From Pegea sp. RAD2-039 (lineage: Eukaryota > Chordata > Thaliacea > Salpida > Salpidae), in NCBI GenBank assembly GCA_034620365.1, contig JAQGEQ010000244.1:310001-374000 (forward strand): DNA of 64,000 bases, read 5' to 3'. This document shows positions 1 through 64,000 of the stretch, one piece after another. The notes below the pieces were generated by a model. The model searched no databases and was not told the origin of the DNA. It saw nothing but the letters and a program-made list of their open reading frames with translations. How positions within the stretch are numbered: position 1 is the first letter of the stretch; each line of letters begins with the position of its first letter. The translations under genes and the position numbers were made by a program.

Positions 1-2030
1 GATAAAAGATTTCATTTTGCTGAAGTTATCAATTATTTGGATATTTATTATCAGGTATATTTTGAAGGTTTATTTTATATGTTTTCTATTGATATGAAGT
101 ATTCTAAAATTATACTTTAAACTATATGAAACTAAAAAAAATATTTCTAATTTGTTTTAATTTTTATTAAAATTAGTTTAATTAACCTTTGAATTTAAAA
201 CAATTAAGAAAATGGTTTTGCTTTAATATTAAATTTATAATCATAAGATTTCTCTACTATAAATTCATTTTTAAATTATTTATTTATTTTAGTTAAATGT
301 TGCGTCTTACTGTCGGTTATCAAATTTTAACTTAAATCAGTGACTTCGAATTTCCAAAATACGTTTTTAAAAAAATTCAAAAATAATTTCGGTCAAAATT
401 AGAAAATATCAAATAAAGTATTCAAAATTAGCAAAAGTAATTTGTTTGTAATTATTTTTGTCAACATACAAAACTATTCTTTTTATTATGAATAAGTCAA
501 ATTTTTGAGGAAGATAATAATTTTTGAAAAATAACTTTTCTCCGGACAAACACTAGATTAAAAGGAGTTTTTATTTTGAAGAAAGTTCTTCTGTATAAGA
601 TTGGACTTTCTATTAAGTTGCTTATTTTTGGTATCGACCATTTGTCGATAAATTAATGCGAAGATTTATACGGAGAAACACAAACAAATATTCAAAGTTA
701 CAACATCTTGATTGTTTCAATTAATAAAATTAAACTCCGTGAATTGCAATTTGGCATCAAATATTTGTCGATTTTATACTTTTGAAACTTTAAAGAAATT
801 GTTATTTGTTATTGTATTCAACGGGATAATAATTTGAATAATTAAAAGTTACGAGAATAACTACCTGAAAATATTTTTTTTATTTGTTTTTTATAGAAGA
901 TCAATAGAGTTAGTTGGTAGCAAAGTAGTCAATAAACAAAGTTACTGTAAATAGTGAATTAAACAAAACTTAATTTCTACTTTAAAATTACTTTTTATAT
1001 TTTTATATCCATTCAAACTATCCTGCAATCCATGAAAAACAAATTTAAAATTATTAGTTAAATGAATTACAAGATCGAAGAATCACTAAAACTTACTATC
1101 AATCAACGACTTGTCAAAGATAACTGAGTCTCACCACTACTCTTCTGCATTTTATTATGTAAACTATTAGAAAAAATACCAGGCGGGTAATAGCGTTACA
1201 AAAAAAGTAGTACTGAACTTACTGTATAAAAATCACTTAAGAACTTATTAAACATTTATACTCACTATATTTAATAAAAACAATAAAAATATTTTAATGT
1301 AGAAATTTTTTACAACAAGATTGCGAATAAGTTGAAGTTTTTGTAGAAAAATTTCAAACTTTAAATCTTGACTTATACTGATTAAAGAAACAAATCATTT
1401 GAGATTTTTTCTTTCCGTTTTTTTTTTGCTTTTCTTTTACTGTAAAGATTAAAATAACTATAAATTCGTCTTTTGGATAACATTTATTGTTTACTTTTTA
1501 ACCTAAGTAGTTTTCAAAAAATTTTAAATTTTATTTCATAAATCTTAATTAAACAGAATTGATTGTTTTGTGTAAGCAAAGTGTTTTGATAAAAATAATA
1601 AAAATTTAATTAAAGATTTTCGAGTTTTATTTTTCTATAATAGAAAAAGTTGACGCTAGACGTCGCTGAAGATAAATAATTTTGAAATCCTTGCATTGCT
1701 TCAGGCTATGTTTTTATAAGTGGTATTTGATAACTTGAATTTTAAGACTTATTTTTAAACTTTGTTGAAATTACGAATAAATATGTTTAAATTGAAAACA
1801 AAACTAACTTAACAAGTATTTTTTCGTATCAAACAAAATTAATATGTTAATGGGAATTTACTTTTTTTATTTTAAATTTAAAGTAAATTAAAACTTTTTA
1901 ACATACATTTTTATGTGAAAAAAAACTATCAAACTATCTACTATTTTACTTTGGCAGATGCTGCCGATTAAAAACGTTTTTAATTTTCATTATTTTTGAG
2001 TTTATTTAAAAGTATAAAGTAACAATTTAA
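1..2030. repeat. repeat mosaic, left edge
   Basis: Contents: a segment at ~210-650 repeated at ~9430-9880 and partly at ~39465-39680; an R1 module at 542-652 (TCCGGACAAACACTAGAT, then hairpin ATCGACCATTTGTCGAT); a block at ~620-1850 repeated directly at ~45795-47005; and an R2 core at ~1640-1725. I see no gene. Confidence 0.75.
542..652 (+). repeat. R1 paired-motif module (type example)
   Basis: Motif 1, often the palindrome TTTGTCCGGACAAA then NACTAGAT, is followed 90-100 bp later by a U-rich tract (about AATTTTTGA) abutting a hairpin, consensus ATCGACAANTTGTCGAT. The interior is not conserved. Recognisable copies, plus: 542, 2560, 8237, 9757, 16386, 17806, 22646, 26113, 26686, 29052, 31081, 42073, 42858, 54119, 57267. 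Minus: 34057, 36376, 41243, 47243, 48708, ~50877, 51764, 58070. Half copy: 45806. Confidence 0.8.
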
Positions 2031-4350
2031 CAATGTATCTCAAGAAAAAAGGGAAAATAATCTTGTAAGATCTATATTTAGCTGCAGTTTGTAGAGCTTT
2101 TTTTTATTGTACATAAAATAATTTGAAAAAACATAATAACTTTTTTTTTGACTCAACAATAACTGTTCTATAATTTAATCTATATTTAAGCCAACGAGAT
2201 GATTTTTATTTTATATTCACTTTTACAAGATCTTTTTTGTATACTGTAATTTTGAGAAAATTAAAACTTGAGATTAAACTTTTTTATAATTTAAACTAAA
2301 CTCTTATTAAAAATTTAAAAAGAATTTCTATCAAACACTTAGAAAAAAATTAATTAAAAATTACTTACGGTCATATTTACACAAACATAATTTTATATTT
2401 ATAATAAAAATAAATCTTTTGAAACTGATTTTAGGAATATTGATTAATAGCAAATAAAGAAAACATAATTTACATTTTTATTTAATAGAATACATGTTTT
2501 TGTTGTTTGAAATAGATCAAACTTATACGGAAAATTGATCTTTGGAAAGTCAGTTTTGTCCGGACAAATACTAGATCAAAAGAAATTAATAAACCTAATA
2601 ATAAAAATAAAGAAACATTAGCAATCTTTCTTGCAATTGTTATTTCTTTTAATTTTTTTGAAGCCGACAAACGTGTCGATGTCCTTAAAACAAATTAGTT
2701 GAAGTTGGCTAGTAACCTTGTCTTTGAAAACTTCATGAAATTCAGAATAGTTGTATAACCGCTGAAAACATGTATTTTATCGATAGGATAGCTTAGGATT
2801 TTTTAATAAGTTCAAACAATATTGCAACAAACAGTAAAAACTTGAATAAAAAAAATGTGTTTTAAGATTATACATAAAAGGAATTAAACAAGTTGAGCAG
2901 CTCTTTCTGGTAACTTTTATTTATAGCTAAATTTGCAAGACCATAAACTTTAGAAGTAAGTGTCTAAAACATAATAATTTTGTTTAATTATTTACTTTGG
3001 CTCAAAAATAAACAAAATAATATGTGTGAATATTATAAAAATATCTTAAGCTAAGTTTCATAGTAATATTTTTGTTAATGACATTAGTCAAAAATCTAAA
3101 TGTTAAGATGATATTTTGAAGCTGTAAGCTATATAATGAGTGAAGTAAAAACTTTTTTCTGCTTAAACATTGCGATAATCAACATATAGCTAATTTCAAA
3201 TTAAAGTCTGTACAAAATTGTGCTTTGGTATTAAGAATTTTACTTTGTTCTTTATTGAACCCAAAACTGTAAGTTTAAGAAAGGCTAATTTAAAAGGTTG
3301 GTTTTTTCTACGTTGGCCTGGATAAGAAAATCGTATCTCGTACGTCATTTTAAAATGTGATAATGTTAATTAAATTATAAGCAGAATTTTGAAATTCAAA
3401 TTTAGGTGAAATTTATTTCATCACTCAACAACACTTCATTTCATAATGACGTAATCGAACAGGTTGACGTTGATAAAAATATCATAACTTCTTACTGTTG
3501 TTGTTATTAGATGACTCGCACAGCAAGAAGGTTGAGGTAAAAATGATGTGCAATTTCTAAGAAAATAAATTTTTGTGTCGTCAGTTTAAGCAAAAAGATC
3601 TAACTGCAACTTTCTCATTCCTAAAATTTCAAAATCATAATATTTTGTGAACTTTTGATAAAAACAAATATAGGATTATAAACAAAATATTTCATTTTAC
3701 TGAAATTATCAATTATTTGGATGATTATTGTCAGATATATTTTAAAAATTGATTTAAAAATTTTTCTAATAACCTTTTTTATAAATAACTTATATCATAC
3801 TATCGTTCTCAATTTAAATTATTTTTGTCTTTAGAATTTATTACAAAGAAACAAAATTATAGTTTTAAAAAAAAAGAATAATTTTTTAAACCTTACTAAC
3901 CAGCTTTAAAAATTAAAAAACTTTTTCTTTGTTTTGTAGATATTGTAGCATAAATATAAATATAAATTAAAAAATTAATAATTTGATAGCTAAGGAAGTT
4001 CAATTGTTTAAAAATACAATTTTGAAATTAAAGTATTCATTTAAATAAAAAATCAGTTCAAACAGTTTTCCACTGAAGCCACTCTCATATGACAGCAGAA
4101 TGATTTTCCTTTTTTTGTGATTATTAAAATAATTATAAATTCGTGGTTTTCGAAAACATTGATTGTTTACTTCTAAACCTAAGTAGTTTAAAAAAAATAT
4201 TAAATTGTACTTCCTTTACTATATTAAACTTAAGAAATATTGATTGTTTTGCGTTAGTAACAATTTTTTTTAATTTAAAAATGCCAAACAAACTTTTTTG
4301 ATTTTTGTATTTATAATTGAACAATTTAACGGTAGATGTCGCTAATGATA
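2030..4350 (+). repeat. 2.3 kb direct duplicate of 53.58-55.92 kb
   Basis: Colinear and highly similar to 53580-55915 throughout, including an R1 module (2560-2680, with the 14-bp palindrome TTTGTCCGGACAAA), the TACGTTGGCCTGGATAAG landmark (3310) and the 3420-3550 segment. Small indels distinguish the copies. The 62-codon frame at 2482-2670 is an R1 shadow. Confidence 0.85.
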
Positions 4351-5085
4351 TATAATTTTGAAACCTTTGTTTTCCTTCAGGCTATGTTTTCGTAAGTGAT
4401 ATTTAATAACTTGAATTTCAAGGCTTATTTTTAAAGTTTGTTGAAATATGTGGACATTATAATAATATCAGGACAAAAGCTAGTAAAAGGAGAATTTCAA
4501 TATTAGTCTAGATCGTTAAAAGTTTAGCTTAATTTAAGATATCGTTAAGTGTATTTTGGAATTTTGACTAAACGAGTTTCAGTTTAACAATGTATTTCAA
4601 ATAAAAATTAAAAATAATCTTGTAAGGATCTTTATTTAACTGCTGCTTAAGCTTTTGTTTTGCTTTGTTGTACGTAAAATATTTTGTGCAAGTATATAGT
4701 TTTTTATCTCTTTCTTAACTTTTTCTAATTATTCTTTTAAACTTTTCATTCAATCTCTAGTTATTGATTTTTAAGGTCAACGTCATTACTCTAATCACCA
4801 AGCTATTGAAGACTAAAAGGTTTTCTTGGACTTTATTTCTGATGTAAATATTTTTCATGAACTTCATTACTACTTTTAGCAAATTTTTCCCACTTTTTTG
4901 TAATATTTTTTTAATTCTTAAACATTGGTGGTTTGCTTCTTGGCGTAAACTTTGATTAATAAAATTGTGATAAAAAGAACAATTTCTGTTTATATTTGTT
5001 TACCTCTTTCGACAGAAGCTTTTGAGCATTTTCCAACGCCGAAAGTCATTATAATAAATTTGTTGAAATTATAATGATCATGAAA
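3420..5085 (+). repeat. block inverted at 13.89-15.50 kb
   Basis: Overlaps the 2.3 kb duplicate. Landmarks found inverted at 13890-15500: the AACAGGTTGACGTTGATAAA region, the TTTTCCACTGAAGCCACTCT segment (4065), a degenerate R2 core (4320-4405), and R6 (4795-5085). Confidence 0.8.
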
Positions 5086-5400
5086 ATTTCAGAGCTATTC
5101 ATTGATTTCAACATAAAGTTTCAAGTTATTTGTTTGTAACAGCTGTTTAGTACATTAAGCTTTAAATTAAATTTTTTAAATCTAATTCCATATTACTATT
5201 TATATTTCAGCCACAGGATGTCACTATAAAAGTTTAAGGTTTAAATTTTATAAACTTATAAACATTGTAACATACTATCTGTCAGACAAATAGTGTTGCT
5301 CAGTGACTTTGAGCTTCGAAAACATTCTTTATTATTATTCATACAGGGTTTATTCATACTCATACAATTAGCTTTTTATAAAAAGTTTTTCTAATAGTTT
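4795..5400 (+). repeat. R6 plus R5 repeat segments
   Basis: R6 starts at CACCAAGCTATTGAAGACTA and includes AACATTGGTGGTTTGCTTCT. Other R6 copies: ~13895-14190 (-), 24365-24660, 28265-28560, 44400-44690. R5 (5210-5400) runs from CACAGGATGTCACTATAAAA to TACAATTAGCTTTTTATAAA. R5 copies also lie at ~19660-19850 (-), 25795-25960, 28690-28890 and 45310-45480. Confidence 0.75.
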
Positions 5401-6840
5401 TAGTTATACAAATTCATTAAACAGTTTAAAAACTAAAATAGTTTATGTGCTTAGAAGAAGGAAAAACTTTCCCTATAATATTCCCTATAAGGTTGATAGT
5501 AGAAGAAATAAAATTTGTATCAATGTTTTAAATAAATCAAATTATTTGGTTAGGTTTTCCTAATTTTTCAGTTAATTCTAATTTGTTAACTGTAAATTTG
5601 AAAATATTAAAATTAAAAAACTAAAACTTACAACATTGTTAAAATGGATGAGTACCAAATATTAGAGAGTTTAAAATAATTTAACATCATATTACTTATG
5701 TTTTTTTCACATTCATCAGAAAACCTTCTTCATTATAAAAAACAAATTAAATTATCATTGATTTATTTCTTAAAAGATTTTTTGATGAAATTTGATTTGA
5801 TTTAAAGTTGGTAAAAATTATTCAGCAGACTTACAAAAGAAATTTAATGTTAAATAAAATCTTATTTATAAACCCAAAAAAGAATAGATTTTCTTTGAGT
5901 ATCCAAAGGATTAGTGAATAAATAATAATAAGTAACTAATTATCAAAAGCTAGAAAGTTTTTGTTTTGTGTTTAGTATGAAGTTACAAAGAAACAAAATA
6001 AATGCTTCTGATGATTGACAAAAGAGTTTGTGACTAAGTTTATGCATATAATTGACTAGGAAAGTTGAACATTTCGCTGTGAGTTTCATTTGAAAATTTT
6101 TCACTAGCAGAAGTTTATCTTTATTTAAAATTCTTTTGTATTTTTGTTGATGGTTAAATTATGAACCTAAAATATAGAAAACTAAAGTAGACATGTTTAA
6201 AGCTGTAGGAAATAGCTGATTTTTTAAATTGTAAAAAGAGTTCTTAAGAGATATTGCTAACCAATACTTTATATATATTGGCCTTTTTTTTCAGTTTTAT
6301 TCACTATATTTTTCTACATTTTCTTCTAGCTTACTATATTGTTTATATTTGAATAATTTATAAAACTAAATAAGCTTTAAAGACTTATGAAACTTTTTTA
6401 CGATATGTATAAGTATCATAAGAATATCTATTTAGTAATTAATATAGTAATTGATTAACAATATACTTATTTCAAAGCTGATATTTTATACATTAATTGA
6501 CTTTTTCAAACAAAAAATTACATATTCAGAAATTTAAGTTTAAGAGATTTAATTTATTACAAACAAATCAACGTTAAAATGAGCAATCAACAATAAATCT
6601 GATTAAAATTTTTTGAATTGACATGGAAGAGTGGAAAATAAGTACTTTAGCTCGATGTTCAATAACAGCATAAATAGAATACCTTCATTACAATAACAAA
6701 TAAGTCATTTAATTTTTCTTGTATTTGTTAAGCAACAGATTTTCTTGCTAATGAAAGCTGATTCGATTCTTGAAGTGTTTATAGAAAATAAAGATAACAC
6801 AGTACCCTGGGACTTTGGTATTAAAACAGATCGATTGAAA
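5400..6840. other. AT-rich DNA with no recognised gene
   Basis: 5400-5560 matches a short repeat (TAAACAGTTTAAAACTAAAA, then AGAAGAAGGAAA) also at ~17400, 25970, 27170, 28900 and 45490. From about 5600 to 6840 I recognise neither a repeat family nor an exon. Confidence 0.5.
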
Positions 6841-7480
6841 CATAAATATTTATTTAAATAAAAAATCAGTTTAAACAGTTTTCCACTGAAGCCACTCTCA
6901 TATGACACAAAATGTTTTTCCTGTTTTTGTGATAATTAAAATAACTATCAATTTGTGATTTTCGAAAACATTGATTGTTTACTTTTAAACCTAAGTTGTT
7001 TAAAAAATATATTAATATTTACTTCATTTACTATATTAAACTTAAAAAAAATTGAATGTTTTGTTGGAGAAAAATTTGTTTTATGTTTTATGTTTACATA
7101 AAATTATAAGAAAGTTAATGAAAAATTTCTGGATTTTGTTTTTATAGTCGAAAAAGTTGACGCTAGACGTCGCTAAAGATAAATAATTTTGAAACCCTTG
7201 CATTGCTTCAGGCTATGTTTTCGTAAGTGATATTTAATAACTTGAAATTCAAGCCTTACTTTTAAACTTTGTAGAACTTATGATAATTATATTTAAATTG
7301 AAAACAAAACTATTTTAACAAGTAGAATTTCGTATCAAAGCAAAAAAGAATTTTAAAAACAAACTATTATTTTAACTTTTAAATTTAAAGTAAATTAAAA
7401 CTTTTAATCCACAATTTTGTGTAATAAAAAATTATTAAACTAAATATTATTCATTTTTATCACATGCTGCTAATTAAAAA
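6840..7480 (+). repeat. repeat block with R2 core
   Basis: Begins with the TTTTCCACTGAAGCCACTCT segment, as at 4065 and 55625, followed by an R2 core at ~7145-7230. The open frame at 6705-6908 (-) is a reading of this repeat, not a gene. Confidence 0.7.
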
Positions 7481-7499
7481 CGTTTTTAATCAATTTTTT

Positions 7500-8100
7500 T
7501 TATTTCAAACATTTTAAGCTTTCTATTTTTGTAGAGACGAAAATGTTAATATATCAACAAATCACTTTTGTCATATAAACAAATATAAAAAAGTCATTAC
7601 CTGAAATATATAAAAACTTTTTATTCTTACTTGAATAACAGATCTTTCCCTCACTTTTGTGTAAAAGTTTTTGTGTTTTTTTAATTCATAAATAATAGTA
7701 ATTTGCTTGTAGGCGTAAATCATTGACTGATAGAATTTTCAAAAAGAGAAGAATTTCCGTTGATGTTTGTTTTCCTATTTACTGAAAGTTTGTATGTAAT
7801 TTTTAACGACCTAATTATAATAAGTTTGTTGAAACTATAGTGATCATAAAATTTCATAGCTTTTTCTCGTTTGTATCTTAATATATTATATTCTTTAAAA
7901 ATAACAATTGATTTACTGTTTTCTTTTTGTAAATCTTTTTTCGATTTGTCTTATACTTATTACTATGAATTTTCATAATTGCTTCTTCTTTAACACTTTA
8001 ATTTCCTAATTTAAAAAGTCATGCCTATGATAAATTTAGAAAAATATTTAATGTTCGTATAAAATTTAAATGTTTTTTTAAAGATATGGGAAGTTTAGAA
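7500..8100. other. repeat-derived AT-rich DNA, no gene seen
   Basis: Short segments resemble R6 (GTAGGCGTAAAT, ~7710-7860) and tracts found near 9.0 and 56.8 kb. I see nothing else. Confidence 0.4.
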
Positions 8101-8990
8101 CTAAAATGTAATATTCACCAAAAAGTAGGAAATAATTTTTCTATAAGATTGATATCTAAGGAGACAAAAAGCGTCGCACAGTTTTAAATAAATCAAACTT
8201 TTAAAGATAAATAAATATTAATAAATTAGTTTTCTTCCTGACAAATACTAGATGGAAAGATATTTTTATATAAAGTTTTTGGCTTTTGGTTTACGAGATT
8301 ACAGTTTTCTTTCAATTTTGGTTAATTTTGATATCGACTATGTGTCGATAGATTATTCTGGTTATTGCAACTAAGAAATAACAGGAAACTTTCAAATTTA
8401 GAAATATTTGATTTTTTCACATAATAAAATTACATGACGTCATGTTCAATTTGGCATCAAATATTTGTTGATATTAAAGTTTTTGAATTTTGAAAAAATT
8501 GTGTTTTGTTGTTGTATTCAAAAAACCTACGGTGATTACAAGCTTATATATTTTTTAGAATATCAATAATTTATTGGGTAGCAAAATTATTAATATTAAA
8601 ATTACTATAAACTAACGATAGTAAACTAAAATTGTTTTCTTCAACTTTACAATAACAATTGTCCCGATAACTTGTCGGTAAGATAACTTGTCGGTGACCT
8701 AATTAGAAACTAGTATTATGGTTATAGTAATTAACCAGTTTAAAATGTAACTTTTTCCTATTTTTGATTAGTGCCATTAAAGAAGGTTTAATTTTAATTA
8801 GTTATTCTTATCATTAGTTATTAGTAATAATTTTATTTGAATAGAGTTATTTGGTTATTTCCATTCTTTGTTGTTTCAACTTCTTTCAATGAAATAAATC
8901 ATAAATTTTTTATATTAGAAAATTTACAGAACAAACGAGGATGAAACTATCTTTACAAAACTATTGCAAAATATAAAAATTCATTATTTC
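8100..8990 (+). repeat. R1-bearing block, inverted at 33.47-34.31 kb
   Basis: Matches 33465-34310 in reverse complement over nearly its full length, and a diverged reverse copy at ~48110-48840. It contains R1 (8237-8350), a TGACGTCA in ACATGACGTCATGT (8433) and the paired phrase AACTTGTCGGTAAGATAACTTGTCGG (~8670). Confidence 0.8.
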
Positions 8991-8999
8991 AAGAAAACT

Positions 9000-9870
9000 A
9001 AACTTTCTCTTTTTCTACTGACAAACATGTTAGTATATAAACAAATCACTTTTTTCACTGAAACAAACATAAATAAATCCGAAACTGAAATACATCAACC
9101 TTCTTTATTAAACGTTAAAATTTTGATATTGTTATAAAGTATTGAAGTATTATCTTATATATGTTTCATTACGAAAACGGAGGCTCGAGTAATTACTTTT
9201 TAAAAAAAATCAGAAGCTAACTAGATTTATTAGTTAGTTCTCAATTCGTTGTTAGGTTTAGTTGGTGAGTAAAATACAATTAAAAAACTTCTCAAACAAT
9301 AAAATTAAAATCTTATATTTTATTTAATCAAATCAAGATTTTGTATGATTTTCAGTTTTAAGTTTTGTCCGTTTTTTAGAGTTTTTTCTGACTTTTGAAT
9401 AGTAGTAGTTGTCAACTGGTCTTGTCAAATGGTTTTGTTTTAATATTTAATTTATAATCATATGATTTCTCTATGATAAATTCATTTTTAAATTATTTAT
9501 TAATTTTCGTTAAATATTGTGTCTTAGTGTCGGTTATAAAATTTTAACTTAAATCAGTGACTTCGAACTTCCAAAATACGTCTTTAAAAATATTCAACAA
9601 TACTTTTGTTCAAAATTAGAAAACTATCAAATAAGGTAATCAAAATAAGCAAAAGCAATTTGTTTTTACTTTTTTTGTCAACATACTAAACTATTCTTAT
9701 GATTATGAATAAGTCAAATTTGTAAGAAAGAGAATAATTTTCGAAAAATAACTTTTCTCCGGACAAGCACTAGATTAAAAGAAGTTTTTATTTTGAAGAA
9801 AGCTCTTCAGTCAAAGATTATGTCGTCTATTGTAATCTGGATATTTTTAATATCGACCATTTGTCGATAA
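9000..9870 (+). repeat. repeat mosaic ending in an R1 module
   Basis: 9430-9880 repeats 210-650. The R1 module at 9757-9870 ends in the ATCGACCATTTGTCGAT hairpin, and the minisatellite starts directly after. 9000-9430 is AT-rich with no recognised content. Confidence 0.7.
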
Positions 9871-9873
9871 ATT

Positions 9874-10289
9874 GCTGCTGGTTGCTAGCAAATTGTTGCC
9901 AGTTGATAGAGGTTGTTACTGGCTGCTATTGGTTGTTGCTGGGTAGTAGGTGTTGTTGCTGGTCAGTAGTGGTTGTTGCTGGTTGATAATGGTTTTTCCC
10001 GGCTACTAGTGGTTGTTGCTAAGTGGTATTAGTTGTTGCTCAGTGGTATCAGTTGTTGCTGGTGGCTAATGGTTGTTGCCGGCTGCTAGTGGTTGTTGCT
10101 GGGTGGTAATAGTTGTTGCTGGCTGCTAATGGTTGTTACTTGGTGGTATTACATGTTGCTGGCTGCTAATGGTATTTGCTGGTGACTAATGGTTGTTCCT
10201 GGTTGGTAGTGGGTGTTGCTGGTTGTTGATGGGTGTTAGTGGTTGTTGCTACTTCGAAGTTGTTGTTGCTGGCTGCTAGTGGTTCTTGA
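9874..10289. repeat. 20-bp minisatellite, about 21 degenerate units
   Basis: Tandem units of about 20 bp with consensus TTGTTGCTGGCTGCTAATGG, each varying at a few positions and the outermost irregular. It is much richer in G/T than its surroundings. It begins just after a family-R1 hairpin (9851-9870) and ends about 30 bp before the POLR2I poly(A) signal. Twenty bases is not a multiple of three, so it is not a coding repeat. Confidence 0.93.
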
Positions 10290-10316
10290 TAGCAAAACTT
10301 TGATGTTGAACAGTTT

Positions 10317-10322
10317 TTTATT
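10317..10322 (-). terminator. polyadenylation signal AATAAA of POLR2I
   Basis: An AATAAA on the minus strand about 105 nt past the POLR2I stop, in an A-rich run. It lies between the gene and the minisatellite, so the 3' UTR is short and probably ends before the repeat. Confidence 0.7.
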
Positions 10323-10424
10323 TAAAAAAAAGAAGTATTCTTTCTGTCAACATATCGTTTGCTGCCACCAAGACACGAAATGAAAGCAAAAAGAAGCAGA
10401 TGACGTCATGGAATAGATTCATCA

Positions 10425-11533
10425 TTAAGTCCAACGATGACCACAAGAGGAGTTTGTACAAACAAAGTACAACTTCATTCCTATCTTCTCTCTAGCTGAT
10501 TCAGACTGAAAGAACACTGCTTCTCTATGGTGACACCTGGTGGCAAAAATGAGTGTTGAAGAAATTAGAGAGCTGATGACTTACTTGGGGCAAGGATTAT
10601 GCTTTGTTCTAGGCAAGGTTGGATCCTGGGCTACATCAGGATTGATTTCAGACAATTCATCAACCTCATGCACAACTTTGTTGACATAAACACAAGGATT
10701 ATCTGCCTTGATTTGAAAACTACAATTGCGACACTAAAAAGAAATAATTTATAAAAAATGCTCATTGTAACTGTTTCAATTTTCAACCACCTTTAAAAAT
10801 GAATAACTCACAGCATACAGCAACTCTTTTTTAATTTTATCTTCTTTTGGATACAGCATGTTATTACTAAAAAACACAAATATTTCAGTGAATAATAATC
10901 AAAAAATGTCCCTGAAAACATAAACTAGCAAACAATTTTGAAACAGTAGATAAGAAAACAATAATTTTGTTTTGTTAATTAGTTTAGTATAAATGATATT
11001 TTTATAACATGTTTACTGAAAAAGGATTTTTATTTGATTTTCAAACGAATGAAACAAAATTGCATATTGGAAAATAAAGAAAAAATAAAAAATAAAATAA
11101 TGTAGAAAAGAATATTTTATATTTTTATTTCCTACTCTTTAGCTATGGTAAATTTAAAAAAAATAAAATTAAAAAATAAACTTGATAAAAAATTAGAATG
11201 AAAAATATATCTTAAATTAAATTTACTGAAACACGAATTAATAATTTTAATTGACTTTTTTATTATTAATTTAATACTAATTATTATCATTAAATAATGA
11301 GAAAAATTATTACCAATTTTGATCTTGAATGGTCTTTTTATGTTATAGCAAACTTTTGAAGATAAATAAGAAAAAATTGAGTTAAGATAAAGCAAAAGGA
11401 TTAATAAAATGGTAAGTACTTTATGTAGATATCTTTTTTAATAAATTAAAGTACTAAAAAACTAATAAAGCAACTTTTACCATTCTGGACAGAAATTTAT
11501 TCCAATAAAACTAGGCCCTTTGCTTGAGCTCAT
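10425..11533 (-). CDS. POLR2I: RNA polymerase II subunit RPB9 (four exons, complete)
   Basis: RPB9 is a small zinc-ribbon subunit of RNA polymerase II, important for start-site choice, elongation fidelity and transcript cleavage. Coding exons on the minus strand are 11481-11533, 10812-10866, 10585-10733 and 10425-10536 (369 nt, 122 residues; human is 125). All introns are GT..AG (614, 78 and 48 nt) and phases join without frame error. The first zinc ribbon uses C15, C18, C37, C40 (motifs [14 protein letters not shown] and ACRNC). The signature HEVDEL followed by AQDPTLPRT lies in exon 3. The second ribbon uses C84, C87, C112, C117 ([26 protein letters not shown]). The start is the only ATG in exon 1, just before [14 protein letters not shown]. 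The protein ends HRWT at TAA, directly followed by two TGA codons; relatives usually have one more residue (HRWTE). Identification is secure; exon edges nearly so. Confidence 0.97.
10867..11480 (-). other. POLR2I intron 1 (614 nt)
   Basis: Extremely A/T-rich intron with donor GTAAAA and an acceptor ending TTTTTTAG. The open frame at 11132-11395 inside it is low-complexity (K/I/N/F/S) with no recognisable motif, and I do not call it a gene. No repeat of the window's main families was noticed inside. Confidence 0.8.
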
Positions 11534-11781
11534 TTTTTCCACTAATGAAATAAAATCAGCAAATAAAAGATGTAGTTAAAAAGCTACAACAAATTGTAAT
11601 TCATTATTGATTTCGATAAGTTTAACATTCAGCATTCAAAATATAAATGAAAGCATTTTTTCTTCTTCATTAGATAACCATATAACTGTTAATTGTTTGA
11701 TTGCAGTTAATATTAAATACAAAAACAAATCTAAATATTTATTTAGAAAAACTAAAAGTTACAATATCAAAGTAAAATAGA

Positions 11782-11891
11782 TTTATTCACAAAGTTGCTC
11801 ATAGCAGCTCACGCCCAACACAACTATAAAAAACTGATGTATAAAGACAAAAATGGTCAAAAAACCCCTCTTTCTTTCACTATCCTTTATT
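11782..11891 (-). terminator. two candidate poly(A) signals of the unidentified gene
   Basis: AATAAA occurs on the minus strand at 11886-11891 (about 90 nt past the stop) and again at 11782-11787. Either could end the transcript of the gene at 11978-12450. The second would fit a longer coding region if the TAA at 11978 is not the real end. Confidence 0.4.
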
Positions 11892-11977
11892 TTATCTTGG
11901 TATAAGTAACTAACATCACTGCATTCTTCTTTTGTCTTTATAAAGATAAAAACCATTAACCAATTTGATCTAAATTT

Positions 11978-12450
11978 TTAATCAAATAGTTGATCATGTT
12001 CTTCAGGTACATAAGCTTCACCATTAGACCATACACACTTGCCATTAAGGAAATTTAATGCAACTTGCCAACATTGGTTTAGAGAATCTTCCATGTCATG
12101 AGACTGAGCAACTAAACTGAATTCTTGTCAACTTTCTGTCTATTCTTGAGAAGTGATAAAGCTAATCCAAAATATTCACAATTATCAAACCTTTCAAGCA
12201 TGATAAGAGGTTTTACATCTAAATATTTCATTTTAGCTTTTCTATCTATGAAAAAAATAATTATTAGAAGCATGAAAACTTTCAAAGTTGCATAAGCCTT
12301 CAAGTGTTTAAATATTAGTATTACTGCTTAATAAGGCTTCATTGAAGTCAAAAAACATACATTAACCAGTCTAAAATAAAAAAAAATAATCTTTGACATA
12401 AAATACTATTTCTTGAAATTACAACAATAAATTCTAATGAGCATTTAAAC
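11978..12450 (-). CDS. unidentified spliced gene, 3' exons
   Basis: I do not recognise the protein. Supported exons are 12191-12245 (encodes RKAKMKYLDVKPLIMLE) and 11978-12116 (LVAQSHDMEDSLNQCWQ, then a stretch ending VPEEHDQLFD and TAA). They join through a 74-nt intron (donor GTTTGA, weak; acceptor TTCAG) with an AG/T serine codon. A further exon at 12407-12450 (FKCSLEFIVVISRN) has a good acceptor (TTTTTTCAG) and joins in frame. It would begin with G after a 24-nt exon at 12627-12650 ending AT before GTAAGT, so an ATG could be formed across that junction. That would give about 79 residues. The coding-like composition, short introns like those of POLR2I and lack of repeats support a real gene. 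The frame stays open for 66 codons past the TAA (see findings). Exon structure is uncertain. Confidence 0.45.
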
Positions 12451-12626
12451 CTGAAAAAATCATAAGCACAACAATCTCAAAAAAACAGTTTCGTTATTTT
12501 AAAAACCCGGTTATTGCCATTATAGTTATGGAAAAATCCTAATTTATTGTTGCCGGTTTGTAATCAGACGCAAAGATTTAGAAATATATTATCAAATAAT
12601 GCAGAAAATGATTATCAAATACTTAC

Positions 12627-12650
12627 ATTTAGCAGGATGAATTCAAAGTG
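12627..12650 (-). other. possible 24-nt exon (5' UTR or start-forming)
   Basis: A strong acceptor (TTATTTTCAG) and a consensus donor (GTAAGT) flank 24 nt. Joined to 12450 it would complete an ATG from AT+G. Read alone in phase 0 it is open (HFEFILLN) but does not join in frame to the next exon. Based on splice signals only. Confidence 0.3.
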
Positions 12651-12659
12651 CTGAAAATA

Positions 12660-13225
12660 AAAAGATAATTCTTGGAAACAGCACACAATGTAAAGTTTAG
12701 GTGTCTAATTCCATTTAAAACTTTTCCTAACTTTTCTCCTCACTTATTGCTTACTTTTGATGTTTGAGATCATTTGCTACACTAGGCATTTCACCTTAAC
12801 CAATTATTCATTGCTGTGCTATAATTTCCATTTTTTTTTTGTTGTTTTAAATACTGTTTTTGACACGATACTTTATTAAACTTAAATTGCTGCGTCTGCA
12901 AATAAGTAGGATTATCTTTAGATTAAAGACAAGTTGGTTAAAAAGATTTACAGTTTAAACTTCGTTTATTTAATTACCAAGAGACAACTTAGGATAAAAT
13001 AATTAGAAAATTAGCATTTTGATAACAAAGAAAAGTTCACAAATCAAGAACTTTCAAGATGACTCTAATCAATCGATTCTTGAATACTAACGTTAAAAGC
13101 AACTTGATTCTTTTTATTTTTACCCTTTCTTGAGATTACTAACACCGAAAAACATCTGAATCACCAAAATATTTATCCTTATTCTGAAATTTTTTCTTTA
13201 TAGCTTTATTTTTATTCAAATCAGC
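12660..13225. other. apparently single-copy AT-rich spacer
   Basis: No member of the window's repeat families was noticed. No exon is called here, although the minus-strand frame of the 13226-13489 ORF has no TGA (only TAA/TAG) for roughly 55 codons below its stop. Confidence 0.4.
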
Positions 13226-13489
13226 TTAATTATCTATTTTATCAAAGGAATCATTATTTTCTTCAGGTTTGCTGTCATCTGGTTTTTCAAACTTCCTGTT
13301 TACAATTGTACCTTTACTTTCAGTAACCTTTGAATGAAGTGGAATCATTTGAAGTACATTGTCATTAGTAGGTGAGTTTTTAAAAGCTCTCTGAAGACAT
13401 TTTCGTAAGATCATCACAATTAAATAACAAAGAAAATCTACCAAAAACTCTAACAAGTAAACAATAAAACAAAATTCAAACTCTGACAT
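13226..13489 (-). CDS. 87-codon ORF, single membrane helix, unknown
   Basis: An 87-residue frame starting MSEFEFCFIVYLLEF. Residues 6-28 form one hydrophobic helix; the rest is polar, charged and rich in K/E/D/N/S. It lies in the repeat-free island, on the same strand as POLR2I and the unidentified gene, with composition more coding-like than neighbouring ORFs. No family is recognised. It ends at TAA. It may be an internal exon of a larger gene, possibly the one at 11978-12450, since no obvious 5' UTR or poly(A) signal settles its limits. Confidence 0.35.
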   Translation of the reverse strand: MSEFEFCFIVYLLEFLVDFLCYLIVMILRKCLQRAFKNSPTNDNVLQMIPLHSKVTESKGTIVNRKFEKPDDSKPEENNDSFDKIDN

Positions 13490-13889
13490 TTCAAAACTTT
13501 TCTTTCATCCAATAGTTTCTGATCTCAATAAGTTTGATGGTAGTCTGTCAATTGTAGTCTTTTTGAAGTTTATTTAATCCAAACAGCTGTGTGGAACTTG
13601 AAGTGAGACAATGTCTTTTAAAGCTAAAGTTTTATATAGTTTCTAAATTATATGCTCATTGCAAAAGCAGCTTTGTTTGGAATTTAAACTGTTTTGAAGA
13701 GCTTTTTAGCAGTTTGTAATGATTAAAAAGAAAAATATTGAGCTTTGTAATTGCTGTAATGCTCTAACCTTAACTTTGTAATAAATTATTGAAAACAAAA
13801 AAAGTTTATTGCAACTAACAGTTGTTACAAATAAATATCTTGAAACGTTATTCTAAAATCTATCAATAGTTCTGAAATTTTAAGATCAT

Positions 13890-15500
13890 TATAGTTTCAA
13901 CAAGTTTATTATAATTACCTTCGGCGTTGTAAAATGCTCAAATGCTTCTGTCGAAAGAGGTAAACAAACATAAACAGAAATTGTTCGTTTTATGACAATT
14001 TTATTAATCAAAGTTTATGCCAATAAGCAAACCACCAATGTTTAAGAATTAAAAAAATACAAAAATATTTACAAAAAAGTGGGAAATTTTTGCACAGAGT
14101 TGTAACAAAATTCATGATAGATATTTACATCAGAACTGAATTTCAAGAAAAGCTTCTAGTCTTCAATAGCCTGGTGATTCCAATAATGACGTTGACCTTA
14201 AAGATTGCTAGCTAAAGATTAACTGAAAACGTTTAAAACGGATAATAAGAAAAAGTTAACAAAGAGATAAAAAACTATATACTTCTGCAAAATATTTTAC
14301 GTACAACAAAGCAAAACGAAAGCTTAAACAGCAGTTAAATAAAAATCCTTACAAGATTATTTTCAATTTTTATTCGGAGATACATTGTTAAACTGAAACT
14401 CTTTTAGTCAAAATTCCAAAATACAATTAACCAAATCTAAATTAAAACCATACCTTTAACGATCTAGACTAGTATTGAAAATCTACTTTTATCAGATTTT
14501 GTACTGATATTAGAATAATGTTTACAAATTTCAACAAAGTTTAAAAGTAAGCCTTGAAATTCAAGTTATTAAATATCACTTACAAAGACATAGCCTGAAG
14601 CAATACATAGGTTTCAAAATTATTTATCATCAGCGACATCTAGCGACATCTAGCGTTAACTTGTTCAACTATATATACGAAAACCAAAATTGTTTTATTA
14701 TTGTTTTAAAATTTTATAAGGAAAAAATGGTTACTTACGCAAAACAATCAATTTTTCTTAAGTTTAATATAGTTTATAAAGTAAACATTAATAATTTCTT
14801 TAAACTACTTAGGTTTAGAAGTAAACAATCAATGTTTTCGAAAACCACGAATTTATAGTTATTTTAATTATCATAAAATATGGAAAAACATTCTGCTGTC
14901 ATATGAGAGTGGCTTCAGTGGAAAACTGTTTGAACTGATTTTTTATTTATAAATTTGCATTTATGCTATAATATTTACAAAACAAAGAAGAAACTCGTTG
15001 ATTTTTAAAGCTTGACAATAAAGTTAAAAAAAGTTTTGCTTTTCATTTTTCAACTATAATTTTGTTTCTTTGTGATAAATTCGAAAGACAAAAATAATTT
15101 AAAATTGAGAACGATAGTATGATATGGGTTATTTATAAAAGAGGTTATTAAAAAAAATTTAAAACCAATTTTTAAAATATATCTGACAACAATCGTCTAA
15201 ATAATTGATAATTTCAGTAAAATGAAATATTTTCTTTATAATCCTATATTTGTTTTTATCAAAAGTTCACAAAATATTATGATTTTGAAGTTATAGGAAA
15301 GAGAAAGTTGCAGTTAGATGTTTTTACTTAAATTGACAACACAAAAATTTATTTTCTTAGAAATTGTTCATCATTTCTGCATCAACCTTCTTGCTGTGCG
15401 AGTCATCTGACAACAACAGTAAGAAGTTATGATATTTTTATCAACATCAACCTGTTCGATTAGTCATTATGAAATGAAGTGTTGTTGAGTGATGAAAAAC
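13890..15500 (-). repeat. inverted copy of 3.42-5.09 kb
   Basis: Order from left: R6 (13895-14190), R2 core (14588-14668, with an internal duplication of its TCTAGCGACA motif), the zinc-finger-free repeat carrying the 65-codon frame 14661-14858, and the 15170-15500 segment. The frame is a repeat shadow. 13500-13890 is AT-rich with no call. Confidence 0.75.
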
Positions 15501-15979
15501 ATTTTAGCTGAAATCAAATATCAAAACAATCAATTTTCTTTAATTTAATATGGTTTATGATGTAAAAATTAACATTTTTTTCAAAACAACTAAAATTACA
15601 ACCAAATAATATATATTATCGAAAAGATGAATTTATAGATATATTAAGTATTACAATACAAGAAAAACATTTTGATTTCAACCGAGAGTGGCATTCAGTG
15701 GAAAACTGTTTAAACCAGATTTTATTTAAAAAAATACTTTAGTTTCAAAAGTAACTTTTTAATCAATTGAGTTTGTTCAGCTAACATCAAATGCATTTTG
15801 GAAATTTGTACTTTTGCTAATATATCTTCAAGACATTGTAAACTTTTTTAACAATTTAAAGCTAAAAATTAACGTTTCAAACATTTCTCCACTATATTTT
15901 AAATCTATAAGTTTGTTTCTTTGTGATAAACTCAAAAGATCACATCAAGTTAATAATGCTATTTGAGATAAGTTTACAG

Positions 15980-16125
15980 ATAAACTAAGAGATTACTTCA
16001 AGAAATTTGGCGATATTAACGACTGCGTGATAAGACAAAATCTAAGAACAAAACCTTCTTCAGGTTTTGGTATAATGTTATTTGCTGAACCTGAATTTGT
16101 TGAACAAGTAGTTATGTTTGTTTGA
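15980..16125 (+). pseudogene. captured RRM exon, copy a
   Basis: An acceptor (GTTTACAG) is followed by a frame encoding KLRDYFKKFGDINDCVIR, a degraded RNP1-like SSGFGIMLFA, then EPEFVEQVVMFV and TGA. This is the middle of an RNA recognition motif of the hnRNP A/B-D type (KLRxYFxxFGxIxDC ... GFGFVxF). The RNP2 strand and the C-terminal beta strand are missing, so it is one exon of a gene. It is followed ~260 bp on by an R1 module at 16386. Confidence 0.7.
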
Positions 16126-17137
16126 AAAGAGTTAATATGAGTTAATTAAAAAAAATTTTTTTTTATATTTAGAAACAGATTCATTGAAAATCATTTTAAT
16201 TATTATACATTAAAAGCGTTCCTCCTAAAAATAATCATGAGAATTATTTGAAAATTCAAAATCTAAAACTTAATAAGTAAAAAAACTAAAATTAATTTAG
16301 AAATGTTGTCAAAGGAAATATTATATCACAGTTTAAAATAAAAAGAAAACTTGTTAGGGAAAAATAAAATTCTGAATTGATTTTCGTCCGGACAAACTCT
16401 AGATCAAAAAAAGTTTTTAAAATTACGATGTATTATTGAAGTTTGTATTTTAACAATGGTCTTCTTTAATAAACATTTTGAAATCGACAAGTTGTCGATG
16501 GTTTAATATTCAACTTGAAGTTATGAGTAATCTCATTGATTAAAATCTTATAGAAAGCTAAACTAAAATTACTTTATTAAAAAATAGATTAAAAAAGATT
16601 TTATTCAAACACTTGCAAGAACACTTTTCAATTTTACTTTTTTATTCTTATTATTAGTTATTAGTAATAATTTTATTAGAATATATTTATTTTGTTATGT
16701 CCATTCTTTGTTTTTTTAAAAATCTTTGAATAAAAATTTGTAATTGTAAAGCAATTTTATGTAAAGCTAGTTAAAATTGTTCTGTTTTCAATTTAAACAT
16801 AAATATTCGTAATTTCAACAAAGTTTAAAATAAGCCTTAAAATTCAAGTTATCAAATATCACTTACAAAAACATAGCCTAAAGCAATAGAAGGATTTCAA
16901 AATTAATTGTCTTCAGCAACGTCTAGCGTCAACTTTTTCGACTATGGAAACGTAAAACTGAAAAATCGTTAATTAAATTTTTATAAAACATTTATACTTT
17001 TAAAAAACAATCAATTTTGCTTTAATTAATTATATTTTATGTTGTTCTCAATAATCTTTTTTTAATTAGTTCTAATTACACAAGATTTTTAGGTTATTAT
17101 TTTAACTAAGTTTAACTTCATCTGATTAGCTGAAGAT

Positions 17138-17400
17138 TTGAATTTAATTTTTAAACTCAAATATTTTGATGATTCTAATCTAATAGAGGTTACTCAACAA
17201 AAATTAGTTTATGACGTTGACGTAATTACTAAAGTACAACTTGTTGATGCTAGTTTTGATGAAAGAATGTGGTTACTAGTGAAAATATCTTTGGCATTAA
17301 ACGTGAATATATGTTTAGTAACAATACTAATTTGGTTGAGTTATCATCTAATGTCTTACAGAAATATTGTTTAAACTGTTTAAAAATTTCAAAATATCAT
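17138..17400 (+). pseudogene. unidentified gene fragment, copy 1
   Basis: A 78-codon open frame contains NLIEVTQQKLVYDVDVITK and DASFDERMWLL. Past DERMW the better coding frame shifts: ENIFGIKREYMF, then NLVELSSNVLQKYCLN. A diverged copy lies at 59488-59695, so this is a duplicated, frameshifted coding fragment. The family is not recognised. Upstream (16.76-17.15 kb) both copies share the same R2-bearing repeat. Confidence 0.5.
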
Positions 17401-17469
17401 TAAACAGTTTAAAACTAAATTGTTTTATGAATTAAGAAGTAAGAAATATTTTTCTATATATATTTTTCT

Positions 17470-17547
17470 AAAAAAACGTTCTTCAGGTTTCTGTATAATG
17501 TTATTGGCTAAGCGTGATTCTGTTAAACAAGCAATTGTGTTTGTTTG
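17470..17547 (+). pseudogene. captured RRM exon, copy f (5'-truncated)
   Basis: Only the RNP1 half remains (RSSGF then IMLL and a DSVKQAIVFV-like end before TGA). It has the same downstream order: an R1 module at 17806 and the two-exon frame at 18555. Confidence 0.55.
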
Positions 17548-18554
17548 AAAAAAATGATATGAGTTACTTTAAAAATCCCTTTTATAGACAGTTAGAAACA
17601 ATTTGATTAAAAATCGTTTTAATTGTTCTACTTTAGAGGTGTTTATATTAATATTAATCATACAAATTATTTGAAAATTTATAATATAAAAATTAAAAAA
17701 ATAAGTAAAATTAATATAGAATTGTTGTCAAAAAAGCAACTTTCTCACAGTATAAAATAAAAGGAAAACTTATAATTGAAAATTAAAATTCTGAATTTAT
17801 TTTTCATCCGGACAAACTCTAGATCAAAAGAAATTGATAAAAGGAAGAAGTAATACTGAGATTTAAATTCTTACAATTTTAATTTCCAAAAGCATTTTGA
17901 AATCGACAACTTGTCGGTGATGTAATTGTTAATTTGAACTTAGTGGGTAATCTCATTAAATAAAATCTTATAAAAAGTCAAACCACATTTACTTCATTAT
18001 AAAATAGATTTTAAAAGGTTTTAATCAAACACTTGCAAAGTTCAAGTAAACAACTTTTTTGAAAATTGAAGATAAATATATAATTCTAATTCAGACTTAT
18101 TATCCAACATCAGTAAATCGATATCCGCTAAATTGAAACAATTTAAATCTGAAAATGGCAGATGTAAATACACTTGAACTAAAAGATTTTAAGAGATAAA
18201 AATAAAACCTTTTTTAAAAGAACCTAAAGAAACATTTTGATGGTGATTGAAAAGTGAAAAGTAAAATTGAAAAAGAAAATATAAAGTTATTTTCAAATAT
18301 TCAGAATCATTTATTAAAAATATTTAAGGTATTTTACACAAAAGGTATTTTTATAATTGTTGAAACTTTAAAAGTAAAATGTAGAAAGTAGCAGTAAGTA
18401 AAAATTAAATTAGTTTGAAATTTAATTGTTCGAGGATCTTTTATTTCTTATGATTTCTTAAAAACAAAACAGTTTTTATATGATCTCTTCAAAAAACGAA
18501 TTAGTAGTTTTCCACAAGATCTCACTGCGAAGTGGAACACGATCTTTGACAACG

Positions 18555-18719
18555 ATGTATAAGCCGGAAGTTGATGAGTTCAAAAGAATATCTGGTGTCG
18601 ATCGAAGGTGACGTCATCAGCGTATGACGTCATTAGTGACAGATTTGTTTATTTTTAGTTTGAAAGAAAACTTTTTGTAAGAAGAAGATGAGGATCAGAT
18701 GCAGATGCAGATGCTAATG
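18555..18719 (+). pseudogene. two-exon captured frame, copy 1 (left foldback arm)
   Basis: Exon 1 18555-18607 encodes MYKPEVDEFKRISGVDR plus AG. The intron is 51 nt (donor GTGACG, acceptor TATTTTTAG). Exon 2 18659-18719 starts with T, completing AGT (Ser), and ends in a GTAAGA donor after QMQMQMLM. Exon 2 has one TAA where other copies have AAA (Lys), so this copy is broken. The DQ-M-Q run shows a 6-nt tandem expansion. Function unknown. Confidence 0.65.
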
Positions 18720-21397
18720 GTAAGATGTTGATCTTACTGATGTTGATCTTAAAGATCAACAATGATTACTGATGAGGGCTTATAAACTTAACAATTTAAA
18801 AATTTTAATTATTCTTTTAAAAAATCATTAGAAAACAGATTTAATAGTATTCAATACTATAGCTAACTCAAATAAAGTTCTTAAATTACTTTTTCCCTTT
18901 TTTTGTTAGTTTTAATTCAACAAAAGTAGAACAATTTTATCTGCTGATAAAAAGTATTTGTTAAAAATAAAAATATTAATTTTTATTCTACAAATTTCTT
19001 AAAAGTAATTTTATTAAAAACTGAGATTTATCTAAAGCTAGAAATTTGAATGTGAAATATTTTGAAGTAAATTTATTTTTCGGTAAACTATTAAAAGAGA
19101 AAAACAAAACATGAAAAAAAAATTTGATTGTTTTCAATAATATTCTTTGTTTTTATGAAATTTAAATAAATTTATAATTTTAAGTTTAGGTTTGCTAATA
19201 ACAGCTACTGTTTTCATTTCTTAATAATTTTATTTATTTTGTTTATTTCTACTTTCTCATAATATTATCATTCTTGAAAAACATTGAAAAAGATTTTTTG
19301 TAAAACAACATTACTGATACTTAATTTGCATGAAAATAAAATAGTAAATAATAATGTTTGCTAAAAATATTTAAAATTTGAAACAGAAAATTACTTTTAT
19401 CATAAATTGATTTTTTTATTATTCTTTTTTTATACTTCAAAATCTAAAAAATTTCTAAAAAATTGTTTTTTTAAGGAGAATTGTTCTTATTGTTTTTTTT
19501 ACTTAAAGTTGAAACATTAAAATGTCATTAAAATATTTTTATTTTTAAACTTCATTACAATTGCATCCTTTTAAATATTTTTAAAATTAATCTCTATTAC
19601 ATACAGAAGTGAAATTTAAAATTGTTAATTCTGCTATTTTAATAAAAGTTTGATTTACTAGTTTTTTACTACTGATATAAAGCTAATTGTATGAGTATGA
19701 ATAAACCTTGTATGAATATTAATAAACAATGTTTTGTAAGCTCAAAGTCACTGAGTAACACTATTTCTCTCACAGATAGGAGGATACAACGTTTGTAAGT
19801 TTAAAAAAATAAACATAAAACTGTTATAGTGACATCTTGTGACCGAAAAATAAATAGTAAAATGCAATTAAATTTTAAAAAAGTTTCAGTGGAAAATTTA
19901 ATTTACTAAACTTTAATAAAAGTGAGGAAAAATGCAAATAGTTTTTTTAAGTCAGGTTTACGCTGAATCTTAATGAATTGACAAGGTATAATTTGTTTGA
20001 ACTTATTTTTTTGTATAATTTAAGTAATGTTTTTCTTAATGTTATAGTTTAAACCTTTAAAAAATTAATGCCAACTTAAACTGTAAATATAAAAGTATTC
20101 TAACGTGAAATTTGCGATTTTAAAACAAATTAAAAAGTTTTTTTGTTGTGAAACTCCTGTTTTCGACTGAAAAATAATAGTTGAGTTGATTCATTTACCA
20201 ATGTGAAAATTTATAAGTTTCAAATAGAAATTGAACGCAGTTTCATTCAAATTATAACAAGTAGTATATCGACGCTATACTTAAAATAAAAACAAGTCTG
20301 AAAAACAAAATCAGTGAACTGGAACTTTTTCAGTCTGATATGAAGTTTTAATTTGATAAATAAAATATGAGATGAAAATAAAACAGTTTGCTGAAGAATT
20401 ACTGTAGCCAATAAGCTTCTGGACTATCTAAAATTCAAATCACATCAAAACTAGTAAATCAAACTTTTATTAAAATAGCAGAATTAACAACTTTAAGTTT
20501 CACCTCTGTATGTAATAGAGATTAATTTTTAAAATATTTAAGAGGATGCAATTGTTATGAAGTTTAAAAATAAAACTATTTTAAAGACATTTTAGTGTTT
20601 CGACTCTAAGTAAATAGAACAATAAGAACAATTTTCTTTCAAAAAATAACAATTTGTTAGAAACCTTAAGATTTTGAAGTTTAAAAAAAATAATAATAGA
20701 AACAATCAATTAAAGATAAAATAATTTTCTGTTTCAAATTTTTAAATATTTTTAGCAAACATTATTATTTACTATTTTATCTTTATTTAAATTAATTATC
20801 AGTAATTTTATTTTACAAAAAATCTTTTTCAATGGTTTTTAAGAATGATAATATTATGAAAAAATATAAATAAACAAAAGAAAAAAATTATTAAGAAATA
20901 AAAACAGTAGCTTTTATTAGCAAACCTAAACTTAAAATTATATAAATATAAAAATTTCATAAAAAAAGAGAATTTTTTGGAAAATTATCTAAACTTTTTT
21001 CATGTTTTGTTTTTCTCCTTTAATAGTTTTCCCAAAATAAATTTACGTCAAAATATTTCACATTCAAATTTCTAGTTTTGGATATGTCTCAATTTTCAAT
21101 AAAATTTACTTTTAAGGCAATTTTAGAATAAAAATTAATATTTTTATTTTTAACAAATACTTTTTATTAGCAGATAAAATTATTCTAATTTTGTTGAAAT
21201 AAAACTAAACAAAAAAGGAGAAAAAGTAATTTATTAACTTTATTTGAGTTATCTATCATATTGAATACTATTAAATCTGTTTTCTAAGAGATTATTAAAA
21301 AAATAATTTTGGTTTTAAGGAATAATTGTATTTTTTTAATGGATAAATTTATGAAGACTCATCATCAAAATCATCAGCATTAAGATCAAGATCTTAC

Positions 21398-21554
21398 CAA
21401 TATCTGCATTTGATGCTCATCTTCTTTTTTCAAAATCTCTTCTTTCAAACTAAAAACCGAACTAATCAATCACTGATGACGTCACATGCTGATGGCGTCA
21501 CCTTTGATCGACATTAGAGGTTATTTTGAACTCATCAACTTCCGGCTCATACAT
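21398..21554 (-). pseudogene. two-exon captured frame, copy 2 (right foldback arm), intact
   Basis: Exon 1 21502-21554 encodes MYEPEVDEFKITSNVDQ plus AG. The intron is 52 nt (GTGACG..TTTTTAG). Exon 2 21398-21449 continues as Ser then LKEEILKKEDEHQMQIL, ending at a GTAAGA donor. There is no stop and no frameshift. The protein would be acidic and lysine-rich; no domain is recognised. Whether it is expressed is unknown. Confidence 0.65.
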
Positions 21555-23335
21555 CCTTGCCAAAGATCGTGTTCCACTTTGCAGTGAGATCTTGCGGATA
21601 TTAAACCTATTTTTGAAGAGATTATTTAAAAACTATTTTGATTTTAAATATTCATAAAAAAAGAAAGATCCTTGAATAATTTGGTGAATATTGGTTGATA
21701 ATGGTTGAATAATTAAACTTCAAATTGATCTATTTTTTACTTACTGATACATTTTTCTTTTTGTTATTAAAGTTTAAAAAATGATAAAAATACTTTTTGT
21801 GTAAAATATGTTAACTAATTTTGATGAAATAATCTTGAAGATTTCAAAAGATCATTTTATTCTCATTTTCAATTTTACTTTTCACTTTTCAATCATCATT
21901 AAGATGTGTCTTTAGTTTCTTTTATGAATTGTTCTATTTTTATCTTTTTAGATATTTTAATTGAATTGTATTTACATCTATTAAAAAAGAAATTCTGCTG
22001 AGTGGCTTTAAACTTACAAAACAATCCTTTTAACTATTCATAAATATTTAATTTCTTTTCCATAAAATGATTTCATTTTAATCTTAAAATAAAAAGATTT
22101 CTAGAAATCGTAAATCTAATAATTACCATTTAGTAAAAAAGTTTTAGATTATTATCAAACAACAAAGTCGTCCTCAAAATTTCAAATAAAAATATATGCA
22201 AAAGAAATAATATTTTTGAAAAAAGTATTATTCACCAAACAAATACTCTATATACCAAAGTAAATTATTACAATGGAAATAATTAATACTTTTGTATATA
22301 TATTTGGTTTGTGATAATAATTATTAATTTTAACATTTATTATAATGATTGATAAAACGAGATATAATAATTATTAGATACATAACATATTTTTGCTATT
22401 GTTTTATTAAGAAATAAACAAAAATTTCCTGCAAAATTATTCAAATTTTTTTACATAAGAAATAATCCAACTGATTTTAAAGCAAATTAGATTTCTTAAA
22501 TTTTTATAATAAAACATAAAATTCAAATTTGAAAAGTAGTAACAACAAAATTAAAATTTAATATTTTATTTTTAAATAGTAAAAATGTTCAAAAAATTGA
22601 ATCAAATCTACCGAGAAGGTAATGATTTTAAAAGCTTTGTTTTTATCCGGACAAATACTAGATTTAAAAAAGTTTATATAAATTAGGCTTACATATCAAA
22701 AGTTTGCATATGCAATAACAAACATTGATGTTTTTATTTTGAAGTCGACTAAATGTCGATGACGTTTTCCACAAGCTCAAAACAAGTTTTAACTTCAAAC
22801 ATTTTGATCGACTTTTTTATGTGGTTGCATTTTCATGACCCTCATTATTTAGTTTACAATTAATTTTGAATATTACTATCAGCGATATGTTTCATATATG
22901 AGTTTGATATATATTGTAATATCTGTAAATTTTTCATATCTTAATTAAAGTGAGTTTGTAAATCTTAATAGAATGGTTTCTCATACCGTACAATTAATAC
23001 ATTGAATCAGCTGCTATCAAACATTGTCATGTCAGAATCACTCGTGTTGTTCAAGCAGAAGTTATAATATTTCCAATATTGTCATTTCCAAACTGTGAAT
23101 TTTTCCTTTTTTGCAAGTTTACAGTGTTATATGCTTGGAGGACTACTGAAATGCTAGTGTTACATCCATTGCTTTCTATATTGTTGACTAAATAGATGTT
23201 GTTTGTGAGAATGTGTTACGAGAGGTGCTCTCTTCAGGCAACCATTTCGGATTTATTGTAATGAATAAATGAAATGACAAAATATACATTAAAATCAAAA
23301 TAATGATCAGAATAATTTGAAATTAAATTCTATTA

Positions 23336-23428
23336 TACCGAAACCTGACGAAGCTCTTGTCCTTGGAATTCGTTTTATCTCGCAGTCTTTAATATCGCCA
23401 AATTTCTTGAAACAATCTCTTAGTTTAT
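23336..23428 (-). pseudogene. captured RRM exon, copy d (3'-truncated)
   Basis: Acceptor GTTTACAG, then KLRDCFKKFGDIKDCEIKR and ASSGFGI, breaking off at ~23336. Compared with its inverted twin (34567-34727) about 1.1 kb is missing here. It belongs to the 21.3-23.7 kb side of the inverted duplication. Confidence 0.65.
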
Positions 23429-23689
23429 CTGTAAACATATCTTAAATAGCATTATTACTAACATGATGTGAAAAAGATCTTTTGAGTTTATCACAAAGAA
23501 ACAAACTTATAGTTTTAAAATATAGTGGAGAAATGTTTGAAACTTTACCTTTTAGCTTTAAATTGTTAAAAAAGTTTACAACGTCTTGAAGATATTTTAG
23601 CAAAAGTACAAATTTACAAAATGCATTTGATGTTAGGGAAACAAACTCAGATGACTAAAGCGTTATTTTTAGAACAATAATAATTATTT

Positions 23690-26600
23690 AAATAAAATCT
23701 CGATTCTACAGTTTTCCACTAAATGCCTCTCTTATTACCTATAAAAAGATAATTAAACAATTTTGAGTTTTTGTTTTTATAGTCAAAAAAAGTTGACGCT
23801 AGACGTCGCTGAAGATAGATAATTTTGAAATCCTTGCATTGCTTCAGGCTATGTTTTTGTAAGTGATATTTGATTACTTGAATTTTAAGGCTTCCTTTTA
23901 TACTTTGTTGTAATTTGTAATAATTAAATTTAAAATGCAAACTAAACTATTTTATTAAGTAAAAACGTTTGTTTTGAACAAAAATTCTATTTTTAAAACA
24001 AATGATTTTTTTTTGCAATTTAAAATAAAGTAAAACTTTTTAACATACATTATTGTGTACACTATCAAACTACCTACTATTCAACTTTAGCAGATGCTGC
24101 TGATTAAAAACATTTTTATTTTCATTGTATTCGAATATAATTCAGAAATTTTAATCTCTTTTTCTACTGGCTGCCGTCTTAATATATAAATAAATAACGT
24201 TTTTCACTTAAGAAATATAAGTTAATTTCAAATTTCATTTTACGCAAAATGTTTTATGTAAGTCTATAGTTTTTTTTATTTCATTGACAACTTCTATGTA
24301 TTTATCCTTTTATACCTTTTCAATCAATCTCCAGTTAACGATATTTAAGATAAACGGTATTATTGGAGTCACCAAGCTATTGAAGACTAGAAGATTTTTC
24401 TTGTAATTTATTTCTGATGTTTATATCTTTCATGAACTTTGTTACAACTCTTTGCAAATCTTTTCCACTTTTATGTAATAGTTATTTTTATTTTCTTAAT
24501 TTTTAAACATTGGTGGTTTGCTTCTTGGCATAAACTTTGATTAATAAAGTTGTCATAAAAAGAACAAATTCTGTTTATGTTTGTTTACCTCTTTCGACAG
24601 AAGCTTATGAGCATTTTACAACGCCGAAAGTCAAAATAATAAATTTGTTGAAATCAAAGTGACCATGAAATTTCAGAGCTATTCATTGATTTCAACATAA
24701 AGTTTCAAGTTATTTATTTGTAACAACTGTTTAGTACATTAAGCTTTAAATTGAAACTTTTTAGAAATTTAATTCCATTTTACTATTGATTTTTCAGTCA
24801 CAAGATGTCGCTATAATAGTTTTATGTTTATATTTGATATAAATCTGTGACTTTGAGCTTACCAAACTTTGTTTATTAATATTCATACTACATAGAATAT
24901 CGGTTTCATCGATTTCGAAGTCATCGCTTGCTATTAATATTTAAAAAGTTAGTGGACCAGTCCCCCAACCATGAGCGAGTACCGCAGAACGTTGACGAGT
25001 CATGTGGCGAGTCAAAGGTGCCAGCTTCTGAATCAATGTGTCCGTTTAAGTTGGAATCGCTGTCGCTTTTACAGATGTGTAGAATTGCGCTTTCTTGTCA
25101 ATAAGACTCGTCGATGTAAACTAAAAGATTTTTAACTCCTAAAACTAATTTTGAATTTGTTTTCAGAAAATATCTAAAAGAAAATTTCTGCTTAAGATTT
25201 AGAACAAAAAGAAGCTGCATGAGCTATTTATTGATTTCAACATAAAGTTTCAAGTTATTTACAACATTTGCTTTACAGGTTTCATTTTTATAAAGCTTTG
25301 GTTGCTTTGCTTTATGATTTTCACTTTGAATTTTAATAACTTCTTCTGTTTTAATATTTTAATTTTCAGATATTAATATTCATATTTTACAACAAATTCA
25401 GATAAATGTTCAGTTTATACATAAAATGTTTTGTAAATAATCAATAAAAATTGCGATTTGCAGTTTCAAAAGATTTCAATGCGTTTCTATCTATTAAAGA
25501 ATATTTATGAAAAAAGGGAATAACCTTTATTTTGCGTTTAATAAAAATGAAATATTTATTAGTCTTAAAAACTAATTTTAATCAATTGTTTTTATAATAC
25601 TTAGTTAAGTTAAAAAAAACATTACTAAAATTATACATAAAAGAAATTCAAAGAAATTCTAACTTGACAATTTATTAAGATTCTGAGTAAACCAGTCTTA
25701 AACAAATTATTTGCGATTTGTCTCACCTTTATTAAAGTTTAGTAAATTAAACTTTAAATTGATTCTTTTGTAAAATTTAATTGCATTTTACTATTTAGTT
25801 TTCAGTCACAAGATGTCACTATAATAGTTTTATGTTTATACTTTATAAATTAATAAAAGTTGTAACCTCCTAACTGTCAAACATATTCATACAAGGTTTA
25901 TTCATACTCATACAATTAGCTTTATATAAGTAGTATCTGTAATAATCATAGTTTTAAGAAATCATTAAACAGTTTAAACTAAAATGTATTATGTACTAAG
26001 AAGAAGGAAATACTTTCTCTATAAGGTTGATAGGATACAAAATTAAAATCGTCGAACAGTTTTAAATTAATTAAACTTTTTAAGAAAATAAAAATTTAGA
26101 AACCTAATATTTTTTTTGACAAATATTGGATGAAAAGCTATTATTATATCGAGAATAGTTTCCTAACTTTCAATCCACGATATGAACCAGATCTCTTTTT
26201 TTTAAATAGACTATGTGTCTATAAACTAATCCGATAATTGTATCTAAAAACTAGCTGCAAACATTTAATTTTAAAACTGCTTTGAATATTTCATTGATAA
26301 TATTACTTGAATTGATTTTCAATTTTCATTTGACTTTTTCATCATAAAATCTTTGTTCCCAGTATGCTATTGTATGTCAATGAAACAAAAAAACCTTTTT
26401 TTTACTGCTTTTTTTCAGTCACAAGATCTTTCAATTTCATTTTTACGTTTGGTTTTTCTATTTTATAGAATTTATATTTTGTGTTAAGATCTGTTAGACA
26501 CGTACTTTTTCTTTTAGAACTTAAGCGTACAATAAACACTTTTTAAATGTTTAGAACAATCAACGAGTAAAGTGATTGAATTTTTTCTACATGAAAAATA

Positions 26601-29420
26601 TCTAAAATTATAAGAGACTAAACTCTCGTTGTTTAAAATAAATTAAGTTTATAAAGAAAATTGTATTTTGAAAAGTGAGTTTTGTCCAGACAATTACTAG
26701 ATTAAAAGAAATTAATAAATCTAAACAATTATTAATAGGAAATTAATTTTTCATCCATTAATTCATTTCAAAGAATTTGAAATCGACAGCTTGTCGATGG
26801 ACAAAAATCAAATTAGATGGAATTAGTTAAAAACCTCATTTACAAAAATATTAGTAAAATCTGAGTAATTGCATTATTGAATAAAATGTCAAAGTTGTTT
26901 TTTTTTAGCTTTCTTTTTGTAAAGCATTTTTTGCTTTGTTTAATGATTTACACTATGAATTTTAATAACTTCTTCGCTTTTAAGATATTGAAATTTTTAT
27001 TATCAGATATACAACAAATTTAGAAAAATATTAAATGTATATATATGATTTTTGTCTTTAGTAAAAAAAACAATTAAAAATACAATTTTTAGTTTTAACC
27101 CTAACCTCATGTACTCATACAATTAACTTTATATAAATAGTTTTTATAATAGTTGTAGTTTTGAAAAATCATTAAACAGTTTAAAACTAGAATTTATTAT
27201 CTACTAAGAAGAAGGAAATACTTTCTCTGTAAGATTGATAGTAAAAGAAATTAAAAATCCTTCGAAATTGTAAAGTTTTCGATTAATTTGATAATTATTA
27301 TCAGATATATTTTAAAGGTTGATTTTAAATGTTTTTTATTAATCTTTTCTAAAAATAATTCATATAATAATTTTTGTTGTCAATTTAAAGTTTTTTTTCA
27401 TCTGAAAATACTTTCGATATAAGGTTGATAGTAAAAGAAATAAAATGCTTCGGACAGTTTTTAAAAAGTCAAACTTTTAAAGATATATAAAATTTACAAA
27501 AACTCAATTCAAAAACAAATTCGAAACTAAATTTATTATTTAAAAAAAGACCAGTTTAAACAGTTTTCCACTCATTGTTACTCTGGCTGGACAACAATTT
27601 TTATTTTATTTTACTATAAATAAAAACATAACAATAAATTAGTATTTTCAATAAAATTTATTTTTACTTTTTTTTAAAGTAGCTTTAAGAATATACCAAT
27701 TTTTACTTCATAAAATTTATTAATTTTAAGAAAAATTGTTTATATAAAAAATCATAAAAAGCTAATCAAAGATTTTTCAGTTTTATGTTTCTATAGTCGA
27801 AAAAGTTGACGCTAGACGTCGCTGAAGATAAATAATTTTGAAATCCTGGCATTGCTTCAGGCTATGTTTTCGTAAGTGATACTTAATAACTTGAATTTCA
27901 TGGCTTAATTTTAAAGTTTGTTGAAATTTGTAAACATTATAGTAATATCAGAACTAAAGCTGATAAAAGTAGAATTTCAATACTAGTCTAGATCGTTAAA
28001 AGTATGGTTTTAATTTAGAAATCGTTAATTGTATTTTGGAATTTTGACTAAAAGAGTTTCAGTTTAACAATGTATCTCAAATAAAACTTGAAAATAATCT
28101 TGTAAAGATCTATATTTAACTGCTGTTTAAGCCTTTGTTTTGCTTCGTTGCACGTAAGAAATTTTGCAGAAGTAGATAGTTTTTTATCTCTTTGTTAACT
28201 TTTTCTAATTAACCTTTTCATTTAATCTCTGGTTAACAATATTTAAGGTCAACTGTATTATTGGAATCACCAAGCTATTGGAGACTAGAAGATTTTCTTG
28301 GAATTTAGTTCTGATATAAATATCTTTCATAAACTTTGTTACAACTCTTTGCAAATCTTTCCCACTTTTATGTAATATTTCTTGTATTTTCTTTAATTCT
28401 TAAACATTGGTGGTTTGCTTCTTGGCATAAACTTTGATTAATGAAATTTTTACAAGAAGAACAATTTCTGTTTATAATTGTTCACCTCTTGTAAAAGAAG
28501 CTTTTCAGCATTTTACAACGCCGAAAGTCATTATAATAACTTTCTTGAAATTAAAGTGATCATGAAACTTCAGAGCTATTCATTGACTTTAGCATAACGT
28601 TTCAAGAAATTTATTTGCAACAACTGTTAGATACGTTAAACTTTAATTTGAAGCTTTTTTTTAAATTAAATTAATTTTTTTTATTTATTTTTCAGTCACA
28701 AGACAACACTAGATACGTTTTAGATTTATTTTTTAGAAACTTAAAACATTGTAAGCTCCTATCAGTCAGACAAATAGTGGTACTCAGTGACTTTGAGCTT
28801 ACAAAACATTGTATATCAATATTCATACAAGGTTTATTCATACTTATGCAATTAGCTTTGTATAAAAAGTATTTCTAATAGTTTTAGTTTTAAAAAATCA
28901 TAAAACAGATTAAAACTAAAATATTTTATGCACTTAGAAGATGGAAATACCTTCACTATATGATTGATAGTAATAAAAATAAAATTTGTATCAAAGTTTT
29001 AAATAAATCAAACTTTTTAAGTGAAAGAAAAATTTTCAAAAATTCACTTTTTCATGACAAATACTAGATGTGAAGATTTTTTATATCAAGAAATGTTCCT
29101 TTAGCTATAAGTAACCCAAAGTTATCTTACATAAGATCTAATTTTTGATATCGACCATTTGTCGATAGAATAATCTAGCAAATACAACTAACAGATAACA
29201 GCAAACTTTTAAATTTAAAACTGATTGATTGTTTGAGTTAATAATATTAATTGGCGTCTTCATCGGTTTGACCTCAAATATTTGTCAAAATTCAAGTGTT
29301 TGAAATTTATAGTCAACAGGATAGTGATTTGATTTACAAAAACATATGATAATTTTTCTTTTAATATTTTTTTGAGAAAATCAATGAGTTCAGTCGGTAA
29401 CAAAATACTCAATAACTTTC
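23690..29420 (+). repeat. repeat mosaic 23.7-29.4 kb
   Basis: R2 cores at ~23785-23865 and 27795-27876; R6 at 24365-24660 and 28265-28560; R5 at 24790-24890 (partial), 25795-25960 and 28690-28890; R1 at 26113-26225, 26686-26800 and 29052-29170. In the 26113 copy the hairpin is TAGAC..GTCTA, a paired change from TCGAC..GTCGA. The coding-like fragment at 24921-25097 is the only gene-like part. The open frame at 23719-23940 (-) is a reading of R2. Confidence 0.7.
24921..25097 (-). pseudogene. GC-richer coding-like fragment, unknown
   Basis: An island of balanced composition in AT-rich repeat DNA. On the minus strand 58 codons are open, with SDSDSNLNGHIDSEAGTF then DSPHDSSTFCGTRSWLGDW, ending in TGA. 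The same frame continues upstream past one TGA to an acceptor-like TTTTAG near 25128. It is Ser/Asp-rich. It looks like an exon or exon remnant stranded in repeats; the family is not recognised. Confidence 0.35.
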
Positions 29421-30700
29421 GTGATTCATTTCATTACGAAGTCATTGTATTTATAAAATGTTTTAGTAGAAACGTCGCATGCTACAAAAATCATTAATAA
29501 ATTTTACACTGCTGCATGAGTAGTCTTACCAATAACTAACATCTTTAATATTAAAAATAATTAAAAATAAATAAATAATAATCATTTAGCTTTTTTAGAA
29601 CATTTTAAATAGCCTTCTGAACAATAATCATCTCATCATATATACAAATATATTTGTAAAGATTTTTTTTATGAGATTATTTGATTATATAATAAATGAA
29701 AAGGATGGTGCCTGAAGAGAGTACCTCTTGCTAAAACACATTCCCACAAAAAAAGTCTATTAAGTTAAAAATATAGAAAGAATCATATGTAACACATTGC
29801 CTTTATAACACGCCTAAGAAAGTTTAAGGATTTGTTTCACCTTTAGATTTCAAAACCCCTTTTTCTAACAACTTCAGTGAAACTCATAAACAAAATTAAA
29901 ATCTCTTACTTTAGTTAAATAGTAATTTTTCAAATTACTGTAATAAATAAACAAAATTTACTTTTAAAATGATAGTTTATCAATTAATGATCATTTTTCC
30001 TGGTTTAGATGATTAAGTTCATTATTGAGTTATTTTTTATATTATTAACATTCTGTGTAAGTTTGCACTATTATATTGTACAGAGACTTTCAAATTGAAT
30101 TTAAATAATTTTGTACTTTTACTTTAGAATCTCTATCTTATTTATTTTTTAATTAAATTTTTTAAATTATTTTTAATGAAAAAATAATTTATTAGAATAT
30201 TTATTATGACTAAGAAATGCTAGAAAATCAAATTATTCAAATTCTAAAAATTTATTTTTTTTTTCACGTTTGATAAAATTTTATAATGTTAGCTAAAAAT
30301 AGGATTTGTTCAAATAAATTTATAGTGTTTTTTGGTAATTACTTTTTAACTGTAAAACTTTATTCTTTAAGCATATAACGCTAATTATGAGTTTAATAGC
30401 AGATACAGTTGCAACACTATTGACGTCATTTAATTCTACACATTTCTAGGATATTATAATTCAATCTACTAGTAATATAATATTTGAAAATTCATATTGT
30501 AGTGTACATCATTAGTGACTTTTTTAATCAAAAATAAACATTTTGAATTTTGAATTTATTAATGAACAAGTGAAAACATTTTAAAGGAAAAAAATAAAAT
30601 AATAATAATTTAATAATAATAAATAAAATATAGCTTTCTATATAATAACAATTTTAAATAAAAAATGGAACAAGTTAAATAAAGTGAATAAATAATCTCT
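29420..30700. other. AT-rich DNA, no gene recognised
   Basis: 29690-29830 resembles the block at 35.88-36.0 kb (GCCTGAAGAGAGTACCTCTT). The remainder, to 30700, is A/T-rich with no repeat family or exon that I can support; one TGACGTCA occurs at ~30420. Confidence 0.5.
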
Positions 30701-32080
30701 TTTTGAAGTGACTAAATTTGGCGATATTAACGACTGCGTGGTAAGACAAAATCTAAGAACAAAACCTTCTTCAGTTTTCGGTATAATGTTATTTGATGAG
30801 CCTGAATCTGTTAAACAAGTAGTTATGTTTGTTTGAAAAAAAGTTAATATGATTGAATTAAAAACATTTTTACTTAAATAGTTAGAAAGTATTTCACTGA
30901 AAATCTTTTTAATTATTGTACATTAAAAGCATTTCTTCTAATATTAATCATAATAATTATTTGAAAATTTATTATCTAAAACGTAATAAGTAAGAAATCT
31001 AAAATTAATTTAGAATTGTTGACAAAGGAAAGCTATTTTCACAGCTTAAAATAAAAAGATAAATTAAGAACTGATTTTCGACCGGACAAACACTAGATCA
31101 AAAGAAGTTGTTAAAATGAAGAAATATTATTGAAATTTGTATTTTAACAATGGTCTTCTGTAACAAACATTTTGAAATCGACAAATTGTCGATGATCTAA
31201 TATTCAACTTGAAGTTAGTGAGTAATAATGTCATTGATTAAAATTTAATAGGAAGTCGAACTAAGATTACTTTAATAGAAAATATTATTGAAAGTGATTA
31301 GTGATTAAAAAAGGTTTTATTTAACCACTTGCAAAAAGCAAATAAACAAATTTTATAAAAAAATGAAGATATCTATGTAACTCTAATTCAAACCTATCAT
31401 CCAACATCAACAAATCGATATCCGCTGAATTGAACAAATTTAAATCTAAATTCATAACGATCAAACCAAAATCAAAAATATCTTTCTTTTTTATCTAAAT
31501 CAATAGATTTATGTACTTACAGACAAACCTATGGTCTTTTTAACATTGTTAATTAGTGGTTTTTTAATGAATTGAGTTATAGTCTGGTTACCAGTGAATT
31601 CAGTGAGAGTATTTGAAGGATTTTTAGCGAAAATAGTTTTATTTTAAACTTAATTTTGTATTGAAAAAAGTTTATTTAACTCATTCGAAGTTTTGATAAT
31701 AGCTTTTAATTTTATTCAATACAAATTATCAAGAATATTTTTTACAAAAAGTATTATTAGATTATTTCAATAGGAAAGGAATAACTGCAGAATTTACATC
31801 TTTTCAAAAAGCAATTTTTAATCAAAAACTTTATAAACATCTTTAAAAAAATTAGAATTTACATAATAGTGATTAAATTGATATACAGTTCATAAATTTC
31901 TTGTTTCCTTTATTTCTGTCTATTTGAAAATTACTAGTTGTTCACGAACAAAGGAAGAAAATGTAAATTATTCATTAATTATAAGTTCACTATAGTTTAG
32001 ATATGAAAATTTTACTAATTTTGATGTGATTTCAATTCTAGATAGTTAAAAAACTTTTTGCCAAGAATAGTTGTGATATC
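30700..32080 (+). repeat. composite unit: RRM copy b, R1, lead to arm
   Basis: RRM copy b (30713), R1 31081-31195 (hairpin ATCGACAAATTGTCGAT), the CGATATCCGCTGAATTGAAC segment (~31410), then AT-rich sequence (31450-32060, nothing seen) before the foldback arm at 32083. Confidence 0.7.
30713..30835 (+). pseudogene. captured RRM exon, copy b (5'-truncated)
   Basis: Starts at KFGDINDC, keeps a changed RNP1 segment and ends EPESVKQVVMFV before TGA. An R1 module follows at 31081. Confidence 0.6.
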
Positions 32081-32082
32081 TG

Positions 32083-33100
32083 CATCAAATGCAGATATTG
32101 GTAACATCTTGATCTTAATGCTGATGATTTGGATGATGAGTCTTTATAAATTTATCCATTAAAAAAGTACAATTATTCCTTAAAACCAAATTTTTTTTTA
32201 GTAATCACTTAGAAAACAGATTTAATAGTATTCATTAAAATAGCTAACTCAAATAAAGTTAATAAATTACTTTTTCTCCTTTTTTGTTTACTTTTAATTC
32301 AACAAAAGTAGAACAATTTTATCTGCTAATAAAAAGTATTTGTTAAAAATAAAATTATTAATTTTTATTCTAAAATTTCCTTAAAAGTAAATTTTTTGAA
32401 AACTTAGATTTATCTAAAGCTAGAAATTTGAATGTGAGATATTTGGAAGTAAATTTATTGTCGGAAAACTATTAAAGGAGAAAAACAAAACATGAAAAAA
32501 AATGTATAATTTTCAAACATACTCTTTGGTTTTATGATATTTTAATAATTATATAATTTTAAGTTTAGGTTTGCTAATAAAAGCTGCAGTTTTTATTTCT
32601 TAATAGTTTTATTTATTTTGTTTATTTCTAATTTTTCATAATATTATCATTCTTGAAAAACGTTGAAAAAGATTTTTTGTAAAACAACATTACTGATACT
32701 TAATTTGCATGAAAATAAAATAGTAAATAATAATGTTTGATTAAAATATTAACAATTTTAAAGAGAAAATTAAATTAATCTTAATTTGATTTTTATTATT
32801 ATTCGTTTTTTTAAACTTCAAAAACTAGATGATTTCTAAAATATTGTTCTTATTGAAAGAAAATTGTTCTTATTGTTTTTTTTACTTAAAGTTGAAACAC
32901 TAAAATGTCTTTAAATAGTTTTATTTTTCAACTTTATTACAATTGCATCCTCTTAAATATTTCTAAAATTAATCTCTATTACATACAGAAGTGAAATTTA
33001 AAGTTGTTAATTCTGTTATTTTAATAAGAAGTTTGATTTTCTAGTTTTGATGTGATTTCAATTTTAGATATTCGAGAAACTTCTTGGCTACAGTAATTTT
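32083..33100 (+). repeat. single foldback arm with exon 2 remnant
   Basis: Inner part of the foldback arm, in the same orientation as 18.70-19.67 kb. It opens with a remnant of captured exon 2 (HQMQIL, then GTAACA at 32101) and ends near the inner edge at ~33050. It continues into spacer-type sequence (33110-33440) and then an R1-containing block (33465-34310). Confidence 0.7.
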
Positions 33101-33109
33101 TAAGCCAAA

Positions 33110-34310
33110 TGTGTTATTTTCATCTCATATTTTATTTATCAAATCAAATCAAATTTCATATGAAACTGAAAAGGTTCCGGTTCACTGATTTTGCTTTACA
33201 GACTTGATTATATTTTAAGTAAAGCGTCGATATACTACTTGTTATGATTTGAATGAAACTGTTTTCAACTTTCTATTTGAACTTTATAAATTTTCTTCCG
33301 TTATGGTTTTGTTTCATAAAATTTCACATTAGCAAATGAAGTAAATCAACTTTTTTCAGTTAAAAAACAGTAATTTAACAAAAAAGCTTTTTAATTAGCT
33401 TTACAATCACAAATTTTACTTTAGAATATTTTTAGATTTACAGTTTAAGTTTGCAATAATTTTGTAAAGATAGTTTCATCCTCGTTTGTTGTATATATTT
33501 TCTAATATAAATATTTTCTCTTTATTTCTTTGAAAGAAGTTGAAATAATAAAGAATGGAATTAACCAAATAACTCAATTCAAATAAAATTATTACTACTA
33601 ACTAATGATAAGAATAACAAATTAAAATTAAACTTTCTTTAAAAGCACTAATCAAAAATAGGAGAAAGTTTGATCTTAAACTGGTTAATTACTATAACCA
33701 AATTACAACTTTCTAATTACATCACCGACAAGTTATTGGTAAAAATGTTATTGTAAAGTTGAAGAAAACAATTTTAGTTTACTATCGTTAGTTTATAGTA
33801 ATTTAAATTTTTAATCATTTTGCTACCCAATAAATTAATTGATATTCTAAAAAATATATAAACTTGTAATCACCGTAGGTTTTTTGAATACAACGACAAG
33901 CCACAATTTTTTCAAAATTCAAAAACTTTAATATCAACAAATATTTGATGCCAAATTGAACATGACGTCATGTAATTTTATTTTGTGAAAAAATCAAATA
34001 TTTCTAAATTTGAAAGTTTCCTGTTTTTTCTTAGTTGCAATAACGAGAATAATCTATCGACACATAGTCTATATCAAAATTAACCAAAATTGAAAGAAAA
34101 CTGTAATCTCGTAAACCAAAAGCCAAAATCTTTATATAAAAATATCTTTCCATCTAGTATTTGTCAGGAAGAAAACTAATTTATTAATATTTATTTATCT
34201 TTAAAAGTTTGATTTATTTAAAACTGTGCGACGCTTTTTATCTCCTTAGATATCAATCTTATAGAAAAATTATTTCCTACTTTTTGGTGAATAATAAAAT
34301 TATTTAAATA
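33110..34310 (-). repeat. spacer-type block and inverted copy of 8.1-9.0 kb
   Basis: 33110-33440 matches the foldback spacer (20100-20400 inverted) and 47790-48110 directly. 33465-34310 is the reverse complement of 8.1-9.0 kb, with R1 at 34057-34170 in minus orientation. Confidence 0.75.
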
Positions 34311-34566
34311 ATTATTATTGTTCCAAAAATAACGTTTTAGTCATCTGAGTTTGTTTCCTTAACATCAAATGCATTTTGTAAATTTGTACTTTAGCTAAAA
34401 TATCTTCAAGACATTGTAAACTTTTTTAACAATTTAAAGCTAAAAGGTAAAGTTTCAAACATTTCTCCACTATATTTTAAAACTATAAGTTTGTTTCTTT
34501 GTGATAAACTCAAAATATCTTTCTCACATCATGTTAGTAATAATGCTATTTGAGATATGTTTACAG

Positions 34567-34727
34567 ATAAACTAAGAGATTGTTTCAAGAAATTTGGCGA
34601 TATTAACGACTGCGAGATAAAACGAATTCCAAGGACAAGAGCTTCGTCAGGTTTCGGTATAATGTTTTTCGCTGAACCTGAATCTGTTGAACAAGCAGTT
34701 ATGTTTGTTTTAAAAGAGTTAATATGA
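34567..34727 (+). pseudogene. captured RRM exon, copy c (longest open)
   Basis: The best copy: acceptor ATGTTTACAG at 34557-34566, then an open frame of 52 codons with KLRDCFKKFGDINDCEIKR, RASSGFGIMFFAEPESVEQA, then VMFVLKELI and TGA. The acceptor phase requires one base from a preceding exon. The fold would keep RRM alpha-1, beta-2 and beta-3 only. Confidence 0.7.
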
Positions 34728-35269
34728 GTTAATTAAAAACATTTCTATTTTAATATTTAGAAACAGTTTCATTAAAATTTGATTTAATTATTTTACATTA
34801 GAAGTATTTTTATTAATATTAATCAAAAAAATTATTTGAAAATTCAAAATCTAAAACGTAATAAGTAAAAAACTTAAATTAATTTAAAATTGTTGTCATA
34901 CTTATCTCTACAGACAAAAATTAATGATTTTTAAATGACAATTAAATTTTCATTTTCACATCTTAAAAATTTATATTGTCAAACAAAAAATATAAATTGT
35001 CTTTTTATAAGTTGTTTTTATTATGTAACCAGCTTTTCAATATTTAGAATAAAGAAATATAATTAGATCTTTTTGACAAATCAGTTATTAAAATTTACAA
35101 TTTATACATTTTTTGTTTTCGGTCATTCTGTCAATTTGAAAATTACCTTTGGTTCACGAACAAAGGAAAATTATTAATTATAAGTTCACTTTAGTTGAAA
35201 TATTAGAAATATACTAGTTTTGATGTAATTTCAAGTCTAAATAGTTGAAAAACTTTTTGGCTACAATAG

Positions 35270-35600
35270 CTGTGATGCATTAAAACCTAAGTCTGTATTA
35301 TGGCTTGCTTCAGCAGAGAAGGGCCATGCTGTAAGCCAGGAAATCCGGTTGTTACCAAGACAAAAGGATTCCATTTTCCACGACAACAAAGTTATACGGC
35401 AGAAAGGACATACTGATGAAGCTACATCCAGCTGATGTTGCAGTAGCTGTCAGAACGATACTAGAGAACAGAAATGTTATGCTTACAGAGTTTCAACTCA
35501 GGTTTTAAATTAGGAGTCTTGCATCTCCTAGAAGTAATGTTATGAAACAGACCAACATGGCGCTTATATCGAGGTTGAATTGAGTTTTTTTTTTCAATTG
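35270..35600 (+). pseudogene. GC-richer coding-like insert, unknown
   Basis: This lies in the ~1.1 kb present in the right copy of the inverted duplication and absent from the left one. Two short frames touch through ATGA: 35300-35416 (MACFSREGPCCKPGNPVV..., 38 residues) and 35416-35508 (MKLHPADVAVAVRTILENRN..., 30 residues). A third frame across the same stretch is also open (RLLPRQKDSIFHDNKVIRQK). I cannot tell which frame, if any, was coding, and I do not recognise a family. Confidence 0.35.
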
Positions 35601-37139
35601 TCATTTTCTTTATCAAATACATCTATGAAATATTATGTCGATAGCAATAATTAAATCTCTTTATTAATTCTTTAGTCACAAGATTTCTTTATAATAGTTT
35701 TATTATCATATTTTATAAAATTATGTTTTGTGTTAACATCTATTAGACAAGCATTTTTTATTTTTGACTTTGGATTTACAGAGCATTTTTCTAAATATTT
35801 ATAAAGAATTTAATTTCAAATTATTCTGATCATTATTTTGATTTTAATGTATATTTTGTCATTTCATTTATTCATTACAATAAATCCGAAATGGTTGCCT
35901 GAAGAGAGCACCTCTCGTAACACATTCTCACAAACAACATCTATTTAGTCAACAATATAGAAAGCAATGGATGTAACACTAGCATTTCAGTAGTCCTCCA
36001 AGCATATAACACTTTAAACTTGCAAATAAGGAAAAATTCACAGTTTGGAAATGACAATATTGGAAATATTATAACTTCTGCTTGAACAACACGAGTGATT
36101 CTGACATGACAATGTTTGATAGCAGCTGATTACATGTATTAATTGTACGGTATGAGAAACCATTTTATTAAGATTTACAAACTCACTTTAATTAAGATAT
36201 GAAAAATTTACAGATTTTACAATATATATCAAACTCATATATGAAACATATCGCTGATAGTAATATTCAAAATTAATTGTAAACTAAATAATGAGGGTCA
36301 TGAAAATGCAACCACATAAAAAAGTCGATCAAAATGTGTGAAGCTAAAACTTGTTTTGAGTTTGAAGAAAACGTCATCGACATTTAGTCGACTTCAAAAT
36401 AAAATCATCAATGTTTGTTATTGCATATGCAAACTTTTGATATGTAAGCCTAATTTATATAAACTTTTCTAAATCTAGTATTTGTCCGGATAAAAACGAA
36501 GCTTAACACATCGTTACCTTCTCAGTAGATTTGATTCAATTTTTTGAACAGTTTTACTATTTAAAATAAAATATTAAATTTTATTTTTGTTGTTACTACT
36601 TTTTAAATTTGAATTTTATGTTTTATTATAAAAATTTAAGAAATCTAATTTGCTTTAAAATCAGTTGGATTATTTCTTATGTAATAAAATTTGAATAATT
36701 TTGCAGGAAATTTTTGTTTATTTTATTTATTTATTGCAATAAAACAAAAACAAATTTACCTTATGTATTTAATACTTCTTATATCTCGTTTTATCAATAA
36801 TTATAATAAATGTTAAAATTAATAATTATTATCACAGAACAAAAATATATACAAAAGTATAAATTATATATTAATTTTTATAATAATTTAATTTGGTATA
36901 TAGAGTATTTGTTTGGTGAATAATACTTTTTTCAAAAATATTGTTAATTTTGCAGATTTATCTATTTGAAACTTTTTTGAAAAAAATTTATTTGAGGACG
37001 ACTTTGTTGTTTGATAATAATCTAAAACTTTTTTACTACATGGTAAGTTTTAGAATTACGATTTCTAGAAATATTTTTATTTTAAGATTAAAATGAAATC
37101 ATTTATGGAAGAGAATTTAAATATTTATGAATATTTAAA

Positions 37140-37800
37140 AAGATTGTTTTGTAAGTTCAAAGTCACCCAGCAGAATTTCTTTTTTAATAGATGTAAAAAC
37201 AATTCAATTAAAATATCTAAATAGATAAAAATATAACTATTTTTAAAAGAAACTAAAGACACATCTTAATGATGATTGAAAAGTGAAAAGTAAAATTGAA
37301 AATGAGAATAGAATGATCTTTTGAAATCTTCAAGATTATTTCATCAAAATTAGTTAATATATTTTACACAAAAAGTATTTTTGTTATTTTTGAAACTTTA
37401 ATAACAAAAAAAAAAGTATCAGTAAGTAAAAAATAGATTAATTTGAAGTTTAATTATTCAACCATTATCAACCATTATTCACCAAATTATTCAAGGATCT
37501 TTCTTTTTTTATGAAAATTTAAAATCAAAATAGTTTTTAAATAATCTCTTCAAAAATAGGTTTAATATCCGCAAGATCTCACTGCGAAGTGGAACACGAT
37601 CTTTGGCAAAGATGAGTAAGCCAGAAGTTGATGAGTTCAAAATAAAATCTGGTGTCGATCGAAGATAACGTCATCAGCATGCGACGTCATCAGTGATTGA
37701 TTTGATTGGTTTTTAGTTTGAAAGAAGATGAGCATCAAATTAAGATATTGGTAAGATCTTGATCTTAATGCTGATGATTTTGATGATGAGTCTTTATAAA
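37140..37800 (+). repeat. foldback arm, outer part
   Basis: Inverted relative to 21345-22020. It carries captured-frame copy 3 and is the distal end of the large inverted duplication 34.3-37.8 kb. Confidence 0.75.
37612..37750 (+). pseudogene. two-exon captured frame, copy 3
   Basis: Exon 1 37612-37664 encodes MSKPEVDEFKIKSGVDR plus AG. The donor has decayed (ATAACG instead of GTGACG). Exon 2 37717-37750 encodes Ser then LKEDEHQIKIL, an in-frame internal shortening, followed by GTAAGA. The reading frame is kept but splicing is probably lost. Confidence 0.6.
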
Positions 37801-39700
37801 TTTAACTAATTTTTTTATACTAATTTAGATTTTGATGAAATTAAAAAAAAAGTTCAAATGATTTGTTTCTTTAATCAGTTTAAGAAAAAATTTAAAGTTT
37901 GAAATGTTTTTACAAAATCTCGATATCGCTAGTTTTTACAAAATTTATTTATTGATTTTTTTGCTACCCACTAAATTCTATCATAGATTTACTGGAACAA
38001 TTGGAAATGTTTGCGATATTCTCAAAGAAAAACAAATAAAAGGTTTTTATGTAGTACTCATCATAAGTTTTTGTAAATCAAATCAATATTCTGTTCATTA
38101 CAACAACAAATAACAATTTTCTCAAAATTTCAAAACTATAATATTGACAAATATTTGATGTCAAATTGAAAATTAAGCCAAATAATTTTATCAAATGAAA
38201 CTTTTAAGCAGATTTAAATTCAAAAAATTTTCTGTTATTTTTTAGTTGTAATTATTGGATTAATCTATCAACAAATTGCCGATATTAAAAAATCAAAACT
38301 TCAACTCAATATTCGACTCAATTAATTAGTTAAAGAGTTACCAGTAATGGCATCTCAAATTATTATTTTTCAGTTAAAAATAGCAATTTCACAACAAAGA
38401 AAGCTTTTTAATTTGTTTTACAATCGCAAATTTTATGTTAGAATTTAGTATTTCCTACTAATGAATATTGAAAAGGAAATATGATGAAGGTTAAACAAAC
38501 ATCAGAAAAACTCCTTGGTCATTTATTTATCTAGGAATGTTTCAAATAGCTATCACCAAGGTTTTGGATTTTAAATAATTATTTAAGCCTTAAAGAAAAT
38601 TTGTAGATTTTGAAAAGTCTGAAAACCGGTTGTTGACATTATACATGTTGAACTACATTTGTTGATAAGGTGAAAAGTTAAATATTTTTGCCGAAGTCGA
38701 ACAATTAGATTGACCTAATTAACTCTTAAAATAATCGTAGATTAAGATATCGACTTTTGTTATTTACAAAAGAATTTAAAAGGTAATTGTTCAGATTAAT
38801 TCATGAAATCAAATTTACGACAATTACGACAATCTAAGCCTGATAACATTTCACAAGTGAAATGTAGTTGTTCGAATAACTTTCAAATTTAGAGTTATCT
38901 TAAACATGGCTGACTGAAATTGGTTGATTATTATTGGGTTTATAAAAACATTTTGACATATAATGTTTGTGGGTTAACTATTCCTATAAAAGCAAAAAAG
39001 GATTTAAAGAAGTAACATGAAGAAAATCCACTAAATGATAATATTTAATAGTTAAATTACTAAAAATTTATGCGGATAATTTATTTTCTAAACAAATAAG
39101 TTAATTTTAACAAATTATTTTTTGAAACTGAAACCCACAAACATTAGATTCAAACATGTTTTAATAAACTGAGACATTTTCAGCGAGAATTAACCGTGCG
39201 AAAAGTGTAAAAACATAACCTTTAATTTTGGAGTTGAAAAATTTTTCAACAACTTTTCAATCAATAAATCTAGCTTTTACTAGCTGCTTGTATTAATTCG
39301 CTATTTCATTTTCAAAGTCGATGATGACGTCACTGAACATCTGCTATGCCCGTAGCAATAAAAGTGATGACGTCACTATCACCAGTAAACGTTAAAAATC
39401 TGTTCTTTTTATTTTTTATAATATCAAGTTTTTCTGACTTTTGAATAGTAATAGTTGTCAACTGGTGTTGTCAAATAGTTTCGTTTTAATATTTAATTTA
39501 TAATCATATGATTTCTCTATGATAAATTCATTTTTAAATTATTTAATAATTTTCGTTTTGTTGCGTCTTACTGTCGGTTATCAAATTTTAACTTAAATCA
39601 GTGACTTCGAACTTCCAAAACACGTTTTTAAAAATATTCAAAAATACTTTTGGTCAAAATTAGAAAAATCGTCGAAAAAAAGTAGAAATAAGCAAAATAA
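37800..39700. repeat. AT-rich DNA with decayed repeats
   Basis: 38100-38290 is a decayed R1-family flank (TTGACAAATATTTGATG, then CTATCAACAAATTGCCGAT). 38950-39130 is found inverted at 44190-44370. 39320-39380 has two TGACGTCA sites. 39420-39680 repeats 0.2-0.4 kb. The frame at 37904-38113 has no supporting evidence. Confidence 0.5.
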
Positions 39701-40740
39701 ATAAAAATATTAAGGAATAAAAATAGTAGCTTTTATTAGCAAACTTAAAATTATATAAATATTCAAATTTCATAAAAACAAAGAATATTTTAGAAAATTA
39801 TCCAAATTTTTTCATGTTTTGTTTTTCTCTTTTAATAGTTTTCCGTAAAAAATTCACTTCAAAAAATTTCACAATCAAATTAAGAGCTTTAGATAAATCT
39901 CAGTATTCAATAAAATTTACTTTTAGGAAAATTGTAACAAAAAAAAAATACTTTTTTATTAGAAGATAAAATTCTTCTAATTTCCTAGATTTTACACTGA
40001 AAATAAAAAAGGGAAAAAGTAATTTATGAACTTTTTGTGAGTTAACAATCTTATTGAATAATATTAAATCTGTTTTCTAATGATTATTTAAAAGAATTGA
40101 TATATTTTTTTATGGTTAAGTTTATAAGTACTCATAATTAATCATCGTTGATCTTTAAGATCAACATCAGTAATATTAACAACTTACCATTAACATCTGC
40201 ATCTGATCCTTATCTTCTTCTTTCAAAAACTCTTCATTCGAACTAAAAAACGCACAAATCAATCACTGATGACGTCACATGCTGATGACGTCACCTTCCA
40301 TCGACACCAGATGCTATTTTGAACTCATCAACTTTTGGCTTATTCATCTTTGTCAAAGATCGTGTTCCAGTTCGCAGTGAGATCTTGTGGATAGTGAATC
40401 TGTTTTTGAAGAAATTATTAAAAAATTATTTTTAAGAAATCAAAAAAAAATGAAAGATAGTTGAATAATTGAATTTCAAACTAATTTAATTTTTACTTAC
40501 TGATACTTTTTGCATTTTACTATTAAAGTTTCAAAAACAATAAAAATACTTTTTGTGTAAATTATCTAAACTAATTTTAATAAAATAATTTTGAATATTT
40601 GAAAAGATCATTTTATTCTCTTTTACAATTTTACTTTTTACTTTTCCATCACCATCAAGATGGTTCTTTAGTTTCTTTTAATAATAATTTTATTTTTATC
40701 TTTTAAAATATTTTAGTTGAAGTTCGCAGTGAGTTTGTAA
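39700..40740 (-). repeat. foldback arm (minus orientation)
   Basis: Nearly full arm carrying captured-frame copy 4, followed in minus orientation by the flank matching 18.15-18.3 kb. It joins at ~39700 to the repeat seen at 0.2-0.4 and 9.4-9.6 kb, so the arm was inserted or truncated there. Confidence 0.7.
40188..40347 (-). pseudogene. two-exon captured frame, copy 4, intact
   Basis: Exon 1 40295-40347 encodes MNKPKVDEFKIASGVDG plus AG. The intron is 52 nt (GTGACG..TTTTTTAG). Exon 2 40188-40242 continues as Ser then SNEEFLKEEDKDQMQMLM and ends at a consensus GTAAGT donor. It is open throughout, with all four splice signals present. Confidence 0.65.
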
Positions 40741-42000
40741 ATAATTTCTTAGAAAACAAATTTAATTTAATTTATTCAACATGATATCGTTTTTAAAAAG
40801 TAATTAAAAAAAATAAAAGATCCTCCAATAAATGATCTTCAAATTAATTTAGTAAATATTAATTAATTAACCATACTAAAACTCACTTCATTAAAAAACC
40901 ACTAATTAACAATGTTAATGAGGTGATAAGTTTGTTTGTACAGACATTCATTTATTGATTTAGACGAGTTAGAAAATTTCTCGTTGATTTTAGTAGCATT
41001 GTTACATTTTTCAGTTTTATTTTTTTTCAATTCAGCGGATATTTATTTGATGATGTCGGATAATAGGTTTGAATTAGAATTATATATTTATCTTCAATTT
41101 TCAAAAAAGTTCTTTACTTGCTCTTTGAAAGTCTTTGATTAAAACCTTTTAATCTATTTTAAAATGAAGTAAATGTGGTTTGACTTTCTAGAAGATTTTA
41201 ATCAATGAGATTACTCACTAACTTCAAAATAAATATTAGATTATCGACAATTTGTCGATTTCAAAATGTTTTTAGAAAAGTAAAAATATTAGAATTTAAA
41301 ACTCAGTATTAAATCTTCGGTTTAACAATTTCTTTTGATCTAGAGTTTGTCCGGACAAAAATCAATTCAGAATTTTAATTTTCAATTAAAAGTTTTCTTT
41401 TTATTTTATACTGTGAGAAAGTTGCTTTTTTGACAACAATTCTATATGAACTTTACTTTTTTTACTTTTTAGATTATAAATTTTCAAATAATTCGTATGA
41501 TTAATATTAGTAGAAACACCTCTAAAGTAGAACAATTAAAACGATTTTTAATCAAATTGTTTCCAATTATCTATAAAAATATTTTTTAAAGTAACTCATA
41601 TCAACTTTTTCAAACAAGCATAATTACTTTTTTAACAGAATCAGGCTCAGCAAATAACATTATACCGAAACCTGAAGAACGTTTTTTTCTTGGATTTTGT
41701 CTTATAAAGCAGTCGTTAAAATGGCCGAATTTTTTGAAAAAAATCTCTTAATTTAGCTGAAAAGGTATTTCAAATAGTCAGCATTATTACTAACATAATG
41801 TGAAAAAATATTTATGCAAATTTTGATTTCTATATAAAGTTCTTGACAAAACAATTAATTTTATTGTTTACAATATTATAATGTTACACCTTTTATTAGA
41901 TATAATGAAATAGCTTAAGATATTTTTCTACATAATACATAATAATATATTATTTCTGTAATTAATTAATGGAAACATGTGTTTTTAATTTTATCGGAAA
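40740..42000 (-). repeat. composite unit (minus): lead, R1, RRM copy e
   Basis: Mirror of 17.47-18.3 kb: the GCGGATATT segment (~41030), R1 at 41243-41355 (perfect ATCGACAATTTGTCGAT) and RRM copy e (41609-41757). 41800-42000 is AT-rich with nothing seen. The frame at 40936-41142 is a repeat shadow. Confidence 0.7.
41609..41757 (-). pseudogene. captured RRM exon, copy e (decayed)
   Basis: Acceptor CTTTTCAG followed by KLRDFFQKI, then a frame disruption, with RSSGFGIMLFAEPDSVKKV recognisable further on. In minus orientation it is followed by R1 (41355-41243) and captured-frame copy 4 (40347), the standard order of the composite unit. Confidence 0.6.
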
Positions 42001-44110
42001 CAAGAAAAATTAATCTTATGATTATGATTAAAAAATTTATGAAATGAATTTTAATTTTTGAAAAATATTTTTCTCCGGACAAACACTAGATTAAATGAAG
42101 TTTTAATAATGAAGAACGTTAGTCATTCTTCAACTTTGCAAAAAACTATGAAAATTTTATTTTTTCTTTTTTCTTATTTTTCTAAGATCTTCAGTCTATT
42201 AAAATATTTCTTTTACACTATTTTTGATATCGACCATCTGTCGATAAATTAATTGGAAAATTATTACTAAGAAGTACAAACAAACTTTTAAGATGAAAGC
42301 TGCTTGAATTTATCAATGAAAGAAATTAGATGGCGTAAATTGCAATTTGACGTCAAATATTTGTCTGATTTCTAATATTGAAATTTTGTAGAAAATATTA
42401 TTTGTCGTTGTAATCAACAGAATAGTGATTTGATTTACAAAAACTTACGATGATTACTACCTAAGAGTTTGTTTTTTATGTTTTTTATAGGATTTGATTG
42501 AATTTATTGGGTAGCAAGATAGTCAATAAATAAATTTAGTAAACTTTAGCAATAGTGAGTGAGAAAATATTTTTTTTTAATTTTATTCTTATAATTTTTG
42601 TTTTTCTTTCATTTCAATATATTCAGCAATTCATGAAAAAATTTAATCTAACAGAAGTTAAAAATATTAAAATATTTTAATTTTTTCAGTCACAAGATGT
42701 CTCTATAAAAGTTTTTTTTTTTCATATTTTAAGAGATTATAATTGTTGTACCTTGTTACATACTAGAAAAATATTGTTGCTAAGTGACTTTAAGATTCAA
42801 GTACAATCTTTTTAAATATTTTTATCAGTTTTATCAGAAACTGATAAACAAGTTTTTCTCCTGATAAAAACTAGATGAAAAGATATTTTTGTAAGAATAA
42901 ATATTCTTAGCTTTTGGTGTAATAGCTTCGATCAGCTTAATATTTTTGAAGTCGGCCATTTGTCGATAAATTAATCCAATAATTACAACTAAAAAATAAC
43001 AGAAAATTTTTTGAATTTAAATTTTCTAAAAAGTTTCATTTGATCAAATTACTTGACGTGATTTTCAATTTGACATCAAATATTTGTCAATATTATGGTT
43101 TTGAAACTTAAAAGAAATTTTATTTTGTCTTGTAATGAACGGGATATTGATTTGATTTACAAAAACTTACAATGATTACTACTTAAATACATTTGATTTA
43201 CTTTTCTTTGCTAATATCTCATAAATTTCCAATTGTTTCAGTAATGGAATTTAGTGGGTAACAAAAGTTAATAAATAATTTTATTAAAACTAGATATAGT
43301 GAGTTTTTTAAAATCTTAATTATATAATTTTTATTTTTCACACTTTAGAAATAATTAGCGAAGTTGTTGTAAAAACATTTCCAGCTTTAAACTTTTTCTT
43401 AAACTGATTAAAGAAACAAGTCGTTTAAACGTTTTTCTAAATTTATCAAAATCTATTTTAGCAAACTAAAAACTGAAACAAATATTTTTGTAAATTCAAA
43501 TGAAATTAAATTTTATGTACAATTCTACAATTTAATTTGATTTTTCATCTATAGAGCCTTTCTTTGCATTACGCTATTGAATGCTAAATATTATTTTATA
43601 ATAACTATCTAATCGTTTGCGTATTTTTCAAATATTTTATAAGCTTTATGGTTTAACTAAAGTGTCTTTTGAGAATTGATAGCTTTTGTTAGTTAAAATA
43701 TTTGAGAATATTTTTAAAGTTAGGTTAAATACTTGTTGTTGCGTTTATTAAACTATCTTCTAACAAAAAGTTCAATTTATATTAGAGTTTATAATTCTGA
43801 GTATTGAATATTTATGACATCAATGGACCTACAAAGCTTAGCTGTTTAATTTTGTAGTCAATTAAACTTTAATCTACATTTGAATCAAGAAAAAAGAAAT
43901 AATTTTAAATAATTTTAAAAGTTGTTTAAATCAATAGTAACTTATTTGTAGGTTGTTCTATTCAAATAGGCTAACGTCAAACTTTCATTATGCTGAGACC
44001 ATCATTTACAAGTAAATACAAAAATTTTGTAATATAACCTCAAGCTTTGATAGATATAAAAAGATTGGAGTATGAAAGAATAATGAGAATAAAACTAAAT
44101 CAAACATTAA
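42000..44110 (+). repeat. two R1-family blocks and plain AT-rich DNA
   Basis: R1 at 42073-42250 (longer internal spacing than usual) and 42858-42975. Each is followed by the family tail ending in a GGGTAGCAAGATAGTCAATA-type phrase (~42520, ~43255). 43400-44100 holds no recognised gene or repeat. Confidence 0.65.
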
Positions 44111-44190
44111 AAATATAATGCTGTAGCTAGGATTCGAATGTAGGCTGCCTTGATCACAACACTAAGTAACTGTCAAATTTGTTAAAATTA
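44110..44190 (-). repeat. tRNA-like (SINE-head or tRNA pseudogene) fragment
   Basis: On the minus strand an A-box-like TTACTTAGTGTTG is followed about 18 nt later by a B-box-like ATTCGAATCC, then CTAGCTACAGCA. The T-stem does not pair and the A-to-B distance is too short for a working tRNA. It is most like a decayed tRNA-derived sequence; only one copy was seen. Confidence 0.3.
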
Positions 44191-45611
44191 ACTTATTTGT
44201 TTAGAAAATAAATTATCCACATAAATTTTTAGTAATTTAACTATTAAATATTATCATTTAGTGGATTTTCTTCATGTTACTTCTTTAAATCCTTTTTTGC
44301 TTTTATAGGAATAGTTAACCCACAAACAATAGATGTCAAAATGTTTTTATAAACCCAATAATAATCATCCAATTTCAGTCAGCCAATCATCATTACTGAA
44401 ATCACCAAGCTATTGAAGACTAGAAGCTTTTTCTTGGAATTCAGTTCTGATGTAAATATCTTTCATGAACTTTGTTACAACTCATTGCAAATCTTTCCCA
44501 CTTTTATGTAAATATTTTTGTAATTTTTAATTCTTAAGCGTTGGTGGTTTGCTTCTTAGCGTAAACTTTGATTAATAAAATTGTCATAAAAAGAACAATT
44601 TCTGTTTATGTTTGTTTACCTCTTTCGACAAAAGCTTTTAAGCATTTTACAACGCCGAAAGTCATTATAATAAATTTGTTGAAATTATAGTGATCATGAA
44701 ATTTCAGAACTATTGATAGATTTCAACATAAAGTTTCAAGTTATTTAATTACAACATTTGTTGTACTGTTTTATTTTTATAAAGCTTTTGTTGCTTTGTT
44801 TTATGATTTTCACTTTGAATTTTAATAACAGCTTCTCTTTTAATATTTTAAGTTTCAAATATTTATAGTCGCATCTTACTACAAATTACTAAAAAATGAT
44901 CAGTGTATAAACATAATTTTTTTGTTTACTAAAAAAAATTTAATAATATGACTAGTTTTATAAACTTTTTGTTTTATTTTTCTCATAGAAAAACTGCAAT
45001 GCTATATTTTTGATAATAACTTTTTAAAAAGTGGTTTAATGTTTTTTTTTGCGTTTAATTAAAATATAATCTTTAAAATTAAACACAAAGTAATATTAAT
45101 CAATTATTTTTATAATACTTAAATGAGTTAAAAAAACATTTCTTAAATTATACAAAAAAAAATTTAAACAAATTCTACCTTGTCAATTCATTAAGATTCA
45201 GTGTAAACCTGACTTAAACAAAATATTTGCGATTTGTCTCACCTTTATTAAAGTTTATTACATTAAGCATTCACAACATTTTGAAAAATTTAATTGCATT
45301 TTACTATTTATTTTTCAGTCACAATATGTCATTGTAACAGTTGTATGTTTATATTTTATAATTTTATAAACTTTGTTTCCTTTTATCTGTCAGAAATATA
45401 GTGTTACTCAGTGACTATGAGCTTACCAAACATTGTTTATTCATACTCATACAATTAGCTTTTTATAAATCGTATTTGTAAAAGTCACATTTAAAAAAAC
45501 CATTAAACAGTTTAAAAATAAAATGTTTTATGCACGAAGAAGTACCAAATAAGTTTTTATAAGATTGATAGCAAAAGAAATAAAAATTGTCTCACACTTC
45601 AATCACGTCAT

Positions 45612-45664
45612 CTTCGATCGACACCAGATTTTATTTTGAACTCATCAACTTCTGGCTTATTCAT
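45612..45664 (-). pseudogene. captured frame, copy 5 (exon 1 only)
   Basis: Encodes MNKPEVDEFKIKSGVDR plus AG, 53 nt as in the other copies. The donor has changed to ATGACG and the element breaks off just beyond, with no exon 2. Surrounding arm sequence runs from ~45595 to ~45740. Confidence 0.6.
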
Positions 45665-46799
45665 CTTTGTCAAAGATCGTGTTCCATTTCACAGTGAGAT
45701 CTTGTGGATATTAAATCTGTTTTTGAAGAGATTATTAAAAAAGAATTATAATGTAGAATGTATTAGTCTTATATAATTACACAATGAAAGTTCTCTATTT
45801 TTATTATCGACCATTTGTCAATATATTAATGCGAAGGTTTATACGGAGAAGTAAAAACAGACATTCGAAGTTAAGACAACTTGAATGTTTCAATTAATAA
45901 ACTTAAACTCCGTGAATTGCAATTTGACATCAAATGTTTGTCGATTTTAAAAATTTTGAAGAAATTTTTATTTGTCATTGTAATCAACAGGATTGTGATC
46001 TGAATTAATAAAAGTTACGAAAAATACTACTTAAAACTATTTTTTCTATTTGTTTTTTAGAGAAGATCAATAAAGTTAGTTGGAAGCAAAGTATTGAATA
46101 AACAAAGAAACTGTAAATATTGAATTAAACAAAACTTTGTTTCTACTTTAAAATTACTTCTTATATGTTTATATCCATTCAAACTATCCTGCAATTCATG
46201 AAAAACGAATTTAAAAATATTAGTGAGTCAAATTGCAAGATCGAAGAATCACTAAAACTTACTATCAATCAACTACTTGTCAAAGATAACTGAGTCTCAC
46301 TACTACTCTTCTGCATTTTATAATGTAAACTATTAGAAAAAATACCAGGCGGGTAAAAGCGTTACAAAAAAAGTAGTACTGAACTTACTGTATAAAAACC
46401 ACTTAAGAACTTATTAAACATTTAGACTCACTATATTTAATAAAAACGATAAAAATGTTTTTAATGTAGAAATTTTTCACAACAAGATTGCGAATAAGTT
46501 GAAGCTTTTGTAGAAATATTTCAAACTTTAAATCTTGACTTATAATGATTAAAGAAACAAATCATTTGAGATTTTCTCTTTCTGGTTATTTTGATTTTCT
46601 TTTACTTTAATGATTAAAATAACAATAAATTTGTCTTTTGGATAAAGTTTGTAGTTTACTTTTTAACCTAAGTTGTTTTTAGAAAATATTAAAGTTTACT
46701 TCATAAAACTTAAGCAAAATTGATTATTTTGTGTAAGTAAAAATGTTTTGATAAAAATAATAAAAATTTAATTAAAGATTTTTGAGTTTTATGTTTTTA

Positions 46800-46890
46800 T
46801 AGTAGAAAAACTTGACGCTAGACGTCGCTGAAGATAAATAATTTTGAAATCCTTGCATTGCTTCAGGCTATGTTTTTGTAAATGATATTT
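46800..46890. repeat. R2 core (type example)
   Basis: About 85 bp conserved around GACGCTAGACGTCGCT, flanked in plus by an acceptor-like TTTTTATAG and a donor-like GTAAGTGAT or GTAAATGAT. Read on the other strand most copies keep an open frame, PEAMQGFQNYLSSATSSVNF and a few more residues, so coding direction is undecided. Copies: ~1640, 4320 (degenerate), 7145, 14588 (-), 16868 (-), 23785, 27795, 46805, 52415 (-), 55880 (partial), 56370, 58715 (-). Confidence 0.7.
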
Positions 46891-47229
46891 GATAACTTGA
46901 TTTTTAAGACATACTTTTAAACTTTGTTGAAATTATGATAATTATATTTAAATTGGAAACAAAACTAACTTAACAAGTAGCTTTTCGTATCAAACAAAAT
47001 TAAAAATTTTATAATGTTTTTACACTTTTAAAAACGAGTTTTGGAAGTTTCAAATCACTAATTTAAGTTAAAATTTTGTAAACGACCCAAAAATACAACA
47101 ATTAAACGAAATAAGGAATGTTTTCAGTAATTTTAATTACCTTATTCGAGATTTTTCTGATTTTGATTGAAACTATTTCTGAATAATTGTAGAAATGTGT
47201 TTTTCAAGTTCGAAGTTTAAGTTAAGATT

Positions 47230-48870
47230 TATTCGGATTAATCTATCGACAAATGGTCGATATCAAAAAAATTAAAATTTTTTTGTAATATAAACTTGAG
47301 TACTGAGGAATATTATTCGTAATAAAAACTACTTTATATCTATTGTTTGTCCGGAGAAAAGATATTTTTCTAATATAATTTTTCCTCATTTCGTAAGTTT
47401 GCTTATTCATAATCATAAGAATAAATTTGTGTGTTGACAAAAAAAAATTAAAAACAAATTGCATTTGCTAATTTTGATTAGATTATTTGAGATTTTTTCT
47501 AATTTTTGCCGAAACTTTTACTGGATATATTTCAAAATATGTTTTGGAAGTTCAAAGTCACTGAGTTTATTCTAATATTGAACATTTTTCAATTCCAAAA
47601 TATTTGAATAATTATGTTTCGAGAAAAATTTCATAAATTTCTTAATGTTTTTATTTTGGATTAAATTGTTGCAATTATTGATTTTATAGTTTGTATTAAA
47701 TAACTTTTTAGAGTTTAACATTGTTTGAAGAAAGTAATAAATTTTAGATTTAATAAGTTCAGCCAACTGTTTTGTTTTCATCTCATATTTTTTTTTATCA
47801 AATCGAATCAAACTTCATATCAAACTGAAAAAGTTCCGGTTCACTGATTTTCTTTTTCAGACTTGTTCTTATCTAAAGTTTAGCGTCGATATACTACTTG
47901 TTATGATTTGAATGAAACTGTCTTCAACTTTCTATTTGAAATTTATAAATTTTCATCCGACATGTTTTTCGTTTCACAAAATTTCACATTTGCAAATGAA
48001 GCAACTCAACTATTATTTTTCAGTTAAAAAGAGTAATATTACAACAAAAAAGCCTTTTATTTTGCTTTACAAACGTAAATTTCACTTTACAATAATTTTT
48101 GATTTACAGTTAAAATTTGAAATAATTTTCTAAAGATAGTTTCTTCTTCGTTTGTTGTGTAAATTTTCTAAGATAAAGTATTTTGGATTTATTTCATTGA
48201 AAGAAGTTAAAACAACAAAGAATGGAAATAACCAAATAACTTTATTCAAATAAAATTATTACTAATAACTAATGATAAGAATAACAAATTGAAATTAAAC
48301 TTTCTTTAATGGCACTAATCAAAAATAGGAAAAAGTTTGATTTTAAACTGGTTAATTACTACAACCAAATTAATACTTTCTAATTACATCACTGACAATA
48401 ATGTTAACTTATTATCGCTAGTTTATAGTAAATTTTTTCTTAATTATTTTGCTACCCAATAAATTAATTGATATTCCTTAAAGAAATTTGTTTAGCTAGT
48501 AATCATCGTAATTTTTTGTAAATAAAATCACTATCCCATTGAATACAAGGACAAACAAAAAAAATTTTTTAATTCAAAAACTATATGAACGACAAACATT
48601 TGATGCCAAATTAATAATCAACCTAATTAAAATTATTATATAAAACACTTTAGCAGTTTTAAGTTTAATAGTTTGCTGTTACTTGTTAGTTGTACTTATC
48701 AGATTATTTTATCGACAAATGGTCGATTTCAAATATTATATTGAAGTTTTTTATTTATATCTACAGGTTAAGAGGCATTTCGTGAAAAAATATCTTTTCA
48801 TTAAGTATTAGTCAGGAAAAAGTAAATTTGATAAACAACAAACAAATTTATCGGAAGCGAAAGTTGTTAT
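47230..48870 (-). repeat. R1-family blocks, minus orientation
   Basis: R1 at 47243-47360 and 48708-48820, both inverted. Between them are the spacer-type block 47790-48110 and a diverged copy of 33.47-34.3 kb. Open frames at 47243-47811 and 47912-48133 are repeat readings. Confidence 0.7.
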
Positions 48871-48917
48871 CAACCGAAAGTAACATCGACAATGAAACAT
48901 CAAAAAAGAAACATTGA

Positions 48918-49364
<447 letters not shown>

Positions 49365-49369
49365 GTTTC

Positions 49370-51420
49370 AACTTTCCAGTTTAGTGATTCAGAATATTTT
49401 AGATTCATAGTAGTATATCTACACATAGGAATTCCTACAGCTTTATTAATAACAGTTTGAAACTACAATTTAACAATATTTTTTATAACTCATCAAATAT
49501 TTATCCACCAGCACGACAAAGTAATTTCAAAATAGTGCTTTAAAAACGTTTAAAAGAAAAGATGAAAATTTAAAGAAATTCAAATGTCTTTACAAATGAC
49601 ACCACTTGTTGTTAGACAATAATTCTATTATTTGCAGTTGTAACTAAAAATTATAAAAATAATTCATCAAAAACCTCCAAAAAATATAATTTTAGCAACT
49701 AGATACTGAAAAGTTTATATTGGAATAATATTTTGTAGATCAACTTATTTAGAAAAATATAATTATTTTAAAAATAATTTTGATTTTTATAATATTATTT
49801 TATAATGATAAATTCTTTTTTTTTGTTTTTCATATCTCAGTTAAATTTATTCATTATTTCTAAACTCATCAACTTTTAGCACAAACGTAAAGTTATTTTT
49901 TATTACAATAAGTAGTTAAAGATTGTGTTTAAAATTAAGATCACTCAGAATCAAAATAATTAATTTCCATGAAGTTAATTTCCAACTGCTAGTTAGTTTA
50001 CTTCATGTTTTTAAATAAAATTTTCGATTAAAGTATAAACAAATATTTTATTAAAATCTATAGTTTAGTATAAATATAATAAACTGATTTACTCTTAGGT
50101 TCTCTTACTGTAAATTAGGTTTAAATATATAAATTATTCTAAAGAAGTTTTAATAACAGCTGTATTTTGCTTGAATTAATTTTTACTGTTATAATACCTA
50201 AATTAAAAAAACAAACATTGTAGTCTATCAAGATAGGTTGGATAAAAGATAAATAGGATGGTTACAGAAAAAGGTAGATTAACTTTTATATTCAAATAAT
50301 ATTTTTCCTAAAAAATCCAACATTTTTTCATATTTTATTGAAAAACTTACTATAAAATATAAAAAACCTTTTATTGCAGTTTTTCTTGTTAATGATAATC
50401 AATTCTAATTAAAATTATGTTTTAATTTAAATATAATTGTTGATTCGTTTATAGCAGATGATTTTCAATGAATAATAAAAATATTTTTGTCATTTTAATC
50501 AAAAATTTTAACTTTAAAATCAAAAGCTTGATTGGCTATTAGTTAGCTGCATGGTATCTTTTGTGATCAGCATCATTATTGCCACTATTAAAACATCTTT
50601 GCTTTATTTTCTTCATCATTTTATTCTTGCTTTATAACGTCACTTAGTTCCCATGTTTCGTTAAAGTCATTATTAAATAATTATTATTTTTTCGTTTCGA
50701 AAAATATTTTTTAGAAAAAAAGTTTAAATAACAAAGAATGGACAAATGAAAATAAGATAATTCAAATAAAATTATCACTAATAACCATTATTACAAACTA
50801 ACCAAATAAAATGATACTTTCTTCAATGGCATTAATAAAAAAATAAATAAAGTTAATTTTTTAAGATGGTTAATCAATATATATCTACAAATTGTTTATT
50901 TCAAAATCTTCTGCGTTTTGAAGAAGTAATACGTCTAATATTTCATAATATTTCTTTTACTATCATCTCTTTCGATCTAATAATTGTCAAAACAAAAGTC
51001 AATTTTATTAATTACATTCTCCTTCACAAGGTTGGTTTACTTAGAACTGTTAGAAAAAGTTTTCCTTTGACAACAATTTTGAAATATTTTTTTTTACATT
51101 TGGATGGTTATTAATTTTTAGATTATAATTTTCAAAGGACAAGATCAAAAGTTGCTGTGAATATATTTTTCAATTCTGAATAATTTTAATCAAAATGTAG
51201 TGAAGTATTTATTTATTTATTGTAGTAAGTTAGTGAAGTATTTATTTATTGTAAAAACAACTCATTGAATCTAGTTTCTATTCGTTTTTAAAAAATAGCT
51301 TTTGATTTAATGCAAAATAAACATTAATTTATTTTTTATAAACAGTTTATTGAAGATTAGAAATAACAAAACTTTTATAAAACAACTAATTGAAATAATA
51401 AATTTATTACAAAATTACAA
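49370..51420. other. AT-rich flank of the zinc-finger remnant
   Basis: 49370-50700 shows no repeat family or exon that I recognise and may be single-copy. 50700-50840 resembles the TAATGATAAGAATAAC phrase of the 8.8/33.6/48.3 kb blocks. A degenerate inverted R1 lies at ~50877-50990. The 82-codon frame 50866-51114 overlaps it and is not called. Confidence 0.45.
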
Positions 51421-51582
51421 ATGGTAAACTTACATTGTAAAAGCTTGGAAATCGGTGATATAGGATGTGCTATAAGTGATGATATTTAAAAAAAAGTAAG
51501 AGAAAGTGAAACGAAAGAAACTATTCGAGCAACACAAAGTGAAATGCAAAATAAAAAGCTGTTAAAGTTTCTCTATTTTTTT
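51421..51582 (+). pseudogene. possible ORF with internal TAA, unknown
   Basis: ATG opens MVNLHCKSLEIGDIGCAISD then DI and TAA (51487-51489). The frame continues with KKVRESETKETIRATQSEMQ and ends at TAA (51583). Its composition is more protein-like than the surrounding A/T DNA. A GTAAGA donor-like site at 51496 could mark an exon end. Unrecognised. Confidence 0.25.
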
Positions 51583-51589
51583 TAAAGTA

Positions 51590-53580
51590 GTTTTTCTTCT
51601 CTTCAGTTTATTTCAGAAAAGAAACCACCGCTTAGAACAAGAAAATATGATATATTTCATCTATTAAATACATTGTGCTAATTAATATATATTCAGATGT
51701 TAGCATTAATGACGAGAGTTGAAAATAATATATTTGCAGAATGTCAATTTTTTGATCGAATTAATCGACACATTGCCGATTTCAAAATTAACAAATGTTA
51801 CTGCGGAGGTTCACTAACAGAAGAAAGTAGTGACCAATTGGGAAATTATTTCTCTCTCTTATCATTTTATTTCAATCTAGTATTTGTCAGGGGAAAAGTT
51901 ATTATATATCTTTTATTTTTTTCAAACGTTTCATTTATTAAAAACTGTTAGACAATATTTATTTCTTTGACATCAGTCTTATACAAAATTATATCTTACC
52001 TGTAGTTGCAAAATACTTTTTAGTTTTAATTTTTCAAGTAATTCTTGATACTATATCTATTTAAAGTACTTTTTTTCTGAAGCTAGTTTCATGAAATTGA
52101 ATATAACTTATATAAATACAAAAAATAATGTTTTGTAAGTTCAACGTAATTGGGCTTGACTATTCATCTAACAGATCTATATAAAATTATCCATTAATTT
52201 GCTAACTTTGCTAGCCATCTTAGACCAACAATAAGACTTTATAAATTCTGATCAAAGTCAACGTTGTTAGATTAAATTATTATAAAATCAAGTTTAATGA
52301 AAGTTGCCTTAACTGAAAATTATACTTAAATTTTGTCATCTATACAGATCTTGTCGTAATACTTTCTTTCTGAATTTAATAAATTTAATGAGTTGGAAAA
52401 TATTTGCAAAAACATAGCCTAAAGCAATAGAAAGTTTTATTATTATAATTATTTATCGTCAGCGACGTCTAGCGTCAAATTTTTCGACTTATAAAAGAAT
52501 AACCTAAAACATTTTTTTTTCTAATTTTATATAAAACCGCTTTTAGTTAAACAAACAATTTTATTATTAGGTAAAGCCCTTTTCTGTAGATCAAGTTTTT
52601 ATATTAATACTTTAGATCAATACATTTTATAAATTAAAGTTTAATATTTTATCACAAAAACTTAAGCTACGAAGAAAACAAGAAATGTTTTCGAAAAGAC
52701 GAATTTATGTTTATAATAATTGTGACAGTAATAAGAAAAACATTTTATTGTCAACTGACATTAGTAATCTGAGGAAAGTTGTTTAAACTCATATTCTATG
52801 CAACTAGAAAAAGATTAAATTAAACTGTTAAAAAATCTTGTTTGGGTTGCAATTAGAAAAATTCAGCAGATCATTTAAAGACGCGTCTTTTCACTTGAAT
52901 AATTTGGGTTTTCTTTTAAATTATATTCGTAACTTAGTTTTTTAATCTTATTACAAATTTTTGAACAAAATTTCTTTACAAAAAGTTATTTCTTACAAGC
53001 AGACAGAAACTAACAACATTGACTTCGATCAGAATTTATAAAGTCTTTTTGTTGGTCTAAGATGGTTAGCAAAGTTGGCAATTTAATGGATAATCTTATT
53101 TAGATTTGTTAAATAATAAGTTGAACTTAGAAAACATTTTTTCAATTCAATAAATAAAATATTAACTTAACTTATCGGAAAAACATAAAATATACAAAAT
53201 AATTAATGCTTTATAACGTTTATAACTTTTATGGTAATTAATAGATATAAATAAAACTACTGTTAGTAATTAAGCAATTTCAATAAAATTATTGATAGTA
53301 TTGAGTACTTATTTTTAAGCCATTACCTGTAGTTATTTAACTGATTAATAAAAAAAATCTCCAAAAAACTATATGTTTGAAGCTAAGAATTACATTTTAA
53401 TTATCATGCTTTCTTAAGTTGGACTTGAAATGGTTGAATTCTATCTTAATAAGCAAAGCCTTTTTTTACGAATGATCTTGTAAACGCTAATTTTAATGCT
53501 GACTTAGATAGTTTAAACGAAAAGTTATTATTTTACATATCATTAATTACACTGTGGAATTTTGACTCATAAAGCAACAG
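51590..53580. repeat. R1 (minus), R2 (minus) and AT-rich DNA
   Basis: Inverted R1 at ~51764-51893, giving the 84-codon frame 51697-51951, which I treat as a repeat reading. Inverted R2 core at ~52415-52490. Two short segments around TTATAAATTCTGATC and TTTGTTGGTCTAAGATGG (52215 and 53030) are inverted to each other, ~0.8 kb apart. No gene seen. Confidence 0.55.
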
Positions 53581-55920
53581 TTTAACAATGCATCTCAAGA
53601 AAAAAGGGAAAATAATCTTGTAAGATCTATAAGTAGATCTATATTTAGTTGCAGTTTGTAGAGCTTTTTTTTATTGTACATAAAATAATTTGAAAAAAAC
53701 ATGAAAACTTTTTTTTGACTCAACAATAACTGTTATATAATTTAATCTATATTTAAGCCAACGAGATAATTTTTTATTTTTTATTCACTTTTACAAGATC
53801 TTTTTTGTAAACTGTAATTTTGAGAAAACTAAAACTTGAGGTTAAACTTTTTTATAATTTAAACTAAACTCTTAATTTAAAAAGAAATTCTATCAAACAC
53901 TTAGAAAAAAATTAATTAAAAATTATAACAGTCATTTTTAAACAAAACATAATTTTATATTTATAGTAAAAAGAAACCTTTTGAAACTGATTTTAGGAAA
54001 ATTGATTAATAGCAAGTTGTAAAAACATAATTTACCTATTTTTTATAGAAAAAATGTTTTTGTTGTTTAAAATAGATTAAGCTTATACGGAAAATTGAAT
54101 TTTGGAAAGTCAGTTTTGTCCGGACAAATACTAGATCAAAAAAATTAATTTATGTAAGAATAAATTAAAGAAACTGTAGCAAACTTTCTTGCAATTGCAT
54201 TCAATTTTTTTGAAGTGGACAACCTTGGTGATGTCCTTAAAATAAATTAGTTGAAGTTGGTTAGTAACCTTGTCTCTGAAAACTTCATGAAATTCAGAAT
54301 AGTTGTATAACTGCTGAAAACATGTATTTTATCGATAAGAAATTTTATGATTTTTTAATAAGTTCAAACAATATTTCAACAAACAATGAAAACTTGAATA
54401 AGAAGAATGTTTCTTAATATTATAAATAAAAGGAATTAAACAAATTGAAAAACTATTTCTGGTAACTTTTATGTTTAGCTAAATTTGCAAGACCATAAAA
54501 TTAATAATGGTTTAGAAGTAATTGTCTAAACTAAAATTATTTTGTTTAATTATTTACTTTGGCTGAAAAATAAACAAAATAATATGTGTGAATATTATCA
54601 AAATATCTTAAACTAAGTATCATAGTAATATTTTTGTTAATGACATTAGTCAAAACTCTAAATGTTAAGTTGACATTTTGAAGCTATAAGCTATATAATG
54701 AGTGAATTAAAAACTTTTTTGGGGTTAAACTTTCTGATATTCAACATATAGCTAATTTGAAATTAAAGTTTGTACAAAATTGTGCTTTGGTATTAAGAAT
54801 TTTACTTTGTTCTTTATTGAATCCAAAACTGTAAGTCTAAGAAAGGCTAATTTAAAAGGTTGGTTTTTTCTACGTTGGCCTGGATAAGAAAATTGTATCT
54901 CGTACGTCATTATAAAATGTGATAATGTTAATTGAATTATAAACAGAATTTTGAAATTCAAATTTAGGTGAAATTTATTTTATCACTCAACAACACTTCA
55001 TTTCATAATGACGTAATCGAACAGGTTGACGTTGATAAAAATATCATAACTTCTTACTGTTGTTGTTAGATAACTCGCACAGTAAGAAGGTTGAAGCAAA
55101 AATGATGACCAATTCATATTAAAGTAATTTTTTGTGTTGTCAATTTAAGCAAAAAGATCTAACTGCAACTTTCTCATTCCTAAAATTTCAAAATCATAAT
55201 ATTTTGTGAACTTTTGATAAAAACAAATATAGGATTATAAACAAAAGATTTCATTTTACTAAAGTTATCAATTATTTGGATGATTGTTGTCAGATATATT
55301 TTAAAAAATGGTTTTAAATTTTTTCTAATAACCTTTCTTTATAAATAACTCATATCATACTATCGATCTCAATTTTAAATTATTTTCGTCTTTCGAATTT
55401 ATCACAAAGAAACAAAATTATAGTTTTAAAAAAAAAGAAGAATTTTCTAAACCTTACTAACCAGCTGTAAAAATTCAAAAATTGTTTCTTTGTTTTTTGA
55501 TATTGTAGCATAAATACAAATTTAAAGCTAAATAATTTGAGTATTGATAGCTAAAGAAATTCAATTGTTTAAAAATTCAATTTTGAAACTAAATTATTTA
55601 TTTAAATAAAAAATCAGTTCAAACACTTTTCCACTGAAGCCACTCTCATATGACAGCAGAATGTTTTTCCTTTTTTGTGATAATTAAAATAACTATAAAC
55701 TCGTGGTATTCGAAAACATTGATTGTTTACTTTTAAACTTAAATAAATTAAAGAAAATAATATGGTTTATAGTGCTTCATAAATTATATCAAACTTAAGA
55801 AAAAGTAATTGTTTTGCGTAAGTAACCATTTTTTTAAATAAAATTATAAAATACTAATCAAACTTTGTTGATTTTTGTATTTATAGTTGAACAAGTTAAC
55901 GGTAGATGTCGCTAGATGTC
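53580..55920 (+). repeat. 2.3 kb direct duplicate of 2.03-4.35 kb
   Basis: Second copy of the block described at 2030, with R1 at 54119-54235. In this copy the R1 hairpin has decayed (GTGGACAACCTTGGTGAT). The frame at 54752-54961 (-) also exists in the first copy as a broken frame and is not called. Confidence 0.85.
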
Positions 55921-58900
55921 ATTGATGATAAATGATAAGTATGATTGTAATACTTTTATTAACGACATCAGTCAAAAGTCTAATCGTTAAGATGATCTTT
56001 TGTTGCTGCAAGCTATATAGTGACTGAATTCAAGACGTTTTTTGAGTTAAGGTTTCTCATATTCAACATATAGCCGATGTCAAAATAAGTTTGTTATATA
56101 ATTTATGTTTTTATGTTGCACATACTGTTACCCGAATGACAACATATATTTTTATTATTTTACTGTCATAAAAAATAACAATATAGAATTATCTTCTCTA
56201 ACACATTCATTATTTATTTTCTAATTTAAGTAGTTTTAAGAAAATATTAATTTTTACTTTATAATGTATATTATATTTAAGCAAAATTGTTTGTTTTGTG
56301 TAAGTAAAATTGCTTTTTATTCAATATCATAAAAACAAACTAATGTTTAATTAGTTTTTGATTTTTATAGTCGAAAAAGTTGACGCTAGACGTCGCTGAT
56401 GATAAATTATTTTGAAACCTTTGTATTGCTTCAGGCTATGTTTTTGTAAGTGATATTTGATAACTTGAATTTTAAGGCTTACTTTTAAATTTTGTGAAAA
56501 TTATGAATATTTAGGTTTATATTGAAAACAAACTATCTTAACAAGTAGATTTTCGTTTAAAAAAATGAAAATTTTGAAAGCAAATTATTTTTGTTTATTT
56601 TTATATTTAAAGAAAATTAAATCTTGTTAATATGCTTACTTGTGTAATACAGAAATTATCAAACTAATTACTATTTTATCTTGCCAGATGCTGCTGATTG
56701 AAAACATTTTTTATCTTCATTTTATTCGATTTATTATTTCAAAAATTTTAAGCTTCCTATTTTTTTACTAGAAAACATGTTAATATGTAAACAAATCATT
56801 GTTTTACTTAAACAAACATATTTAAATTTGAAACTAAAATATATCAAAACTCTTTATTCTAACTTAGCTACCATCAGCAATTAGGCAAATTTCAATAAAA
56901 ACTTTGTTAGTAGCGAGTATCTACTTTTAATACACCACTGGTACGAATTTAACTAATTAATTGAGTTGGATTTACTATTTCACTGTTTTTTTGTAAAGCA
57001 TTTTTGTTGCTTTGTTTTGTGATTTTTACAATGAAGCTTATAAACTGCTTATCTTCTAAGATTTTATTTTAAAGTATAGTTATTATTTTAGATATTAATA
57101 ATTGTATTTTGGAATTTTGAATAAAAGAGTTTGAGCTTAGCTATTTATGCCTAGTTAAAAAAAATATAAATGCAATTTGTAGTTGCAAAAGATTTTTATT
57201 TCTTTATTATTATAGAAACAATGCATTGTTATCTTCTTAGTAACATTCAGAAAAACTCATGTTCTCCTGACAAATACTAGATGAGAAGATTTTTTATATA
57301 AAGAAATAATCTTTAATCTTTAGCGTGAAATGAAACAAATAAACATAATTTTTGATATCGACCGTTTGTCGATAGAATAATTCGACAAATACAATTAACA
57401 AGTAACAAGCAAACTTTCAAATTAAAAATTGCTTGATTATTTCGTTTGGTAAGAATACTTGAGGAAAGTTTCAATTTAACTCCAAATATTTGTGAATATT
57501 AAAGTTTTTGTAATTTGTAATTTTTATTGATTTGATTAACAAAAACTAATGATGATTACTTCTTAAAAACATTTTATTTATTTTTATTTGAGAATATCGC
57601 AAACATTTCTAATTGTTCCAGTAAATCTATGATGGAATTTAGTGGGTAGCAAAAAAGTCAATAAAAAGTTTTAGTAAAAACTAGCAATATTGAGCTATAA
57701 AATTAATATTTTTAAAATTTTAAACTTAAAATTATTTTTTTCACTCTTTCATATTAAATAGCGATTTATAAAAAAAAATTATGTACTTGCGTGAAACATT
57801 TTACACATTATGATTTTTCAAATTTAATCATAATTCTTAAGTGAAAAAAGTGGTTTGTTTATATATTAACATGGTTGTCAGTATATAAAGATAAAGCTTA
57901 AAAAAAATAAATAAATAAATCAAATAATAGATGTAATGAGAAAACAAAATTGACAAATATTTGATGTCAAAATGATATTCACGCCATGTAATTCTATTAA
58001 TAGAAACATCCCAGCAGATTTAACTTTGAAAGTAAACTTAATTTTGTTAGTTTTTTTTTTCGGATTAATCTATCGACGAGTAGTCGATAACAAAAATTTA
58101 CTCTGTTCACAGTGTATTATAATGATAACGAAAAATGTTTTTCATTATAACAACATTGTTTCATCTAGTATTTGTCCGGAGAAAAATTATTTTTGAAAAA
58201 TATTAGTCAATTAAAAAATTTAAATTATATAGAATCAGAAGAATAGTTTTATATGTTGACAATAAAAACAAAATAAATTGCTTCTGATAATTTTATTTAA
58301 CTTATCAAAGATTTTTCTAATTTTAGTGGAAATTTTTTCAGAATATTTTTTTAAATTTATGCTTTGGAAATTCATAGTCGCTAAGTTGAGTCAAATTTTT
58401 GTAACCGTCAATTAGTTTTTATTTACAGATTTCAGCACAAGAGTTATTGAAAAAAGTGTTTAAATGTTTTGTAAGGTCAATTCATTGAAAATAATTATTT
58501 GTCTGACAGATAAGAGGAAGAAAGTTTGTTAAAAAGTTTAAATTTACTTCTAAATTCAAAGTTAAATAAATAATTTGTTTTTAAAATTGTATTTTTTTAT
58601 TGATACGAAAAGCTACTAGTTAAAATTGTTCTGTTTTCAGTTTAATCTTAATTATTCATAATTTCAAACAAAGTTTGAAAGTAAACCTTAAAATTCAATT
58701 TATCAAATATCACTTACGAAAACATAGCCTGAAGCAATGCAAGGATTTCAAAATTAATTATCTTCAGCGACGTCTAGCGTCAAATTTTTCTACTATAGAA
58801 ACATAAAACTCAAAAATCTTTAATAAGATTGTTATAAAAACATTTTTATTTACCAAAACAATCAATTTTGCTTTAATTAATTATATTTTATGTGGTTCTC

Positions 58901-59480
58901 AATAATCTTTTTTTAATTAGTTCTAATTACACAAGATGTTTAGGTTATTATTTTAACTCTTTTTAACTTCATCTAATTAGCTGAATATTTTATTTTAATT
59001 TCCAAACTCAACAATTTTGGTCATTTAATTATTTTTAAACATTAGTAAAAACGTCAAAAGCTTTTTGAAGAAAAAAACTGAATGTATGATTCCATAAATA
59101 TTTAGTGATATCAAAATAATTTGCAATTTAACAGAACCATAATATTTCATGAATAAAACTCTATAGAAAAATCAAAGCAATTATGACCTTAAGATAAAAA
59201 TATTCAGTTATTTATGCTATATTTTACGGATATAATCTATTTGATCATTAATTAAAGTTTTTTACAAGTTAAACAATCTTTTTATTTTAGATATAGTTAA
59301 AAACAACAAACATTTTTGTTTCCTTTTCACAATATCTATGGGCGAATCGTAATATTTCAATATTTTGTTAAATTTCAAACTTGTGATTGACTTTTAATGT
59401 CGAATGAAACTTTATACAAATGCTTCATGAAAGTTGTTCATTTACATTTCTTTAATGTTTTCAGCATTTTGATGTTCACA
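55920..59480 (+). repeat. repeat mosaic 55.9-59.5 kb
   Basis: R2 cores at ~56370-56450 and, inverted, ~58715-58797; R1 at 57267-57375 and, inverted, 58070-58178. 58600-59000 matches 16.76-17.15 kb. 59000-59480 is AT-rich, apparently unique and separates that repeat from gene fragment copy 2. No gene seen. Confidence 0.65.
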
Positions 59481-59487
59481 TTTTATT

Positions 59488-59695
59488 TCTAATCTAATAG
59501 AGGTTACTCAACAAAAATTAGTTTATGATGATGACGTAATTACTGAAGAACAATTTGATGATGCTTGTTTTGATGAAAGAATGTGGTTAATAATGAAAAT
59601 AATTTTGCCACTAAACGTGAATATATATCTTTAGTATCAATAGTAATTTAGTTAAATTATCATCTAATGTCTTAGAGAAGAATTGTTTAAACTAT
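59488..59695 (+). pseudogene. unidentified gene fragment, copy 2
   Basis: Encodes NLIEVTQQKLVYDDDVITEE and FDDACFDERMW, matching 17155-17280. It then needs a frame change to read NENNFATKREY and, after a 2-nt insertion, NLVKLSSNVLEKNCLN. It is acidic and unrecognised. About 480 bp separates it from the shared upstream repeat, which is contiguous in the 17-kb copy. Confidence 0.5.
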
Positions 59696-59879
59696 TTAAA
59701 TAATTATTATTAAAATTTACAAATAATGAATCAGTTATGTAAGGATGTTAACCAAATATGAAAAAGTACATTACAAACTTGAAGGTTTTATTTTCAATCT
59801 TGCCATGTTTACATTAGCTAAGATTTGTTTCAAAGAATATCTTCAGCTAAAAAAAAAAACAAATTTCCATTAGGGAGTT

Positions 59880-60860
59880 GTTTTAGAGTAAATTGCAGGA
59901 AGTTCAAAATCATATCGACTTACTCGTTGCACATGACTGCGTCCGACTTACGTCATATAAGCAAGAAAGTTAACTAAACGGGAAATCCCCTCTTCAATTG
60001 AGATAGTTGGTTTGTGAATAAAATGACTAAAAAAATTATAAATATAAAAAAATATAATTTTGATGTGGCTACCAGACAAGATTATACAAACATGATTCGA
60101 TTAACTATTAATTGTTGCTATGAGAAAAGAAAATAAGAAGATCATGAAAGTGGTCCAAAAATTGAGAAGAGACAGTGACTTATAATGATGACGTCACTTA
60201 ATGATGATGATGACTTCATTTTAATATTTTGTCAAAATCTTTTTATGCAAAGTTGTTTGTGATTTGATGACTTCACAAATCCACTAGTGACTTCATCATC
60301 AATATTCAACGTCAAACTCGTAAATTGATCATGACGTCATCAGTATCATTCACTCCAATAAGTCTGAAAGTAATGATTATGTCGACAGTTCAAGAGTTGA
60401 TGACGTCACTAAATTTGGTTTTTGATTTGATGTCACATAAACGTTGTTTCCTGAGAAAGTCATTTATGGTGATGAAGTCCTTTTATATTGTGGTATGGTT
60501 GAGTGTAGTGACGTCATTAGTAAGAAGTTTAGACAAGCTACAGAAGGCGAAAGAATTAAATACAACGTAAAATTATGCTGTGAACAAATTTGACGTCATC
60601 AGTTTTGATAGTAAAGAAGTAAAATCAAATTTTGAACAAACAACTGATACATTGATAAACGGGTAGGATTGAGTGACGTCATCATCATCGATTTGATGAT
60701 AAAATTGATTACGACATTATGATAATAATAATGACGTCATCAGTATATCTTCATATAACATTTAAAGTGATGATAGCAACGATGACGTCATTAATAACTA
60801 GTCATAAGTGTATGAGTTTACTTTGAAAACTACTCGAATTAGTCTACGTCATCATCATAA
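59880..60860. promoter_or_regulatory. candidate regulatory region: kappaB site plus CRE cluster
   Basis: GGGAAATCCCC at 59980-59990 fits the NF-kappaB/Rel consensus exactly, with a half-CRE (TTACGTCA) about 30 bp before it. Eight perfect TGACGTCA palindromes (ATF/CREB type) follow at 60189, 60332, 60401, 60509, 60591, 60674, 60732 and 60783. Repetitive GATGA/TCATCA sequence surrounds them. No promoter or start site can be assigned. TGACGTCA is also over-represented elsewhere in the window, so part of this may be sequence bias rather than binding sites. Confidence 0.4.
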
Positions 60861-60869
60861 TCCAAACTG

Positions 60870-61340
60870 TAATTGAAAAAATTCAAAGTATAAAACATTT
60901 TAACCAACTCTTGTAGTAGTTGAAAGTTATATTCAAGGAAAACGTTAATAAAAACTATTAAATGTTATTTTAGTTCTTGTTTCTAAGTTATTTTATCAAT
61001 GATCACTGTATCAAGTTAGACAACAACGTTACATATTTAGAATGAAGTAAACAGTTTAAAACTAAATGTACAACAAAATTTAAACTTAAAAAAAAACTTG
61101 TAGATTTACAGCTCATTAAAAAGTTATGAAACGATAAAAAATTATAAGGGCAAATTAATAGATAGTATTGCTTTTATGATACGTAAAAGAATTGTAACTT
61201 ATTTGAAAATTAATTGTATGTAAGTTTTATGACTTCTTTTTTATAAATGATAGTCAACAGCAACCAGACAGCTAAACACAACAATCAGTATTTACATAAT
61301 TTACATCAACCAAAATACTTCTTATACATCTTAACGAATT
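60870..61340. other. AT-rich spacer upstream of the tail-anchored exons
   Basis: No repeat family recognised. Acceptor-like AAATGATAG with a CAA/CAG-rich stretch (61245-61285) may be an earlier exon of the plus-strand gene, but phases do not settle it. Confidence 0.3.
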
Positions 61341-61348
61341 TTTCTTAG

Positions 61349-61630
61349 AAATTGTCAACCAATAAACAAATATTTGCACAAGCACACCAGCTACTAGTTG
61401 ATTTATTTTATACTTATTCAAAAGAGTTGAAAATTTAAAATCAAATTTTTTGGAAAAACATAAAATTAGATTTATTAGATATTATAAGATATATTTAAAA
61501 TTAGATTGATAAACTCTTAATTGATTCCTCAATACGCAATCAGCTACGAAATGATCTAAAATCCAAACTAACTGCTGTCCTCGTGTCTGTCATCGTTTCT
61601 ATTATCTTTTTGATCTTCATTAAAAAATAA
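61349..61630 (+). CDS. 3' exons of a possible tail-anchored membrane protein
   Basis: Exon 61505-61630 follows an acceptor (AAATTAG) and encodes IDKLLIDSSIRNQLRNDLK, SKL, then a C-terminal hydrophobic helix (TAVLVSVIVSIIFLIF) and IKK before TAA. The layout is that of tail-anchored proteins (SNAREs and similar), but no family motif is visible. A candidate upstream exon, 61349-61396 (KLSTNKQIFAQAHQLL), follows TTTTTCTTAG and joins in phase 0 through a weak donor (GTTGAT). Earlier exons were not resolved. A good acceptor (TTTTATTTTGCAG, ending ~61710) beyond the stop may mark a 3' UTR or alternative last exon. It converges on the large minus-strand gene. Confidence 0.4.
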
Positions 61631-61843
61631 GTTAAAACTTTTACTTGATCATTTCAACAAATTTTTATAACTACATAAAGTTACCAATATTATTTTCTTT
61701 TATTTTGCAGTACATTTTGTTTTATTATGTGGCAAATGGCAGGTCACTTACAGATAACTAAAACTGAAACACAAAATTAAACGTTGGAAAAGAAGTATTA
61801 CATTCATACATGTTATACTTATATTACGCTATAAGCATATACT

Positions 61844-61849
61844 AATAAA
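61844..61849 (+). terminator. candidate poly(A) signal AATAAA
   Basis: Plus-strand AATAAA about 215 nt past the stop of the possible tail-anchored protein, and about 75 nt before the convergent gene's stop. Confidence 0.45.
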
Positions 61850-61924
61850 ACACTTTACAAAAATTAGATAACAAAGTTTTATATTGATAAACATTAAAAG
61901 AGACACAAGTAAATTTTAGGAAAA

Positions 61925-64000
61925 TCAAAATGACGTTGTAGGTAGATCGTTAAGTTTACTTAAAATTTTTTTAAAGGTAATCTTCTTTCTATTTATTTTA
62001 GAGGTATTTTCTAAGATTGATAAGTATTCATTCAACAAATTGGTTTGTATATTGAGAGCATAGCTTTCATTAAAATGTCTGCAAACTTTTGCAACAGTTA
62101 CTTGAATGCAGGTTATCAGTTTAAAAAAACATTTTTCATTAGATGGAGTAATTCTATCATCCAACAAGGTAGGCAAACTCTTCAAAAAAAAGAAGAAAGT
62201 TTGAAAAATTTTTACTATTAAGTCAGCAGAATTTGAAATGTTTCTTATCAAACTTCTTATCATTATCAGCCATCCTTCAAAATTTATCATACTTAAATTA
62301 TTCCATCCAATACAATAAGGGAAATTTTTTCCGGTAAGAAAAAATTCTTCCATTAGTATAACAGCTCTTTCAGGCTCTTTTGTATAATCGATAAACTAAG
62401 GAACTAGCAAAGTAAACAACCAAACTTTTCGTTTTAGTAAAAATATTGAATCAAAAATTGATTTAATTTCATCTTTATTATTGCTTGATTGATGTTGAAA
62501 TTTCAGGATTATATCCTTTTTCAAATCATCTATTTTTTTTTATTCTGTAGTAATAAAATCTACAGGCAATCTTAAGAAATCATCCTGTAAGATAGAGCTG
62601 ATAAGACCAATTACACGATGTTTTTCTTTATCAAAGTATAAAAAAAAGTCTAAATAGTTTTGTGATGATTCCGGCTTTTCAATTTGAAAATTTGTGTATT
62701 CAAACGGAAATTCTACAAAAGCAAAAAACTCTAGTGTACTTTTAGATGGTGATAAAAGCAATTGATGCAATAAACAATCAAAAAACGTTTTAAGCATCAC
62801 GTCTTTTACAAACAAGTTGTCATATTTCTTTGTTTTATCAAGAATTTTATAAAACATTTTATCTAAAAGTTGATATTCCTTCCCACTTGAGTACTCCTTT
62901 GTATGTTTTCTATTTAAAAAGCAATCTTGCGACTTTTTCCTAGCATTATTATTCAGCAATCTTACTAAGCAAATATTCAGTTGTTTCTTTAGAGCAAAAG
63001 CTAAAGTAACTAACAACAATATGATCCTCAGACATATAGAAATAGGCCGGTATGTGTTTTGATCTCTCAAGCATTTTAAAATCGTCGAGTTTAATACTGA
63101 AAAAAGGAAAATTTTATTTATAAGAGAAATTAAACGTTCATTGGTAAGAAAAACTTGTTTTTGTTTTCCTTTAAGACTTTCTCCCAGTTTGTAATCATAA
63201 TGACTGAAGTGTAAGCTCTTATAGATACTTCTGTTTACATATAAACCGTTTGCAATCTTCTTCAATTCATTAGATTTAAAGCCTGGAAGTTTGTAAGAAC
63301 AAACCAACTGTATAAACCAATCAAAACAAACTAAAGCTGACGAAAGCGTAGTAATCAATGATTTCTCAGTCTCAATTACATGCTTGGTAAACTCAGTTTT
63401 GCATAATTTGCGAATCTCTTTTGAGCAAAAAGTTTGTCTAAAAACATATATTTGATTTTCATTTGATAAATGGACAAATAAAAGCAAGTCACAATACATT
63501 ACAAGCTCTCTAATAAATGTGGCTGTTTTCACATAAGCTGAAGAGTAATAAAGTTGGCACTGATGGAAACAGATAGTTTTGTGAGCATACCCATCTAAAA
63601 ATGACAGATATGTTTGCAATTTATTTAACCCAGATTGAGAATGTGACGTATTTGTCGGGGATGAAGAGAAAGAAAAGTATTTTATCAACTCAACAAATCG
63701 CTTATTAGTTTGTTTACAGTTTGTTTTTGAAGTTGTTATAAACACGTTTAGAATTTGTGACAAGAAACATGAAAAAGCAATTGTCTTAAAGTTCAGCAAA
63801 GTTTTAGATGAGTCCAAATCTTCAGCAATTATCAAACAATGTTTCAAAAGTTCCAAACAAACAAAATGTTCTTTCACTGATTTATCTTTATTTAAGGAAT
63901 ATGCCACTCCAAAGTGAAAAAATAGTTTTACTAAAACCATTTCATATGAAAAATTACTAACATCAAAATCTTGTAGCTTATATACCCTAACAAAATTATC
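61925..64000 (-). CDS. large alpha-helical protein, 3' part, two in-frame stops
   Basis: One minus-strand frame runs from the window edge to TGA at 61925-61927: 692 codons interrupted only by TAA (62540-62542) and TAG (62396-62398). The frame is open above the first Met (63938-63940) to 64000, so the gene continues outside. The three segments are clearly coding: long amphipathic and hydrophobic helices, about 30 glutamines all as CAA/CAG, frequent Cys/Leu/Phe. Examples are MVLVKLFFHFGVAYSLNKDK, YRPISICLRIILLLVTLAFA and FDCLLHQLLLSPSKSTLEFF. This suggests a HEAT/armadillo- or TPR-like helical scaffold; I do not recognise the family. The stops could be nonsense mutations, readthrough, sequence errors or unseen introns. 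A 30-nt GT..AG stretch would remove the TAG in frame. Confidence 0.75.

Follow-up and report, generated by a model that had tools for sequence, protein, structure and literature searches.

We conclude, with a probability of roughly 80%, that the short two-exon frame repeated in this stretch of DNA goes back to one old capture of exons from a CoREST-like gene, which was amplified by local segmental duplication and has since been decaying neutrally. In this scheme, about 240 bp of genomic DNA, comprising a 90-nt exon, a 52-nt intron, an acidic exon and the first part of the intron after that, would have entered a region rich in repeats and in A and T by a single joining event. In several copies the resulting composite unit has an hnRNP exon upstream on the same strand. 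Tandem, inverted and segmental duplication, which took adjacent DNA along, would then have brought the unit to 60 or more places, and the copies would have decayed after capture without visible coding constraint. They have the look of debris in decay and not of functioning genes, and we class them as partial gene copies that have decayed inside a mosaic of segmental duplications.

The window, by which we mean the whole stretch of 64,000 nt analysed here, corresponds to bases 310001-374000 of contig C266 in an assembly of 105.7 Mb and 387 contigs (C numbers denote assembly contigs and L numbers stretches taken from them; L090 is from C264). Its GC content is 21-29% in 2-kb steps, and a mosaic of repeats, common to other stretches of the same contigs, fills most of it up to about 59 kb. 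By its gene content the assembly looks animal-like, with mTOR-like exons as read in stretch L038 on C190, the CoREST-like gene, and the hnRNP-like and C2H2 zinc-finger genes described below. A search for COX1 gave no match, and a 5.8S rRNA was located at C125:289211-289363. No Rfam families, tRNAs or phage-collection matches were found in the window, and no element proteins were seen there. Five copies of the two-exon pattern are present, at 18555 (+), 21554 (-), 37612 (+), 40347 (-) and 45664 (-), exactly where a sequence-only reading of the window had placed them. Their parts and the associated features are collected in Table 1.

Table 1. Parts of the five captured copies, inverted arms and hnRNP-like fragments in the window (window coordinates)
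Feature	Position	Strand	Basis
Copy 1 exon A, 90 nt (ATG-to-donor 53 nt is its last part)	18518..18607	+	blastn to parent L090:4924 on; copy alignment
Copy 1 captured intron, GT...AG, 51 nt	18608..18658	+	parent comparison, copy alignment
Copy 1 exon B, 61 nt, in-frame TAA	18659..18719	+	copy alignment
Copy 1, start of parent's next intron	18720..18751	+	parent homology reaches 18751
Copy 2 exon A, in the arm of opposite orientation	21502..21591	-	parent comparison, copy alignment
Copy 2 intron, 52 nt	21450..21501	-	copy alignment
Copy 2 exon B, 52 nt	21398..21449	-	copy alignment
Copy 3 exon A, donor mutated to AT	37575..37664	+	parent comparison, copy alignment
Copy 3 intron, 52 nt	37665..37716	+	copy alignment
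Copy 3 exon B, 34 nt, 18-nt deletion	37717..37750	+	copy alignment
Copy 4 exon A	40295..40384	-	parent comparison, copy alignment
Copy 4 intron, 52 nt	40243..40294	-	copy alignment
Copy 4 exon B, 55 nt	40188..40242	-	copy alignment
Copy 5 exon A alone; donor AT; stop in 5' part of exon	45612..45701	-	parent comparison, copy alignment
Left inverted arm, decayed repeat unit with copy 1	18160..19665	+	self-comparison of window
Right inverted arm, second unit with copy 2, 82% like left arm	20447..21979	-	self-comparison of window
hnRNP-like fragment (RRM-coding exon 3), upstream of copy 1, same strand	15976..16113	+	67% amino acid identity to C6 gene
Second hnRNP exon-3/intron fragment, cut off, upstream of copy 1	17474..17629	+	66% DNA identity to L052:5008-5156
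hnRNP exon-3 fragment, upstream of copy 2, same strand	23325..23432	-	sequence match
hnRNP exon-3 fragment, no captured CoREST exons after it; repeat tail resumes at 32134	30714..30824	+	sequence match
hnRNP exon-3 fragment, upstream of copy 3, same strand	34563..34700	+	Pfam RRM_1, E 3e-08 (window:34554-34724)
hnRNP exon-3 fragment, upstream of copy 4, same strand	41613..41741	-	sequence match

All five window copies match one locus, L090:4922-5160 on C264, which lies inside a CoREST (REST corepressor)-like gene and surfaced as a weak match when the genome was searched with the peptide. The sequence-only reading had suggested that host exons were captured and had called for a parent gene with the same two exons. 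Such a gene is found on C264: its exon, intron and exon follow in the order seen in the copies, and the frame runs on into exons for ELM2 and SANT, which supports the suggestion. As read from the sequence, the parent exons follow each other in frame as ...VANR-VSLRSGTRSSTRMYKPKVDEFKKTAGVDR-SLKKEDEAEEEEEEADI-ELPRIRMRVGEMYQVKIPS...: the exon ending in ...VANR is followed by a 49-nt intron and the 90-nt exon, then by a 52-nt intron (GTGACG...TTTTTTAG) and an acidic exon of 50 nt, and finally by an intron built of GTTGATCTTA repeats, after which the next exon begins with ELPRIRMRVGEMYQVKIPS. The domain tests covered the joined parent exons through the first SANT, and Pfam detected ELM2 at 30.4 bits (cut-off 21.7) and Myb_DNA-binding at 32.3 bits (cut-off 24.4); no family was matched by the peptide that precedes ELM2. 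The best PDB matches of the parent peptide are REST corepressor 3 (E 3e-23) and REST corepressor 1 (1e-20), followed by MTA1. With ELM2 followed by a SANT/Myb-like domain, the parent is, on its predicted protein, a CoREST-like gene. Exons beside it, at L090:227-1586, look like those of a putative second CoREST-like gene.

Comparison with the parent also revises how the first exon is to be understood. It had been described as exactly 53 nt long, and the distance from the ATG to the donor is indeed 53 nt in 5 of 5 window copies, but the true exon is internal and measures 90 nt. A start codon at this ATG, 37 nt into the exon, is ruled out for the parent, whose exon reads through in frame from upstream; the ATG there encodes an internal methionine. 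The 40 conserved nt that precede the ATG, and that seemed odd at first, are the remainder of the 90-nt exon. Other details of the earlier description held, namely an intron of 51-52 nt in four window copies, one second exon with a stop (TAA, in copy 1) and two mutated donors (AT, in the copies at 37612 and 45664). In copy 5, homology to the parent ends at 45602.

The pattern recurs through the assembly far beyond chance. A genome search with copy 1 gave 71 candidate places, and all 40 that were scored were matches; a second copy again gave 71 candidates, 40 of them scored, and the peptide gave 86 matches with 75 of 75 candidates scored, some places matching in two pieces. A first alignment contained 28 copies and a later one 60 places, which represent 58 distinct sequences, so that the assembly holds at least 60 copies. 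Three copies with an aberrant exon A (L066_177, L067_299 and L083_161, with 88, 82 and 88 nt, respectively) were dropped, leaving 55 distinct copies in the counts below. One C254 place (L051 = L084) enters twice in the tallies of indels, of stops at CGA codons and of codon positions, with a small effect.

The copies are 77-89% alike to the parent over 98-244 nt. Their homology starts at L090:4924-4926, 2-4 nt inside the 90-nt exon near the parent's splice acceptor and 35-37 nt upstream of the ATG; the exceptions are the three aberrant copies (4944, 4981 and 4981) and a fragment with exon B only (L009:6654). On the right, the homology ends at about 5144-5161 in most copies, where the repeats of the parent begin, and earlier in others. 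Upstream of the left junction, similarity to the parent was not above that of shuffles in the seven copies tested, and when L090:4300-5400 was compared with the collected copy loci, no copy matched the ELM2 exon or the exon preceding the 90-nt exon. The copies are partial duplicates of the CoREST-like gene in which exon, intron and exon are homologous in order and the intron is kept. Since the introns were carried along, the capture took place at the DNA level, and the left junction common to nearly all copies suggests a single capture of genomic DNA. The position of that junction, within about 2 nt of the parent's 3' splice site, fits this reading poorly, as a random DNA break need not fall there.

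To what extent the captured exons ever worked in their new surroundings can be judged from the 55 copies. Stops occur in 28 of them when exons A and B are read together, in 23 within the 90-nt exon A and in 11 within its last 53 nt, and some are common to several copies. Thus, the statement that exon 1 is free of stops is true of the 53 nt in 5 of 5 window copies and does not extend to the genome. A GT donor is present in 31 copies (lost in 24), an AG acceptor in 47 and both in 24; both sites together with an absence of stops are found in 14. On the tree, exon A has 1.77 substitutions per site, the intron 1.92, exon B 2.06 and the next intron 1.65. In the parent frame, where the expected synonymous fraction is 0.268, terminal branches carry 21 synonymous and 82 nonsynonymous changes with twelve new stops (p 0.15, omega-like ratio 1.43), and internal branches 8 and 47 with four new stops (p 0.047, ratio 2.15). 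On internal branches synonymous changes therefore fall short of expectation, and on terminal branches they show no excess; these selection tests assume a single tree for all sites, and any recombination between copies would raise the counts. The 23 copies with an exon-A stop exceed what a neutral simulation gave (mean 12.6, sd 3.1, highest value 22 among 300 runs), although that simulation ignores shared ancestry. CGA codons account for 19 of the 26 stop occurrences, which is what CpG decay should produce, and we infer that it is their cause. Purifying selection in the reading frame was not found. The proposal that the exons were functional while spreading is not upheld by the lack of a synonymous excess, the similar rates in exon and intron and the stops in 28 of 55 copies.

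Partial support for that proposal comes from the indels. Across the 55 copies, with the three aberrant rows dropped, the 90-nt exon A has 0 indel patterns, in agreement with the earlier description, and the other 169 aligned nt have 20, at which rate about 11 would be expected. We do not regard this absence as decisive, because the other regions are low-complexity and tandem-repetitive and the three aberrant copies were left out. Length changes of exon B had been described as multiples of three, which is correct for those common to several copies (3, 6 and 18 nt) and incorrect for four confined to single copies (11, 2, 1 and 2 nt). Exon B in 51 of 55 copies measures 34, 37, 52, 55 or 61 nt, compared with 50 nt in the parent. 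These lengths differ from it by 2 modulo 3, so that the frame would be lost on splicing to the exon that follows in the parent. Both this shift and the excess of amino-acid changes over expectation on internal branches speak against an early in-frame phase.

These data bear on the idea that the copies form a working, or recently working, family of genes for short proteins under positive or frame-preserving selection. The intact length of exon A, the shared exon-B indels in threes, the synonymous deficit on internal branches and the 14 copies with both splice sites and no stop are what such a family could produce. Nevertheless, we regard it as very improbable because stops, some of them shared, affect about half of the copies, 24 have lost the donor, exons and introns have accumulated substitutions alike, most stops lie at CGA codons, and 51 of the copies would be out of frame with the parent's next exon.

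Variation is lowest at third codon positions (8 of 29 sites, versus 15 of 30 and 15 of 30 for the others), and the trend stays when CpG-capable sites are removed (3 of 19 versus 8 of 22 and 9 of 20). This is the opposite of purifying selection and is only partly explained. Two other frames were considered and rejected. Sense frame 2 had a ratio of 0.44, suggestive of constraint, in a set of 27 copies, but the ratio was 0.87 once 55 copies were used. Antisense frame 0 gives a ratio of 0.60 (p 0.002) and is judged to be non-coding because 54 of 55 copies contain a stop in it.

As for the spread, copies other than the parent lie, among the places scored, on C266, C254, C91, C95, C92, C98, C267, C64, C134, C103 and C283. 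These 11 contigs amount to 3.50 Mb of 105.7 Mb, or 3.3% of the assembly, with 31 candidates of each 71-candidate search not placed. No pattern of dispersed insertion loci was found among the scored places. Instead, copies that lie in tandem or nearby have flanks in common well beyond the gene fragment, as in segmental duplication. Two C91 units separated by 5.2 kb agree at 94% over 4.5 kb. This 4.5-kb unit is also present in L012 and L014a at 92-93%, so that four copies have it in common. A pair on C254 is 5.15 kb apart and 89% alike over the 1.2 kb comparable, and copies on C134 and C92 have 4.4 kb in common at 97%; in 6 of 11 units compared, only about 870 bp of the 4.5-kb unit is in common. 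Multiplication by duplication would follow from these tandem units, the long shared flanks and the restriction to 11 contigs.

The limits of the shared sequence vary from copy to copy. In window coordinates, left ends are at 17470, 17893, 18160, 18172, 18251 and 18473, and right ends at 19059-19061, 19182, 19255, 19317, 19340, 19538 and 19665; no common element end was found among the compared copies. Around four other copies, the five longest inverted repeats listed per region are weak and AT-rich, at most 51 nt (71%). We take the varying limits and the weak inverted repeats as a sign of local segmental duplication and not of an element whose ends are fixed. The foldback that had been noted around copies 1 and 2 is real, and its arms have the limits given in Table 1. 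It consists of two units in opposite orientation, which probably arose by inverted duplication. The captured exons sit within the arms, not between them. Among 20 other stretches, 17 have one full core and three have two in the same orientation, and L009 has an additional exon-B fragment in opposite orientation.

A different account of the spread has the exons travelling inside a terminal-inverted-repeat transposon (a Pack-TIR, comparable to Ssk-FB4 in Foldback elements of the fly), with transposition as the means of distribution. Copies 1 and 2 do lie in long inverted arms, and elements of this kind have been described that contain host exons together with their introns (PMC8277862). We nevertheless find this account unlikely, since the exons are inside the arms, the four other copies showed only the weak inverted repeats described above (among the five longest per region), the limits of the shared sequence differ among copies, and the scored copies are confined to 3.3% of the assembly. 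The suggestion that the frame is the coding part of an undescribed element is likewise not supported: the coding sequence derives from a host gene, the window showed no element protein, and the scored copies share flanks of varying extent within that same small part of the assembly.

The nearest published cases found are Pack-TIRs in animals, foremost among them Ssk-FB4 of Drosophila (PMC8277862). Ssk-FB4 occupies separate loci with distinct target-site duplications and makes a protein (PMC8277862). The resemblance lies in host exons copied with introns at the DNA level and in several copies near foldback-like inverted repeats (PMC8277862). In contrast to Ssk-FB4, the copies here are clustered, with long shared flanks, the fragment inside the arms and no common end found, and half of the array copies carry stops.

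A third possibility concerns RNA. With parent exons in both inverted arms, the units could give rise to hairpin or small RNAs and in this way silence the CoREST-like gene from which they came. We consider this scarcely credible, given that the arms are just 82% alike, that the longest exact match to parent exon A is 21 nt (in 4 of 58 distinct copies; median 19), and that 17 of the 20 other stretches have a single core and the remaining three have two in the same orientation.

Local segmental duplication is also consistent with the company that the copies keep. Four of the five have hnRNP exon-3 fragments upstream on the same strand (Table 1); none was seen upstream of copy 5. An apparently intact hnRNP-like gene, which we take to be hnRNP A/B-D-like, is located on C6, with 63% identity to the fragment and two RRM stretches by Pfam. 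The exon-3 fragment also occurs on C254 (343-564 kb), C255, C60 and C89, at 41-52% identity to the window piece. RPB9-like last exons are present in the window at 10428-10733 on the minus strand, as one of 30 strong or partial matches found on the array contigs and on C236 and C96. About 2.7-4 kb downstream of copies on C92 (three places), C134 and C283, RPB9-like exons follow on the same strand with phases that fit. Splicing of the captured exons to them was considered and rejected, since in all five copies concerned (L027, L028, L073, L074 and L075) exon A contains a stop and the donor is AT. No convincing parents outside the arrays were found for two other repeated window pieces, at 3199-3369 (minus) and 27769-27861 (minus).

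A related reading would make the duplicon a source of chimeras: CoREST-like, hnRNP and RPB9 exons were united and early on spliced into short, frame-kept chimeric proteins, most copies died later, and among the 14 copies that lack stops and retain both splice sites a few may still be expressed. We hold this to be quite improbable. It leans on the absence of indels in exon A and on the shared exon-B indels in threes. In the event that a few copies are expressed, the arrays would supply chimeric genes built from regulatory ones.

With the parent named, the left junction common and at least 60 daughter copies at hand, a two-exon mystery gene becomes a traceable event, and the daughter copies allow the duplication and decay to be dated in a small AT-rich genome. 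The case also illustrates that an intact-looking exon/intron structure should not, on the strength of its repetition within a single window, be taken as evidence of function.

Segmental duplications (duplicons) can carry partial gene copies, and the arrays resemble them as a mosaic of locally duplicated modules, direct and inverted, with pieces of several genes; they differ in that the genome is small and AT-rich and that the mosaic lies partly on C254, which also bears C2H2 zinc-finger genes. Such genes occur as tandem clusters. In a second array, 4 of 4 stretches (L053-L056, from C255 and C254) contain C2H2 zinc-finger genes, and a zinc-finger pseudogene with stops is found in the window at 48918-49337. 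The difference from tandem clusters is that L053-L056 each have an hnRNP exon-3 fragment as well, and that the window consists mostly of decayed repeats. A literature search for a zinc-finger/gene-fragment mosaic or a palindromic intron motif returned no relevant paper, which does not imply absence from print. In L055 at least, a stop lies inside the finger array, and the zinc-finger gene of L054 is apparently broken.

The RPB9-like sequence in the window corresponds to the last two exons of a gene for an RNA polymerase II subunit, and RPB9-like copies account for the best 30 of the 31 matches in the genome search, one of them partial. These copies are mostly free of stops (28 of the 30), in contrast to the CoREST-derived exons, the apparently decayed copies of a piece of a CoREST-like parent gene that are carried in arrays. 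The identity among the seven RPB9-like copies compared is 93-99%. As judged from the sequences, it is possible that the amplification of these exons is recent or that they are functional. Minisatellites of TGGTTGTTGC-like units adjoin the RPB9-like exons, both in the window (9872-10292) and in L027 (7162-8201), an array-contig stretch with captured CoREST exons; an intron of the CoREST-like parent also holds a minisatellite, of a different unit (L090 5760-7000).

Features of the window
Feature	Position	Strand	Remark
RPB9-like last two exons	10428-10733	-	E 2e-38 to PDB RPB9
Palindrome TGACGTCA	20 places incl. 18609, 18625, 60189-60790		
Short piece PEAMPGFQNYLSSATSSVNFF...	27769-27861	-	many other places
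Two long open frames	61925-64000	-	156 aa and 486 aa

The palindrome is found 20 times in the window, against 0.23 expected from shuffles. TGATGACGTCATCA-like stretches, as read by eye, are also contained in ~50-nt introns of ordinary genes, namely the mTOR-like exons of L038 and the CoREST-like gene of L090. Taken at the sequence level, the palindrome and these stretches suggest an intron-associated motif, which is perhaps introner-like.

Neither open frame at the window end, the longer of which continues beyond the edge, has an above-cut-off match in Pfam, and this end is not common to the other array stretches compared.

The short piece is a repeat: at least 150 matches were scored in the genome search, with 197 candidates, and they are spread over many contigs, including C254, C255 and C60. 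C2H2 zinc-finger genes with ~9-11 fingers are present in three of the four stretches taken from C255 and C254 (L053-L056), and all four carry an hnRNP exon-3 fragment, a piece of an RRM-coding exon.
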